DNA from: Stichopus chloronotus
Taxonomy: Eukaryota > Echinodermata > Holothuroidea > Aspidochirotida > Stichopodidae
Assembly (NCBI GenBank): GCA_021234535.1
Contig: CM037830.1
Span: forward strand, 14,067,116-14,131,115
Direction of reading: 5' to 3'
DNA: 64,000 nt
Shown here: piece after piece, positions 1 to 64,000 of the stretch
Position numbering within the stretch: the stretch's first letter is position 1
How the letters are laid out: each line of letters opens with the position of its first letter
Program-made: the position numbers and the translations under genes
The notes under the pieces: model-generated
Database searches by the model: none
The model's input: only the letters and a program-made list of their open reading frames with translations
What the model was told of the DNA's origin: nothing

Positions 1-1190
1 ATCACTCCCTAGTTGTGTCAAATACTTTTCATTCACCTATGAGGCATCCCCACAGAATTGGTGCCAGTCGCCAATCATGTTCTTTTCTGATTCCAACTAT
101 TGCTGCAGTCCATAATAATAGCTTTACAATTCTTGAAATGTCCATAGTTGTATAATCTTAACCTTTAAATTCTTAATATTACTCAGGTATGTTCCTAAAC
201 AACAGAAAGTGTTTTACAATATTAATATTCAGAAACTAAAATGGCTTCCATAGTTTTGAAATTAAAGACTCTCTTTAGATTCACTGTGCTCCCTGTTATG
301 CTCCATTTTGTTATCCTCAAAGAATTGTGGAAGAATTATTTTTCTAACTTTGATGACTGCTATTTGTTGTATTGCAAATTCAATTGTGGAAAAAAGTAGA
401 TCCCCAAAGTTAGAATGAAAAGCTTCAAAGGTTCACCTCATATATCAATGCTTCCATTTCCTTTTCATTCTTATAGATTTAATAATTAATTGTGCGAACA
501 TCTTTTTCATATAGAGAACTTAATAAATGCGGCCATGTATTTCCTTTTTTTAATTTCTTGTCTTGTATTTATATGGCTTTTTATCTTTTTCTTTCCTTCA
601 TTAGAAGGTTCCTCTGTGACTTATTTCATGATTCCTAAAATGAATATTTGTAGTACTTTTACAGCAGCTGAAATACATTATGAATAGATAAACTAAGTTT
701 TAGTCTTTCCTCTTTACTTTCATCCTACTACATCATCTGTAAGGATGGATCATCTATAAGGATGGGTGGAAATTAAAGAAATTTTACATAATTATTCAGC
801 AGCATTTAAAGTATATGTGACATGAAATACACATTTTAGAGTATCGACCAAATTAATCATTAGCAACATTACAAAGAATCACAATTCCCATCAGAATCCA
901 TGAAACATTGACCATTTTACAAACCTTTTTTGTTTTACTGTTGCGTCATGAATAAACGTCAGCCAAATATCCCACTTTGTGGTGTTCATGAGGGACTTCT
1001 ATTACATGCCTCATGTTATCTGATGTTAAACCAATTTCGAAAAGAATTAGATTTGCTGGCATTAATATCGCACCGGGCTATGGTGAATTATTCACATGAC
1101 TCGTGAAGGATATCAAAAGGTGGAGCTTAGTAATATTATGCATGTGCCACCTCCCAGCTGTGGAAGGGGGAAATCCAAATCTAAAAATAG
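1..1190. other. Inter-gene flank of the tandem unit (from an upstream copy)
   Basis: No convincing gene. The first ~430 bases match 52480-52900 (3' flank of gene B), and ~380-1190 match 24420-25579 (flank between copies A and B). The stretch therefore looks like spacer following another gene copy that lies left of the window. It carries the empty site (about 672-690) for the TTAA MITE that sits at 24712-25079. The short ORFs here are not conserved as ORFs between copies. Confidence 0.6.
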
Positions 1191-2321
1191 GATTGCAAAA
1201 CGTCAAAACATTGAAGAAGATTAACTTAGCCTATGAATTAACTTTTATAGGCCTTGAGGGACATTTGCATTACAGTACTAACCAACCCCACAAATGTTGA
1301 GGAAACCTGTGGCCGTTATGTCATAATGGTATCTCAAGGAGGGAACCTTAGACAGAGCTGATATTTATTGCATAGGTGCACCACATCAAGTACAAGAATC
1401 CTATCGTTTTTTTGGAGGTCAAAGATCATTTGAGTTCAACAGGGGTCAAAATGTGAAAAACTTGTAAACACGATACCTCAAGAAGGAATATTGAACAGAA
1501 GTCACATTTAGTATGTCGATGTATTGCATTAAGTACGAGATCTCCATCGATTTGGGAGAGTCAAAGGTCATTTGAGGTCACCAAGGGTCAAATTGTGAAA
1601 ACCGCGTAAACATGATACAGTATATCAAGAAGGGAAGTTTGGATAGAGCTCATATTTAGTGTGTATAAGTGTATCTCCTTGAGTACAGGTAAAACATTTT
1701 TGAGGTGAATGCCAAAGGTTGTTTGAGGTCACCAGAGGTCACATTTTGAAAGTCTTGTCAACATATCTTAAGAATGGAAGCTTTGGCTGATATCATAGTA
1801 AGTATGTAGGTGTGCTTGTTATGGTTTTTTTCAAAGTCAGCTCAGAAGGGTGAATCATTGATTACTCTTGGACGAAATACTCACATTAGAGCACTATGTC
1901 CCGGGTAAGAATTAAACTCCAGTCATTCTCATTACTAAGCGTCATTGCTTCAAATGAGGTCAGAAACCCTTTGGCTTTCTAGTTTTCTGATTTGACCCTT
2001 TGACATATGTATCGTATGCACCACGGTTGCAAGATCATGACTGTATGGGGTACACCATCATGTAAGTTATACAAGGTAAATGCTGTATCTTCATTTAAAA
2101 CAATTCAAGCTGCATTTTCCTGGCAATATTAATGATAACAAATACTAATTCCATCCAATTAACATGCAGAAAATGTGTTTGGTGTCTGTCGCTACATAGT
2201 ATTCCTACTGCTCGTACCACACATTTTCAAGTTGAGCTACTGTACTACATCATTGATGCGCTTCATATGGTAATCTCATTTCATGCAGTTCCTTTTTTTT
2301 TATTTTACCATCCATTTCCAT
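1191..2321. other. Copy A, remnant of intron 1
   Basis: Collinear with 29059-30328, the intron between exons 1 and 2 of gene B. It includes diverged copies of the 144-bp AGGTCA-rich repeat at about 1330-1860. It has no coding capacity. It joins directly to flank sequence at 1190/1191 because exon 1 is missing. Confidence 0.6.
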
Positions 2322-3080
2322 GTGATGATGGACAGAGGGAGCTGTTGAGAATCTTCCATGTAATGTCCTCTTCAAAGTCATCTTACAAAATGGACGTCTC
2401 TCCTGGAATTGTTTTTTATCAATCTTGGAATCAAGAAAACCAGGCACGCACAGCATCGCCCTGAGAGAGATGTTACGCAACTCCAGATGGACTAATGTTT
2501 TCCCCTGATTTCATTTCTCTTTGTGACATCAGGTCGACTGCTTTAGTCAAGCTACATTTCTTAGTCACTGTCAACAACAAATTAGGCAATGGTCAACTGG
2601 GTAAAATAAGCTACCATTTCAATGTCATAGCTGTTGAAAAGGAGAAGGACCAATTTGGAAGGAATTCCAAAATGATTTCAAAATCGCTTTTGAAGTATGA
2701 TGACATATTCCACCTTTCATCAGATGGAGGCGACAGGTGTAACGTGAAATGTGGACCCCTGGCCATCCCTTTTGATTCATTCTTCCAGATGGAAGGAAAC
2801 AGAAAAGAATCTTTTCGTCACAAGCTGGAGTATTTCCTCAATCTGTGTGGTGGGACTTGTACTGTACTCTCTGCTTTTGAGTTTTCAAGGAATCTCCTGC
2901 GAAGTGATGAAAAGCAGCTGTTCAAGTGCAATACGCAGTCTTTCGTTAGTTTGGTCTCATCATTGGGTGACTTCTTCAAAGTAATATCAGACAAGATTCA
3001 GTTATGCAAATCACATTTATGGTTCACACCATCAGTAGCAGGCTCCTTTACCTCTGGTGATGACAAACATCAAGCATCAG
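2322..3080 (+). pseudogene. Copy A pseudo-exon 2 (module R2)
   Basis: Matches exon 2 of gene B (30329-31099) and gene C (62222-62992) nearly base for base. The acceptor is lost: the bases before the exon read CAT where B and C have CAG. A deletion of about 7 bases near 2352 (shortening the FDEEDIVLF coding region) and one of about 5 bases near 2476 shift the frame. From about 2495 the frame is open and matches the module, ending at the intact donor CATCAG|gtgaga. The high residual similarity suggests recent inactivation or gene conversion. Confidence 0.8.
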
Positions 3081-3224
3081 GTGAGAGAGATTTGTTGAAG
3101 AGTTTTTTCTTATTTCATTATTGTTTATCACTTATTCACATCCTAGTTCAAAGCCTATTTTGTGGATTCATATACTGTATGTGAATGAATGTGGAAACTC
3201 CCCAGAAGGTTTGTACACCCTGAG

Positions 3225-4020
3225 CAGTGGCGGCGCTACGGGGGGGGGGGGGGGGCATGAGGGGGCATTTGCCTTCCAGATTGTTTCCTTGCCCCCCTCC
3301 CCCCAGTTCCCCCCCCCCCCAGTTGCTCTCACCCTTCCCAATCAGATCTTGTACTCATCCAAAATTAAGTTAATCACAAAACTATCTATTGGCATTGGAC
3401 TGAATAAGAACAGCTTCCGGGAACCATGATTGATAGGCCTAAATGCCTAATTTATGTTACACAGGCTGTTAGTTTTCATATCATGCCCGTGGCCACTTCA
3501 ACAGTAGGCCAGTCCTGGTCAGACCAATTTTCTCTGGAATGTTTACCGTCCTGCATAAGGGAAGGGCGGATAGGTGGTTGTTTTCTTAAATAAAGGAATG
3601 TCGTCGTTTCCCTAAATATAGGAATGGAATGGAAGTGTATGTAGCCTATGTGTGTGTGTGTACTCGGTGGCACCACGTAAATGTGAAATGATACTCCCAA
3701 AGAAAAAAGTTGGGAACCTTGGAGTACTGCCAACCGAAAAAATAAATAATATAAAAATAAATAATATACCTCTCTTGGGACTTAATTTCCCACCCAGAGA
3801 TATGCTAAAACCTCAGAGCTTCCGGGGGCTTCGCCCCCTGGACCCCCACCGGGGCTTTGCCCATGGACCCCACCTGGGGCCCTAAGGCGGGCCCCTGGAA
3901 CCCCACCGGCAAGGCCTCGCGCTTCGCGCTCGATTTCGCCCTCAAAAATCTTTTCCAACCCAAACATTTTCCTCTGCCCTCAGTTTGCCCCCCAAATCTG
4001 ACATTCTAGCGCCGCCACTG
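3225..4020. mobile_element. hAT-type non-autonomous transposon (MITE), 796 bp
   Basis: Terminal inverted repeats CAGTGGCGGCGCTA (3225-3238) and TAGCGCCGCCACTG (4007-4020) are perfect over 14 bp. They are flanked by an exact 8-bp target duplication ACCCTGAG at 3217-3224 and 4021-4028. Eight-base duplications and CA-G termini are typical of the hAT superfamily. Copy B has the empty site (gtacACTCTGAAcattg near 31217). The interior has long G and C runs (3240-3256, 3311-3320), a GC-rich imperfect repeat at 3820-3940 and no transposase. It lies in what was the exon 2-3 intron of copy A. Confidence 0.9.
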
Positions 4021-4499
4021 ACCCTGAGCATTGCATTGCGGTGACATGGCTCGCCTAGGCTAGACCTATGTGCAATTCAAGCTGTATGCTACTTTGGTAC
4101 GAAGGTGATGTTAAATGTGAACAATTCATACATTGTCCCCAACAACTGACATGCACGCTACAACTTTTGCATCCTGAGTAACTTTTGATATGATCAGCAT
4201 CAATGTGCCAAAATTTTGCATTGATTTACCTTTTGCAAAACTTTTTAAAAGAGTAGGGTGACACCACCTCCCCTTAGATCCTTCCCCCAGGATGGCAGTA
4301 CAATGAGTGAGGTGTCCCAGTTTTAGGAAATCAAAAGTTGGCAGGTATGTGTACTGTATTATTTCTATGGCTGCGGAAGAGCACAATGTTTACTATTCAC
4401 AGTGGTTCAAAATATCACTCTTTTTCTCAAGGTTCATTGTTTCCCGTGGTTCGATGTTCCCCAGGAGTCACTTCTGGGTGATTTTTGAAAATATATACC

Positions 4500-4690
4500 A
4501 GGAACTGGGAACATTAAACGTCAGGAACATCGAACGTTGAAAAGATTGAATCTCAGAAACATTGAACCTTAGAAACATTGAACCTCTGGAACATCAAACC
4601 CTGGAAACATTGAAGCTCATGAATATTGAACCTTGGGAATACTGAACCTCAGGAACATCAAACCCTGTGAACACTAAACCTCGGGAAGAT
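4500..4690. repeat. 16-bp minisatellite (GGAACATTGAACCTCA type), copy A
   Basis: About ten to twelve imperfect 15-17 bp units of the form ggaacattgaacctca, in the intron 2 equivalent. The same array occurs at the matching place in copy B (about 31775-31935), so it predates the duplication. Confidence 0.8.
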
Positions 4691-4853
4691 TGGCATAGAC
4701 CCATTCATAGGATTTGAACTAAGTGCACAAATCCGTATATACTCTTTTTTCGTATACCAATAAGACAATGCTCTTGCTCATAATTGATTGTGCTAGTGGT
4801 CTTGTGGTAAGAAAGCACAGTTTTGCGTTTACTTTGTTTATTAATTGTTTCAG

Positions 4854-5581
4854 GTAGCCAACAGCTGCTGCAGTAAAGGAAGTAAATGAACACATTCAGA
4901 AGTCCTTAACAGTTTAATTTGTAACAGACATTTAAAACGCCATAGTTATTCGATAAGTTGGAAAGAATTAATGCGTCAGGAGACTTCGAATGTAGTAAGC
5001 ACAGTTGAAACATTTTTGAGACATTTTTACGACAGGAAAGGCAAGAAATTACTTTGCCTGTCTAAAGATTTTGTTACACTGAATGCTCCATATCACCAGA
5101 ACAGACTCAAACTTGCACTTATTTTGAAGAACTGCATTAACTATAATAAACCAAACAAGATAAGTATGAAGGAGCTGAAGGAACAGTTTAAAGAAATTGC
5201 ATCGCGTGAAGATATAATGGCAACAGGACATAAATATGACAGTTTCTGCGAATTCCTCGGAAAATTTCCAATGATTTTCAGTGATCAGGGTGACTCTGTC
5301 AGACAGGGATATCGACATCTAGGGTTTCCATCTTTCTTCGTGAAAGAAAAGGAAGGGGCCTTGCCTTTTATAATGAACAAGCTGAAATACTTTGTGAACA
5401 TCTGTGGCAGTGACTCTGACACCGGGTTTACTTGCAAGTTTTCGCAAAGACACCTTTCCCTGAAGAAAGAACTCCAACTTGTGGTTTCTGATGAGAAAAT
5501 TCCAGGAGGCTCAGGGTGGAAAAATTAAATCTCACAGTACAGGAGGTACTGATGGACATGTGAAACATGAATATGACATTG
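4854..5581 (+). pseudogene. Copy A pseudo-exon 3 (module R3)
   Basis: Collinear with exon 3 of gene B (32101-32865), after an intact acceptor (tttcag) and ending at a matching donor (GACATTG|gtaaag). A deletion of about 13 bases just after the acceptor removes the GGDGK start and brings a stop within seven codons. A second deletion, of about 16 bases, removes the equivalent of FMKKFM near 4970. A third, near 5505, removes the codons around LCLAQ. The remaining open stretch 4971-5528 still shows the R3 motifs (FCEFLGKFPMIF; KLKYFVNICG). Confidence 0.8.
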
Positions 5582-6660
5582 GTAAAGTTCACCGTACATG
5601 TAGCTCATTGAACTATTCAAATGTTACATGCATATTTTCCTAACAATCTTCAATCGCTAACATAATGGTTTGTGTTACAAATACAAATATGCCATGAATT
5701 TGCCTTGTTGGCTTCTGCTGCTCAACTCATCAGATGAAAGAGTTAGAGATTGCGCATTACTTTTATTGAAATGTAAGAATAAACGCAGAAACTGATGGTA
5801 TAATATCTTTGTACTTGCCTACTTGTTTGCTGGTAAATGTGATAACTTAAAGACGAAAATAGAGTCGTAAGTTCATGCTTGCCGTGTAAGTTGTTAGAAG
5901 GAAAAGCCTGATTGCTGAATCAAGTTAACCTATACACTGCATATGACGAATATACCCCCCATGTCCTAGCTTCATCATGCTGCATATGACAGATCCACCT
6001 TGTAATTTACACACCAAGTCATGTCAAATGTATAATGCCCACGGATGTTATAATGTCCAGCCAATCGCTGTGCACATTGCACAACAAACTTTCTGCCACT
6101 ATTGTCTGTTTGCTGTAAGACGGATATATTCGTCTCCATATTGAGACACTTATTAAGAACGTGAAACCTAAAGGCGTTTTAGGATGTGCTGCCGGATTTG
6201 CTGATAGTTGATTTGCACGTAGGCAGTGTAAGACTTCATGGGTGCAACTTCTGAATGAATCGAGCTTTCTAGATACATGTAGGATTACCATATTCCTCTA
6301 AACTGAAAGTAGGACTGTGCTTTTTGAGACTTATCAAGGGGGGGGGGGAGGGGTAGACGGGTTGCCTTTGCTAACAAATGTTTTTCTTGGTTCACTTGAG
6401 GCTATGTTGCCAAAGGGTTAGTGCTCAGTTTATGACACAGATAGACAAGCATATTAAAACAAACAAGCATTGGCATCGATTGGTGACTGAAATGAGGGGG
6501 GGGGGGGGGGTAAGGACATTGTGTGTAAAGTTATTGTCTCCCTTGGCTGAGTGCCTGCAGGACCATCTAAGCAGAGCTCTACCATTGGTTAGTGAGGAGC
6601 ATACAATTTTTGGTGTTGTGAACCCTAAAGATGGTCGGAAATGGCACTTCGTCGGTGATT
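5582..6660. other. Copy A, remnant of intron 3
   Basis: Matches the beginning of the B intron 3 (32866-33386), then jumps at about 6611 to B 34882-34931. It therefore shows the state before insertion of the 144-bp satellite element found in B. At about 6652-6666 it also shows the empty TTAA site of the 345-bp MITE found at 34935-35279. G runs lie near 6340 and 6497. No genes seen. Confidence 0.65.
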
Positions 6661-9600
6661 TAAACTGCGAGAAAAAAATATACTGAAAGAATCATATCAC
6701 CGAAAATTTAAATTGTAACACAAAACATCTCAAAATTAGAATGACTTAAATTTAAACGCAATGCGTGGGATACGCGTTTTCCGGCATTCTTAAGTGTACT
6801 TTATCAAAAAGCATTTACACACGCCACGCGCCATCTGATTGTGGCGCTCGGAATTAGTGTCGTGCACTTTATAGATTTTTATCCGCTTCTCCAAACGAAT
6901 CCAGCCCCCCCCCCCCCCCATGGCAAGATCTTTTCTACGGGTGTAGTGAAAATATTACCCTTAAGAGAAATCCTCACGAGATTCTCGCCAAGAAATTTCC
7001 ATGACATTCTCGTGAGACTTTTGGAAATGAGAAGTTCCTCAAGTCATTCCTATGAGATTTGCTAATTAATGAGTTTCTGGCATTGATTCCGATATTGGAC
7101 AGCCTGGGGTGAAGCTGGTGTTAAATTTGAGCTGTTAATCTATTTGAACCGACTGAACTAGTTTTTGTAAGTGCTCGGTTCTCCATAAAAAAGATACGAA
7201 AAACATATTTTGGGATATACTGTCTGTATTAGTCCTTAAGAACTTTACAAAATAGCCGCAAATGTCATTAAAATCTATAGAATATTGGACGATTTTACAG
7301 ACACAGAATTCTTGTCTTAAAACTGCATCGTAAATGAGCATTGGCTAAGTATGCAAATATATGACTTCAAGTGAGGGACTCGCATCACATGTCTGATGTA
7401 AACCCTTATTTCAAGGATACTCTTTATGTGTCTTTTGTTTTGTCATGGTAGCATGTGTTTTCGTCTTTACATGACAGTGATATCACTTGCAAAATATGAA
7501 ACCTTTGTAAACTATGAAAATGTTTACTACAAAGAAATACTGACGCTGAGAACTATCCCACGTTATCATCATATTTTTTTATCAAACTTTTAAAACGGGT
7601 ATGTCAAAAACGGTAACAGATATTAGCACAATTTCAAAGGATTCTTGTTCTGAGTTTCACTCTTCAAATTTTGAATAAAGCGAGCTCTTTTCTAGATGCA
7701 TATCAGATGGACTTTAAAAACAAGGGACATATATGTAGATACATATGTATAATGATAAAGTTCACCCCTGATCACCTTCTCGAAAGGTCCTGCAAGGGAG
7801 TGTGGATGAGCTATGTGTGACATTTTTTTCCTTATCTCCTTTTTAAGGCAAAACTATCCATTGACAACAATGAATTAGCCCTTTAAAAGAAGAATGTCTA
7901 CAATCACACTGCATTCTTAAAAGAAGCTGTAACAATTCACTTGTAAGATAATGGAAGTGAGACGAGAAAGGAATGCGGATTAAAGGGTGAGGAGTTTCTG
8001 CATAATTACGATGTTTTGGGAAATGCATTGTAGCGGCTTGGTATTTTAGTAGCTGGCGTTCAGATTACCTACGACTGAGTTGTTGTTATCCTTGTAAAGT
8101 TTCAAATGTTAAAGTCTCTGACGAAATGAAAAAAGCGTATATTGCGTTGTCAGGATTGTAGGTATGAGACCTACCAATGTAACTAGGGATTTTACGAGCG
8201 AGCCGATATGGGTTGCAACTTGCACGAATTCTGTTCAGAATTTACTCATTGGCGTCAACTGTAGTGGTGAGAGAAATTTTCCTATGGTAAAGGACGGGAC
8301 GGACTTTTCTGTTTGGGCAATCGTGACTAGGATATCGGAGAGGCAATGGAGATATTGCAGTTGTGCCCCCCAGCAACGGAACGTTTAAAGTTAAAGTTTG
8401 CTTCCGAAAGTGACACCAAAGAAAACTACACTGGGAGATGCACTATTAAAAGCAGTATGGACATTTTGAAGACACATGCATTGGGTTTAAAAAAAAAAAA
8501 ACAAAGAAAAGAAAGTATATAAAGAAAGAGTATCTTATATATGAAAACAGAGTATATTGAGAAAAATCAATTTCGAGACGTTTCATAAATCACCAGTTTC
8601 AAGGTAAGAAATTGTAAATTTTAAGGTAAGTTTTTATTTTTCTTTTTTGTGCCTTATATATCATTATTATCGGCTTACTGACTTAATTTGCAATTTGGAG
8701 TCTGGAGAATATTTAGGTTATGTAAAGGGATACCTACGTTAAGGGTATCGCTCGGATAAGATTTGCAGTGAATTTGAACTTCCCCGTTGTGGAGAAAGAG
8801 AGAGAAGAGCCTAGTTAAATCGTAGGTTGAATCTGGGCATTTTGTATCTGATACCGGGGTGCAACGCTTTATTAAAAGCTTTTTTTTCGACATGTAGGAA
8901 TAAACCAGTTGTAGAAGAATATTTTATAAGCCCAATGTAAATTCAGGAGAGCTAAAAAGTCTGATTTATGTTGGATTTACCTCGGCGAAGAAAAAGTAGA
9001 TGTTTTGTTCCAAGTCGGTCGTTGTGAGATCGTCGATTATTCTTTCGATTTTCACTGGAGGGCGGTAGACTGTTAGAAGTTGTGTTGTTTAGTACGATCT
9101 TTACTGACTTCCTGATTTGAATTAATACCAATTTGGCCGAATTCCTGAAGGGTGGTTAGGAAATAACCTATCTATGAAGTTTATTAGAAAGGAAGAACAT
9201 GTGAAGAAGGGGGTAAATGTCAGGAATTTGATACATAGTTTTATATCCAGGGGAGGAGGAGGTCTTAAATTTAAAGATGTCAGCTTCCAATTCGTTTAAA
9301 TATAGTAAAATACTTTCATTTAAATCTCAAAAATGGAAACAAAAAGGTTTCATCTTTGACGCATTGATCTGTAACTTGTCACTGTTTCGGTTATGGATAG
9401 GGTTTATGAGGGCTTTCAACTTCCTCCAAAATGTTTTGAGATTTGTCGTCGTTAATAGTTCATGGGGAAATATTTTGGATGCAGATAATGTTGCCCGCTC
9501 GAGTTCATTTATCTATTTTCTTTATTGCCAAGGTGGTTATATCATCCCTATAAGTAGTATAATTGCGAGGAGATCCTGTACTCCATTGAGCTGCTTTAGT

Positions 9601-10280
9601 GAATTTACGCGTAAATGGTTGACCACCTCACCGTGGCCTCTTAGGCATTCAGCTTAAACCATATGGCGTTAGTAGGTTTCCTTGGGATGCACAAATCCCA
9701 TGGATCAGGATTACCGATTGTGGTGAGGTGGCGGGAAGGGGTTTAAAGATGTGTAAGTGTGCGTGTGCTTGTGTAAGTGCACGGTATGTATCTAAGTATA
9801 CCATCTCCTCCTACAGACGGTTAGTCGGATGAACTTGATAGGTAGATGCACGAGGGTAAGATATGATGTCCGCCCGACCGATGATGTCATAGGTCAAAGG
9901 CCAAGGTTCACAATTATTAAAACAGATAATACAGTGTGTCATACTTGCTATTAGTGTTGGGTGTCAACATGGCATTTTACAGTACATCTTTTATTTTCAA
10001 TGAATGTCACACAGTATTTCAACCTATGCAGCCATGCTTTTAATTGAGATTTTAGACATTGTATCTGGTAAAAATGTAATTGCCATGCGCTGGTGTATGT
10101 TATTGTACTCCTCCCTGTTGTACATAGGAGGAGTTGAAATGTTTACATATTTGTAGGGAACAAACTGAACAAGAGGGCAATCCACGGAGTTGCATATCTC
10201 ATCGCCAACATGAACATTAATAAGGGCGTGCACATGTTAATTTGTAATAGTTTATTGCTAAGTACTTACAAAACTTGAAG
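6661..10280. other. Unassigned AT-rich sequence, no supported gene
   Basis: This stretch has no counterpart in gene B, whose 35.3-41.7 kb interval (exons 4-6) should be here. It begins the ~12 kb block that replaces them. It includes a C run at 6905-6919. The longest ORF (9277-9657) has no recognisable domain. A reading segment before it contains GGGGLKFKDV, faintly like the tail of a LINE polymerase, too weak to call. No tRNA, rRNA or splice-supported exon was recognised. Confidence 0.4.
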
Positions 10281-10289
10281 TTAATTGGT

Positions 10290-10640
10290 TTAATAGTGCT
10301 CAAGATATGCTGGAAATACAAATTTTGGGGCAAAATTGGCTTTTTTTTCCTAAAAAATCAGCAAATTTCAGTCTCTTAACTACAAAAGTGATATACCATA
10401 AAAAAATTTTCATTCTCATGTAAGTTTTTGCAAAATTTTGCAGTAAATGCTCAAATACTTCTCAAGATATGCTGGAAATAGCAATTTTGGGACAAAATAG
10501 ACTTTTTTTTCTCAAAAATCAGCAAATTTGACTCGATTTACCCTACAACTAATACATCTTGCACGTATTGGCATCATGCACAACCTTACCAAGTTTCAAC
10601 TTAATCGCTCATATGCTTTTTCAAACTATTCTGAAAAGAC
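10290..10640. repeat. Two tandem ~160-bp imperfect repeats
   Basis: The phrase caagatatgctggaaata followed by a T-rich block and aaatcagcaaattt occurs at about 10302 and again at about 10463, so the unit is near 160 bp. It has no coding content. Confidence 0.65.
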
Positions 10641-10680
10641 CACAATTTGGACAGGTCCGGACGCACACACACGCATAATA

Positions 10681-11041
10681 GTTTAGGGCGCCTATCGGGG
10701 ACATGAACTATTCCTCACGTAAATGGGGATATCCCCACTTTGCATATGATGTCCCCAGTAAGTGGTATTTAGTCTTGCATGTATCCCAGATTCACGCCAG
10801 AAACGGCCGGGATTGTGTGTATAATTTTTTACACACATACAACCCCTATACACAGGTATAAATCCATAAAATAGGTAATTGGGGAAAAAGTTAGGTTTAC
10901 CTATAAAGTTGAGGGCGCATATCTGATACCCCAATTTGCATTGTGTTAAAATATCCGGAAACGGGGATATCCCCGTTTTTCGTCGTAGCCCCGGTTGCCA
11001 GCATGAAGTTCCTGTGTGTGTCCCCCTTCGGCGCCCTAAAC
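10681..11041. mobile_element. Inverted-repeat element, 361 bp (putative MITE)
   Basis: GTTTAGGGCGCC at 10681-10692 is exactly mirrored by GGCGCCCTAAAC at 11030-11041. The inner sequence continues the inversion (GGGGAC and GTCCCC). Both outer flanks are CA-rich microsatellite (to 11095). The interior holds two GGGGATATCCCC palindromes (near 10725 and 10967). No clear target duplication is visible, so the superfamily is unknown. The overlapping ORFs are non-coding in appearance. Confidence 0.65.
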
Positions 11042-12241
11042 AAACCCACACCCACACACGCACACACACGCGCAAGCACACACGCACACATATTGGCACG
11101 GACACGTTTTCATTTATACCACCCAACAGGACCCTCCTGTACCGATGGTCACTCTACCATGGGGTACCCCTGGGGTGTCGCTACCAATTAACTCCAAGCG
11201 TTTCCATGGCAACCATTCTCCCATGGGTGCACAGTACAATATATAGCTCCACTAGCCAAGTGACTACAATATCTCATCTAGCCCCTATAGGGCGATGAGA
11301 CAATAACTTAAGACGCACTTTTCAGGGTCTGTTACAAAACGCTTGCCGATCTGTTGATTTCTTTCTCTGGGAATACTTTAGACGCGCAATGTATGTGATT
11401 TTAAGCCACACTTGCAAGAATTTGTGTCGAATGTAGGCGCATGTCAGACCATTAAAGAATATCTGAATATTCGTAATGCTCTTCTACCCATAACTTCTGA
11501 ATGTGAATCATGTGTACACGTTAACGTGGTTTGGGAGACAGTACAGCATGATGGGTGTCCAATAACGATGGGAAACGATATTGGGAATGTTCTTCCAAGG
11601 ACAAGTCCAGAGAATAACATGGCATCACTGATTTGATGGAAAACATCAGTATATTTACAAGGTACACAAAGATTATAATGAAAAGAGTAAGTGTCTCGGA
11701 AGGTCAACTTCCATCGTCAGGTTATTGATAAGACTGAATAAGAGGAAGCCAGTAAATGACTACCAATTGGTGAGTCGTGGAGAAAAAAAAATTTTTTAGA
11801 AGTAATACTTAAATGAATGGAGAAAATAATGGGGATTCCGGTTGTTTGTTCAGATTACACAGATTACAGTTAATATGAAGGCTTTCCTTTAGTTTAAACT
11901 GCGAAAAAAACGATATTGATGAGTAAACTTATATTAATGGGAATTTCAACTACTCCGTGGATTGCCTACTAGTTGTTTTGATGTAGGGATCACAAAAGAC
12001 CATTTATATTCTGTGAATATGGCGTCCGAGTTTACAGTATTTGCCATATGTTCACCCTCTGTTTTTGTTTTAAGGAGCAGTGACTTTTGAAGTACTGAAG
12101 AAAAGGTTCAGTTCACTGCTCGCAATAAACGTAAATAAAATCAATTTGGTCATTGTGGTGAGGGGACTTAAGTTGCTTGCTGCAAATTTGGTATGGTAAG
12201 ATATCCAGTCTGTTACACGTAATAATAATTCAATTCTATAT

Positions 12242-13531
12242 TTCCGTGAGGCCTCTGTTTTTATTGAGACCAAATTCATCTACATTTAAAATGAAACATT
12301 TGTTTGGAGAAGAGAAGCAGTTTGTAATGAATATTCATCAGTTGTTTTTTCTTTAAATTTTTTTTTTAATTCGCCGTATCAATAGAAACCTTTTAAGGGG
12401 GGAGGGGTTAAAGGACACGGACAATATGTGACTATTGTCCTTGTTTCATGGTGAACTGATTGTTAAAGGATGGCAGAATGAATAGACGCCTGCGAACAAT
12501 GGCAGCACACAGTAAAGGTGGCCTTTTCTGTTAACAATGAACTCAAACGGACAGAAGTCTACAAATACTGTTCTCTAAACTTTATGTATCTGAGCAAAAA
12601 TTCTAGGTGTTGAATGAGGTGAAAGAACAGACATCTACAATGGGCTCTATGAAAAGTCCCCGTAGCTCAAAGGTTCAACGACCATCGTGCACAGTCACTA
12701 CAGAAAAGACGTTAGAGTTATACTCGTTAGCTTGCCAATACGTAAGGTGCGTCGTACAGGTCGCGTACTTCAACCACCCAATTAAACCCTTAGCTGTTGT
12801 AAAAACTGCAACATATTCAAACACACCTATCTTTACAGAAAGTAATTTGTAAATCTACAAATAGGAATTGCAATCAGCAGAACTCACGATACAGCTAAAT
12901 TGTGGTGACTTTCAGGTCACCTCCAAGTTACCATACACTAACCATTAAGTCTTCAGTTTAGTTGCAAGAGGTCAATATTTTGTTCCCTTATTTACAATTG
13001 TTTTTGTAATCATGTCCTTCTATGAATTCCCAAATCCCAAATAAGGGCACAAGACGTTATTGCAGGCAAGTGATGACACAAAATATTTTAAACGTGAATA
13101 TCGCAACTTTACACGTTTTCATAAACGTTTTCTTAGTTTACATGATCAAGACCACTAAATCCCACCCCCTTAAACAAGGAATTTTTCATGGCTCAAGTTT
13201 GTGTTTTTGAAATGAATACCTTTTGTTTTTGTAATCATTTCCTTCTATGAATTCCCAAATCAGTACACAAGACGTTATTGCAGGCACTTGCTGACACAAA
13301 AAGAATATTAAAACGTGAATATCACCACTTAACACGTTTTCATGAACGTTTTCTTGGTGTACATGATCAAGACGACTAAACCCCACCCCCTTAAACAAAG
13401 GAATTTTTACATGGCTCCAATTTGTGTTTTTTAAATTAAAAGTTTCCCATTCTACGATGAAACCGTTTCTATATTTCATGTAATCATCATTTGATAGGAA
13501 AGGTCTCAATAAAAACAGAAGCCTCGGAGAC
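12242..13531. repeat. Fold-back unit 1 (~1.29 kb) with terminal inverted repeats
   Basis: Starts with an imperfect TIR ending CTGTTTTTATTGAGACC (12242-12271) and ends with the reverse complement (13502-13531). Inside it are two ~215-bp direct repeats (about 13008-13218 and 13232-13440). No transposase is seen. This and the next unit share internal blocks such as the stretch after 12330 and after 13622. Confidence 0.7.
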
Positions 13532-13565
13532 GTAAGTCTCCGAGGCTTCTGTTTTTATTGAGACC
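13502..13565. repeat. 64-nt near-perfect palindrome between fold-back units
   Basis: Two exactly complementary 30-base arms, 13502-13531 and 13536-13565, separated by GTAA. It could form a long hairpin or cruciform. It is formed by the right TIR of one unit meeting the left TIR of the next. A diverged equivalent lies at about 14944-15007. Confidence 0.9.
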
Positions 13566-14972
13566 AAATTCATCTATCTTTAAAATGAAACATTTGTTTG
13601 GAGAGGAGAAGCAGTTTGTAATGAATATTCATGAGTTGTTTTTTCTTTCAAAGGTTTTTTTTTAAATGACCGTATCAATAAATCCTTTTAAAGGGGGGGG
13701 GGGGAGGAGCTATTATGCACGAACAATGTGACTATTGTCCTCGTTTAATGGTGAACTGATTGTTAAAGGATGGCAGAATGAATAGACGTTTGCACCCAAT
13801 AGCAGCACACAGTAAAGGTGGCCTTTTCTGCAAACAATAAACTCAAACGGACAGAAATCTACAAATACTGTTCTGTAAACGTTATGTATCTGAGTAATAA
13901 TTCTAGGTGTTGAATGAAGTAAAAGAAAAGACATCTACAATAGGCTTTATGTAGCTCAAAGGTTCAACGACCATCGTGCACAGTTACTACAAGAAAGACG
14001 TTAGAGTTATACTTGTTAGCTTTCCAATGTGTAAGGTGTGTTGTACAGGTCGCGTACTTCAACCACCCAACCCCTTAGCTGTTTCAAAATTTTTAACATA
14101 TTTATACACACCTATCTCTGGAGGAAGTGATTTGTAAATCCACCTTTAAGTTTTTCACTACTGGTAGGAATTGGAATCACCAGAGCTCACGATATAGCTG
14201 TATTGAGGTAACATTTTTGTCACTTCAAAGTTACCATACTCTGACCATGAAGTCTTCAGATTAGTTGCAAGATGTCAATATTTTGTTCCTTTATTTACCA
14301 TTTGTTTTTGTTATCATTTCCTTCTATGAATTCCCAAATCAGTACACAAGACGTTATTGCAGGCACTTGCTGACACAAAAAGAATATTAAAACGTGAATT
14401 TCACCACTTTACACGTTTTCATGAACGTTTTCTTGGTGTACATGATCAAGACGACTAAACCCCACCCCCTTAAACAAAGGAATTTTTACATGGCTCCAAT
14501 TTGTGTTTTTTAAATTAAAAGTTTCCCATTATACCATCAAACCGTTTCTATATTTCATGTAATCATTTTTTCACCACTGGTAGGAATTGCAATCACCAGC
14601 ACTCACGATGTAGCTGAATTGAGGTGACTTTGATGTAACTCCAAGTTACCATACTCTGACAATGAAGTCTTCAGTTTAGTTGGTAGAGGTCAACATTTTG
14701 TCTCTTATTTGCCTTTTGTTTGTAATCAATTTGAGCTGACAAAAATGTTTTAAAACGCGAATATTGCAATTTTGCAAGTTTTTATGAATGCTTTCTTAGT
14801 TTACATGATCAAGACGACTCCACCCCACCCCACCCCTTAAACATGGAATTTGTTCCTTGCTGCAATTCGTGTATTTATATATAAAGCTTTCCATTATACG
14901 ATCGTACAGTTTCTATATTTTATGATCATTGATTGATAGGAAAGCTCTCAATAAAAACAGAAGCCTCGGAGA
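13536..14972. repeat. Fold-back unit 2 (~1.44 kb) with terminal inverted repeats
   Basis: Left TIR 13536-13565, right TIR about 14944-14972. Internal sequence is homologous to unit 1, including the ~215-bp block at about 14310-14525 and a diverged one near 14725-14890. It abuts unit 1 with only four bases (GTAA) between the TIRs. Confidence 0.7.
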
Positions 14973-14977
14973 TGTAT

Positions 14978-17600
14978 TTTCCTGAGGCTCCTGTTTTTAC
15001 TGAGACCGAATTCATCTAATTTTAAAATGAAACATTTCTTTGGAGAGGAGAACCATTTCATAATGAATATTCATAAGTTGTTTTCTCTTTAGAAGTTTTT
15101 TTTTATTCGTTTAAATAAAACTTATTTCGAGTAGAAAATCAATTAATTTTACACATCTCTGTTAACTGATTTTTCTGTTCCGATATTTAAGACATGCACA
15201 GGCAGGGTACAATAGATTTGTCGTGGAATTCTGGTTGACAATAGAATCGATTTTTTAACATTGTTAAAAGCCATGTCCCAGTAAGAAAGTCTGGAACCCA
15301 GAAATTATCAAAGAAACGTTTTGTTTATAAAAGAGCATTCTTATGGATATACCGCTTAGTATATCTGGAACTATCTGGAACAAATTGATAATCGCTCTTT
15401 AAAAGGAAATAATTCGTTTTTTCTGATTATATATTGTTGTAAATATGGTTTTTATATAATATTATCCTTATATCAATGACTTTTTATATTTTGTAGATTT
15501 TTATAAAATTCTTACGAAATAGTTGGTATTGTCTTTGAAAAAAAATTGATGTCCATCACAATCTAAGCCATGTCCTGGTTAGAATATCTGCAACTTATGT
15601 GTTATTCAAATCAACGTTCTTTACTTGATGGTGTCACGTGAGGTGATGTTAAGGTCAAGGTCAGTCAAGTCTTCTATTTTAATCGTTTTTAAATTACTTA
15701 TAATCTTTGTTAGGAAGATGATTCTTTGTTAAGCGACTGGATTTGTTTCCCAGCTACAGTTGAAAACTTTAACACATCTGTTAAAGAAACCCTGAATGTA
15801 CCGATACGAATATCTCCAACTTGTTATCATATCTCGTATATTGTTTCTTAAGAAATAGATGGTGTTTACTTAGTTCGAAAATCAATGTTTTATACATTTC
15901 TATTAGTTGATCTTTCGATTCTTAGCAAATGCACAGAAAGGATAAAATAAAATTATCGAGGAGCTATATGGCTGATAACAAAATTGACTTTTAAACGATG
16001 TTAAAAGAGAGGTCAGAATGTCTGAAACAGAGCAATATTGAAGGTAACGTTTTGTGTTTCAATGGGAATGATCCTAGAAGTACCGATAAGTATATCTGCA
16101 ACTCTTAAACAAACCGGCATTCGCCATTTTAAAAATAAATCGATGGTGCTTACTCACCAAGCCTTGTTGTTGATTTTTTTTATGCAAACCTGGTACTATA
16201 TCCATGATGTCTTATATATCTTGGATTTTTAAGTAATCTTCACTCTGCAGTAGATTCTGTCTTTTGGTAAGTAAATACATGTTTATTACAGTCTGAACAA
16301 TGTCCTGGCAAGAATGTTTTAAACTTACGTGTCATTTAAATAAACCCTATCACGTTGATAGTTTCAGCTGTGAGGATGTTAAAGTCAACGTTAATCAAAT
16401 CTTCTATTTTAATCATTTTCAAATTAGTTACAATCTTTCTTAAATAAAAACTGAATTTGTTTCTAAACTAGACTACAAACGATTGAAACATCTATTAAGG
16501 ACATCCTGAATGTACTGATGTACCGATAAGAATATATACAACCCGTTATCAGATCTTACATATATATTTTTTTTTCAAAAGAAATAGATGACGCTTAGTA
16601 GCTACTAGTCGAAAAATCAAATTGATTTCATTCTTCCCCATTATTGATCTTTCCTTTACGATATTTAAACATCCACATAAAATAAAAAAATAATATTGTG
16701 GAGCTCTTGTTGATAACAAAATCGATTTTTAAGCGATGTTCAAAGCCATGTCCCGGTAAGAATGTCTGGAACTCAGCAATCATGAAGGTAATGTTTTGTT
16801 AATCAATGGGAATTATCTTGAACGAAGCGATAAGAGTTTATGGAACTAGTAAAAAAGGACACTCTTCCTTTTAAAGCAACTCGATGGTGTGTACTGATTA
16901 TATCTTTTGCAATTTTTTTTATACCATGCTCTTACTATATCTATACTTAGTATTGTTATATAGTGAATTTTCAAGTGTTTTTGACGAAAATAGTTGGTAT
17001 CTTCTTTGATTAAAAAAAATCGTTGTTAATTGCAATCTAAGTTATATCGTGCCAATAATATCTCCGACTTAGGGTCATTGAAACAAACATTATTATGTTG
17101 ATGTTTTCACCTGCTTCGAAATTCAAGAAAGTCATGGAAATTCTCCCTTTCAATCCTGCTACTAAACAGTTGTAATCTTTGTTCAAAAGCTGGATTCGCG
17201 TCTTACCTACATTAAGTAACGTTTGACACATCCATTAAAGACACTCTGAATGTACCGATAACTCGTTATCAATTATTTTTTATTCTTTCAAGAGGAAATT
17301 AATAGTAATTATTGACTATGAGTCGTAGATCTGTTAATTTTATATAACCCGTTGATGTGATCTTTGATATTCGATGAGTAATGAATGTCCCCTTACTTAT
17401 GAAATAATATTCTGAAATTGTGATTGATAGCGAAATAGACTGTTCAGATGTGATTTTATTCAGATCCCGGTAAGAATGTCTAGAACTCATCAATAATCGT
17501 GAAAACGTTTTGCGCATAAATGGAAAGTATTTTGAGTGTACAGTTCAGATTACCTCCAATTCGTTGCAAATTAACATTTTTCTTTCGTCCTTTGCATAAG
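14978..17600. repeat. Fold-back unit 3 start and ~735-bp tandem array (four diverged units)
   Basis: After the third left TIR (14978-15007), from about 15110, a long unit recurs. The marker phrase gatgttaaaagccatgtcccggtaagaatgtctgg, in diverged forms, begins near 15261, 15998, 16736 and 17447. The spacings are about 737, 738 and 711 bp. A second marker, cttctattttaatc, recurs at about 15670 and 16403. Units are strongly diverged and AT-rich, with no open frames. Confidence 0.7.
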
Positions 17601-18609
17601 TAGATTCACATCGTAGACATATACTTACCCCTTGCATCACTAATACACTGTCACAAGTTATTGTTCTACTTTACGGAAAAGGTGTATTTAATATATATAA
17701 TCTTCAAGTGTCACGAATTATAAAGACATCATTACAATGCCTGCAGTAGCTTTACAGTATTTTTCTGTTTGTAAGTGCTTAATTCCCGTAGTTTTCTGCA
17801 ACTGGCTGATAGCAGTGTTTAAAAGAGGGCTCTGTTAGAAAGCAAACAGATCTTTTTGACGATTGACCAGGCAGGTCCTGTTGGTCAGGCAGATATATAA
17901 TAAAAATTTGTGCAAATGCCCGCTTCACATAACGTGTGTAAATGTGCCTACTGGGGTATTTTGATATGCTGAGTTCAAAAATTGCCTAAACCTTTCTCAA
18001 ACATTTCAAATCAATCCGTTACAAAATAATGTCAAATTGCCTCTGTGGACCACATTTCAGTGCCACGGATCATCGTGAACCCATTTTGCATGGCCACCAT
18101 ATTGGAATTCATAATGGCTACCATCACGTTTGTTACAAATGTGAAATAAATTCTGATTATTTAGCATGTCAAAATGCCTATGTACCGCATTTCAGTGCCA
18201 AATATCATACGGAAGCCCAAATAGTAAAGTCAATATTTCGTCATGGCGACCATATTGGAATGGCGGCCAATTCGTTAAGCAGTCATTTTGAATCTGGCAT
18301 TTTGTGAACTTGGAATGTCCAGATACCCCAATATATAAACTTTAAACATTGTCTGCTAGTATTGAACGTCCTTTCGGCGAATCTTACCCCCTATAATCAT
18401 GTTTACAGTTGGAGTGCCGAAATTTGATTGACATGACTATTTTTGTTTACAGTCGAGTACCTATACCATGAAGTAGTGAGTAGTGCCATGCCAATGGTAT
18501 GTCCTGATAAGGACACACAAATAGTTTGCCTGACCTCGTAGGAATATGCGGAACTCGTAGAAAGGACCGATAAGGAATGTCGCGGTAAGGCAGTGAATGT
18601 GAGTATGCG
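17601..18609. other. Unassigned spacer with short internal repeats
   Basis: No supported gene. The phrases cacatttcagtgcca (18052, 18188 region) and ggc-accatattggaat (18101, 18248 region) each recur within 18020-18330, so this is a short diverged direct repeat. Homology with gene B resumes at about 18610 (B 41676). Confidence 0.4.
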
Positions 18610-19270
18610 TGCATGTGTATGTGTTTGCTATGACTGCATGCTTGTAGAAAGGACATATGATACCATTTGCTACAGGTCCACATAACTAGCCTACAAAAGT
18701 ACAACAGAAGTCAGTTTGTTTTATGACTTGGTGCAATAACAATGTAACAATGTTGACAGTTGATATCAGGGATGTTACATTTTGAGTATTTATATTTGCA
18801 TCCAAAAATGCAAACCTGGCTCAATGGTTGTCATCAAGTTATGAAACACCACCATCAGATAATGCCATAATTTTTCCGAGCATGAAGAATATTTGATAAC
18901 GGACATTATGAATCAGTGAAAGAACTGGTTGAAACAGTTAAGTTATACGTTACAGAAGCAGATTTCGTAAACTTGTTAAAAGTTTGTACATAATTCTCAA
19001 GAGACTGTAGTTCTTTCCTCACAAAAAACGTTCATTTTATAGTTTTCTTTCCTGTCAGATGAAGTTCCCATCTACGAAAGGAAAGAAAGAACTGAAAGTA
19101 CTAATCACCCTCAGATTTCATGGGTAGATGGTGAGAGGATGCCTCAACAATGAAACATTGATAGCTGTGGTGCAATTTGTAAGTCTAATGCTTCTAGTAG
19201 CAATGCTTTACTCAAGATATACCAACTCCCAAGTGAAAGAAGTATGAAAACTCTTGTTGTCACTTCACAG
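18610..19270. other. Copy A, remnant of intron 6
   Basis: Collinear with 41676-42790 of gene B, lacking B's 41733-42195. It ends in the acceptor of exon 7 (cttcacag). Exon 6, which should precede it, is not found. Confidence 0.6.
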
Positions 19271-19429
19271 ACTTCATCAGAAGACCAATGGTGAGCAACC
19301 AGTGGAAGTGGATGCATCCAGTCAGGTGACCACAAGTGAGGACTTGGAAGAAATAGAGATGAAAGATGCTCTCACAGGATTCGATGATTACAATCGTTGT
19401 GGAGTGGAGGGATGTCTCCATAGCATCAG
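19271..19429 (+). pseudogene. Copy A exon 7 (Ycf45-like N-terminal part), open
   Basis: Same 159-nt length, acceptor and donor as exon 7 of gene B. It encodes EDLEEIEMKDALTGFDDYN and then CGVEGCLHSI, the FxDxNRxGxExxLHRIS region of Ycf45/SpoIIIAA proteins. There is no internal stop in the phase-2 frame. It is listed as part of a pseudogene only because the rest of copy A is broken. Confidence 0.75.
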
Positions 19430-19806
19430 GTGAGCTGAATTGCAATTTTTGCATTGGGTGGGCTTTAACTGTTACAGTGTATCATTTCAGTTTGACGTTT
19501 GGTCTTGTCATAAATCATCAGTAAATTTGTGCTTGCATTTCTTTTTGGCATGATATTTCGTCACTTTTAAGGACACTTTTAATTGAAAATATCATACAGT
19601 TCAATCATTTGTAAGTATTATGTTCCAATTTTATCGACAATATCATTGTCTTTCATAGCTCAGGTGTTTTCAACTGGCAATGTTGTAGAGCTCAGTGCAG
19701 TCATGGACTGCCAAAGAAATTGCAAAATTCTAACCTTTTACTCAATTCATCCAACAGGGAAGTGAGCATCACTGTAATATATTCTTCAAATCGTTTTTCT
19801 TTGAAG

Positions 19807-20029
19807 GAGAATAACAAACAGAAAGAAGAAACAGATTGCTCTAACGGTGAGAGTAGCCCTACCACTGCTAGGTTGTGCTGACATGATGTACGACATCGCT
19901 CTGAGTGACAAGTCAACATTAATCTTGGGTCGCCCCGGGTTTGGGAAGACCACTCTGCTCCGTGAACTGGCCAGATGCCTTAGCGACACCGTGGGGAATA
20001 AGGTGGTGGTGATTGACACTTGCAATGAG
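19807..20029 (+). pseudogene. Copy A exon 8 (Walker A exon), open
   Basis: 223 nt, same splice sites as in B. It encodes RRITNRKKKQIALTVRV, then the P-loop GRPGFGKTT and VVVIDTCNE. The Pro in the P-loop is the family-typical residue; gene B has Arg there. It is open and correctly phased with exons 7 and 9. Confidence 0.8.
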
Positions 20030-20444
20030 GTGATGATGATCAGAAAGATTTTACTGGCTTACACAACCTCAACTGCTGAGCTTCTTCATATCTGATCATG
20101 TGCACTTGTTGTTGATTGCTTTAAATTGTCTATCTCTTACTTAGTTGTGGATATGACAATGGCTTCTGTGCAAAAGCTCGCACAGCTCCGGCACAGTGTG
20201 CATGTCTGATGCTGACTATGAGTAAAATAACATGCTCATGTGTTCACTTGCAATTTTGATGTCAACTCACATTGTACTGTTGAAAATGTGCTATCTATTA
20301 ATTAGAGTAAAAATTTCAGATGTCAATAACTCTATGAATCTGATGGTTTTACACAATACTTAGATAGTATGGCAGTATGATAAATTAAATTTGTTTAAAA
20401 TTTGGATTGTATCTCATGAAGATCTTCTTGCTCTACCATCCTAG

Positions 20445-20501
20445 ATTGCTGGTGACTGTGATGCACTTCACTTCAAAATCGGCAGAGCCAGCCGTCTTCA
20501 G
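20445..20501 (+). pseudogene. Copy A exon 9, open but diverged
   Basis: 57 nt encoding IAGDCDALHFKIGRASRLQ. Gene B has TPHFSIG where this copy has ALHFKIG. TPH corresponds to the conserved IPHP box of Ycf45 proteins, so the change hits a conserved site. Splice sites are intact. Confidence 0.75.
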
Positions 20502-21150
20502 GTGAGTTTAGGAGAAACGTCAAGGTCATTAGACAATGTCAGTGAAAGTAAACTGATGAGGATGTTGGCCATCTCCGTCACTGATGGTGAAGCGTACATC
20601 TGCACAACATCAACATCTGTACAGGTCGGATGTTGAAAGCTAGGCTTTGTATATACTGTATCAATAATACAGCAGTGATACCAGTCTTGATACTGATAGG
20701 GTTAACATGTTTCAGTTCAAAGTTCATTAAATGGTCTCCGCAAAGAAAAAAAACCCCCAGGTTATTGGATTGTTGCTTGCGGTTATGATATTAACCAACA
20801 CATTTCAAAATTGTAGTTCATTGTTTTCAAGTTGAGTTCAAGTCATTGGTTGTTATGTCGGAGTTAAAAGTCACAATGTCACAATTCATTCTAGTCATAC
20901 CTTCCCAAGAATGTCAGGCCAATAATGATGAGCCATCTAGTAATTTTGTGCATCACCATAACCTTGAGCAAAGCAATCTTTCTCAATGAGAAACTTGCAA
21001 AGTAAAGTTCGCATTGAATACACACTAAGACCATAAGAGTCTCTTTGAGTGAGACAGGCTACTCATCACCAAAGGATAATCATATATGGCACTATCAGCA
21101 AATGTTATTTTCAATTTTAACTTTACCTGGTTGTTTATTACCTCACACAG

Positions 21151-21642
21151 GTAAACAGTCCAGACCAACAACACCGAGTGATCACAGAAAGTGCCAAAAA
21201 TCACAATCCCGATGTTGTCACCATTGACCTGATAGAACTGCCAAGTGATGTTTCCGCAATCTCTCACATCTGTAAACAAGGCATCAAGGTCATCGCAGGA
21301 GTGAGCAGAGACTCTGTCTCAAGTCTCCTTCATGATGAAAACCTGTGACAGATGTTCAAGGTTGGGGACAGTAACTTTCTGGATGACATGAGCTCCTTGG
21401 ACTCCGCTGGTGCCTTAACTAAATCAAAACTCAGGCCTGTGTTTGAAGCTTTGGTGGAAATGAAGGAGACGGATAGCTGGCACATACATGACTTGATGTA
21501 TACTCTATCCACTGTTAGCAATGGCCAAGCATATAGGGTACAGGAGAGGACCCGCATTGACCTCAATCGAAGGCAGCCAGGATGGGAACAAGAGATATTG
21601 CTGAGGGAAAAGGTTATTAACCCACACGATGCATTGCATTAA
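21151..21642 (+). pseudogene. Copy A exon 10 with in-frame stop
   Basis: Same 492-nt exon as in B, acceptor cacacag. TGA at 21346-21348 replaces TCA (Ser in B), ending the frame after 65 of 163 codons, just past the Walker B strand (here VVTIDLIE). Beyond the stop the frame stays open to the same terminal codon at 21640-21642. That suggests a young lesion. Confidence 0.85.
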
Positions 21643-24419
21643 ATACAATTGGTAGCAATGTATAAGTAAAATTAACAAGCTTCACCCACTGAAAGATTCA
21701 AGTTGGCACCGTATTGCTGTAACCTGGTATCATATTCTTTGTGTTCATGGAGAAGTTTTTTGACTGAACATTTCAGTGAAAGAATAAACTTGCACGTAAC
21801 AATTAAAGGATACTTGACCATGCACCAAGTAGATGATAATGCGCTATCGGGGGTTAATGCAGGGGTGCATCGCAAGTGCATCCAGCGATAGCATTAGTCC
21901 CCAAAGAGTGAATTATCCTTTAATTAATGAGCAGGTCCAGTGTTGATGAATCATATTTATTCATGCACAGCGGGACTTTACCATGCACTTATTCAAGGAC
22001 AGACCATGGTCACCTGAATTTAATGGGCCAGTGAGAGGTTAGGACTCTTAAGTAACAATTTACCTCTTTGAGGTAATGAAACTTTGCTTGAGTTAAGTGT
22101 TGTCTGATGTTTCGGTGAAAACTTACTTGCTTTACATCAAATTGCCAAAAATTTGTTGAAGGTGTGCAATTTAATTTATGTATAATAACAATAATTTAAC
22201 ACTTTTAAGAAATTAAGCTGCACTGAAAAAGTCGGTGACATCTTTGAATAGGTGTATTTGTGACATGGACATATTTACTTAACTCCTAACTTATCTGTCC
22301 CAATGCAAACACCTGTACTACCACCAGCTGTGCAATCTGCTGTAACACTGTCAATAAGACTGCCCATGTATGTGAGTAACTATTTTGGTTTCTTTGAAAT
22401 GGTGTAGTTATAGAGATAATTATCCCTTCAAGCTTGTGTGACACCAAGCTTGTAATCATGGTATCCCAGGAACTGTAACAGGAAAGGTAACAGTCAACAG
22501 TCCTCATACATCTTACCAAGATGAATCACTTTGAGTCTGTATTTATGAAAGTCAGGTTTGGACAACAGGGTTGAATTGTGATCACCTCAGCATATCTCAA
22601 GAAGAAAAACTTGGAAACTTTCATCATTGGTGTGAAATCTACTTTCTCACACTCAAATCCCTTTTTTTTTTAACTTTAAATTAAATTGAGATTAAATTGA
22701 GAGCTAGTAGTAAGTTAACTTACCACAGCATGTTTAACTTGAACAGATTTTGTGATATTGGTATTGTTTCACATCAGTTACCAAGAGCCAGCAGTGTTGT
22801 TGTAGGTCAATTGTTATTTAAAGTTGGTCTAATATGACACTGGCATTTGAATTATTGGTTGTATTGGTAATTAAAAATGTTTAAAATACTCACAAATTTT
22901 ACCAAAATCTTTAAGATATCGACCATTTCACTTGCAGATTCCTGTCAAAGACCTGCATCATGAATAAACGTTTGCTAAGCATGCATATTTGTTGCATCAA
23001 GGGATGGGTTCGTACCTAAATATCGTCTTTTAATTTTGTAATACTGCATTCAGTTCAAGGACAATCTTTTCAGTTAGCAGTGACAGATTGATTTTGGAGG
23101 TGAATATTGAAATTTGAAATATTGTAATTTGAAAAAAAAATTACTTATTATATCAACATAATACTGAAATTTTTACTTTAAGTACACTTTTAGACAAAAG
23201 ATTGATTGTCTGTCATCCTTGAGAGTGCATTGTGGGAATGGTATGTAATCATTCACAGATGTAAGATGAAATCATAGTATGTGATATATATTTTCCTTTT
23301 TACTACGATTTAGTTTTATCACTGTATTTGTTTATGCAATTTATTGTTAAAGACATTTTCTTTGAAGTAGAAAAGGTGTGGCAATTTTTTTTAAGTATGA
23401 ATATTTTTGGAAGATTGCAAGTCAGAGGCGAATTTTCTTGTTGAGTTTGTTATCGTTACTTGTGGAATCATTTACTTTAAGATTTAGTTTTGTTTCTGAT
23501 CAGGGAATGTTGCAATTTTTCCCTCCAAATTTATTGTTCGATACATAACATAATCTGTGCATGTAAAGATGCGTTAACCTCAAAGTGGTCATAGCTTTAC
23601 CTTGGTATGGGAGTTTTGTGCAGTTTGATAAAAGATAGAAGTTTCTCTTTTTTTCATGCATTTTGCCAGATATTGACAAAATGCAGACAAATATTGAAAT
23701 GTCATCACACAGAAAAAGAGGCAAAGTCATCGAATACGTTATCCTATTCTTGTAGTTTGCAATGCATATTCATTTTATTTCGAATAGAATTGTATCCTGT
23801 TAATGTGATGATGTGTGCTTATGGGTGTATGTGTCACGGTCGATTTATTTCGTTCAAATCGCAGTATGCCTTTTGACCATGGACGTGAGAATTAATATCC
23901 CATGCCATGATATGAAATGCAGCTCAAGAAAACATATCTAACTGACCATGCTAATTGTTTGCAACCTGGGTGAATGCAATCAACATGCAGTGGTTGAAAT
24001 GACTGAAGGTGGTGAGGTTGGTAAAAGTTATACCACAATTTACTTTTGTCTAAGTGTAGTATGAAAAACCGAATTTTTAGTGGTTTTGATTCAGCATGGT
24101 GTGTACATGATGCCTTGTTTGCAAACACAATATCTCAAGGTTTTTGGTGGAGGTCAAAACTCATCTCAGGTCAGCAGAGATTAAATTCTGCCAAATCGGG
24201 TAAACAAAGTAATATCTCTTTAAGGCGAGCATGGATTAGTCCCATATGGACAGCATTGATAAATCACATTGAGTGCATTAAATGTAACCTAATTTTACGA
24301 TAAACAGTGGTCAAACTGTGTAAACCTTGTAAACAAAATATTTCGAGTATGCATACTTTGTCTGATCTCATATTTGGCATTTGGATGGTCCACATTTTTT
24401 TGTAGCAACCTTATTGCTT
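21643..24419. other. Copy A 3' flank
   Basis: Collinear with 47782-51130 downstream of gene B, with many indels. No gene is supported. It holds a small TTAA-flanked element (21807-21919) and diverged AGGTCA-repeat remnants near 24140-24340. Confidence 0.55.
21807..21919. mobile_element. Short (113-bp) TTAA-flanked inverted-repeat element
   Basis: Flanked by TTAA at 21803-21806 and 21920-21923. Ends are AGGATA and TATCCT with weaker inversion beyond. The centre carries another inverted repeat (gctatcg / cgatagc). A decayed relative sits at the same place after gene B (about 47947-48077), so the insertion predates the duplication. Confidence 0.5.
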
Positions 24420-27400
24420 TTGTGGAAAGACTAGATTCCCAAAGTTAGAATGTAAAGATTCAAAGGTTCACCTCATATATCAATGCTTTCATTTCCTTTC
24501 CATTCTTATAGATTTAATAATTAATCATGCAAACATTTTTTTCATATAGAGAACTTAAGTAATGAGGCCATTTTTTTTTAGCTTTTGTCTTGTATGTACA
24601 TGGCTTTTTATCTTTTTCTTTCCTTCATTACAAGGTTCCTCTGTGACTTATTTCATGATTCCTAAAATGAATATTTGTGGTAATTTTACAGCAGCTGAAA
24701 TACATTATTAAAGGGGCTCATTGAGTTGATATCGGTAAAGATTGCTAGTGATTTTGAAGTATACAAACACACGACAATACTCACAATTAGCAAAATTAAT
24801 CAAGTTTCACATCCAATAGTTATACGAAAACTGTCAATTTTTTCGAATTTTTGACCATTACTTGCTCTGATTGTGTGCATGTGAATGTACTAATGTGAAA
24901 ATGTCTGGTCACAAAGTTTCAAAAACCAAATTTAATCGTTGGTTACTCACTCATTAATGTTCCAACGTATGTAAAACTTTGGGATCCTTTTAGTTTGACT
25001 GTTTGTCATTAGTATTTGAAGGAAACTTGACTGGTTTAGAAAAATTGAGTGAATTCACAAAACAACTCAATGAGCCTCTTTAATAGATAAACTAAGTTTT
25101 TCGTCTTCACTTTCATCCTACTACATCATATGTAAGGGAGGATCATCTGTAAGGAAGGGTGGAAATTAAGAGAAATTTTACATCAATATTCAGCAGCATT
25201 TTAAGTATATGGAACATACATTTTAGAGCATTGACCAAATTAATCATTAACATCATTACAAATAATTCCCATCAAAATCCATGAAACATTGACCATTTTA
25301 CTAACATTTCTTTGTTTTACTATTGCATTATGAATAAAAATCAGCCAAATATGCAAATTTGTGATGTAAAGGGAGACACTACAATTACATGCCTTATGTT
25401 GTCTTATGTTAAATCAACTTCAAAATGAATTAGATTTGTTAGCATTCGCCCGGGCTATGTTCTGTGCTATGGTCAATTATTCACATGACTCGTGAAGAAT
25501 ATCAAAAGGCGAAGCTCAGTAATATAACGCATGTGCCACCTCCCATGCGTGGCAGGGGGAAATACAAACCTAAAAATAGCAACATAGCAATTAGTATTGT
25601 ACGTGTAACCTGTGATGCAATTTTAGACGAAATGAGATTGAGAATGTCGTGAGCAAAGGCTACAAGTCAGATTTCTGATGGTGGGTATGTTTGCTCACTG
25701 ATGCGAAAATTTGCGAGACAGCTGTTTGACGAATCGAGACTGGAGCAGGGAGCTGACACGGAGTAAGTTCTAACTCTGAAGATCAGGAAGGTTTGACGCA
25801 CTGAAGTCACTCAGTATACAAATCAAACTGAGGGAGGCTAGGGTCGGTAGGATCAAACGTTAGGTTACCCCCGGGCCGACAATCTGAAATCTTTCCAAAT
25901 GTGCATGTACCACTTCAAAACAAAAATTTGTCACAACTCACATTAGGCTATCGCATTGTTTTTCCAGATCTATCTATCTTCGTGAGTGTGATAGGAAGTA
26001 GAACTATCATTAGTTAACACTGTTTGACTGGTATGGCATTGTGTTTGGTTTGGCCATAATTATCAGTACTTATTAGGAGGCTAGCAGGAGCACACCACAT
26101 GTATTTATTTCTGTGTAGCACACCATGTTGCTGTATAGCCATAGGCCAAGTTGATCGTACACTCAGTACATATCAGCAAAGCAATTTTGCAAACTTAACA
26201 TGACATAACAATTTATGGTTCATCACAGTAAATACTTCTAACATAAAGCAGCTCGTTCGTTCTTGCTTATCGTATAATTGAGCACAAATCTAACAAAATT
26301 GAAAGTAGGCCTAGTAAGTACGTGTCAATGTCAATTGCTATTGTCATTGGATGGCTTTTCGCAACTATAAAATTGTATTCAGAAACATAGTGACCCTGAT
26401 TTTGTAGCAAGTGCTGAACATCTATTAGTTGGCATATATTCTTTGCCGGGTTGGTTTCTCAGAATGAGGAAGGCAAAATGAAAGAGGCTTTGTCCTTGCC
26501 ATTATTTTTTAGGGTACATTAACACAATGATGCGAGCTAGCCGATCTCTAATCTGTTTGATGGTGGATTGCCAGCCTGGGGAGGGGTTTAGGGGACTCTT
26601 CTCCTATGTAAAAATTTCAAGGTTGATATGTCCCCTTCCCATTATGCCCCTTTCCCTATTATACCTCAAACTTACGGAGGTCTGCTGAGGGACACGTCAG
26701 TGATGGACATGCATCTTTCGTCTCTGCAGGCATGGGAGCTATATGTGACTTGTAAGTAATCAAAAGGACTGGCCGCTAATGGAAATTGATCTTTCATAAA
26801 AATTAGGAATGATTTTCCCTCTTTATTCGGAAGGACCCATACATCAATAGCATGTTCTGTTCAGAAGTTATGAAAATGGTACATTGTGTAATGTGGAACT
26901 TGTGTCGTCACCCAGACGCAACTAAATGAATACTTTATACTTCTTCGTAACCATTAGTTCATTACTGTCATAAAAGAAACATTACAATAACTTGAGAGAT
27001 GTGACCCTTATTTCCTTGCCATTTACAATAGACCCCAGCTACTTTTTCACTGGTGTCAAATTTCAGGGTTAAAGGAGGGCTTTGATGAAGAAAAACACAA
27101 AGACTTCTTGCAAAATTTGCCATTGTTACATGGTATTTTGGTAATCTGGAGGCAACTGGAAATTTTTCTTGACCGGAGAAGTCTTTCTTTAAACAGCAAT
27201 ATCTTGAGATAGGAACAAGATCTGTTGACACTAGGAGTTCTAAATGCCTGCAGTGAAAAATCTTTCCCTTTTGTATAAAGAACCTGAACAATTGTCAGTG
27301 AAATGTGCTTTTAACACAAACTACACAAAGAAAAAGCAAGTGGGACAAAAGTAAAAGACTACCTGGTTATTCATAGCCTAAGTTTGCCTGGATTTAGGAG

Positions 27401-27988
27401 CTGTGTCTTTTGTAACTAGATGTAGGTTGACCCTTAACTTTACAAGCTTATTTGACTTTCAGTTTCAAAGTGGGACTAACGTTGCTCTCACTTGCAACAA
27501 TAGCTGCAGGCAGATGTTCGTGATCACAGAAGTAACTTTATTAGAGAAATCTGCATTTTGCAAGCAAATAAGATGAGCCACTGCAAAGATATTCTCTCAA
27601 AAGTAATCTTGCTTGATCTTGCAATTATCGACAAGCAATATCAGTTTGGAAAACGTATATTCATCATATATCTTGCAGTATGAGAGCAAAGGAGTACAGA
27701 TATTCAATAGAAGCTAAAAGTCTAGTTTGCAAATGTCTATCGCTATGATTTATTGCTGATATAGAATCATCCTGCTACATGGTTGCTGAACTTACATGAT
27801 CCACTATAAGTAAACACATCGGTGGTTTTAATTTACACTGTTATTGTTTATGTTACATATGGTATGTTTCTAGCTTCTGGAATTTCATACATGAAATCTT
27901 CCTCCTTTATCTGTTTTTTCCTCATTCGACAGCATGCAGTACCTTATTTGATCGGGTTGAATGGATGGAAGTGTCATGGCAAGTGAAA
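24420..27988. other. Flank and upstream region of gene B
   Basis: 24420-25579 match the window start; 25440-26500 and 27220-27960 match the region upstream of gene C (56590-57630, 59500-60240). No protein gene is supported. The strand of 25640-25920 shared with 56820-57110 is comparatively GC-richer and may contain promoter or 5' UTR sequence. A pyrimidine tract and AG at 27931-27932, also present before gene C, suggest that exon 1 has a 5' UTR acceptor there and a further upstream non-coding exon. Confidence 0.5.
24712..25079 (+). mobile_element. TTAA-site MITE, family 1 (368 bp)
   Basis: TIRs AGGGGCTCATTGAGTTG and (inverted) CAACTCAATGAGCCTCT, flanked by TTAA at 24708-24711 and 25080-25083. 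An almost identical 368-bp copy lies inverted at 59012-59379. The homologous stretch at the window start (about 672-690) lacks the element and reads straight through. TTAA duplications are typical of piggyBac-like transposition, although the termini are not canonical piggyBac ends. No coding capacity. Confidence 0.92.
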
Positions 27989-28736
27989 ATGGCAAACTCG
28001 ACTGCAGTTCCCACCAATGAACAACTACAATCCATTCGCGAAATTTTGATCACGAAGGAAAGACCACTGTCATGGGAGTTCTTTGGGCAGGAGCTGGAGA
28101 AGTGTAATTCCTCTTTTACATGTCAGTCAGTTCAAGAAGCTTTGTGTCAAATGGCAATCCCCGGTGTACTTTCCTCCAGGGATTTCATCACACTTGACAC
28201 TCCAAGAAATGTTGGATTACTAAAGTTACAGCTGGCAGTGGCTGTTAATGAGAAAATAAATGCAGGAAGATTTAGCAAAGCCAACCACTACTTTCACATA
28301 ATCGCATCCGATGTAGAAAAAGATGAACTTGGTCACAATGAGGATACTTTAGCCAAGTCATTTTTGGAGTTTGATGATGCTTTTCACGTGATGACATCTT
28401 TGTCTGCAAGTGTGGGCAGTCACAAAAGAGTGTCTCTGAAACCAGAGTCTGCTCTTCTCCACAAATCATTTTTTGCATTTGAAAAGGACAAGAAGACCTC
28501 AGCAGTTCATAAAGTAAAATATTTTTTAAACCTTTGCCATGGACTCACTGATACATGGTCAGCTTTCGAATTTTCTCGCTGCTTCTTAGCTAAGGAAGAG
28601 AAAGTTTTCTTTGCAAGAAACACAATTGCTGAATTTGTAAGTGCATTGAAATCCTTCAAAGTCTCACTTTATATTAGTGACAATGCAGTGGCCCTTTCAT
28701 CATCACTGCTTCAAAGAAAGGAAACACTGACTCCAG
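27989..28736 (+). CDS. Gene B exon 1, module R1
   Basis: Codes residues 1-249. The chosen start, MANSTAV, lies eight codons inside a longer frame opening at 27965. It is preferred because copy C shares it while the upstream residues differ, and the context AAAATGG is favourable. Segment i spans ~11-69 (LSWEFF at 27-32, ending RDFITL). Segment ii, ~70-155, includes TLAKSFLEFDDAFHV. Segment iii, ~165-240, runs from KVKYFLNLCHG to SLYISDNAVAL. Donor CCAG|gtatgc, phase 1. There is no signal peptide or membrane segment. The exact fold assignment as winged helix/LOTUS-like is inferred from spacing and wing patterns only. Confidence 0.85.
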
Positions 28737-31700
28737 GTATGCAAATAATATTCCTTTTTTTTTGCAGTGTTACAGTGCAGTATGATAACATGTAAATTAA
28801 ACTATTAGATTGTGTTGATTCCACAAACAGTTCAATCATGCCAAAATTTGGAATGCATTAAATGTGCTCACTTAATCATGCTGCACATGTGAAATCTTGA
28901 GTTTGAAGGTCATTTAGATCACAAAAGATCAAAACTAACAAATCCCTAGAAGTACGGTATAACTGCAAGGGATCTCATATGTACACATGTCAGCTACATT
29001 GTAAATATTATTGAGTAGATGAGCCATATCATTTTTGTGGAGGTCAATCACCGTTTGCGATTGCAAAACGTCAAAACCTTTGAAGGATCTCATACAGTAC
29101 TTGGCCTATGGATTAGCTTCTATAGGCCTTGAGGGCCATTTGCATTACAGTACTAACCAACCCCACAAATGTTGAGGAAACCTGTGGCTTTTATGTCATA
29201 ACTTTACGTCAGGTGACCTGCAACTCAACAATTTATCATCAGATTTGGTATTTTTGGTTTAGATGATGTTAAATTGTAGTACTGTAACCTAAGTAATTAT
29301 GGCGTTGTGTGTGAATATGTGTGTTTGCGACACCTACCTTGTAAACAGGGTATCTCAAGAAGGGAACCTTGGACAGACCTTGTATTTAGTACATAGGTTC
29401 ATCACATCATGTACAAGAACTCTGTTGTTTTTGGTGGAGGTCTAAGATCATTTGAGATCAACAGGGGTCAAAATGTGAAAAACTTGTAAACACAATATCT
29501 CAAGAAGGGAATACTATTAAACAGAGGTCACATTTAGTTTGTCAGTGTAATGCATTAAGTACAAGATCTCTATTGATTGGGGGAGGTCAAAGATCATTTG
29601 AGGTCAACAAGGGTCAAATTGTGAAAAGCTTGTAAGCATGGTACACTATCTCAAGAGAGGAAGCTTGGACAGACCTCATATTTAGTGTGTAAGAGTATCT
29701 CCAGGAATAACATTGTTTCTGGTGAATGTCAAAGGTCATCTGAAGTCACCAGAGGTCACATTATGAAATTCTTGCAAACATATCTTAAGAATGGAAGCTT
29801 TGGCCGATCTCATATTTAGTATTTAGGTGTATCACGTTTGTGTGTTTTGGTTTTTTACAAGATCAGCTCAGAAGGGAGAATCATAGATTACCCTTGGACA
29901 TAATATAATTCCAGGCCAGGAATGAAACTTCATCCTCATTAACTAACCTTCATTGTTTCAAATGCCATCAGAAACCCTTCAATGGCTTTCTAGTTTTCTG
30001 ATTTGACCCTTTGACATATGTACAGTGTGCATCACAGTTGCAAGATCATGGCTGTATGGGGTACATCATCATGTATGTTATACAAGGTAAATGCTGTACA
30101 GTATCTTCATTTAGAACAATTCAAGCTACATTTTCCTGGCAATATTTATGACAAATACTAATTCTATCCAATTAACATGCAGAAAATGTGTTTCGTGTCT
30201 GACGCTACATAGTATTAGTTCCTACTGCTTGTACCACACATTTTCAAGTTGAACTACTGTACTGCATCATTGATGCACTTCATATGGTAATCTCATTTCA
30301 TGCAGTTCATTTTTTTTTTCATTTCCAGGTGATGATGGACAGAGAGAGCTGTTGAGAATCTTTGATGAAGAGGACATTGTCCTCTTCAAAGACATCTTGC
30401 AAAATGGACCTCTCTCTTGGAATTGTTTTTTATCAGTCTTAGAATCAAGAAAACCAGGCACGTACAGCATCGCCCTGAGAGAGATGTTATGCAACTCATC
30501 TCCAAATGGACTAATGCCTTCCCCTGATTTCATTTCTCTCTGTGACATCAGATCGACTGCTTTAGTCAAGCTACATTTCTTAGTCACCATCAACAACAAA
30601 TTAGGCAATGGTCAACTGGGTAAAATAAGCTACCATTTCAATGTCATAGCTGTTGAAAGGGAGAAGGATCAGATTGGAAGGAATTCCAAAATGATTTCGA
30701 AATCTCTTTTGAAGTATGATGACATATTTCACCTTCCGTCAGATGGAGGCGACAGGTGTAATGTGAAATGTGGACCCCTGGCCATCCCTTTTGATTCATT
30801 CTTCCAGATGGAAGGAAACAGACAAGAATCTTTTCGTCACAAGCTGAAGTATTTCCTTAATCTGTGTGGTGGGACTTGTACTGTATTCTCTGCCTTTGAG
30901 TTTTCAAGGAATCTCCTGCGAAGTGATGAAAAGCAGCTGTTCAAGTGCAATCAGCAGTCTTTCGTTAGTTTGGTCTCATCGTTGGATGACTCCTTCAAAG
31001 TAATGTCAGACAAGATTCAGTTATGCAAATCACATTTATGGTTCACACCATCAGGAGCAGCCTCCTTTACCTCTAGTGATGACAAACATCAAGCATCAGG
31101 TGAGAGAGATTTGTTGAAGAGTTTTTTCTCATCTCATTATTGTTTATCATTTGTTCACATCCTAGTTCAAAGCCTATTTTGTGGATTCATGTACTGTATG
31201 TGAATGAATGAGGGTTTGTACACTCTGAACATTGTACTGCAGTGACATGGCTTGCCTAGGCTAGGCCTATATGCAATTCAAGCTGTATGCTACTTCTGGT
31301 ATGTGGGTATTGTTAAATGTGACCCATGCATACCATTCCCCCCGACAACTGACATGCAGGCTGCAATTTTCGCATCCTGAGTAAGTTTTGATTTGAACCA
31401 CAATATATTTGTACTTATTAAAAAGTGACTCATTTTGCTTCAAATTGTGGCCTTTTTTTCCTATGAACTTTTGATATGATCAGCATCAATGTGCAAACAT
31501 TTTGCATTGATTTGCCTTTTTCAAAAATTTTAAAAGGGAGGGTGACACCACCTCCCCTTAGATCCCTCCCCCAGGATGGCAGTACAATGAGTGAGGTGTC
31601 CCAGTTTTAGGAAATCAAAAGTTGGTAGGTATGTGTACTGTGATATTTCAATGGTTGCAGAATAGCACAATGTTCATCATTCACAGGGGCTTAAAATATC

Positions 31701-34700
31701 ACTCTTTTTCTCAAGGCTTTGTTGTTCTTGTGGTTCGATGTTCCCTAGAAGTCACTCTTGGTGAATTCTGAATACCAGAAACTGGGAACATTGAACCTCA
31801 GGAACATTGAATCTTAGAAACATTGAGCCTCTGGAATATCAAATCCTGGAAGCATTGAAGCTCAGGAACATGGAACCTTGGGAATACTGAATCTCAGGAA
31901 CATCAAACCCTGTGAACATTAAACCTTGGGAACATTGGCATAGCCCCATTCACAAGATTTGAACTAAATGCACAATACAGTAAATACTTGTTTTCTCGTG
32001 TTTCAATAGGACAATGCTCTTGCTCATAACTGATTGTACTGGTGGGTCTGTTGGTAAGAAAGTTTAGTTTTGTGTTTGTTTTGTTTATTAATTGTTCTAG
32101 GTGGAGGAGATGGAAAGCCAACAGCCACTGCAGTGACAGAAGTAAATGAACACATTCCAAAGTCCTTAACGGTTAAGTTTGTCACAGATACTTTAAAACT
32201 TCATTGTTATCCGATGAGTTGGAAAGAATTCATGAAGAAATTCATGCGTCAGGACACTTCAGATGTAGTGAGCACAGTTGAAACATTTTTGACACATTAT
32301 TACGACAGGAAAGGCAAGAAGTTACTCTGCCTGTCTAAAGATTTTGTTGCACTGGATGCGCCATATCACCGGAGCAGACTCAAACTTGCACTGATTTTGG
32401 AGAATCGCAGTCACTGCAACAAGCCAAACGAGATAAGTATGAAGGAGCTGAAGGAACAGTTTGAAGAAATTGCATCACGTGAAGAGATCATTGCAACGGG
32501 AGGTAACTATGACAGTTTCTGCGAATTTCTCGGAAAATTTCCAATGATCTTCAGTGTTCAGAGTGGCTATGTCAGACAGGGATATCGATGTTTAAGGTTT
32601 CCATCCTTCTTTGTGAAAGAAAAGGAAGGAGCCTTACCCTCTGTGATTCACAAACTGAAATACTTTGTGAACATCTGTGGCAGTGACTCCGACGTCAGGT
32701 TTACTTGCAAGTTTCTGCAGAGACACCTTTCCCTCAAGAAAGAACTCCAACTTGTGGATTCTGATGAGAAAGTTCTTTGCCTGGCCCAGGAGGCTCAGAG
32801 TGGAAAAATTAAATCTCACAGCACAGGAACCACTGCTGGAGATGTAAAACGTGAAAATGACATTGGTAAAGTTCACATTACCTGTGACTCATTGCATCAT
32901 ATTTGTTTGTTACATGTTTGTTTCCCTGACAATTGTCAGTTGTTTACACAGTGGTTTGCCTTCTACAAATATGCCATGATTTTGCCTAGTTGGCTTCTGT
33001 TGCTCCACTCATCAAATGAAAGAGTCAGGACGTACAGAGTTAGACATCATACTGGAAGTTTTATATCAGACATAGGGCGTTACTTTTATTGGAATATAAG
33101 AATAAATGCAGAAACAGATTATATAATATCTGTTTTCATGCCTAGGTGCTTGCTGGTAAATGTGCTTGCTGGTAAATGTGATAAGATATAAATAGTGTTT
33201 GCCATTGAGTCAGATAGGCAAGCATACTAAAACAAACAAACAAACATTGGCATCGATTTGTGACTGAAATGAGGTGGGGGGGGTGTAGGGACATCATGTG
33301 TAAAATTGTTTTCTCCCTTGGCTTAGTCGGTGCAGGACGATCTAAGCAGAGCTCTACCATTGGTTGGTGAGGGGCATACAATTTTTTATTCCTTCCCGAA
33401 GGCAGAAGGAATCTATGCGATGGTGATGTCGTGCGTATGGCCGTGTGTCTGTGACACCTTGCTTGGAAACATGATATCGCAAGAAGTGTAACCATGACTG
33501 GTCTCATACTTGGGTGTGTGGGTTGGTCATACTCAGTAGATGATCCCTATTGTTTTTGGTGGTGGTCAAAGGTCATTTGAGGTCACCAGAGGTCAAAATG
33601 CAAAAACCTTGTAAACACGATATCTCAAGAATGGTAACTGTGACTGATGTCATACTTAGTGTATAGGTAGGTCATATTAAGTAAATGATCCCTATCGTTT
33701 TTGGTTGAGGTCCAATTTTATTTGAGGTCAACAGAGATCAAACTGTGAAAACCTTGTAAACACGATATCTCCAGAAGAGTAACTGTGACTGATGTCATAC
33801 TTAGTATGTGGGTTGGTCACACTGAGTAGATGGTCCCTATTGTTTTTGGTTGAGGTCAAAGGTCATTTGAGGTCACCAGAGGTCAAAATGCAAAAACCTT
33901 GTAAACATGGTATCTCAAGAACGGTAACTGTGACTAATGTCATACGTAGTGTATGGGTTGGTCATATTAAGTAGATGGTCCCTATTGCTTTTGGTCCAAG
34001 TCAGAGGTCATTTGAGTTCACCAGAGATGAAACTGTGGAAACCTTGTATACACGATATCTCAAGAACGGTAACTGTGACTGATTTTATACTTGGTGTGTG
34101 GGTTGGTCATATTAAGCAGATGATCTCCATTGTTTTTTTATCAAGGTCAAATGTCATTTGAGGTCATCAGAGGTCAAACTGTAAAAACCTTGTAAACACA
34201 GTATCCCAGAAGGGTAACTGTGACTGATGTAATACTTAATGTGTTGGTTGGTCATATTGAGTAGATGATCCCCATTGTTTTTGGTTGAGGTCAAAGGTCA
34301 TTTGGGGTCACCAGATGTTAAACTGTAAAAACCTTGTAAACACAATATCTCCAGAAGGGTAACTGTGACTGATGCCATACTTCATGTTTAGGTTGTTCAT
34401 ATGGAGTAGATGATTTCTATTGTTTTTGGTCGAGGTCAGAGGTCACTTGAGGTCACCAGAGATCAAACTGTAAACACAATATCTCCAGGAATCTAACCTT
34501 GACTGATGTCATTCTTGATGTGTGGATTGAATATACTGAGTAGAAGAATCCTTTTGTTTTTGGTGGAGGTCAAAGGTCATTTGAGGTCACCCGCAGTCAA
34601 ACTGAAACCTTGCAAACACATCTCCAGAATGGTGATGATAACTGATGTCATACTTGATATGTGGGTTGGCCATACAGAGTAGGTGATCCCTATAGCTTTT

Positions 34701-37700
34701 GGTGAAAGTCAAATGTCTTTTGAGGACACCTAAAATAGGTCATTTGGGGTTAATAGGCTCATTAATGTGGTGTTTCAAGTGCAATGATTGTAGTTGATCT
34801 CATACTTGTCATGTGGGTAATTCATGTTTGATATATTATAACCATGTTGCAAGGAATCACAAAGCCTTTTTACTTTCTGTTTGGTGTTGTGAACCCTCCA
34901 GATGGTCGGAAATGGAAACTTCGTGGGTGATTAAAGGGAAATAAGGCGTTTAGAATACACCCACATGGCATTCAAAGAAAATAGCTTTAATAGTTTTTAC
35001 ACCATTCACTCTCACCAATAAACATCTACAGAACCTTCATCTCCACAAAATCTTATGCATGTGATGAGTAACGGAAGATGCATCATTTGAATTTTGAAAA
35101 GTTTGGGTGAACAAATTATTGCATAGTAACAAATAATTGAATTTCTACCTGTGAGAAACTTATTTCTTGAAAAGAAGGCTACTGTCCTTCCTTATTTTGA
35201 ATAATCTATCATTCTTTGTCGACAAACATTGGTTTAAAAAATATGGTTATTTTCTGTAAAACAAACTTCTTATTTCCCTTTAAGCTGCATGTACCCAGCC
35301 TCTAAATAGGATGTCATATCTGTGATTTGCAAAAATGAGGGAAAAACCAGTCTATGAAAAATAGACAGAATCATTCTATTAGAAAAATCAGTTTATTGAA
35401 AATAAACATGTCAGTTTGGTTGAGATGATGCAAGAATCCTAGTTATATATATACTATGCATCTGCTTTAATTTACTTCTGATGCACTGAGCAAATATTTT
35501 GGGCATAACATACCATCCTCTTCTGTTTTGCTGGCCCTGACATAAGCAGGCTGAACAAAGGGTTGAAGTGGGTAAAGCATAAATGACTCCACCAGTGTCG
35601 TGTATGATTTCTCTACATAGACTCTCCATGAAAGCAGATTGTGTCGCTGGTTAGTACGTAGCATACTTAGAAAAGTTTCAATGAAAATACCTCTCAAATT
35701 GCAGGAAGTAGTGCTTCCCAGTCCCTCTCACCTTGCTCATTTCAGTTAAATTTCCAGTTGATTTTGGTTTCGATGATAATCATAACCTTTGTAGTCATGT
35801 ATACTAGTGTAACACGATATCTCAAGAAGGGAAACGTGGACAGATCTCATATTTGGTATATAGGTGTAGCACATTGAGTAAAAGAACGGTATTGTTTTGG
35901 TGGTGGAAATTTCCACTGATGTGATATGTTTTATGTATTTATTGTAGTACTTTAGTAAGCCATGTTGAGTGAAAAAGCCTCTTATATTTGCTGAAAGCTT
36001 CTGGGAACAACTAGGATTAACTTGTGAAAGCCATGTTCATATGGAACATCTCAAGACAAAAAGGTTCTTCGAAAAGGCATTTCTTGTTTAGTATGCAGGT
36101 GTGTATGTTGAATGCACAATCCCTGTCAGTTGTCAACAGATGTCATTGTGTGTATTGTGATTGTTACATCTTAATTGGGGACATGAGACATAACTGATCC
36201 AATATTAGATAGACCAACCTTGTGATATATCCTCATGTTTGTCATATTGAGAAAAAAACGATCATAATTGCATCATCAAAATCGCAATGTATTTGTGCAT
36301 TCTGGTTCATGAATATTGGCAAGGAACCATACAATCATGTGACTTTGTTTTTTTTTCTTTTAATTGTCACTTTCAGCACTTTACAATGCTTAAGTTTTGC
36401 AATTCATTTTTTTCTGCAGGTAATAATCAAGAGCCCAAACCAAAGAAAATGTTAAGTGTCTTTGATGAGAGGGACATCGCTCTATTCAAAGACATCTTAC
36501 AAGAGGGTCCTCTGTCCTGGAAATTCTTCTTATCACAGTTAGAATCACGAAGACCCAATACATACAGCGTAGCTCTCAGGGAAATGTTCAGTCAGTCACA
36601 GCCAGATGGACTTATAAATTCCCCTGATTTCATTTCTCTGAATGATGTCAGATCTACTGGTTTAGCCAAATTACACTTCATTGTGTCTGTCAACAGCAAA
36701 TCAGGAGATGTGTCATTAAATAAGGTCAGTCACCACTTTAGTGTGTTCGGTTCTGATGAGGAGAGGGAGGAATTTGGAAGAAACTCTGATGGGATTTTGC
36801 AATCTCTTTTGAAGTACAAGGATGTATTCCTTCTACCACTAGATGGAGGAAATCAATGTAGTGTAAAATGTGGACCCTTGGCCATCCCTTTTGATTCCTT
36901 TTTTCAGTTGCAGGGTAAAAGTGAAGAGTCCTTCAATCATAAACTGAAATATTTTGTCAACCTTTGTGGCGGGACATGTACTAAGTCGTCTGCCTTTGAG
37001 TTTTCCAGGAATCTTCTCAGCAAGGATGAAAAGCAGCTCTTCATGTGCAAGAAGGAGTCTTTCTTTGAATTGGTTTCATCACAGAAGTCTTTCAGGCTTA
37101 TGGCAGACAGGATTCAGCTCTGTAAATCGCATTTGTGGTCCACACCATTGGAAGCAGCTACTTTATTACCAGTGGATCCCAAAATTCCCAGCTCAGGTAG
37201 GACAGGTGTCTTTGGCACTTCAACAATCATGATGGTGTTCATTGTCATTGTGGATTAATTGTAGCGTGATATCAGGTTCCGCCTTAATGACAAGTATTAG
37301 AAGTGCATCATCTGATGCAGATAGGGTTTAGTCAAAATCTTTCTCTTAAAATATGGCAATTGGTCATCGTAGCTCCATTAAACAGAATACGAGTAAATTT
37401 GCTGGATGACTGAAAATGTACTACCCTGCAATAAAGCATGTTAATTGACTCTATGCTGTTATCTTGATCTGTATACTTCACTGTGTACTGTAAGCTTTCA
37501 GAGACAGTAACTCATCACCCCAAGCTATATTTTTGGCTTCTGGATAGCAGAAAAATTCTCAACTGGTTCTACTGTGCTCTTTGATTGACAGCAAGTACAA
37601 AAGATGCTGAGTAGCTGGTATTACACATCGTACACAGGGGTCCATTGTTTTGATTATATACTGTATGAGGGGGAATGTTAGGCAGACTAAGGGACTGACT

Positions 37701-40700
37701 AGAGGTTAGTGGTTGGGAGAATTGAAACTGTCTGGGGTGATAAGTCTTTGTCTTTCAAAGACATTTCTGAAAGGGTCATCTTGAGTTGTTTCACGAAATT
37801 CATGAAATTGCTCCAATCGGCCAAGTTTACGTGCAAATGGCAAAATGGTCAAACTAATGGGATCCCTACGTGTGACATGCAAATGAACATCAACTTTGAA
37901 AGACTGATTAACTTTAAAATTTTGTTTTTTAAAAGTTCATGACCGAGCACTCTTTACTTTAGTATCAGTTCATATGCACACAGCAAGCCATGTACAAGCC
38001 ATGGTACAAAAATTCAACTTTTGGACAATGTTCATTGAATCTGAATTGCTTGACTAAAATGCTAATTGACATGTGGTTACACAGTAACGCTCAAAATTCT
38101 TACAAATTTATCGACATCAACTCAAATGTTCCTCTTTAAATCAAGCAACATTGCTTACTTGCAGAGCATGATGTCACTTTGTGATTATGATTTTAAAAAA
38201 ATCAGGAAACCTCCCAGTTTTCACACCCAAATCATGCGATCACTGTAGCTGATCAATAGTTACTAGAAACAAAGACTTGATGAGTAACGACTGTTGAAAG
38301 AAATGCCCTCAAAATTTTGACACAATCTGAAGGGGCATGCAGGAAGTGGGGGATTGGGGACAAAATTTGTAGAGCAATTTACTGTGTAAAATCTGCTTGT
38401 GTCCCTGCTGGTGACTTAATTGTCTTGCTCTCTCCTATTGTTATCTTTTGAATTTACGGAGACCCAGCACAATAGCAATGCTATTGACTACACAGTTTTA
38501 TGTTGTTTTTTTTTTTTGCGGAAAATTGTTGTCTATATCTTGTAACCTTGTGACTTTCACTGTGTGTGTGTAAAAATAGGATCAGAATCTTAAGAACCAC
38601 CAAATTATTTAACACTTCTTTTCTGCTCATCTAAGGTTTAATTTGTTTTTCTCATGAGATTATAGCAGTGTCTGACTAGTGTGTTGATAAAGTTTGAAGA
38701 ACTGTGGGAGCTTCTGTAATGTAAAAGTAGTTTGCCAATGCTTCCAGCAATTTACAGCATGCTGTAATTTGGACAATACAAATGACCTAGTAAGTTTAAA
38801 GAGAAAAAAAGAACTCTGAGTGATGACACAACATGGAAAAAAAATCCAGTTTACATCTCTTTCTAGTTGGTGCATTGCATCTATCATTACAGAGTGGTGC
38901 ATTCTTTTTCCCAAAATTTTTCTGTCAGATATCAACTGGATAGATACTGTAAGTCTGAGCAAGTTTGTAGTAAAACCCTTAAACCAGCACTTCAATTCTG
39001 TTAACCTGCCATGGATGATATACAAACTGATGGCTCTTTTGCTTCATTAGCAAACTGTTGTTATGAAATACAGTAAGAACTGTTTTAGGAAGAAGCTAGA
39101 AAAGCACAGTATAATGTCAGTATAAGAGCATGTAATTGGTGACACTGCATCAATTCTTACTGTAAGTAGCTCAGCCCTTTTTCACATTATTCAGTAGCTT
39201 CCAAAGGTGTAATGCCTTTTGCCATTATTCATTTGCCATGCTGCTTCTTTTTGACAGGTGAAAATAAATTATACTTTTACTTATTATGTGGTACCTGGTA
39301 CTTAGATTACTCTGCATGTATAGTGATGTACAATTTGATTAAAGCTTCCTCTCTCGTCTTGTTCCTGTGCTCCCTCCTCAAGATGACTGGTTTTCAGAGG
39401 AACTTGGTGACCCTGCTGGCATCTCAGTGGTGCTTGAAAGCTCCTGTGATCAAGAGGCGTACTGTCTTCGGAAAGTGGACAGCTCAAGCATCTGCCAAGT
39501 GCCACTGGAGGTAAAGTTTCTATTATACAATTTTCCTCAGTACAGTGGTGAAAAAATTGAAATACTCCAACCTCTAAACTGTAAATGATGTACAAATTGG
39601 GATGGCTCTCCTTGTGTCAGATGACCTAAAGCTGTTTTATATGTCTTTTAACCACCAAAACAAATGAACTTCAGTTCTATATTGCCAGCTATTATTGGTG
39701 CATCGCTGAAATTACTCAAGAATACTCTGTGGTGGGAAGATCTTAATTGTGGGTGTACCTGAACAAGAAACACATGATGTCAAAACCTCAAATTAGGTTC
39801 GTAGGATTTCCCTCAGAGAATGTAGACACAGTGATGGCGAACATATTCCTTGACCCTTGCATGGTTAATATCACTCCCTCACTGTGTAATTTATGGGACA
39901 GTGAGGTGTTGGATGAAGATGAAGGAAACAGCAAGTTATGAAAAAGGAATAAAACTAAGTGTAACATTCAATTTGCCACTGTGTCAGTGGACAAATGATT
40001 AGGAAATTTTCATGCCATGAAATGGTCCCATGCATAAATGAAAATTTCTAAATACCTGATATATGTGCCTTTGATCCGGTTTTTAAACTGCAGACAGGAA
40101 ATGAGAACAATTGGTCAAAGGACTCGAGATATAAACATGACATGCATTGCTGCACAACTTCTGTGGCAAACTGTATTGGAGTATGACTCAATATTTTAGA
40201 TGTAAACTTCAGTACTGTTTAGAAATATAGTCATAATTACTGTCCTGTTTTTTTACCAACATGAGGGGCTTCGAAGGTAACATCTGATTTTTCTTATGAG
40301 TGAGGCAAATCCCTGATAGAGAGGACTTGCAATGCAGGTAATAAAAGACACTTCAGAAGGAGCAGTATCAAAAACAGATTTGAAAGTACACTTACGACAA
40401 AAATGAATGTGACATGTTCCTCACCTATACAGTTTTGATATTATTTAATCTTTACTATCCGTAGTCCTTGTCCAGATGTATCCTCAATTTACTGCATTCT
40501 ATTACCAAATCCAGCTCTGAGATGTCTTTTGGCATTTTTTGTCTTCAAAGTTACAACTTCCCCCCTCAATTGCAAATCTGATGTGATCAATTAAAGTTAT
40601 AATGTTAAATTCTCATTACCTCTTTGCTGATCAGTTTTGGAGATTCCAGCCTTTATAGAAGTTTTTATCACAGTTCTTCAATGAATTTTAATGAGAAAAG

Positions 40701-43700
40701 CTGACACAATGGAGAAAAGTTTTGTTCTTGGTTGCACGCACGGCACAAACAAGTCCCCCGTAAAATCACGGACAACCCATTTCTTTTATATCGTAGTGCA
40801 TTCATAGATCAGCTGCTGTTCAGCATGCAAATGTGTTGCCTACCAGCCTACACAGGTCTCATATTAAGCAGCAGGGTAGATTTGATTTGCATATATCTTC
40901 AGTGGATGGAACTCGCAGATTTTAAGTAACTACAAAATGTACTGAATATTTATATTAAAGTGTGCAAAGTTAGTGCAGCTAGGAATTTTTATCAAGTTAA
41001 GAAATTGTGTCTTGATGACATTCACAGTTTCTGTTTTACAATCAGATGTCTTGTACAACCTTTACATTGGTCACTCATTGATTCATATTCTGTTTATCTG
41101 GCAAACTTTACGAAGGTAAACATGGTAAAGACTTACAGAACAACAGGCAGCTAGTATACAAGAATTGGAATTAGTCTTAATCCCTCAGAATTATCACAGT
41201 TTATTCTTATTAGGCTGTAAGTGTGAGGGATACTGAAAAGCATTGCAAAATTCATCCTGTAAAAAATTACCCTGTCCTTTCTTCAGGAGGCAGAAAGCTA
41301 CAAGAGCAATCTATCTAGTCTTACCAATGAGCTGATACATCAGTATTCTCAAAGCAACACGGAGAACATCATTCAACTGTTGACTTTGCTTGGAGGCGAC
41401 ATATTCACAACTCTGAGCAGCAAGCTGAAGGACCAGTCAGAGAGGACTGTTGAGGACCTCTCAGAAATCACATTACACGTCGGCAGACTTGCTAGTGCCA
41501 GGTAAGATAGGTAATGCAGTGTGATTGACAAGCAGTTAAATGTATGGCTCATCGATACCAAGAGCATTTTTAGAAATGGAAATGTCTGATTTGTAAACCA
41601 GAAGCAGGTTGTTTTGCATATCTCCTATTCTGTGACTTTTGTTTTTGATAATAAAGTAACCTATACAGATATGTTGGCATGTGTGTGTGTTTGTTATGGT
41701 TGCATGCTTGTAGAAAGGACATTTGGCTCCAATTCTTGTTTTGCATTATGGTTGTTACACATTGAGTACAAGAAGCTTAGTGTTTTTGGTAAAGGTCAAA
41801 GGTAATTAGAGGTCAAAAGTGGTCAAATTACATAAAACAAGAAGGAAAGCATAAATAGATCATTTTTTGTAGGTGCACCACAATGAGTGCAAGAAGCCTG
41901 TGGTTTGTGGTAGACAGCAGTCATTTGAGGTTGGCAGGGGTCACACTACAGAAGTTAACATATGCAATATCTTTTAAAAGGGATGCTTGTACTGAAGTCA
42001 TACATATTTACCATGGTGTACTACAATTACAACTTAATATCTTGTTGATGGAGGTTTGTGGTCAGCACAGGGTCAAACCACAAAAAGACCTTATTAGAAT
42101 AAAGTCTCAAGAAGCAAAAGTAAGACTGGACAATCAAGAGCATGTGCATCCATACATCCCTCTGCATATTCTCTTAACCCCAACCCCCCCTTGTGGTACA
42201 ACCGCGTAACTAGCCTACAAAAGCACAACAGAAGTCAGTTTGTTTTATGACTTGGTGCAATAACAATGTAACAATGTAATAAAGACAGTTGGTATCAGGG
42301 ATGATACATTTTTAGTGTTTATATTGGCATCCAAAAATGCAAACCTAGCTCAGTGGTTGTCTTCATATTATGAAACACCACCATCAGATAATGCCATATG
42401 AAGAACATTTAAAAACGGACATTATGAATCTCTGAAAGAACTGGTTGAAACACTCAAGTTATACAGTATGGAAGCAGATTTCTTAAACTTGTTAAAAGTC
42501 TGTACATAATTCTCAAGAGACTGCAGTTCTTTCCTCACAAAGAACTTTCATTTTATAGTTCACTTTCCTGTCAGATGAAGTTCTCATTTATGAAAGGAAG
42601 GAAAGAAAGAACTGAAAGTACTAATCACCCTCAGATTTCATGGGTAGATGGTGAGAGGATGCCTCAACAATGAAACATTGATAGCTATGGTGCAATTTGT
42701 AAGTCTAATGCTCCTAGTAGCAATGCTTTACTCAAGATATACCAACTCCCAAGTGAAAGAAGTATGATAACTCTTGTTGTCACTTCACAGATTTCATCAG
42801 AAGACCAATGGTGAACAACCAATGGAGGTGGATGCATCCAGTCAGATGACCACCTGCGAGGACTTGGAAGAAATAGAGATGAAAGATGCTCTCACAGGAT
42901 TCGATGATTACAATCGTTGTGGAGTGGAGGGATGTCTCCATAGCATCAGGTGAGCTGAATTGCAATTTTTGCATTGGGTGGAATTTAACTTTTACTGTGT
43001 ATCATTTCAGTTTGACATTTGGTCTTGTCACAAATCATCAGTAAATTTGTGCTTGCATTTCTTGTTGGCTTGATATTTCGTCACTTTTAAGGACACTTTT
43101 ACTTGAAAATTTCATACAGTTCAACCATTTGTAAGTATTATGTTCCAATTTTATCGACAATATCATTGTCTTTCATAGCTCAGGTGTTTTCAACTGGCAA
43201 TGTTGTAGAGCTCAGTGCAGTCATGGACTGCCAAAGAAATTGCAAAATTCTAACCTTTTACTCAATACATCCAACAGTGAAGTGAGCATCACTGTAATAT
43301 TCCCTTCAAATCGTTTCGTCTTTGAAGGAGAATAACAAACAGAAAGAAGAAACTGATTGGTCTAACGGTAAGAGTGGCCCTGCCACTGCTGGGTTGTGCT
43401 GACATGATGTACGACATCGCTCTGAGTGACAAGTCAACATTAATCTTGGGTCGCCGCGGGGTGGGGAAGACCACCCTGCTCCGTGAACTGGCCAGATGCC
43501 TTAGCGACACCGTGGGGAATAAGGTGGTGGTGATTGACACTTGCAATGAGGTGATGATGATCAGAAAGATTTTACTGGCTTATACAACCTCAACTGCTGA
43601 GCTTCTTCATATCTGATCATGTGCACTTGTTGTTGATTGCTTTAAATTGTCTATCTCTTACTTAGTTGTTGATATGACAATGGCTTCTGTGCAAAGCAGG

Positions 43701-46700
43701 CACAGCACTGGCATGGTGCGTACGTCTGATGCTGACTATGAATAAAATAACATGCTCATGTGTTCACTTGCAATTTTAATGTCAATTCACATTGGATTGT
43801 TAAAATTTTACTTTGTATTAATTAAAGTAATGAATCTGATTGTTTTACACAATAGTCAGATAATATTGCAGTAAAATTTGTTTGAAATTTGGATTGCATC
43901 CCATAAAGATCTTTGTGCTTTTCCATCCTAGATTGCTGGAGACTGTGATACACCTCACTTCTCAATCGGCAGAGCCAGCCGTCTTCAGGTTAGTTTAGGA
44001 GAATCATCAAAGTCATTAGACAATGTTTGTGATGTTATTGGTACTGAAAGAGGTGAATTTCCTAGTCTAATATCTCAGTACTATATTGAGATGTTGTAAA
44101 ACCACTCAGCTTTCATTCTAATAGAAGAGAATTGTTATCTTCTATCCATTGGTAACAGGTTTGCACCATACCATTTTGTGAATGAGTGAGGTACTCAACA
44201 AATCCAAGATGAATCAATTTTGACCCATATACCGGCCGTGCATGCTAGGACAATTGGGGCAGAATAACTTGATGGCAAAGGTGCAGTCACAAACATGGGC
44301 ATTTATTTGTATAGGCTACAGTGTTCATGTGAAGGAATTGAATCTGCAAGGGAAATCACCCTTCAGAAAATTTTTTTAGATATTTGGGGGCAAGAAGACT
44401 TTCACTTTGTGAGAGCTTGCAAGGGGGCAAAACGAATCGGCCACAGAACATTGCAGTTTTTATGTAAACTAGACTACATCTTGATGTGGAGTTAACAAGC
44501 ACAGAAGTCTGGTCAAAAGTCAGAGGAAAGATAGTGTGAACAACTGCAAAAAATACCATATATAACTGGTAGCCTAACATGATGATTAGCCTAACCACCT
44601 CTGCAAGAATGTTTCATCGTCACAGTAAACAGTAGACTATTTTGTAAATTTGTGGACTTCAGACAATTTATAGAAACATTTAAATATTTTATAGTTTGTT
44701 TATTTATCCCAGTGATTTAAAGATGTGAATACATTTGATGTTTTGGTTGACACTGCCTGTAGAAAAATGGCTTCGTTAGTAGGCCAGGCCAGTAACTTGT
44801 AAGGATTACAGTACCTTGCGACATAAGTGATGTCGTATGGTTTTTTGTTTCCATGGCAAGTCACGAAGTAATCGCTCATGGGGTATACTTTGTTGGTTTG
44901 ATGCGAGCTTCACAGGTATCTAACTGAGAGCTATTTATCTGGGCCATCTTGGGAATCTCTTGAAATTTTGGCGGTAACTTGGCAACTTGACCCATTTACA
45001 TTCGAGACAGGTGACAAAGTAACTTGTAACTTGACAAAGTATCTTTCTTGGCAATATCCCAAAAGCTGCCATTCGTGGATACCACTAACAGTGTTGACTA
45101 CAGCTAGACTGTTGGAGGTGTATGTTGTATACAGTTACAACTGCTTCTATTGAATGAAAAAATGTTGTTCAGTTGAAAGTTGTGCAGCTTGTACTTGTGC
45201 AATTTATTTAATATCTTTTCTATTAGTGGAGAAAAAACAGTGGTTCTAACAATGATTCTGGTCTTTGTGAGTGATCATGGTGAATGAAGAAACTAAATTT
45301 ACGCTCACGTGACTCTGAGATGAAATAGTAGAGATCGTTGTAATGTTTCATTCTGCTGTTATTAGAATGCACTGTTTGCATCAATATCTTATGAGGATTT
45401 TTTTTTGTTTTTGCTGTTTTCTGAGTAGGTGAAGGAGGCAAGCCATGTTCTCCTACAATTGTGTGTTTTTTTTTTAAATGGGGCACTATGATAGGTATCA
45501 TGATTATTACTGGTTTCAATGAAATCGTAAGCTTTGTAATCAAGATGACAAGTCTGTGTTGTGTGACACCATGCTTGCAAACACTAAACAATATTTCAAT
45601 GTAGCTTGGTCAAATTAGTTGTGAAAATATTGTAAATGTGATATTTCATGAAGGGGAGTTTGGCCAGATTTCTGCTAGGATATGTAGGTGTACCTGATCA
45701 AGTACAAGTATAGCTGAGGTCAAGGGTCACTTGGGTTCAAATAGTGGAAACATTCTAAATATGATAACTTAAGAAGTGATGTTTGGACAGATCTAATATT
45801 TTGTATGCACTTGAACCTTTTGAGTACCTGTAGGCTAATGTTTGTGGCAGCTGAGGTCAAAGGTCATTTGGGGTTAACAGGGGTCAAGTAGTGAAATCCT
45901 TGTAAGCATATTATCATAAGGGAGGGAGGCTTGTCGTTATGTCATATTTGTAGTGGCAAGTGTAATATTGATTGTAAATGCATAGATTATATTTGGTGCC
46001 TCAGATCATTTGGTTTAAACAAGGGTTAACAATATGTGCCACATGTGGAATTCCATTGACAGGAACCTGAACATATCTCTCATTTGGTACATATGTAGGA
46101 CATGTGCATGTTTGAGTTACAATAGACCTATCTGTCAATCATATGCTATAAGGTAAACGATGTTGCTGTGTATATGTAGTTGTTATAAGAAATTACTGAA
46201 ACGTTTTACTGACCAGGCATGTTGGGCATCCTCACCAACAGTGTATGTAAGATTCAAAGGTGAATCATCAAAACCACAATGCCTTTGGGCTTTCTGGTCA
46301 AGTTACGGAAAGCTTATGCTGTTATCTGCAAACTTCAAATGAAAAAGATTCAATTGAATCACTAAATGAGTCAGGTACTTGCAAAGTTTGAACACACTGT
46401 TTTAGACTTGGGAAATAAAGGCCTGTCTTCAATAGTGTTTTTTTTAAATATCCTATGTAATGCCCAATAAATCTCTAATTTCCAGGGAGATATAAGATCA
46501 AAGTGTCCACCTTTCTTGGTACAATGTGAAAGAGAAAGCCTAATTTTGCATTATTCAACAAAAGTTTTACCATCACTTGTCAGTCCAGCTCCGTGAAATG
46601 TCATCCTTCAGATTTTCCAGTGGGCACGAATGTTAGAGAACAGGTCACCTGACTTAAGTACGTGCTTACTGATAAAATGATCTGAATCACTGATAGTGCA

Positions 46701-47781
46701 GCATACAACCAATATGTGGACAGGTCAGATGTTGAAAGCTAGGCTTTATATATGTCAGGCTTTACATATGTCAGTAGATAGCAGTGATACCAGTCTTGAC
46801 ACTGATAGGGGTTAACATGTATCAGTATAAAGTTAGTTAAGTGTTCTCAGATGTAAAATTCAAGATTATTGGATTGTTCTTTTCCAGTTGTGATATTAAC
46901 CAACCCATCCCAGAATTGTAAGTCATTTGCAAGTTAAGTTCTAGTCTATGGTTGTTATGTCTGAGTTAAAAGTTGCAAGTCACCACGTCACAATTCACTC
47001 AGGTCATACCTTTCTATATTGCTGTCAGGCCGAGAATGATGATCGAGGCAGTAATTTTGTATGTCACATGACCTTGAGCGAAGTAATCTTTCTCAATGAG
47101 AAATTGCATAGTAAAGCTTCCTTTGAATACTCCCTTTTACCTTTGTGGTGATCAGTGTGTATGGATAGACCATAAGAGTCTCTTTGAGTGAGACAGGCTA
47201 CTCATCACCAAAGGATAATCATATATGGCACTATCAGCAAATGTTATTTTCAGTTTTAACTTTACCTGGTTGTTCATTACCTCTCACAGGTAGACAGTCC
47301 AGACCAACAACACCGAGTGATCTCAGAAAGTGCCAAAAATCACAATCCCGATGTTGTCATCATTGACCTGATAGAACTGCCAAATGATATTTCTGCAATC
47401 TCTCGCATCTGTAAACAAGGCATCAAGGTCATCGCGGGAGTGAGCAGAGACTCTGTCTCAAGTCTCCTTCATGATGAAAACCTGTCACAGATGTTCAATC
47501 CTGGGAGCATTGACTTTCTGGATGACATGAGCTCCTTGGACTCCGCTGGTGCCTTAACTAAATCAAAACTCAGGCCTGTGTTTGAAGCTTTGGTGGAAAT
47601 GAAAGAGACGGATCGCTGGCACATACATGACTTGATGTATACGCTATCCAATGTCAGCAATGGCCAAGCATATAGGGTACAGGAGAGGACCCGCACAGGT
47701 CTCAATCGAAGGCAGGCAGGATGGGAACAAGATATATTACTGAGAGAGAAGGTTATCAACCCACATGATGCATTGCATTAA
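27989..47781 (+). CDS. Gene B: four wHTH modules fused to a SpoIIIAA/Ycf45-type ATPase
   Basis: Spliced coding region: 27989-28736, 30329-31099, 32101-32865, 36420-37196, 39383-39510, 41287-41501, 42791-42949, 43328-43550, 43932-43988, 47290-47781. All introns are GT-AG. The sum is 4335 nt, exactly 1444 codons plus stop. Residues 1-1020 are four ~255-aa modules, one per exon, each with three apparent winged-helix segments (wing pattern FxxLVxxxxSFxxMxDxIxL). Residues ~1064-1444 match the SpoIIIAA/Ycf45 NTPase family: N-terminal EITLHVGR region, FDDYNRCGVE, Walker A 1229-1237, DTCNEIAGD 1258-1266, Walker B ending D1307, and the PVFEALVEM C-terminal strand. Family knowledge: these ATPases are often joined to nucleic-acid-binding domains (R3H in plants). 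A nucleic-acid-handling NTPase is my inference. The Leu after the Walker B Asp leaves catalysis in doubt. The start ATG is conserved in copy C and has an A at -3 and G at +4. Confidence 0.85.
30329..31099 (+). CDS. Gene B exon 2, module R2
   Basis: Codes residues 250-506; a junction Gly (G|GT) opens the module. It shows FDEEDIVLFKDILQNGPLSW, then SPDFISL, SLLKYDDIFHL, CGPLAIPFDSFFQ, KLKYFLNLCGGTC and DKIQLCKSHLW. It is much closer to R4 than to R1 or R3, pointing to an internal exon duplication. Acceptor atttccag, donor CATCAG|gtgaga, phase 1 at both ends. Copy C carries a near-identical exon at 62222-62992 and copy A a broken one at 2322-3080. Confidence 0.87.
31775..31935. repeat. 16-bp minisatellite (GGAACATTGAACCTCA type), gene B intron 2
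   Basis: About ten imperfect units of ggaacattgaacctca form. It is the counterpart of 4500-4690 in copy A. It is intronic and non-coding. Confidence 0.8.
32101..32865 (+). CDS. Gene B exon 3, module R3 (divergent)
   Basis: Codes residues 507-761. It is the most diverged module. It has MSWKEFMKKF in place of LSWxFF, a longer first segment (DRKGKKLLCLSKDFVALD), and a clear wing motif YDSFCEFLGKFPMIFSV. It then has FPSFFVKEKEGALP, KLKYFVNICGSDSD and LSLKKELQLVDSDE. Acceptor tgttctag, donor GACATTG|gtaaag, phase 1 at both ends. The linker at its end is polar and low in complexity. The divergence from R2/R4 suggests a different binding role; this is inference. Confidence 0.85.
33387..34881. mobile_element. 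Satellite-bearing inserted element (144-bp units)
   Basis: About eight to nine head-to-tail units of ~144 bp. The phrase gtaaacacgatatctc starts at 33611, 33755, 33901, 34045, 34192, 34336, 34470 and 34612. The array has non-repeated ends: attccttcccgaaggcag at the left, and caaggaatcacaaagcc near the right. A second element with the same ends is at 53172-54367. Copy A lacks the insertion at the homologous site (about 6611), so the array moved as a unit. Transposition class is unknown. Confidence 0.8.
34935..35279. mobile_element. TTAA-site MITE, family 2 (345 bp)
   Basis: TIRs AGGGAAATAAG and CTTATTTCCCT, flanked by TTAA at 34931-34934 and 35280-35283. Copy A has the undisturbed site (gatTTAAactgc near 6654). 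It is AT-rich and non-coding. The insertion lies in intron 3 of gene B. Confidence 0.88.
36420..37196 (+). CDS. Gene B exon 4, module R4
   Basis: Codes residues 762-1020. It shows FDERDIALFKDILQEGPLSW, SPDFISLNDVRSTGL, SLLKYKDVFLLPLDGG, CGPLAIPFDSFFQLQGK, KLKYFVNLCGGTC, ESFFELVSSQKSFRLMADR and IQLCKSHLW. It is colinear with R2 throughout. Acceptor tttctgcag, donor AGCTCAG|gtagga, phase 1 at both ends. No counterpart is present in copy A. For copy C it would lie beyond the window. Confidence 0.87.
37197..39382. other. Gene B intron 4
   Basis: Non-coding. It contains an old copy of the family-1 TTAA MITE (37771-38135). The rest is AT-rich sequence with no feature recognised. Confidence 0.55.
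37771..38135 (-). mobile_element. Old, diverged family-1 TTAA MITE
   Basis: Alignable along its length with 59012-59379 (for example aagggtcatcttgagttgtt at the left and catcaactcaaatgttcctc at the right). It has many substitutions and a decayed left TTAA; the right TTAA is at 38136-38139. It shows the family was active over a long period. Confidence 0.65.
39383..39510 (+). CDS. Gene B exon 5, linker
   Basis: Codes residues 1021-1063 (starts DDWFSEELGDPAGISVVLES). It is an acidic linker between the modules and the ATPase, with no recognised domain. Preceding intron end ctcctcaag, donor CTGGAG|gtaaag, phase 0. It is supported mainly because it restores the frame from exon 4 to exon 6 and has clean splice sites. 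It has no second copy in the window for comparison. Confidence 0.7.
41287..41501 (+). CDS. Gene B exon 6, start of the Ycf45-like domain
   Basis: Codes residues 1064-1135. It contains NTENIIQLLTLLGGDIFTTL and then ERTVEDLSEITLHVGRLASAR. This fits the N-terminal region of SpoIIIAA/Ycf45 proteins (lpxxlrexLxxLxxxxLxEIxLRxGRP). Acceptor ctttcttcag, donor GCCAG|gtaaga, phase 2. It is missing in copy A. Confidence 0.78.
42791..42949 (+). CDS. Gene B exon 7
   Basis: Codes residues 1135-1188. A polar linker (QKTNGEQPMEVDASSQMTT) is followed by EDLEEIEMKDALTGFDDYN and CGVEGCLHSI. The latter matches the family motif in which a conserved N-R-x-G-x-E box precedes LHRI. It is 159 nt, acceptor cttcacag, donor CATCAG|gtgagc. 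Confidence 0.85.
43328..43550 (+). CDS. Gene B exon 8, Walker A
   Basis: Codes residues 1188-1262. RRITNRKKKLIGLTVRV parallels the 'IRNRkGkIiGLTxRVGR' stretch of Ycf45. It is followed by STLILGRRGVGKTTLLRELA, with Walker A residues G1229, G1234, K1235, T1236. VVVIDTCNE closes the exon, equivalent to 'VVIVDTSNE'. The family-typical Pro after the first Gly-Arg is Arg1231 here; copy A keeps Pro. Donor GAG|gtgatg, phase 0. Confidence 0.9.
43932..43988 (+). CDS. Gene B exon 9 (19 codons)
   Basis: Codes IAGDCDTPHFSIGRASRLQ (1263-1281), the counterpart of the family box IAGDGDIPHPAIGRARRMQ. It is too short to be found by length, but the motif, both splice sites and the copy A equivalent (20445-20501) fix it. 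Acceptor catcctag, donor CTTCAG|gttagt. Confidence 0.88.
43989..47289. other. Gene B intron 9
   Basis: 3.3 kb, versus 650 bp in copy A. About 44035-46690 is present only in B, so it is an insertion here or a deletion in A. Diverged AGGTCA-repeat remnants lie near 45650-46060. No exon was recognised. Confidence 0.55.
47290..47781 (+). CDS. Gene B exon 10, Walker B and C-terminus
   Basis: Codes residues 1282-1444 and TAA. VDSPDQQHRVISESAKNHNP precedes the Walker B strand DVVIIDLIELP. The family has 'VIVIDEIG', so the Glu following the Asp is Leu1308, with a Glu two residues on (1310). The family 'GTAHG' is AGVSR here. DENLSQMF, KLRPVFEALVEM and HIHDLMYTLSNV match the C-terminal part of Ycf45 proteins. 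The tail is basic (RTRTGLNRRQAGW). A weak ATTAAA signal follows at 47810-47815. Confidence 0.87.
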   Translation, partial: VDSPDQQHRVISESAKNHNPDVVIIDLIELPNDISAISRICKQGIKVIAGVSRDSVSSLLHDENLSQMFNPGSIDFLDDMSSLDSAGALTKSKLRPVFEALVEMKETDRWHIHDLMYTLSNVSNGQAYRVQERTRTGLNRRQAGWEQDILLREKVINPHDALH

Positions 47782-50700
47782 ATACAATTGGTAGCAATGT
47801 ATAACTAGAATTAAAAACCTTCACCAACTTTAAAAAATGATTTAAGTTGGCACCATATTGCTGTGACCAGGTATCATGTTCGTCATATGATGTATTTTTC
47901 AGACTGAACATTTCAGTGAAAGAATATTCGTACATGTGACACTTAAAGGTTAATTCACTGCCGTACCATGCATTAACCATAGAATAATGCATGATCAGAG
48001 GTTAATACAAGCGATGCTCGAAGGTGCAGCGTGATTGCATCCAGCAATAGCATTTAGCACAAGAGTGCATTCATCCTCTAGTAAATGAACAGGTCAATTG
48101 CTGATTACTCTTGTTCATTCATACACAGTGAGATTTTGATAGAAAATACAAAGGAAAGAAACTTGGGTTTGTAAATAACCAGAATGAACTGGAGGAAAGC
48201 TAACAGGAGTGACAACATGGGACCAATGTTCATGCACAATTGAAAATTGCATTGTTGTTTTTTCATCATGACTTAAGATACCAGACAGCAAAACACTGTT
48301 GATCTAAGGTTTTATTGTATTCATCCGCTGGTGGTATTACTTGTAAATTACCGTGCAGTTATTCAAAGACAAACAAAAGTTACGTACGAATAGGTGTTGA
48401 GAATTCTCAGCAAGTATTAATGAACACACATTTAACAACATACCTCATTAAAATAACGTAACTTTGTGACTTAATTGTCTGATATTTCATTGAAATCTTT
48501 CTTGCATTACACCAAATTGCTAAAAATTTATAAAACTGTTAATAAGACTGTCCAGCCCTACCTGCACTGGCACTCCTTTCACATTTTGATGTACATATTT
48601 AAAGATGATTTCCTCCGGAATACAAAATTGTTTCAATTCTTAATGAACTGTAGCTTATCAGAGGAAGAATTCTTTCACATTTCATAATAGAGCATTTACT
48701 TTCCTTTAGTGTATTCTATATCAGTATTTCTACTTAATTGTATACAATTTTTTTTTTAGTATCAAAGGTGCAATGATATGAATTTGGGTAACTTTTGTTT
48801 TTAGTTTCAGTGAAGTGGTGTAGTTATAGCAATTATTACTGTATATATGGACGTTTGGGCAACAGGGTATAATTATGAAAGACAGTCATGTGTCTCAAGA
48901 AGAAAAGCTGGGAAAACTCTCACCATTGGTACGTAGTGTACTTTGTTGCACTCAATAAGTCAATTGTTTTTTTTTTGTTTTAATCAAGGATCAGAATTAA
49001 GTGAACTTATGGAAACTTGTTTGTCCAAGAAGGACAGCTTGAACGGTCTAGTAGTGTAGGTATCTGCTTCATATCAATTAAACAAAACCAACAGTGTCGT
49101 TGTATTTCAAAAGTCATTGGAAGGTGGTGTGACATTACAATGAGATTTTGAAGTATTTGGCTGTATTAATTATTGAACAGGTTGAAAATAACTACCAATT
49201 TCATTAAGACCCATCAAATGGTGAACATTAATACTGGCAAATTCCAGCCTTACACCTGCAGCATGTATAATCATTTCCTAAGTATGCAAATTTGTGACAT
49301 CAAGAAATTGACTTGTATGATATGTTATCTTTTGCCTTAATGTTCATTCCAAGGACAATCCAAAGTGTGGTTAGCCTTGACAGATTGATATTGAAAGTGA
49401 ACATTTCTTCTTTAAAAACATGGATGTCATTCACCAATATGTGAACAAGAAGAAAGTAAGAGAGATCATGTAAACGGTTTACAAAATAAATTACTGGCAC
49501 TGTGCAACATGCCATATCATAATTTTTGCATAGGTAATCAGTTCTGTCAAAGATCTTTAAATGTTTAAAATGCATATCCAACAAACAGTAATTAATATAG
49601 AGACAATTCCAACAGATTTGTTATTTGATGTTCACTGTACAACTTCTGAGTAAAGCCAGCTCTGTTTATGTTACATGTTGCACAACCTGTAAAGACGATG
49701 TGGTCAAAGTTTGAAAACTTTAAACACATCTCATGTTTGATGTCGTCGCTCTACACTGAATACAAGACAGCTATTGTAGTCACTATCAGAGGGCACTTTA
49801 ATGTTATTGGTTTCAACTTAAAGTAATTTTAAAATATTTTTTACTCATTATATCCACATTAAGAGACATAACACTGAAATTTCCACTTTAGGTGCACTTT
49901 AAGAGAAAAGATTGATTGTTGTTCATCCTTCAGAGTAATTGTAGCATTGCTATGTAATCATTCACAGAGCTACGATGAAATCACAATATGTGTTATATAT
50001 TTTCCTTTTACTACGATTTAGTTTTATCACTGTATTTGCCCATGCAATTTAATGTTCAAGATATTTTCTTTACAGTAGAAAAGGTATCTCCATTTTTTTA
50101 AAATATGAATATCTTTAAAAGCTTGCAAACAGGAGATGAATTTTCTTTTTGAGTTCCTTATCATTTCTTGGGATACCATTTGCTTTAAGATTTAGTTTTG
50201 TTTCTGATCTGGGAATGTTGCAATTTTGTCCTACAAATTTATTGTCCAATACAGAACATAATCTGTGCATGTAAAAATGCATTTACCTCACAGCGAATAT
50301 AGCTTTGGTTATAGGTTTGGGTTTATTGTACAGTTCAAAGGATAGAAGTGTCTTTTTTTTCATGCATTTTGCCACATATAGACCAAATGTAGACAAATTG
50401 TTAGCCTAGTTGAGATGTCCTCATGCAGAAAAAGAGACGAAGTCATATGTGACCTCAAATATGTCAACATAATCAATATGTTCTCCTATTCTTGCAGATT
50501 GTTTGCATATGCATACTCATTTTTGGTTTACATTAAAATTACTATGATGATGTGTGTGTATGGGTGCATGTGTCATGATCGATTTATCTTGTTCAAATAG
50601 CAATACTTTTCTTAATTACACTGTCTTGCCCATTGACATAACTTATATCCCATGCCACGATATGAATTACAGCTCAAGAAAAGGTATCCAATTGACCATG

Positions 50701-53171
50701 CTGTTTGCAACCTGAGTGGGTAGAATCAGCGTGAGGTTGATGAAAACAGCCAAAGGTGATGCAGTTTGTAAGAAGTTATGCCACAATTTTCTTTTGTCTA
50801 AGTGTGGTATGAAAAAACAGGTTTTTTAGTGGCTTTGATTCATCATTGTGTGTAGATGATGCCTTTCTCGTAAACAATATCTCAAGATTTGTGGTGGAGG
50901 TCAAAGCTCATCTCAGGTCAGCAGAGATCAAATTGTGAAAAATTTGTAAACAACATAATATCTCTAGCAGGTAAACGTGGATTAGTCACATATTGATAAA
51001 TCACATTGATTGCAACAACTGTAACCTTAATGTGTTTGGTGAAGGTGACAGGTCATTTAAGACCAACAGTGGTCAAACTGAGTAAACCTTGTAAACACCA
51101 TATCTCAAGAATGTACACTTAGTTTGATCTCATATTTGGTGTTTTGATGGTACACACTTTGTATAACAACTCTATTGTGTTTGTTTCAAGTCTAAAAGTC
51201 ATTTGCGGTCAGCAGAGGTCAAAACGCAATAATTGTGAACACAGTCTCAAGAATGCAATTTGAACTGATCGGTATGTTGATCAACCATACAAAATGTGCT
51301 CTTTTTGATGGAAGCCGTCTGTTGTCCATGTTAGGCGAGGTCAAAGTCTAACAAACTTGTTGATGCAGCATCTCAATGAAATAAGCTTGTACATATGTCA
51401 TATTGAGTGCTAGATTTAGAAGATTATCAAAAACTTCTGTTGAAAATCATGAATCTTTCATACATGGACTCATTATATAATTAGTTTTTGCTAAGAAAAC
51501 AAATTGAACTAATTCTTGCTTTAATTTCACATTACTTTATGGGCATGGGCCGATCTCATATTCGTTATGTGTATCAATGTCAGTGACCTGTTTGTCTTGG
51601 TGCAATTGCTTATTAGCTCAATGAAGTGAGCGATTGTCATAGCAAGGTGTCTGTCTGTCTCTGTCTGCCCATCAACATTGATCAATGGGCTGCAGTGTGC
51701 ACGTTCTTTGAGTGTTCTTCGTGAAAGTGAGATGGTGACATACATCATAGACTTTTTACTGATGGTAAGAGGAAAAAGGTCATTTGGGGTCTTGAACTCT
51801 GATTCTTGTTTTAATTTAACATTACTTTTTAAGTATGGGCAGATCTCATATTCCTTATGTGTATCAATGTCAGTGACCTGTTTGTCATAGCACAATTTCT
51901 TTTGCTTATATATCAATTTCTGAGCAGCTAAACTACTGCAGATTATGTCATTGAAACCCCAGTGCAGTTTTGCAATCTGGCCCTTAAAAGCTGCTGCTTT
52001 ATATGCTAAGTTTATAAATTTTGATATTGTTCTTAGTTACGTCAAAACTCTGTATTTCCTGGTGTTATAGTGTCATAATAAGTAATGGTTTCCATTTTCT
52101 GTATGTTTAATTTGTCAATGACAGATACCCTGTGTACCATATATTGTGTTTGCAACAGTATTCTCACATTTGCAGATATATTGACAAGTCGCTTGTTTTA
52201 GTAATGATCACAAAATAATATGTCCAAATGCATGAAATGTACAGTCAACAAGCATGGCAGTCAGAATTACCTTCTCAAGTCGCTCATCAGTACTGCTACT
52301 GTTTTTAACCAAAAAAGGAGACCAGGCTTTGGCATTAACATCATTCATGAAGAATTTTCATCTCTACAGTACATCATATGTGATGGTTATTCTTCAGGTT
52401 GTAAACATGCAATCAAAATTATTACTCCCACGACAATTTCAAGTGCATTCACTAGCTTTTAGTTTTCACAATTTACGGATCACTTCCTAGTTGTGACAAC
52501 TACTTTTCATTCACCTATGAGGCATCCCCACAGAATATGTGCCAATCATGTTCTTTCCAGATTCCAACTATTGCTGCAGTCCATAATAATAGCTTTACAA
52601 TTCTTGGAATGTCCAAAGTTGTATAATCTTAGCCTTTAAATTCTTCTTGCAGGTATGTCTCTGAACAACAGAAATTGTGTTACAATATAAATATTCAGAA
52701 ACTAATCTGGCTTCCCCAGGTTTAGGATTAAAGACTGTCAGTAGATTCACTCTGCTCCTTGTCCTGCTCCATTGTGTTATCCTCAAAGAGTTGTGGAAGA
52801 ATTGATTTTCTACCTTTACTGATTGCAAAGGGCTGTATTGCAAATCCAGTTGTGGAAAATGTAACTCCCATACTAGAATGAAAAGATGTGCTCATCATTG
52901 CTTCCATTTCCTCTTCATTCTCATATATTAAAAAAATAATATGTAATCGTGCAAACATTTTTTTCATACCGAAGACTAATGAACATGTAACCAAAATAAT
53001 AATCATAGAAATACACTCAAGATGAAAAAAAAAACGAAAAACAATATTTGTGTTTTGTTTCAAAAATTGTAAGAACAGCAATTGATAATGTAAAACGAAC
53101 AAAACTGTTTTTTGCTTTTACGTTTTTGTTATTAAAACTTTTCAATCAAGCCACATTTTATTTGTTTTTAG
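47782..53171. other. 3' flank of gene B
   Basis: Collinear with 21643-24419 (copy A flank) up to about 51130. 52480-52950 match the first ~480 bases of the window. Diverged AGGTCA repeats occur at 50890-51330, and a short internal duplication links 51535-51600 with 51810-51890. No gene is supported. Confidence 0.55.
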
Positions 53172-54367
53172 ATTCCTTTGCTGAAGGCAGAAGGGATCTG
53201 TGCAATGGTGATGTTGTGTGTGTATTTGTGTATCTGACACTTCTTGAAAACATGATATCACTAGAAGAGTAACCATGACTGATCTCATACTTGGGGTATG
53301 GCTTAGTCATACTGAGAAAATGATCCCTATTATATTTCTTCAAGGTCAAAGGTCATTTGAGGTCTCCAGAGGTCAAACTGTAAAAATCTTTTAAACACAA
53401 TATCTCCAGAAGGGTAGCTGTGACTGATGTCATACTTGGGGTGTTGGTTGGTCATACTGAGTAGATGGTCCCTGACATATTTGGTAGATGTCAAAGGTCA
53501 TTTGAGGTCACCAGAGGTCAAAATATGAAAACCTTGCAAACACAATATCTCAAGAACGGTAACTGTGAGTGATGTCATACGTGGTTTGTGGGTTTGTTAT
53601 ATTAAGTAGATGATCCCAATTGTTTTTGGTCAAGGTCAATGGTCATTTGAGGTCACCCGAGGTCAAACTATAAAACATTTGAAACTCAACATCTCCAGAA
53701 GGGCAACTGCGACTGATGTCATACTTGGTGTGTGGGTTGGTGGTATTAATTAGATGACCCCATTGCTTTTTGTGGAGGTCAAAGGTCATTTGACGTCACC
53801 ATGGGTGAAACTAAAAAAATTGTAAACACAATATCTCCAGATGGATACCTGTGACTGATGTCATACTTAGTGTGTGGATTGAGTATACTAAGCAGAATAC
53901 TCCCTTTGATTTTGTTGGAGGTCAAGGGTCATTTGAGGTCACCAGTGGTCAAAATGTAAAAACCTTGTAAACACAGTATCTCCACAAGGGTAACCATGAC
54001 TGATGTAATACTTGGTGTGTGTGGGTTGGTAATAATGAACAGAAGATCCATATAGTTGTTGGTTGAGGTCAAAGGTCATTTTAGGTCATCAGAGGTCAAA
54101 TTGTCAAAAATGTGTAAATACAATATCCCCAGAAGGGTTATGTTGACTAATGTCATACTTGATGTGTTTGTTGGCCATACTGGGTAGGTGATCCCTATTG
54201 TTTTTGGTGGAGGTCAAGTGTCATTTGAGGTCACCAAAAAGTCATGTTGAGTTAAAGGCTTGTTAATGTGGTGTTTCAAAAACAACACATACTTGTCATG
54301 TGGCTAATTCATGTTTGTTATAATATAACCATGTCGCAAGGAATCACAAAACCTTTTGGCTTTTTGG
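53172..54367. mobile_element. Second satellite-bearing element (144-bp units)
   Basis: Same ends and same ~144-bp unit as 33387-34881 (left: attcctttgctgaaggcag; right: caaggaatcacaaaacc), with about seven units. It lies downstream of gene B, directly before the tetranucleotide array. Confidence 0.78.
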
Positions 54368-54479
54368 TTAAAATTTTTGCTCATAAATTTTTTAAATGAG
54401 AAAAACGCTTTTTGCAGCTCATCCCAGTGTACTGGTGTGAGCTTTTGCAATCACATGGCGTCTCTCCATATGTTTGTTT

Positions 54480-55690
54480 TTCTGTCTACTCATCTATATA
54501 TCTGTCTCTCTGTCTGTCAAACTGTCCATTTGTCCATCTGCTATCTCTCTACGTGTTTGTCTATCTTTTTATCTATCTATTGCTCCTGCTATCTGTCTCT
54601 CTATCTGCATATCTCTGTATCTGTCCATCTCTTTGTCTGTCTATCAATCTTTTCATCTGTCTATTTGTCTATCTGTCTCCACCGCTACCTCTCTTTTTTT
54701 CTGTCTATCCAGCTGTGTATATGTCTGTCATCTGTCTACATGTCTATCTGTCTATCAGTCTGTGTGTCTTTCAATCTGTCCCACTGTCTACCTATCCATT
54801 TGTCCATCTGACTATCTGTTTGTCTGTCTATCTGTTAATCTGTCAATCTCTTTGTCTATCAATCTAGCCATCTGTCTATTTGTTTATCCATGTATCTGTC
54901 TGTCCCCACCTCTATCTCACTTTTCCTCTCTCTGTCTATCTGTCTTTCTATCAATCTTTCTAACTGTCTATCTGTGTGTCTAACTGTCTTTTTGTCTGTC
55001 TGTCTGTCTGTCTGTCTATCTGTCTATTGCTCTTTCTGTTTGTTTGTCTGTCCATTTGTCCAGCAAGCCATCCATCCAGCACTCATCCATCAATACATCC
55101 ATCCATACATCCATCAATACATCCATTCATCAATACATCCATCCGTATATCCGTCCATCTCTGCATACCTGTCCATCTGTCCATATCTGTATATCCGTCC
55201 ATGTTAGTCCATATCTGTATATTTGTCCATATCTTTCTCTCTATATATTTCTGTCCATATCAGTCTGTGTCCATATCTATATATCTGCTTATTGTCTATC
55301 TTACCGTCTGTCCATCCATCCATCTTTCTGCCCATCCATCTGTTCATCCATCCATATCTGTTCGTTAGTCCATATCTGTCTATCCGTCCATATATGTCTA
55401 TTCCTCCATATCTGTCTATCTCTGTCTATGTCTGTCCGGCTGTCTATTTCTCTATCTGTCTTTCTATTTCTATATCTGCCTGTCTCTCTGTCTATTTCTC
55501 CATCTGCCTATCTGTATGTCTGCCTATCTGTCTGTATTTCTGTCTATCAGTTTATCTGTCTGTCTATTTGCCTGTCAATCCATCTAGTTGTTTGTCTGCC
55601 TGTCTATCTGTCTATTTATCTGATTACCAGTCTGTCTAACTGTCTGTCTCTTTCATTTTTTGTTTGTTTGTGTTACTGTCTGTGTTACTT
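54480..55690. repeat. Tetranucleotide microsatellite (TCTG/TCTA)n with TCCA phases
   Basis: About 1.2 kb of imperfect ctgtctatctgtctat, shifting to ccatccatacatcc between about 55060 and 55400. A four-base unit without stop codons leaves all three + frames open, giving long Leu/Ser/Ile/Cys ORFs that are artefacts. Confidence 0.95.
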
Positions 55691-55699
55691 ATGATTTGA

Positions 55700-56580
55700 C
55701 CCTACTCCCCCCCCCCCCCCAAAATGTGAACATTTGAGCTGGGACTTGGATTTTTATCGATATTGATTCTCGTGTAAGTCATTGTTGATAAAATTAGCAA
55801 ATTTACTGTGTCTCTGGGCCCTGTGAACCCCACTTAATGACGGATGAAACCCCCAAATTTTTAAGACGAAATGAAGAAAAGGGGCAATTCCTTGGTTAAT
55901 TTTTGAGATATACCCTGGAAAACCGGACACTTTTCACGAAGCTGGAACTTCTATTTTTTGCGATATTGTTTCCCGTGCAAAGTCAATGGGGGTAAAATAA
56001 GCAAAGTTAGTATGTATCTGGACCCTGTAGGCCCCACTTAGAGATGGTTTGACCCTCCACGTTTTGAGGTATACCTCGGGAAAACGGGCACTTCTACGAA
56101 GGTGCGCTTTACATTTCTTTCGATATTGTTTCCCCGTGTAGAATCATTGGTGGTAAAATTAGCAAAGTTGGTAGGTCTCAGCTAGGCCTCGTGGACCCCA
56201 CTCAACTGTGGATTTGACCCGCCTCCCCCAATTTTTTGGACATTTTCGTATAAGCCCCCTTTAAGACTAAATTGAATGAAGAAAAGGCGGGGTATTCTTT
56301 GGATAATTTTTGAGATATACCTCGGGAAACCAGGCACTTTTCACGGAGCAGGGACTTCGATTATTTTTCGATATTGTTCAGTCTCCCGTGCAAAGTAAAT
56401 GAGTGTAAAATCAGCATTATTTGTATGTCCCTGGGCCCCGTGGACCCCAGTAAACTATGGATTTGACCTTCCAAAGTTTTGTGTTGACATTTTTGTATAC
56501 ACCCACTTATAGACTACATGAAGAAGGGGCTATTTTCTGGTCGAGTTTGAGATATATGCAGGTGAACTGGTAAGTTAACG
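55700..56580. repeat. Four tandem ~160-240 bp diverged repeats
   Basis: The phrase cgatattgtttcccgtg...gtaaaattagcaaagttagta...ctgggccc-gtggacccca recurs from about 55757, 55960, 56122 and 56361. A C run lies at 55707-55720. Non-coding. Confidence 0.75.
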
Positions 56581-56589
56581 GAGCTCATA

Positions 56590-57638
56590 CTAGTTCTCGA
56601 TACTGAGCCTGGGTTGCTGTGGTCAATCATTCACGTGATTCCCGAAGGTCGTCAAAGGTCAAGCTCAGTAACATTACGGACGTACGTGCCATCGATTCGC
56701 CCAACTACTCCGCGCAGAGGGGGAAATCCAAATCTAAAAATAGCAAGTACGGTATCCACTGTAATATTATAACCGTTTATGTACTGTAATCTGTTATGCA
56801 TTTTTAGACGAAATGGGAATGTTGTGAACAAAGGCAACAACACACTACACTACACAGGACTCTGATGCCATGGTGGTGGCTTGTGTTTGTTTTTCATTGA
56901 GGCGAAGGTATTTACTATTTACGAGATCAGCTGTGTTGACGAATCGTGGTAGCACGTAGGCTAGTACCAGTAGTAGTACAATAAATGATACTCCCGCGTA
57001 CTCGAACTTCGAAGGGCCAAGGTCGTTCAAAGCACACCAGTAGGCTAGGCTTTGTAGAATTAACGTTAGGTTATCACTGACAATCTGCAGTCTTTTAAAA
57101 CTGAAAATGTGCATGAACCATTTTCTCACACTAAGTTCATCCCATTATGATTGTTCTGTTCCCATCACTTAACCAAAACGACCAAGACTTTTGACTGGAA
57201 CTGCATTGTGTTTGGTTTCGGCATAATTGGCTGGGTCCAATCCTGTTTCTTAGCTCACCATGTTGCTGATAGCCTAGCCTAAATAGCCAAGTCAATTAAA
57301 CAGTATATTGCAAAGCAACCTTACAATTTATGTTTCTTCTAACGGCTTGTTTAATTTTGCTTAGTATTGGGCACATATATCAAACAAAATATACAGTACA
57401 GTGCCATTGCCAATGCTATTCAGTAAAAGTCACTGGCTGACATATCTTAAAATTATAACTCAGAAACTTAGTGACTATGCAGCAAATATACAGTACTGTT
57501 ATTAATTTATTAATTATAGCACATCATCTTTGTCAGGTTGGGTGTTTGTCTGACTTTAGAACTTAGATAACAGAATAAAGAAGTAGCGCTTAGAAGATGG
57601 GAATGAAAGAGGCCAAATCCTTTGCCATTATTTTTTAC
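56590..57638. other. Upstream region of gene C, distal part
   Basis: Homologous to 25440-26510 upstream of gene B. The 94-codon minus-strand frame 57129-56845 has a hydrophobic stretch but is not preserved in the B counterpart, so it is not called. It may contain promoter or 5' UTR of the gene. Confidence 0.5.
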
Positions 57639-58996
57639 AGGCCTGTCAGTCTCACTAGTGTTGTTTGGAAGGTCATGGAATCTATTGTTAAAAGGTCTAT
57701 GGTTAGTTTCTTCAGTAGTTATTCTTTAATCAGAATGTCTCAACATGGCTTTTGTCAAAAAAGGTCGTGCCTCACCAATATTTTGGAGTTCATGGAAGAT
57801 GTTACTAGTTCATTGGATAGGCAGAAGTATGTTGATGTTGTTTTTCTGGATTTTCAGAAGGCTATTGGTAAGGTTCCCCACCAGCGTCTTTTGCTTAAAT
57901 TAAAGAGTATGGGTATCTGTGGTAATTTACTGACCTGGATTCAGAATTGGTTATGTAATAGGAAACAGAGGGTGGTTTTAAATGGTTGCGCTTCTTCTTG
58001 GCAGAAGGTTACTAGTGGGGTCCCCCAGGGGTCTGTGTTGGGTCCTCTCCTGTTTATTGCTTTCATTAATGACATTGATGCTGATATTGTGTGTAGAGCC
58101 AAGAAGTTTGCTGATGACACCAAACTGTATTCTGAGGTCTCCTCTGAAAGTGATTCAAAAAGTTTTCAGAAGGATTTAGACAGGGTTTTCACTTGGTCTC
58201 AGGAGTGGCAAATGCTGTTCAATATTGATAAATGCAAGGTAATGCATATTGGCAATAATAATCCTAGGTATATTCGTACACTTTAAATGGACAGTCACTG
58301 CAAGAGGTTTCTGTTGAAAAGGATTTAGGTGTACACATAGATTCTTCTTTACAGCCAGCTAAGCAGTGTGTTGAAGCAGCTAAAAAAGCAAATAGGATTT
58401 TAGGTATGATTAAGAGAAATTTTAGTTTCCTTAAGCAAGACATTGTTGTTACACTCTATAAGCAGTGGGTTAGACCCCATTTAGAGTATGCTGTTCAAGC
58501 CTGGAACCCATATTTTTCTAAAGATAAGGAGTTACTTGAGAAAGTCCAGTGCAGGGCTACTAGATTGATAAGGGCCTTCAAGGGTGTCCCCTATAACAAC
58601 AGGTTACGTCTTTTAAATCTCACTTCACTTGAGCTGAGAAGATTACGTGGGGATTTGATACAAGTCTATAAGATTGTTCATGGATTTGTAGTTTATCATT
58701 TTCTGATTTTTTCAAGTTTGCTAATAGTAAAATTACTAGAGGTCATTGTCTTAAACTCCAGAAGGTTCAAAGTAGGATCAATATTCGTCGTTACTTCTTT
58801 TCTCAGAGGGTAGTGAATGAGTGGAATGGGTTGCCTGAGGATGAAGTGATGGCGAGAAGTGTAAATGGGTTTAAGAATGCACTGGACAAGTACTTTAGGA
58901 TGTGTGACCAGGTTTGATTTTTGTCACCTTTTTTTTTCAGGGTCGTTGATGGGGACTTAATTGTCCCTCCTGATCCTTTTTTAAACTAAACTAAAC
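57639..58996 (+). mobile_element. 5'-truncated LINE (CR1/Jockey-like) reverse transcriptase remnant
   Basis: Starts abruptly within the RT domain (YRPVSLTSVVWKVMES), then shows HGFCQKRSCLTN, FLDFQKAIGKVPH, SGVPQGSVLGPLLF and the catalytic box FADD (58107-58118). A frameshift near 58270 continues to EKDLGVHIDSSL, LYKQWVRPHLEYAVQAWNPY and VQCRATRLI. A second, near 58700, leads to FFSQRVVNEWNGLP and the end. This order is that of non-LTR retrotransposons of the CR1/L2/Jockey kind. The 3' end carries TAAAC repeats. The homologous sequence upstream of gene B (about 26510) is uninterrupted. It is dead. Confidence 0.88.
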
Positions 58997-59011
58997 TTAC
59001 TGGTATATTAA

Positions 59012-59379
59012 AGAGGCTCATTGAGTTGTTTTGTGAAGTTCACTCAATTTTTCTAAACCGGTCAAGTTTCCTTCACATACTAATGACAAACAGTCAAACT
59101 AAAAGGATCCCAAAGTTTTACATACGTTGGAACATTAATGAGTGAGTAACCAACGATTAAATTTGGTTTTTGAAACTTTGTGACCAGACATTTTCACATT
59201 AGTACATTCACATGCACACAATAAGAGCAAGTAACGGTCAAAAATTCGAAAAAATTGACAGTTTTCATATAACTATTGGATATGAAACTTGATGAATAAT
59301 GCTAATTGTGAGTATTGTCGTGTGTTTGTATACTTCAAAATCACCGCAATCTTTACTGATATCAACTCAATGAGCCCCT
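59012..59379 (-). mobile_element. TTAA-site MITE, family 1 (368 bp), inverted copy
   Basis: Reverse complement of 24712-25079 with the same length. Flanked by TTAA at 59008-59011 and 59380-59383. It sits directly after the LINE remnant, upstream of gene C. Confidence 0.92.
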
Positions 59380-59383
59380 TTAA

Positions 59384-60254
59384 CAGCTAGTGATGTTAAT
59401 ATGCATTCCTATTTGGAATGTTCTGTATGTGAATTCTGGGCTTAGAGCAGAAACATAACAGAACAAAACAGTAACATCTTGAGTTACAAGATATTGGCCG
59501 CAGGAATGCCTGCTGTGAAATATTGTTCTCTGTCATTTAAGAACCTCTTCAATTGTCAGTGAAATATGCTTTTAACACAAAGTAAAAGCAGAGAGGTGCA
59601 AACGTTAAAGACCACCTGGTTATTCATACCCTAAGTCTGCCTGGATTTAGAAGAGCTATGACTACTGTAACTAGATGCATGCTGATCGCCCTTAACTCAA
59701 CAAGTTATCTGCCACACACTTTTGATGTGGCACTAACCTTGCTTTGTACAAGTTGCAACAATATCATGCAGGAAGGTGTAACTGATGACAGAGGTAACTG
59801 TATCAGAGAAATCTGCATTCTGCAAACAAAAATGAGCCACTGCAAAGGTATTCTTTCAAAATTTATCTTGCAATTATCGACTAAGCATTATCAATTTGGA
59901 AAATGTTTATTCATCATACATCTTGCAATATGAAAGCAATGTAGTACAAATATTCAATAGAAGCTAAAGGTCTAGTTTGCAATTGATGTCTGTATTGTAG
60001 CGATAGCGTCTATCGCTACAACTTGTTGCTGATATAGCATCATTGTGCTACAGTATATGGTTGTTGAACTTACATGATTCACTATAAGTAGACACATTGG
60101 TTGTTTTAACTCACATGGTTATGTTCATGTTGTAGTATGTTTCTAGCTTCTGAAATTTTTTACATGAAATTTTCCTCCTTCATCTGTTTTATCCCCATTT
60201 GACAGCATATTTTATTGATTGATATTACAGATTGAAGTGTCATGGCAAGTGAAA
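59384..60254. other. Proximal upstream region of gene C
   Basis: From about 59500 this matches 27220-27988 before gene B. It includes a conserved pyrimidine-rich acceptor-like site (ccatttgacag at about 60195-60205), so a 5' UTR intron is possible. No ORF is supported. Confidence 0.5.
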
Positions 60255-61002
60255 ATGGCAAACTCGACTGCAGTTCTTGTCAATGAACAGCTGCAAGCCA
60301 TCCGCCAAATTTTGATCAAGAAGGAAAGACCTCTGTCATGGGAGTTCTTTGGGCAGGAGTTGGAAAAATGTAATCCCTCAATTGATTGCCAGTCAGTTCA
60401 AGATGCTTTGTGTCAAAAGCCAATGCCAGGCATACTTTCCTCCCGAGATTTCATCACACTTGACACACCAAGAAATGTTGGATTACTAAAGTTACAGCTG
60501 GCCGTGGCTGTTAATGAGAAAATAAATGGAGGAAGATTTAGCAAGGCCAACCACTACTTTCATATAATCGCTTCTGATGGAGAAAAAGATGAACTTGGTC
60601 ACAATGAGGATACTTTGGCCAAGTCATTTTTGGAGTTTGATGATGTTTTTCACATGATGACATCTTTGTCTGCCAGTGTGGGCAGTTACAAAAGAGTGTC
60701 TCTGAGACCAGAGTCTGCTCTTCTCCACAAATCATTTTTTGCATTTGAAAAGGACAAGAAGAGCTCAGCAGTTCAAAAAGTAAAATATCTTTTGTTCCTT
60801 TGCCATGGAGTTACGGATACATGGTCAGCTTTTGAATTTTCTCGCTGCTTCTTAGCTAAAGAAGAGAAAGTTTTCTTTGCGAGAAACACAATTGCTGAAT
60901 TTGTAAGTGCATTGAAATCCTTCAGACTGTCATTTTATATCAGTGACAATGCAGTGGCCCTTTCATCATCACTGCTTCAAAGAAAGGAAACACTGATTCC
61001 AG
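60255..61002 (+). CDS. Gene C exon 1, module R1
   Basis: 748 nt, 249 codons and one base, the same as gene B exon 1. Differences are scattered substitutions (for example LVNEQLQAIRQILIKK against PTNEQLQSIREILITK), with no indels. That pattern fits constraint on the protein. The upstream in-frame residues differ from those of B, which supports the internal ATG as start. Confidence 0.85.
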
Positions 61003-62992
61003 GTATGCAAATAATATTCCTTCTTTTGTAGTTGTACAGTGTAATCATAATGTATGTAAACTAAACTGTACAGTAGTTTGTGTTGATCCTCTATCATGCC
61101 AAAACTTTGAATGCATTGAATGCACTTAATCTTGCTGCATGTGACATATCCCCTCTAACAAAGAAAGTGTAGGTCTATTTTCTGTTTCATTTATGCAACA
61201 CAGTAGACTTTGCCCTTCCCCTGCAAATGTCCAGAAATGGCCACTGTGACCAGGGGCATAGACAGAAATTCTGCCAAAGCACAATGCCACCTTAGGTTGG
61301 TTCGAAGAATACAAAAGCCCTTTGCCCAAAGTATACACCCCTCAGATCACTGGAAACAGCACTTCCCAGGTCCTTTTATGTACAGCAAGGCCAAAACTTG
61401 CAGGTCTACCACATACAATATTGGTAAATACTTGTAATTTCTCTTAAATAAACCTGAGAAAAAAATACAAAAAAAAAATATCAAGGAGGGTGTTCTCTTC
61501 ACCCTACCCTTGCCAAGTTGGCTATGCACTTGACTGTCACATATACAGTATATGGGCTGTTGGTTGTTCTTTTGCTGTGGAGCTCTTTCATTGATCAAAA
61601 CTTCATGTTAGATGTATGTACCAGTTGCCAAGGACCTGCTACAATCCAGACCTCTCATGGTCAATTGTGATAAAAAATTCACATCAATTACAAATTATGG
61701 AGGGTATTACATTCCTTGAATATTTCGTATGTCGAAAATGGTTTTGCAACTGTTCTCTGTTCCATAAGTACAGTACTTGTCTTGTTCCCACTGCTTATAG
61801 TCAAGACTTGCAGCATGAACAACTCACTCTTGCTTTTACTTGTACAGTATGCCAATTAGTGGCCTTGATATTTAATACCAAAGCCTTCAAGGATGAAAAT
61901 GGGGAACAGAATTTGAGACTATTCCGAGAGGAGTGAATCAATGTCACCAAACGCTGAACCTTGGTGTTGTTAACTGTAAGGACCTGGCCCCAGATTTAAC
62001 AATTACAGAATCAACTGAAATTGCATTGCTCTCAAGTACCTCTCCTTCTCATGATGTATTTGTTATGCAAATATCCCTGGGGACAGAAAATTAACAAAGT
62101 AATTTTTATTAGCTGAAACATGCACTTTCCTTTAGGCTGTGACTTTTGGAAGGTTTCACATGGTAATCTCATTTATTGCAACTTTTTCTTTTTTGTTTTT
62201 CATTTCAATATCCATTCTCAGGAAATGATGGACAGAGGGAGCTGTTGAGAGTTTTTGATGAAGAGGACATTGTCCTCTTCAAAGACATCTTGCAAAATGG
62301 ACCTCTCTCTTGGAATTGTTTTTTATCAGTCTTAGAATCAAGAAAACCAGGCACATACAGCATCACCCTGAGAGAGATGTTATGCAACTCACCTCCAGAT
62401 GGACTAATGCCTTCCCCTGATTTCATTTCTCTTTGTGACATCAGGTCGACTGCTTTAGTCAAGCTACATTTCTTAGTCACCATCAACAACAAGTTAGGCA
62501 ATGCTCATCTGGGTAAAATAAGCTACCATTTCAATGTCATAGCTGTTGAAAAGGAGAAGGACCAATTTGGAAGGAATTCCAAGATGATTTCAAAATCTCT
62601 TTTGAAGTATGATGACATATTCCACCTTTCATCAGATGGAGGCGACAGGTGTAATGTGAAATGTGGACCCCTGGCCATCCCTTTTGATTCATTCTTCCAG
62701 ATGGAAGGAAACAGAAAAGAATCTTTTCGTCACAAGCTGAAGTATTTCCTCAATCTGTGTGGTGGGACATGCACTGTTTTCTCTGCATTTGAGTTTTCAA
62801 GGAATCTCCTGCAAAGTGATGAAAAGCAGCTCTTCAAGTGCAATCAGGAGTCTTTCGTTAGTTTGGTCTCATCTTTGGATGACTCCTTCAAAGTAATTTC
62901 AGACAAGATTCAGTTATGCAAATCACATTTATGGTTCACACCATCAGTAGCAGCCTCCTTTAGCTCCACAGGTGACAAACATCAAGCATCAG
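60255..62992 (+). CDS. Gene C (partial): first two modules of the same protein
   Basis: Exon 1 is 60255-61002 and exon 2 is 62222-62992; the rest lies beyond the window. Exon 1 (start MANSTAVLVNEQ) encodes R1 with LSWEFF, RDFITLDTPRN, SFLEFDDVFHM and SFFAFEKDKK. Donor TTCCAG|gtatgc, phase 1. Exon 2 follows acceptor attctcag and encodes R2, nearly identical to B, with donor GCATCAG|gtagaa. Both exons are open, with the same lengths as in B (748 and 771 nt), so this copy looks functional as far as seen. Intron 2 differs from that of B from its first bases. Exon 3, only 1 kb downstream in B, is not found by 64000. Confidence 0.85.
62222..62992 (+). CDS. Gene C exon 2, module R2
   Basis: 771 nt, in phase with exon 1 (G|GA gives Gly). 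It is nearly identical in sequence to gene B exon 2 and pseudo-exon 2 of copy A. An alternative reading through the donor would stay open to 63204, but this has no homology to the module and is probably intron. Confidence 0.85.
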
Positions 62993-64000
62993 GTAGAAGC
63001 AATTTATTTTTTTCTCTCATTGCATTACTGCTGGTCACTTGTTCTTATCCTCCTGTGGAGATATATCAAGGAATGCAGCTTATATTGGGAGACAAATTTT
63101 TAGATTTTTATTCATTGATTAGTAAACTTAATCTTTGTAAAAGTAATTTAGAAACAGATATAGTTTGTGATGATGGGAATGAACTAATTAAGGTGCATAT
63201 GTGAATATGGAGTGACTCTGTTTTCTACTGAGATCAATAATAAAAAAAATAATGATCAATAGTTTGGCAGATTTAACTATGTTGCAGAAGATAGTTGTTT
63301 TTAATGTCTTAAGCATATTAGACAATTAGAAAATTGATTGATCTCTTGAGGATTATGTCATGCATACAGTAATGTGGAATTTGGATTCTTGGATATGTTA
63401 CAATCGAAGGGTCTTGTGAGTGATAGCAAATGATATCATACTTAAAGGAGATCGTTCTTGCTAGAAAGACATTACATATTTTTTCTGCAAAGTATTTCTC
63501 CACATTGGCCATAGATTTGTGTCCTGCAAAGATTAAGGTTAGAAGTAGACTAAAAACTTTTATCCAAAATATTCTTTCAGTTGATGCAAAAGGGAGGTTC
63601 AATTGAAATTTTCTTAAACTGATCAAACTTGAAAAATGCTCCCTGTAGATTTAGCTATTTGTTGTTCAGAATTTTAAATGCCAAATCAGTATCTACTCAT
63701 ATTGTCTGCAGGATGTATTTACTTGAACCATTTGGATAAAGATCCTCCCTAGAACAGGAGATGACCTCCAAAGGTGAAATGTCCTTTAGAATGCCTTTTG
63801 TCATTTGACTGAATATGATCAATTGAACCTAAAATGTGGCTACACATGAAGCAGAAATGCATTTCAAAACTCTCAGATAATGTTCATTCAGCATTTAGCA
63901 CTTTTCACCTGCGATATTTACATCAAGTACATGGCCCTTTAGAAGAAGAGCTGTTTAAAATTAAAGAATTCTTGAAAGCAATGTGTTGATAGATACTGTA
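62993..64000. other. Gene C intron 2 (partial), nothing recognised
   Basis: AT-rich sequence without similarity to intron 2 of gene B that I can see. No exon 3 match, minisatellite or mobile element was recognised. Confidence 0.45.

Follow-up and report, generated by a model that had tools for sequence, protein, structure and literature searches.

Gene copies, predicted proteins and a structural model together show a sea cucumber protein family that combines repeated Egalitarian-type modules with a P-loop domain behind them. Between the two, three of four unbroken copies in one tandem array have an exonuclease homology domain (ExoHD), known from a weak sequence match and a low-confidence model. 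We read these as multivalent, Egalitarian-like RNA-binding proteins whose P-loop domain would bind nucleotide and assemble but would not act as a motor, with the focal gene as a chimeric copy. We put the probability of this reading at roughly 0.55. The window is the whole stretch of DNA analysed, 64 kb in length.

Gene model and homologues

The focal gene lies on the forward strand. Rebuilding its exon model independently from the raw sequence reproduced the structure given in the preliminary description: ten exons over the same span, GT-AG borders at all introns, and joined exons without an internal stop, 1445 codons including the stop (Table 1). An alternative acceptor for exon 8 at 43331 (NAGNAG) would give 1444 codons; the length of the aligned homologues fits the 43328 version. 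There is also an in-frame ATG at 27965, upstream of 27989. The latter is the better start because the ATG at 27965 is absent from copy 5.

Over aligned residues the spliced protein shares 52–54% identity with four Apostichopus japonicus proteins and 44% with a single protein of Holothuria leucospilota. Its nearest full-length relatives are sea cucumber proteins in protein searches that scored about 8000 candidates each, with a wider or more diverged taxonomic spread possible. These relatives, together with introns inside the P-loop domain, agree with the earlier view that this is an animal gene. Bacterial contamination is ruled out by those introns and by the position of the gene within an array on a 39.7-Mb contig. 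The homologous proteins and the family scores rule out chance or an exon-picking artefact.

Exon junctions were compared in five homologues; P0005, probably an isoform of the P0001 gene, was omitted. No gap falls at junctions 5/6 to 9/10 in any of the five. Junctions 1/2 to 4/5 fall within poorly conserved linkers, with 2–10 identities per 24 columns and gaps in most. The order of M3 followed by an M2-type module, and the 4/5 link, have no counterpart in the five homologues compared. The predicted exon 4–5 link is thus unsupported, being based on the open frame and splice phase alone. This would suit two adjacent genes (module exons 1–4 and P-loop exons 5–10) that were wrongly joined. However, six predicted proteins in public databases, five of A. 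japonicus and one of H. leucospilota, have the modules and the P-loop domain in one chain, and every unbroken copy in the array has both in the same order and on the same strand, so that we regard two separate genes as very improbable.

Table 1. Features of the focal gene and its neighbours in the window
Feature	Position	Strand	Content	Remarks
Copy 3	2318..21639	+	Pseudogene of the same family	Reading frame broken in M2 and M3 exons; exon 10 has an in-frame stop
Copy 3 exon pieces	2318-3091, 4858-5583, 19257-19430, 19805-20032, 20445-20504, 21148-21639	+		
Exon 1	27989..28736	+	Start codon, module M1 (Egalitarian-type)	Phase 0 in, 1 out; open
Exon 2	30329..31099	+	Module M2	Phase 1-1
Exon 3	32101..32865	+	Module M3	Phase 1-1; Pfam WH_Egal at residues 611-664
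Exon 4	36420..37196	+	Module M4, second M2-type module	Nearest is M2 of copy 2
Remnant	39171..39279	+	Last part of module MX plus the intron after it	blastn to copy 2, array 55106-55221
In-frame remnant	39343..39382	+	Lost first part of exon 5 (...LVPVLPPQ)	Directly after TAA
Exon 5 as modelled	39383..39510	+	5'-truncated; DWFS motif	Phase 1 in, 0 out
Exon 6	41287..41501	+	Ycf45-type region begins; EITLHVGR box	Translation, homologue alignment
Exon 7	42791..42949	+	NRCGVEGCLH box	Translation, homologue alignment
Exon 8	43328..43550	+	IGLTVRV, Walker A GRRGVGKTT, DTCNE box begins	Translation, Pfam, residue counts
Exon 9	43932..43988	+	IAGD...PHFSIGRASRLQ	Translation, homologue alignment
Exon 10	47290..47781	+	Walker B IIDLIE, lost His box, C-terminus, stop	Translation, residue counts
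Copy 5, 5' part	60255..62994	+	M1 60255-61004, M2 62221-62994	Remainder beyond the 64-kb window

Egalitarian-type modules

The modules had been described as LOTUS/Egalitarian-like wHTH, and our results agree. The whole focal protein matches Pfam WH_Egal with E = 8.1e-8 and 33.1 bits (cut-off 27); taken by itself, module 3 reaches 26.3 bits, slightly below the cut-off. An AlphaFold2 model of module 3 (pLDDT 83.2, pTM 0.82) has its best PDB matches in Egalitarian, the RNA-transport protein of Drosophila, with Foldseek E-values of 2.7e-3 to 3.2e-2 and TM-scores of 0.23–0.27 by query length. The VIA match covers model residues 84–162 only. A sequence-only search of the PDB with the module profile gave one chance match. 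Judged by the WH_Egal score above cut-off and the modelled ED fold, the predicted focal protein has an Egalitarian-type ED (wHTH) domain. The preliminary description counted three wHTH units per module. The module 3 model has two clear units; its third is helical and lacks a wing, and an ED3-like third wHTH is not clearly visible in it.

P-loop domain

All eight SpoIIIAA/Ycf45 boxes quoted in the preliminary description are present in the focal translation, and the HMM search of the spliced protein proposed there gives Spore_III_AA (PF19568) above the Pfam gathering cut-off (E = 5.5e-9, 36 bits against 27). Its relatives score 32.2 (P0001), 48.6 (P0006) and 31 bits (P0008, partial). The assignment therefore holds for the P-loop family but not for SpoIIIAA proper, which the equivalog cut-off of TIGR02858 rules out: against 281.3 bits, the focal protein scores 58.7 and P0008 44.1. 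Three bacterial-type relatives tested are likewise far below it (71.6–76.8 bits). Because the score is so far under the cut-off, ‘Ycf45/R3H-type branch’ is a better name than SpoIIIAA, Ycf45 being what we take to be the name for this branch of P-loop proteins, whose domain is seen elsewhere in bacteria and plastids.

A profile search found 203 relatives of the domain at E <= 0.001. Among the 120 of these that were listed, most of the 119 non-animal matches carry both R3H (PF01424) and PF19568; R3H is a nucleic-acid-binding domain. Identity is 34–40% to the 119 non-animal matches listed and 33–41% to the best 80 of 128 confirmed loci, where cyanobacterial loci head the list. For the focal protein, P0001 and P0006, R3H does not appear among the best 25 of 28 families, nor does it among the 25 of 25 for P0008. 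PF25516 is not listed for the focal protein, P0001, P0006 or the partial P0008. In a quick tree of 78 of 209 rows (9 of 11 animal and 69 of 198 others, none known as plant or algal), the animal rows group together on a very long stem, and the tree carries warnings about long branches and composition.

An active secretion-type (PilT/VirB11-like) ATPase needs Walker A, the Walker-B Glu and the His box. The Walker A Lys and the Asp-box Glu are kept in all 11 animal rows. The His-box His is kept in none of them, compared with 198 of 198 others, and the ERG Arg is lost from all 11; the Walker-B Glu is kept in 2 of 11, compared with 198 of 198, and is lost in all four window-genome copies tested. 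In the focal copy, Walker A is intact, Leu replaces the Walker-B Glu and Ser replaces the His-box His, and the secretion-type signature is incomplete. From its residues, the animal P-loop domain looks degenerate. The protein had been proposed as an RNA- or ssDNA-handling NTPase. RNA handling is probable; ‘NTPase’ is doubtful because of the lost His-box His (11 of 11 rows) and Walker-B Glu (9 of 11). Since P0008 and the H. leucospilota protein P0006 retain the Walker-B Glu, hydrolysis may persist elsewhere in the family.

In a stronger form of the earlier proposal, the domain could instead be an active, RNA-stimulated ATPase or translocase ring to which the modules feed RNA. The conserved Walker A Lys and Asp-box Glu, the Walker-B Glu of P0006 and P0008, and the R3H domains of most listed non-animal relatives are consistent with this, but the residues missing from every animal row (His-box His, ERG Arg), and from nine of them including the four copies in this genome (Walker-B Glu), make an active ring unlikely.

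We favor a non-motor function. In the accessible text of PMC13186709, Egalitarian grips RNA with ED1, ED2, ExoHD and XAD; by analogy, the modules, with the ExoHD where present, may grip structured RNA. The P-loop domain would still bind nucleotide, and with the His box gone and, in this genome, the Walker-B Glu gone, it could serve as a nucleotide-gated assembly platform. By analogy with secretion-ATPase kin, to which P0008 has matches (VirB11, TadA and ComGA, all weak), the domain may assemble into a ring. The outcome would be a multivalent RNA-binding assembly. More speculatively, and with little confidence, an animal lineage might have acquired a Ycf45-type P-loop domain from bacteria or plastids, abolished its catalytic activity and joined it to repeated Egalitarian-type modules that grip RNA, creating a new nucleotide-gated, multivalent RNA receptor or scaffold that diversified by tandem duplication and module exchange.

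Tandem array

The array consists of at least five tandem copies, the focal gene among them. For the pseudogene, copy 3, exon 1 was not found. The ExoHD is recognisable in copies 1, 2 and 5, and the family therefore looks like Egalitarian plus a P-loop domain. A profile of the paralogues’ ExoHD has only three PDB matches at E <= 10, two to EXD1 and one to Egalitarian, all weak (E 0.45–0.51). The first 26 matches of a low-confidence ExoHD model are exclusively 3'-5' exonuclease, family-A polymerase and nuclear exosome entries; the exosome chains are presumably Rrp6. Active DEDD 3'-5' exonucleases have a DxE in motif I and other catalytic acids. By eye, P0006 lacks a DxE where one would be expected.

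The focal copy looks like a chimera, with exons 1–3 resembling copy 5 and exons 4–10 resembling copy 2. Ks to copy 5 is 0.14–0.21 for exons 1–3, 1.25 for exon 4 and 0.40 for exons 8–10; Ks to copy 2 is 0.78–1.47 for exons 1–2, 0.18 for exon 4 and 0.145 for exons 8–10. Identity to copy 5 is 89% for exon 1 (Ks 0.21, Ka/Ks 0.26) and 93% for exon 2 (Ks 0.14, Ka/Ks 0.23). Exon 1 is also 59% identical to A. japonicus P0001, and exon 4 is 86% identical to M2 of copy 2. Comparison of the predicted modules shows that they have been exchanged between copies of the array.

Two deletions relative to copy 2, of MX and then of the ExoHD, flank the MX remnant; matches to copy 2 beside it stop at 52926 and restart at 58201 (blastn breakpoints). 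As the breakpoints show, the focal copy has no ExoHD exons because of deletions, and a search with A. japonicus and H. leucospilota proteins found no hidden ones. At the counterpart of the exon 5 remnant, copies 1 and 2 read LVPV(I) or RVPV(L) before PPQ. The exon 5 acceptor of the focal copy lies within coding sequence of copies 1, 2 and 5 and is probably new.

With the ExoHD and one module deleted, the four modules of the focal copy look derived, and the junction that follows them is unsupported. Four modules had been taken as the animal version; the count is right for this copy, but it looks like a product of recombination, and the family also has the ExoHD. In its predicted architecture the focal copy is not typical of its family. 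Because the ExoHD is missing, Egalitarian’s full pocket could not form within the focal protein. A copy 5-like front half may have been joined to a copy 2-like back half that lost the ExoHD.

Variation in module content among the tandem copies, with one pseudogene and one chimera, might also point to a rapidly evolving locus for defence or transposon control (EXD1/piRNA-like or dsRNA sensing) diversified by module exchange. EXD1, which has a piRNA role, accounts for two of the three weak ExoHD matches. In contrast, when the focal copy is compared with each intact copy, all measurable blocks have a Ka/Ks well below 1, and we think a defence locus unlikely.

Selection on the focal copy

Compared with the three intact copies, the focal copy has a Ka/Ks of 0.11–0.45 where Ks is measurable. 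Comparison with the pseudogene, copy 3, gives 0.16–0.71; these values are also below 1, so pairwise values partly reflect older constraint and count for less as evidence that constraint is recent. In M1–M3, 29 of 58 changes on the focal branch are nonsynonymous, which is significant constraint (p = 2.8e-5), and M4 is also constrained (p = 0.013). By these substitution counts the focal modules are under purifying selection. The P-loop exons 8–10 have 12 nonsynonymous and 8 synonymous changes on the focal branch, not significantly below neutrality (p = 0.12) and similar to the pseudogene, copy 3 (10 and 8).

The family may be functional while the focal copy decays, recombination and deletions having broken the link and left at most a truncated module protein. 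Consistent with decay are the truncated exon 5 with a stop just upstream and an acceptor at a site that is coding in copies 1, 2 and 5, the 4/5 junction and M3-to-M2-type order that the five homologues lack, the P-loop exons without significant constraint, and a neighbour, copy 3, that is already a pseudogene. Yet all ten exons are open, the new junction is in frame, and M1–M3 and M4 are constrained. Decay is a possibility to be taken seriously, but not the outcome we expect.

Comparison with known systems

Like the preliminary description, we found no account of such a protein in animals, either in the accessible portions of the literature searched or among the matches listed. A term search of a holothurian genome preprint (PMC13228809) found no mention, and the available part of a review of the RNase H-like superfamily (PMC3985635) does not mention Egalitarian or EXD1. 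The R3H-named protein of A. japonicus is not the acetylated R3H protein of PMC6770049, which the table there gives as R3H domain-containing protein 4. Egalitarian-type modules are reported as ‘not clearly’ present in deuterostomes in the accessible text of PMC12579938.

SpoIIIAA of endospore formers (TIGR02858) belongs to the same Pfam family, PF19568, with the focal score far below its equivalog cut-off. Closer are bacterial R3H-SpoIIIAA/Ycf45-type proteins (Acidobacteriota, Cyanobacteriota and Chloroflexota are among the named matches), in which the P-loop boxes are conserved one by one. The animal proteins differ from them in having Egalitarian-type modules ahead of a P-loop domain that has lost the His-box His and ERG Arg. 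EXD1 (PDB 5fiq, 5fis) resembles the ExoHD profile of the paralogues, below significance; the focal copy has no ExoHD to compare.

The array places Egalitarian-type modules in an echinoderm, joined to a P-loop family with no animal report found, and illustrates the gain, loss and swapping of modules between copies. If expressed, the fusion would connect modules for RNA localisation or control with a nucleotide switch in a new and testable way. A dynein-light-chain-like TQT pattern was not found in seven proteins, with one looser VTQV in P0006. The Egalitarian-orthologue architecture, with ExoHD and XAD after the EDs, was not found in the focal copy. The focal modules are nevertheless of the same ED wHTH type as those of Egalitarian (Drosophila Egl, PDB 9rvy and others; planarian egal-1), and an ExoHD follows the modules in copies 1, 2 and 5 as it does in Egalitarian, although it is gone from the focal copy. 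Egalitarian has one module set, whereas the sea cucumber proteins have several modules and an added P-loop domain.

Gene model

The window lies on contig C2 (39.7 Mb; positions 14067116-14131115) of a 719-Mb genome. The preliminary description had proposed a ten-exon, 1445-codon gene fusing four winged-helix (wHTH) modules to a SpoIIIAA/Ycf45-type ATPase; an independent rebuild from the raw sequence reproduced its span, exon count and total. The predicted reading frame has its sole stop at the end, and the introns are GT-AG with matching phases. Exons 1-4 (748-777 bases each) encode the Egalitarian-type modules M1, M2, M3 and M4, the last a second M2-type module, with phase 1 at junctions 1/2, 2/3, 3/4 and 4/5. 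Exon 8 has a NAGNAG acceptor, of which one version fits the homologues (see table). Alignment with five homologues shows no gaps at junctions 5/6 to 9/10; junctions 1/2 to 4/5 fall in poorly conserved linkers, and in these homologues M3 is followed by a further module type (MX, distinct from M1, M2 and M3) or by other sequence, never by an M2-type module.

Tandem array

The gene is copy 4 of a tandem array. A genome-wide search, which gives a lower bound, placed the P-loop exons, which encode the C-terminal SpoIIIAA/Ycf45-type domain, in one array on C2 alone, with at least five copies on a single strand. The exonuclease homology domain (ExoHD) was identified in the copies by means of Apostichopus japonicus proteins. 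Searching the genome with the Holothuria leucospilota ExoHD matched only this array: copies 1 and 2 gave three matches between them, two at E < 1e-10. This search missed the copy 5 ExoHD, which was found by local tblastn. Against PDB, the ExoHD profile matched only EXD1 (two) and Egalitarian, weakly (E 0.45-0.51). For a low-confidence structural model (pLDDT 41), the first 26 Foldseek matches were all 3'-5' exonuclease, family-A polymerase or nuclear exosome.

Positions of the array, its copies and associated features
Feature	Position	Content
Array with module exons	C2, about 14.006 to 14.145 Mb	
Copy 1		M1, M2, M3, MX, ExoHD, P-loop
Copy 2		M1, M2, MX, ExoHD, P-loop; M3 not found
Copy 3	window 2318-21639	pseudogene: frame breaks in M2 and M3 exons, in-frame stop in last exon
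Copy 4	window 27989-47781 (+)	focal gene
Copy 5		M1, M2, M3, ExoHD, P-loop; MX not found
Copies 1, 2, 5	C2:14006391-14062993 and 14127370-14145272	module content differs, as a natural series of gains and losses
Intron 4, jump 1	39148 to 39171	about 2.2 kb absent relative to copy 2, including most of MX
Intron 4, jump 2	39279 to 39356	about 3.0 kb absent relative to copy 2, including ExoHD
Exon 5 acceptor	39383	inside coding sequence of paralogues
Exon 8 acceptor	43328	version that homologues fit
145-base repeat	33462-34730; 53243-54236	focal intron 3; downstream of gene
16/32/64-base repeat	4506-4692; 31785-31937	5' of M3 exon in copies 3 and 4
Pyrimidine-rich array	54481-55649	site of strong strand skew of 54001-56000

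Origin of the focal copy

Synonymous divergence along its length suggests that the focal copy is chimeric. Against copy 5, exon 1 has a Ks of 0.21, exon 2 of 0.14 and exon 3 of 0.15; the value rises to 1.25 for exon 4 and stands at 0.40 for exons 8-10. Against copy 2, Ks is 0.78 in exon 1 and 1.47 in exon 2, then 0.18 in exon 4, 0.25 in exons 5-7 and 0.145 in exons 8-10. DNA similarity to copy 2 jumps twice within intron 4, and only the 3' part of exon 5 remains, with a TAA just upstream. Given these deletions and the truncated exon, 'four modules and no exonuclease' is, as read from the paralogues, a derived state of the focal copy. Because of the truncation, the TAA and the acceptor position, junction 4/5 is, on sequence grounds, the weakest point in the gene model.

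The 145-base tandem repeat has a closely similar unit at its two sites and related blocks in other gene copies; it may have helped unequal crossing-over. The 16/32/64-base tandem repeat is GGAACATTGAACCTCA-like, and the pyrimidine-rich array holds short TCTGTCTA-type units.

Relatives and the P-loop domain

Pfam Spore_III_AA (36 bits) and WH_Egal (33.1 bits) both exceed the cut-off of 27 in the focal protein. By far the nearest full-length proteins are from sea cucumbers, with five A. japonicus entries and one from H. leucospilota (P0006); their database names are 'uncharacterized' or automatic. The C-terminal profile matched 203 proteins at E <= 0.001, of which the best 120 are described here. 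The top match among those listed, P0008 (465 residues), probably comes from another animal, since it has the same boxes as the others, carries DEWF in place of their DWFS and is 46% identical to the P0006 piece across 81% of that piece. The remaining 119 have 34-40% identity; most contain R3H, and the few with a named organism are bacterial. One SpoIIIAA-type protein with R3H, P0007 (989 residues), has intein/homing endonuclease in its source name. Among the best 80 of 128 confirmed prokaryote loci, cyanobacteria rank on top and Chloroflexota are many. The focal domain (58.7 bits), P0008 (44.1) and three bacterial-type relatives tested (71.6-76.8) all fall far below the SpoIIIAA equivalog cut-off of 281.3.

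We compared 11 animal rows (seven database proteins and four copies from the present genome, excluding copy 3) with 198 others (120 proteins plus 78 of the 80 loci). The Walker A Lys (11/11 vs 197/198) and Asp-box Glu (11/11 vs 198/198) are kept. The Walker-B Glu survives in 2/11, namely P0006 and P0008, and the ERG Arg and His-box His in 0/11, vs 198/198 for each. Judged by these residues, the animal P-loop domain looks degenerate. The independent losses behind these counts are few because the animal rows are related; two of the A. japonicus proteins, P0001 and P0005, appear to be isoforms from a single gene. In secretion-type ATPases, both the His box and the Walker-B Glu take part in hydrolysis. 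A kinship to these shows in the weak VirB11, TadA and ComGA matches of P0008.

Selection

Ka/Ks between the focal copy and intact copies is 0.11-0.45 where measurable. Since it is likewise low against pseudogene copy 3 (0.16-0.71), we used single-branch change counts. These came from simple parsimony, excluding codons with no outgroup or with differing sister and outgroup, and were tested against a crude neutral model expecting about 3 nonsynonymous to 1 synonymous. The focal branch has 29 nonsynonymous and 29 synonymous changes in M1-M3 (p 2.8e-5) and 14.5 to 11.5 in M4 (p 0.013). P-loop exons 8-10 have 12 to 8 (p 0.12), indistinguishable from neutrality and similar to copy 3 (10 to 8). By these counts, the focal modules are kept by selection, and the data for the P-loop part are compatible with neutrality.

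Comparison with known systems

Among the matches listed for literature on SpoIIIAA with metazoa, eukaryotes, R3H, Egalitarian or holothurian, some of the lists covering a small share of all matches, no description of an animal member was found; homologous proteins are already in public databases. One source tables YCF45 for two protists without plastids but not for the choanoflagellate that it includes (PMC3087521). Planarian egal-1 work reports that several protostome phyla have the N-terminal domain of Egalitarian, which is 'not clearly in deuterostomes' (PMC12579938). In Egalitarian itself, ED1, ED2, ExoHD and XAD grip structured RNA (PMC13186709). By analogy with Egalitarian, modules of the present family would grip structured RNA. 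The C-terminal domain is proposed to be a nucleotide-dependent assembly or gating part, because its nucleotide-binding boxes are kept and its hydrolysis boxes lost.
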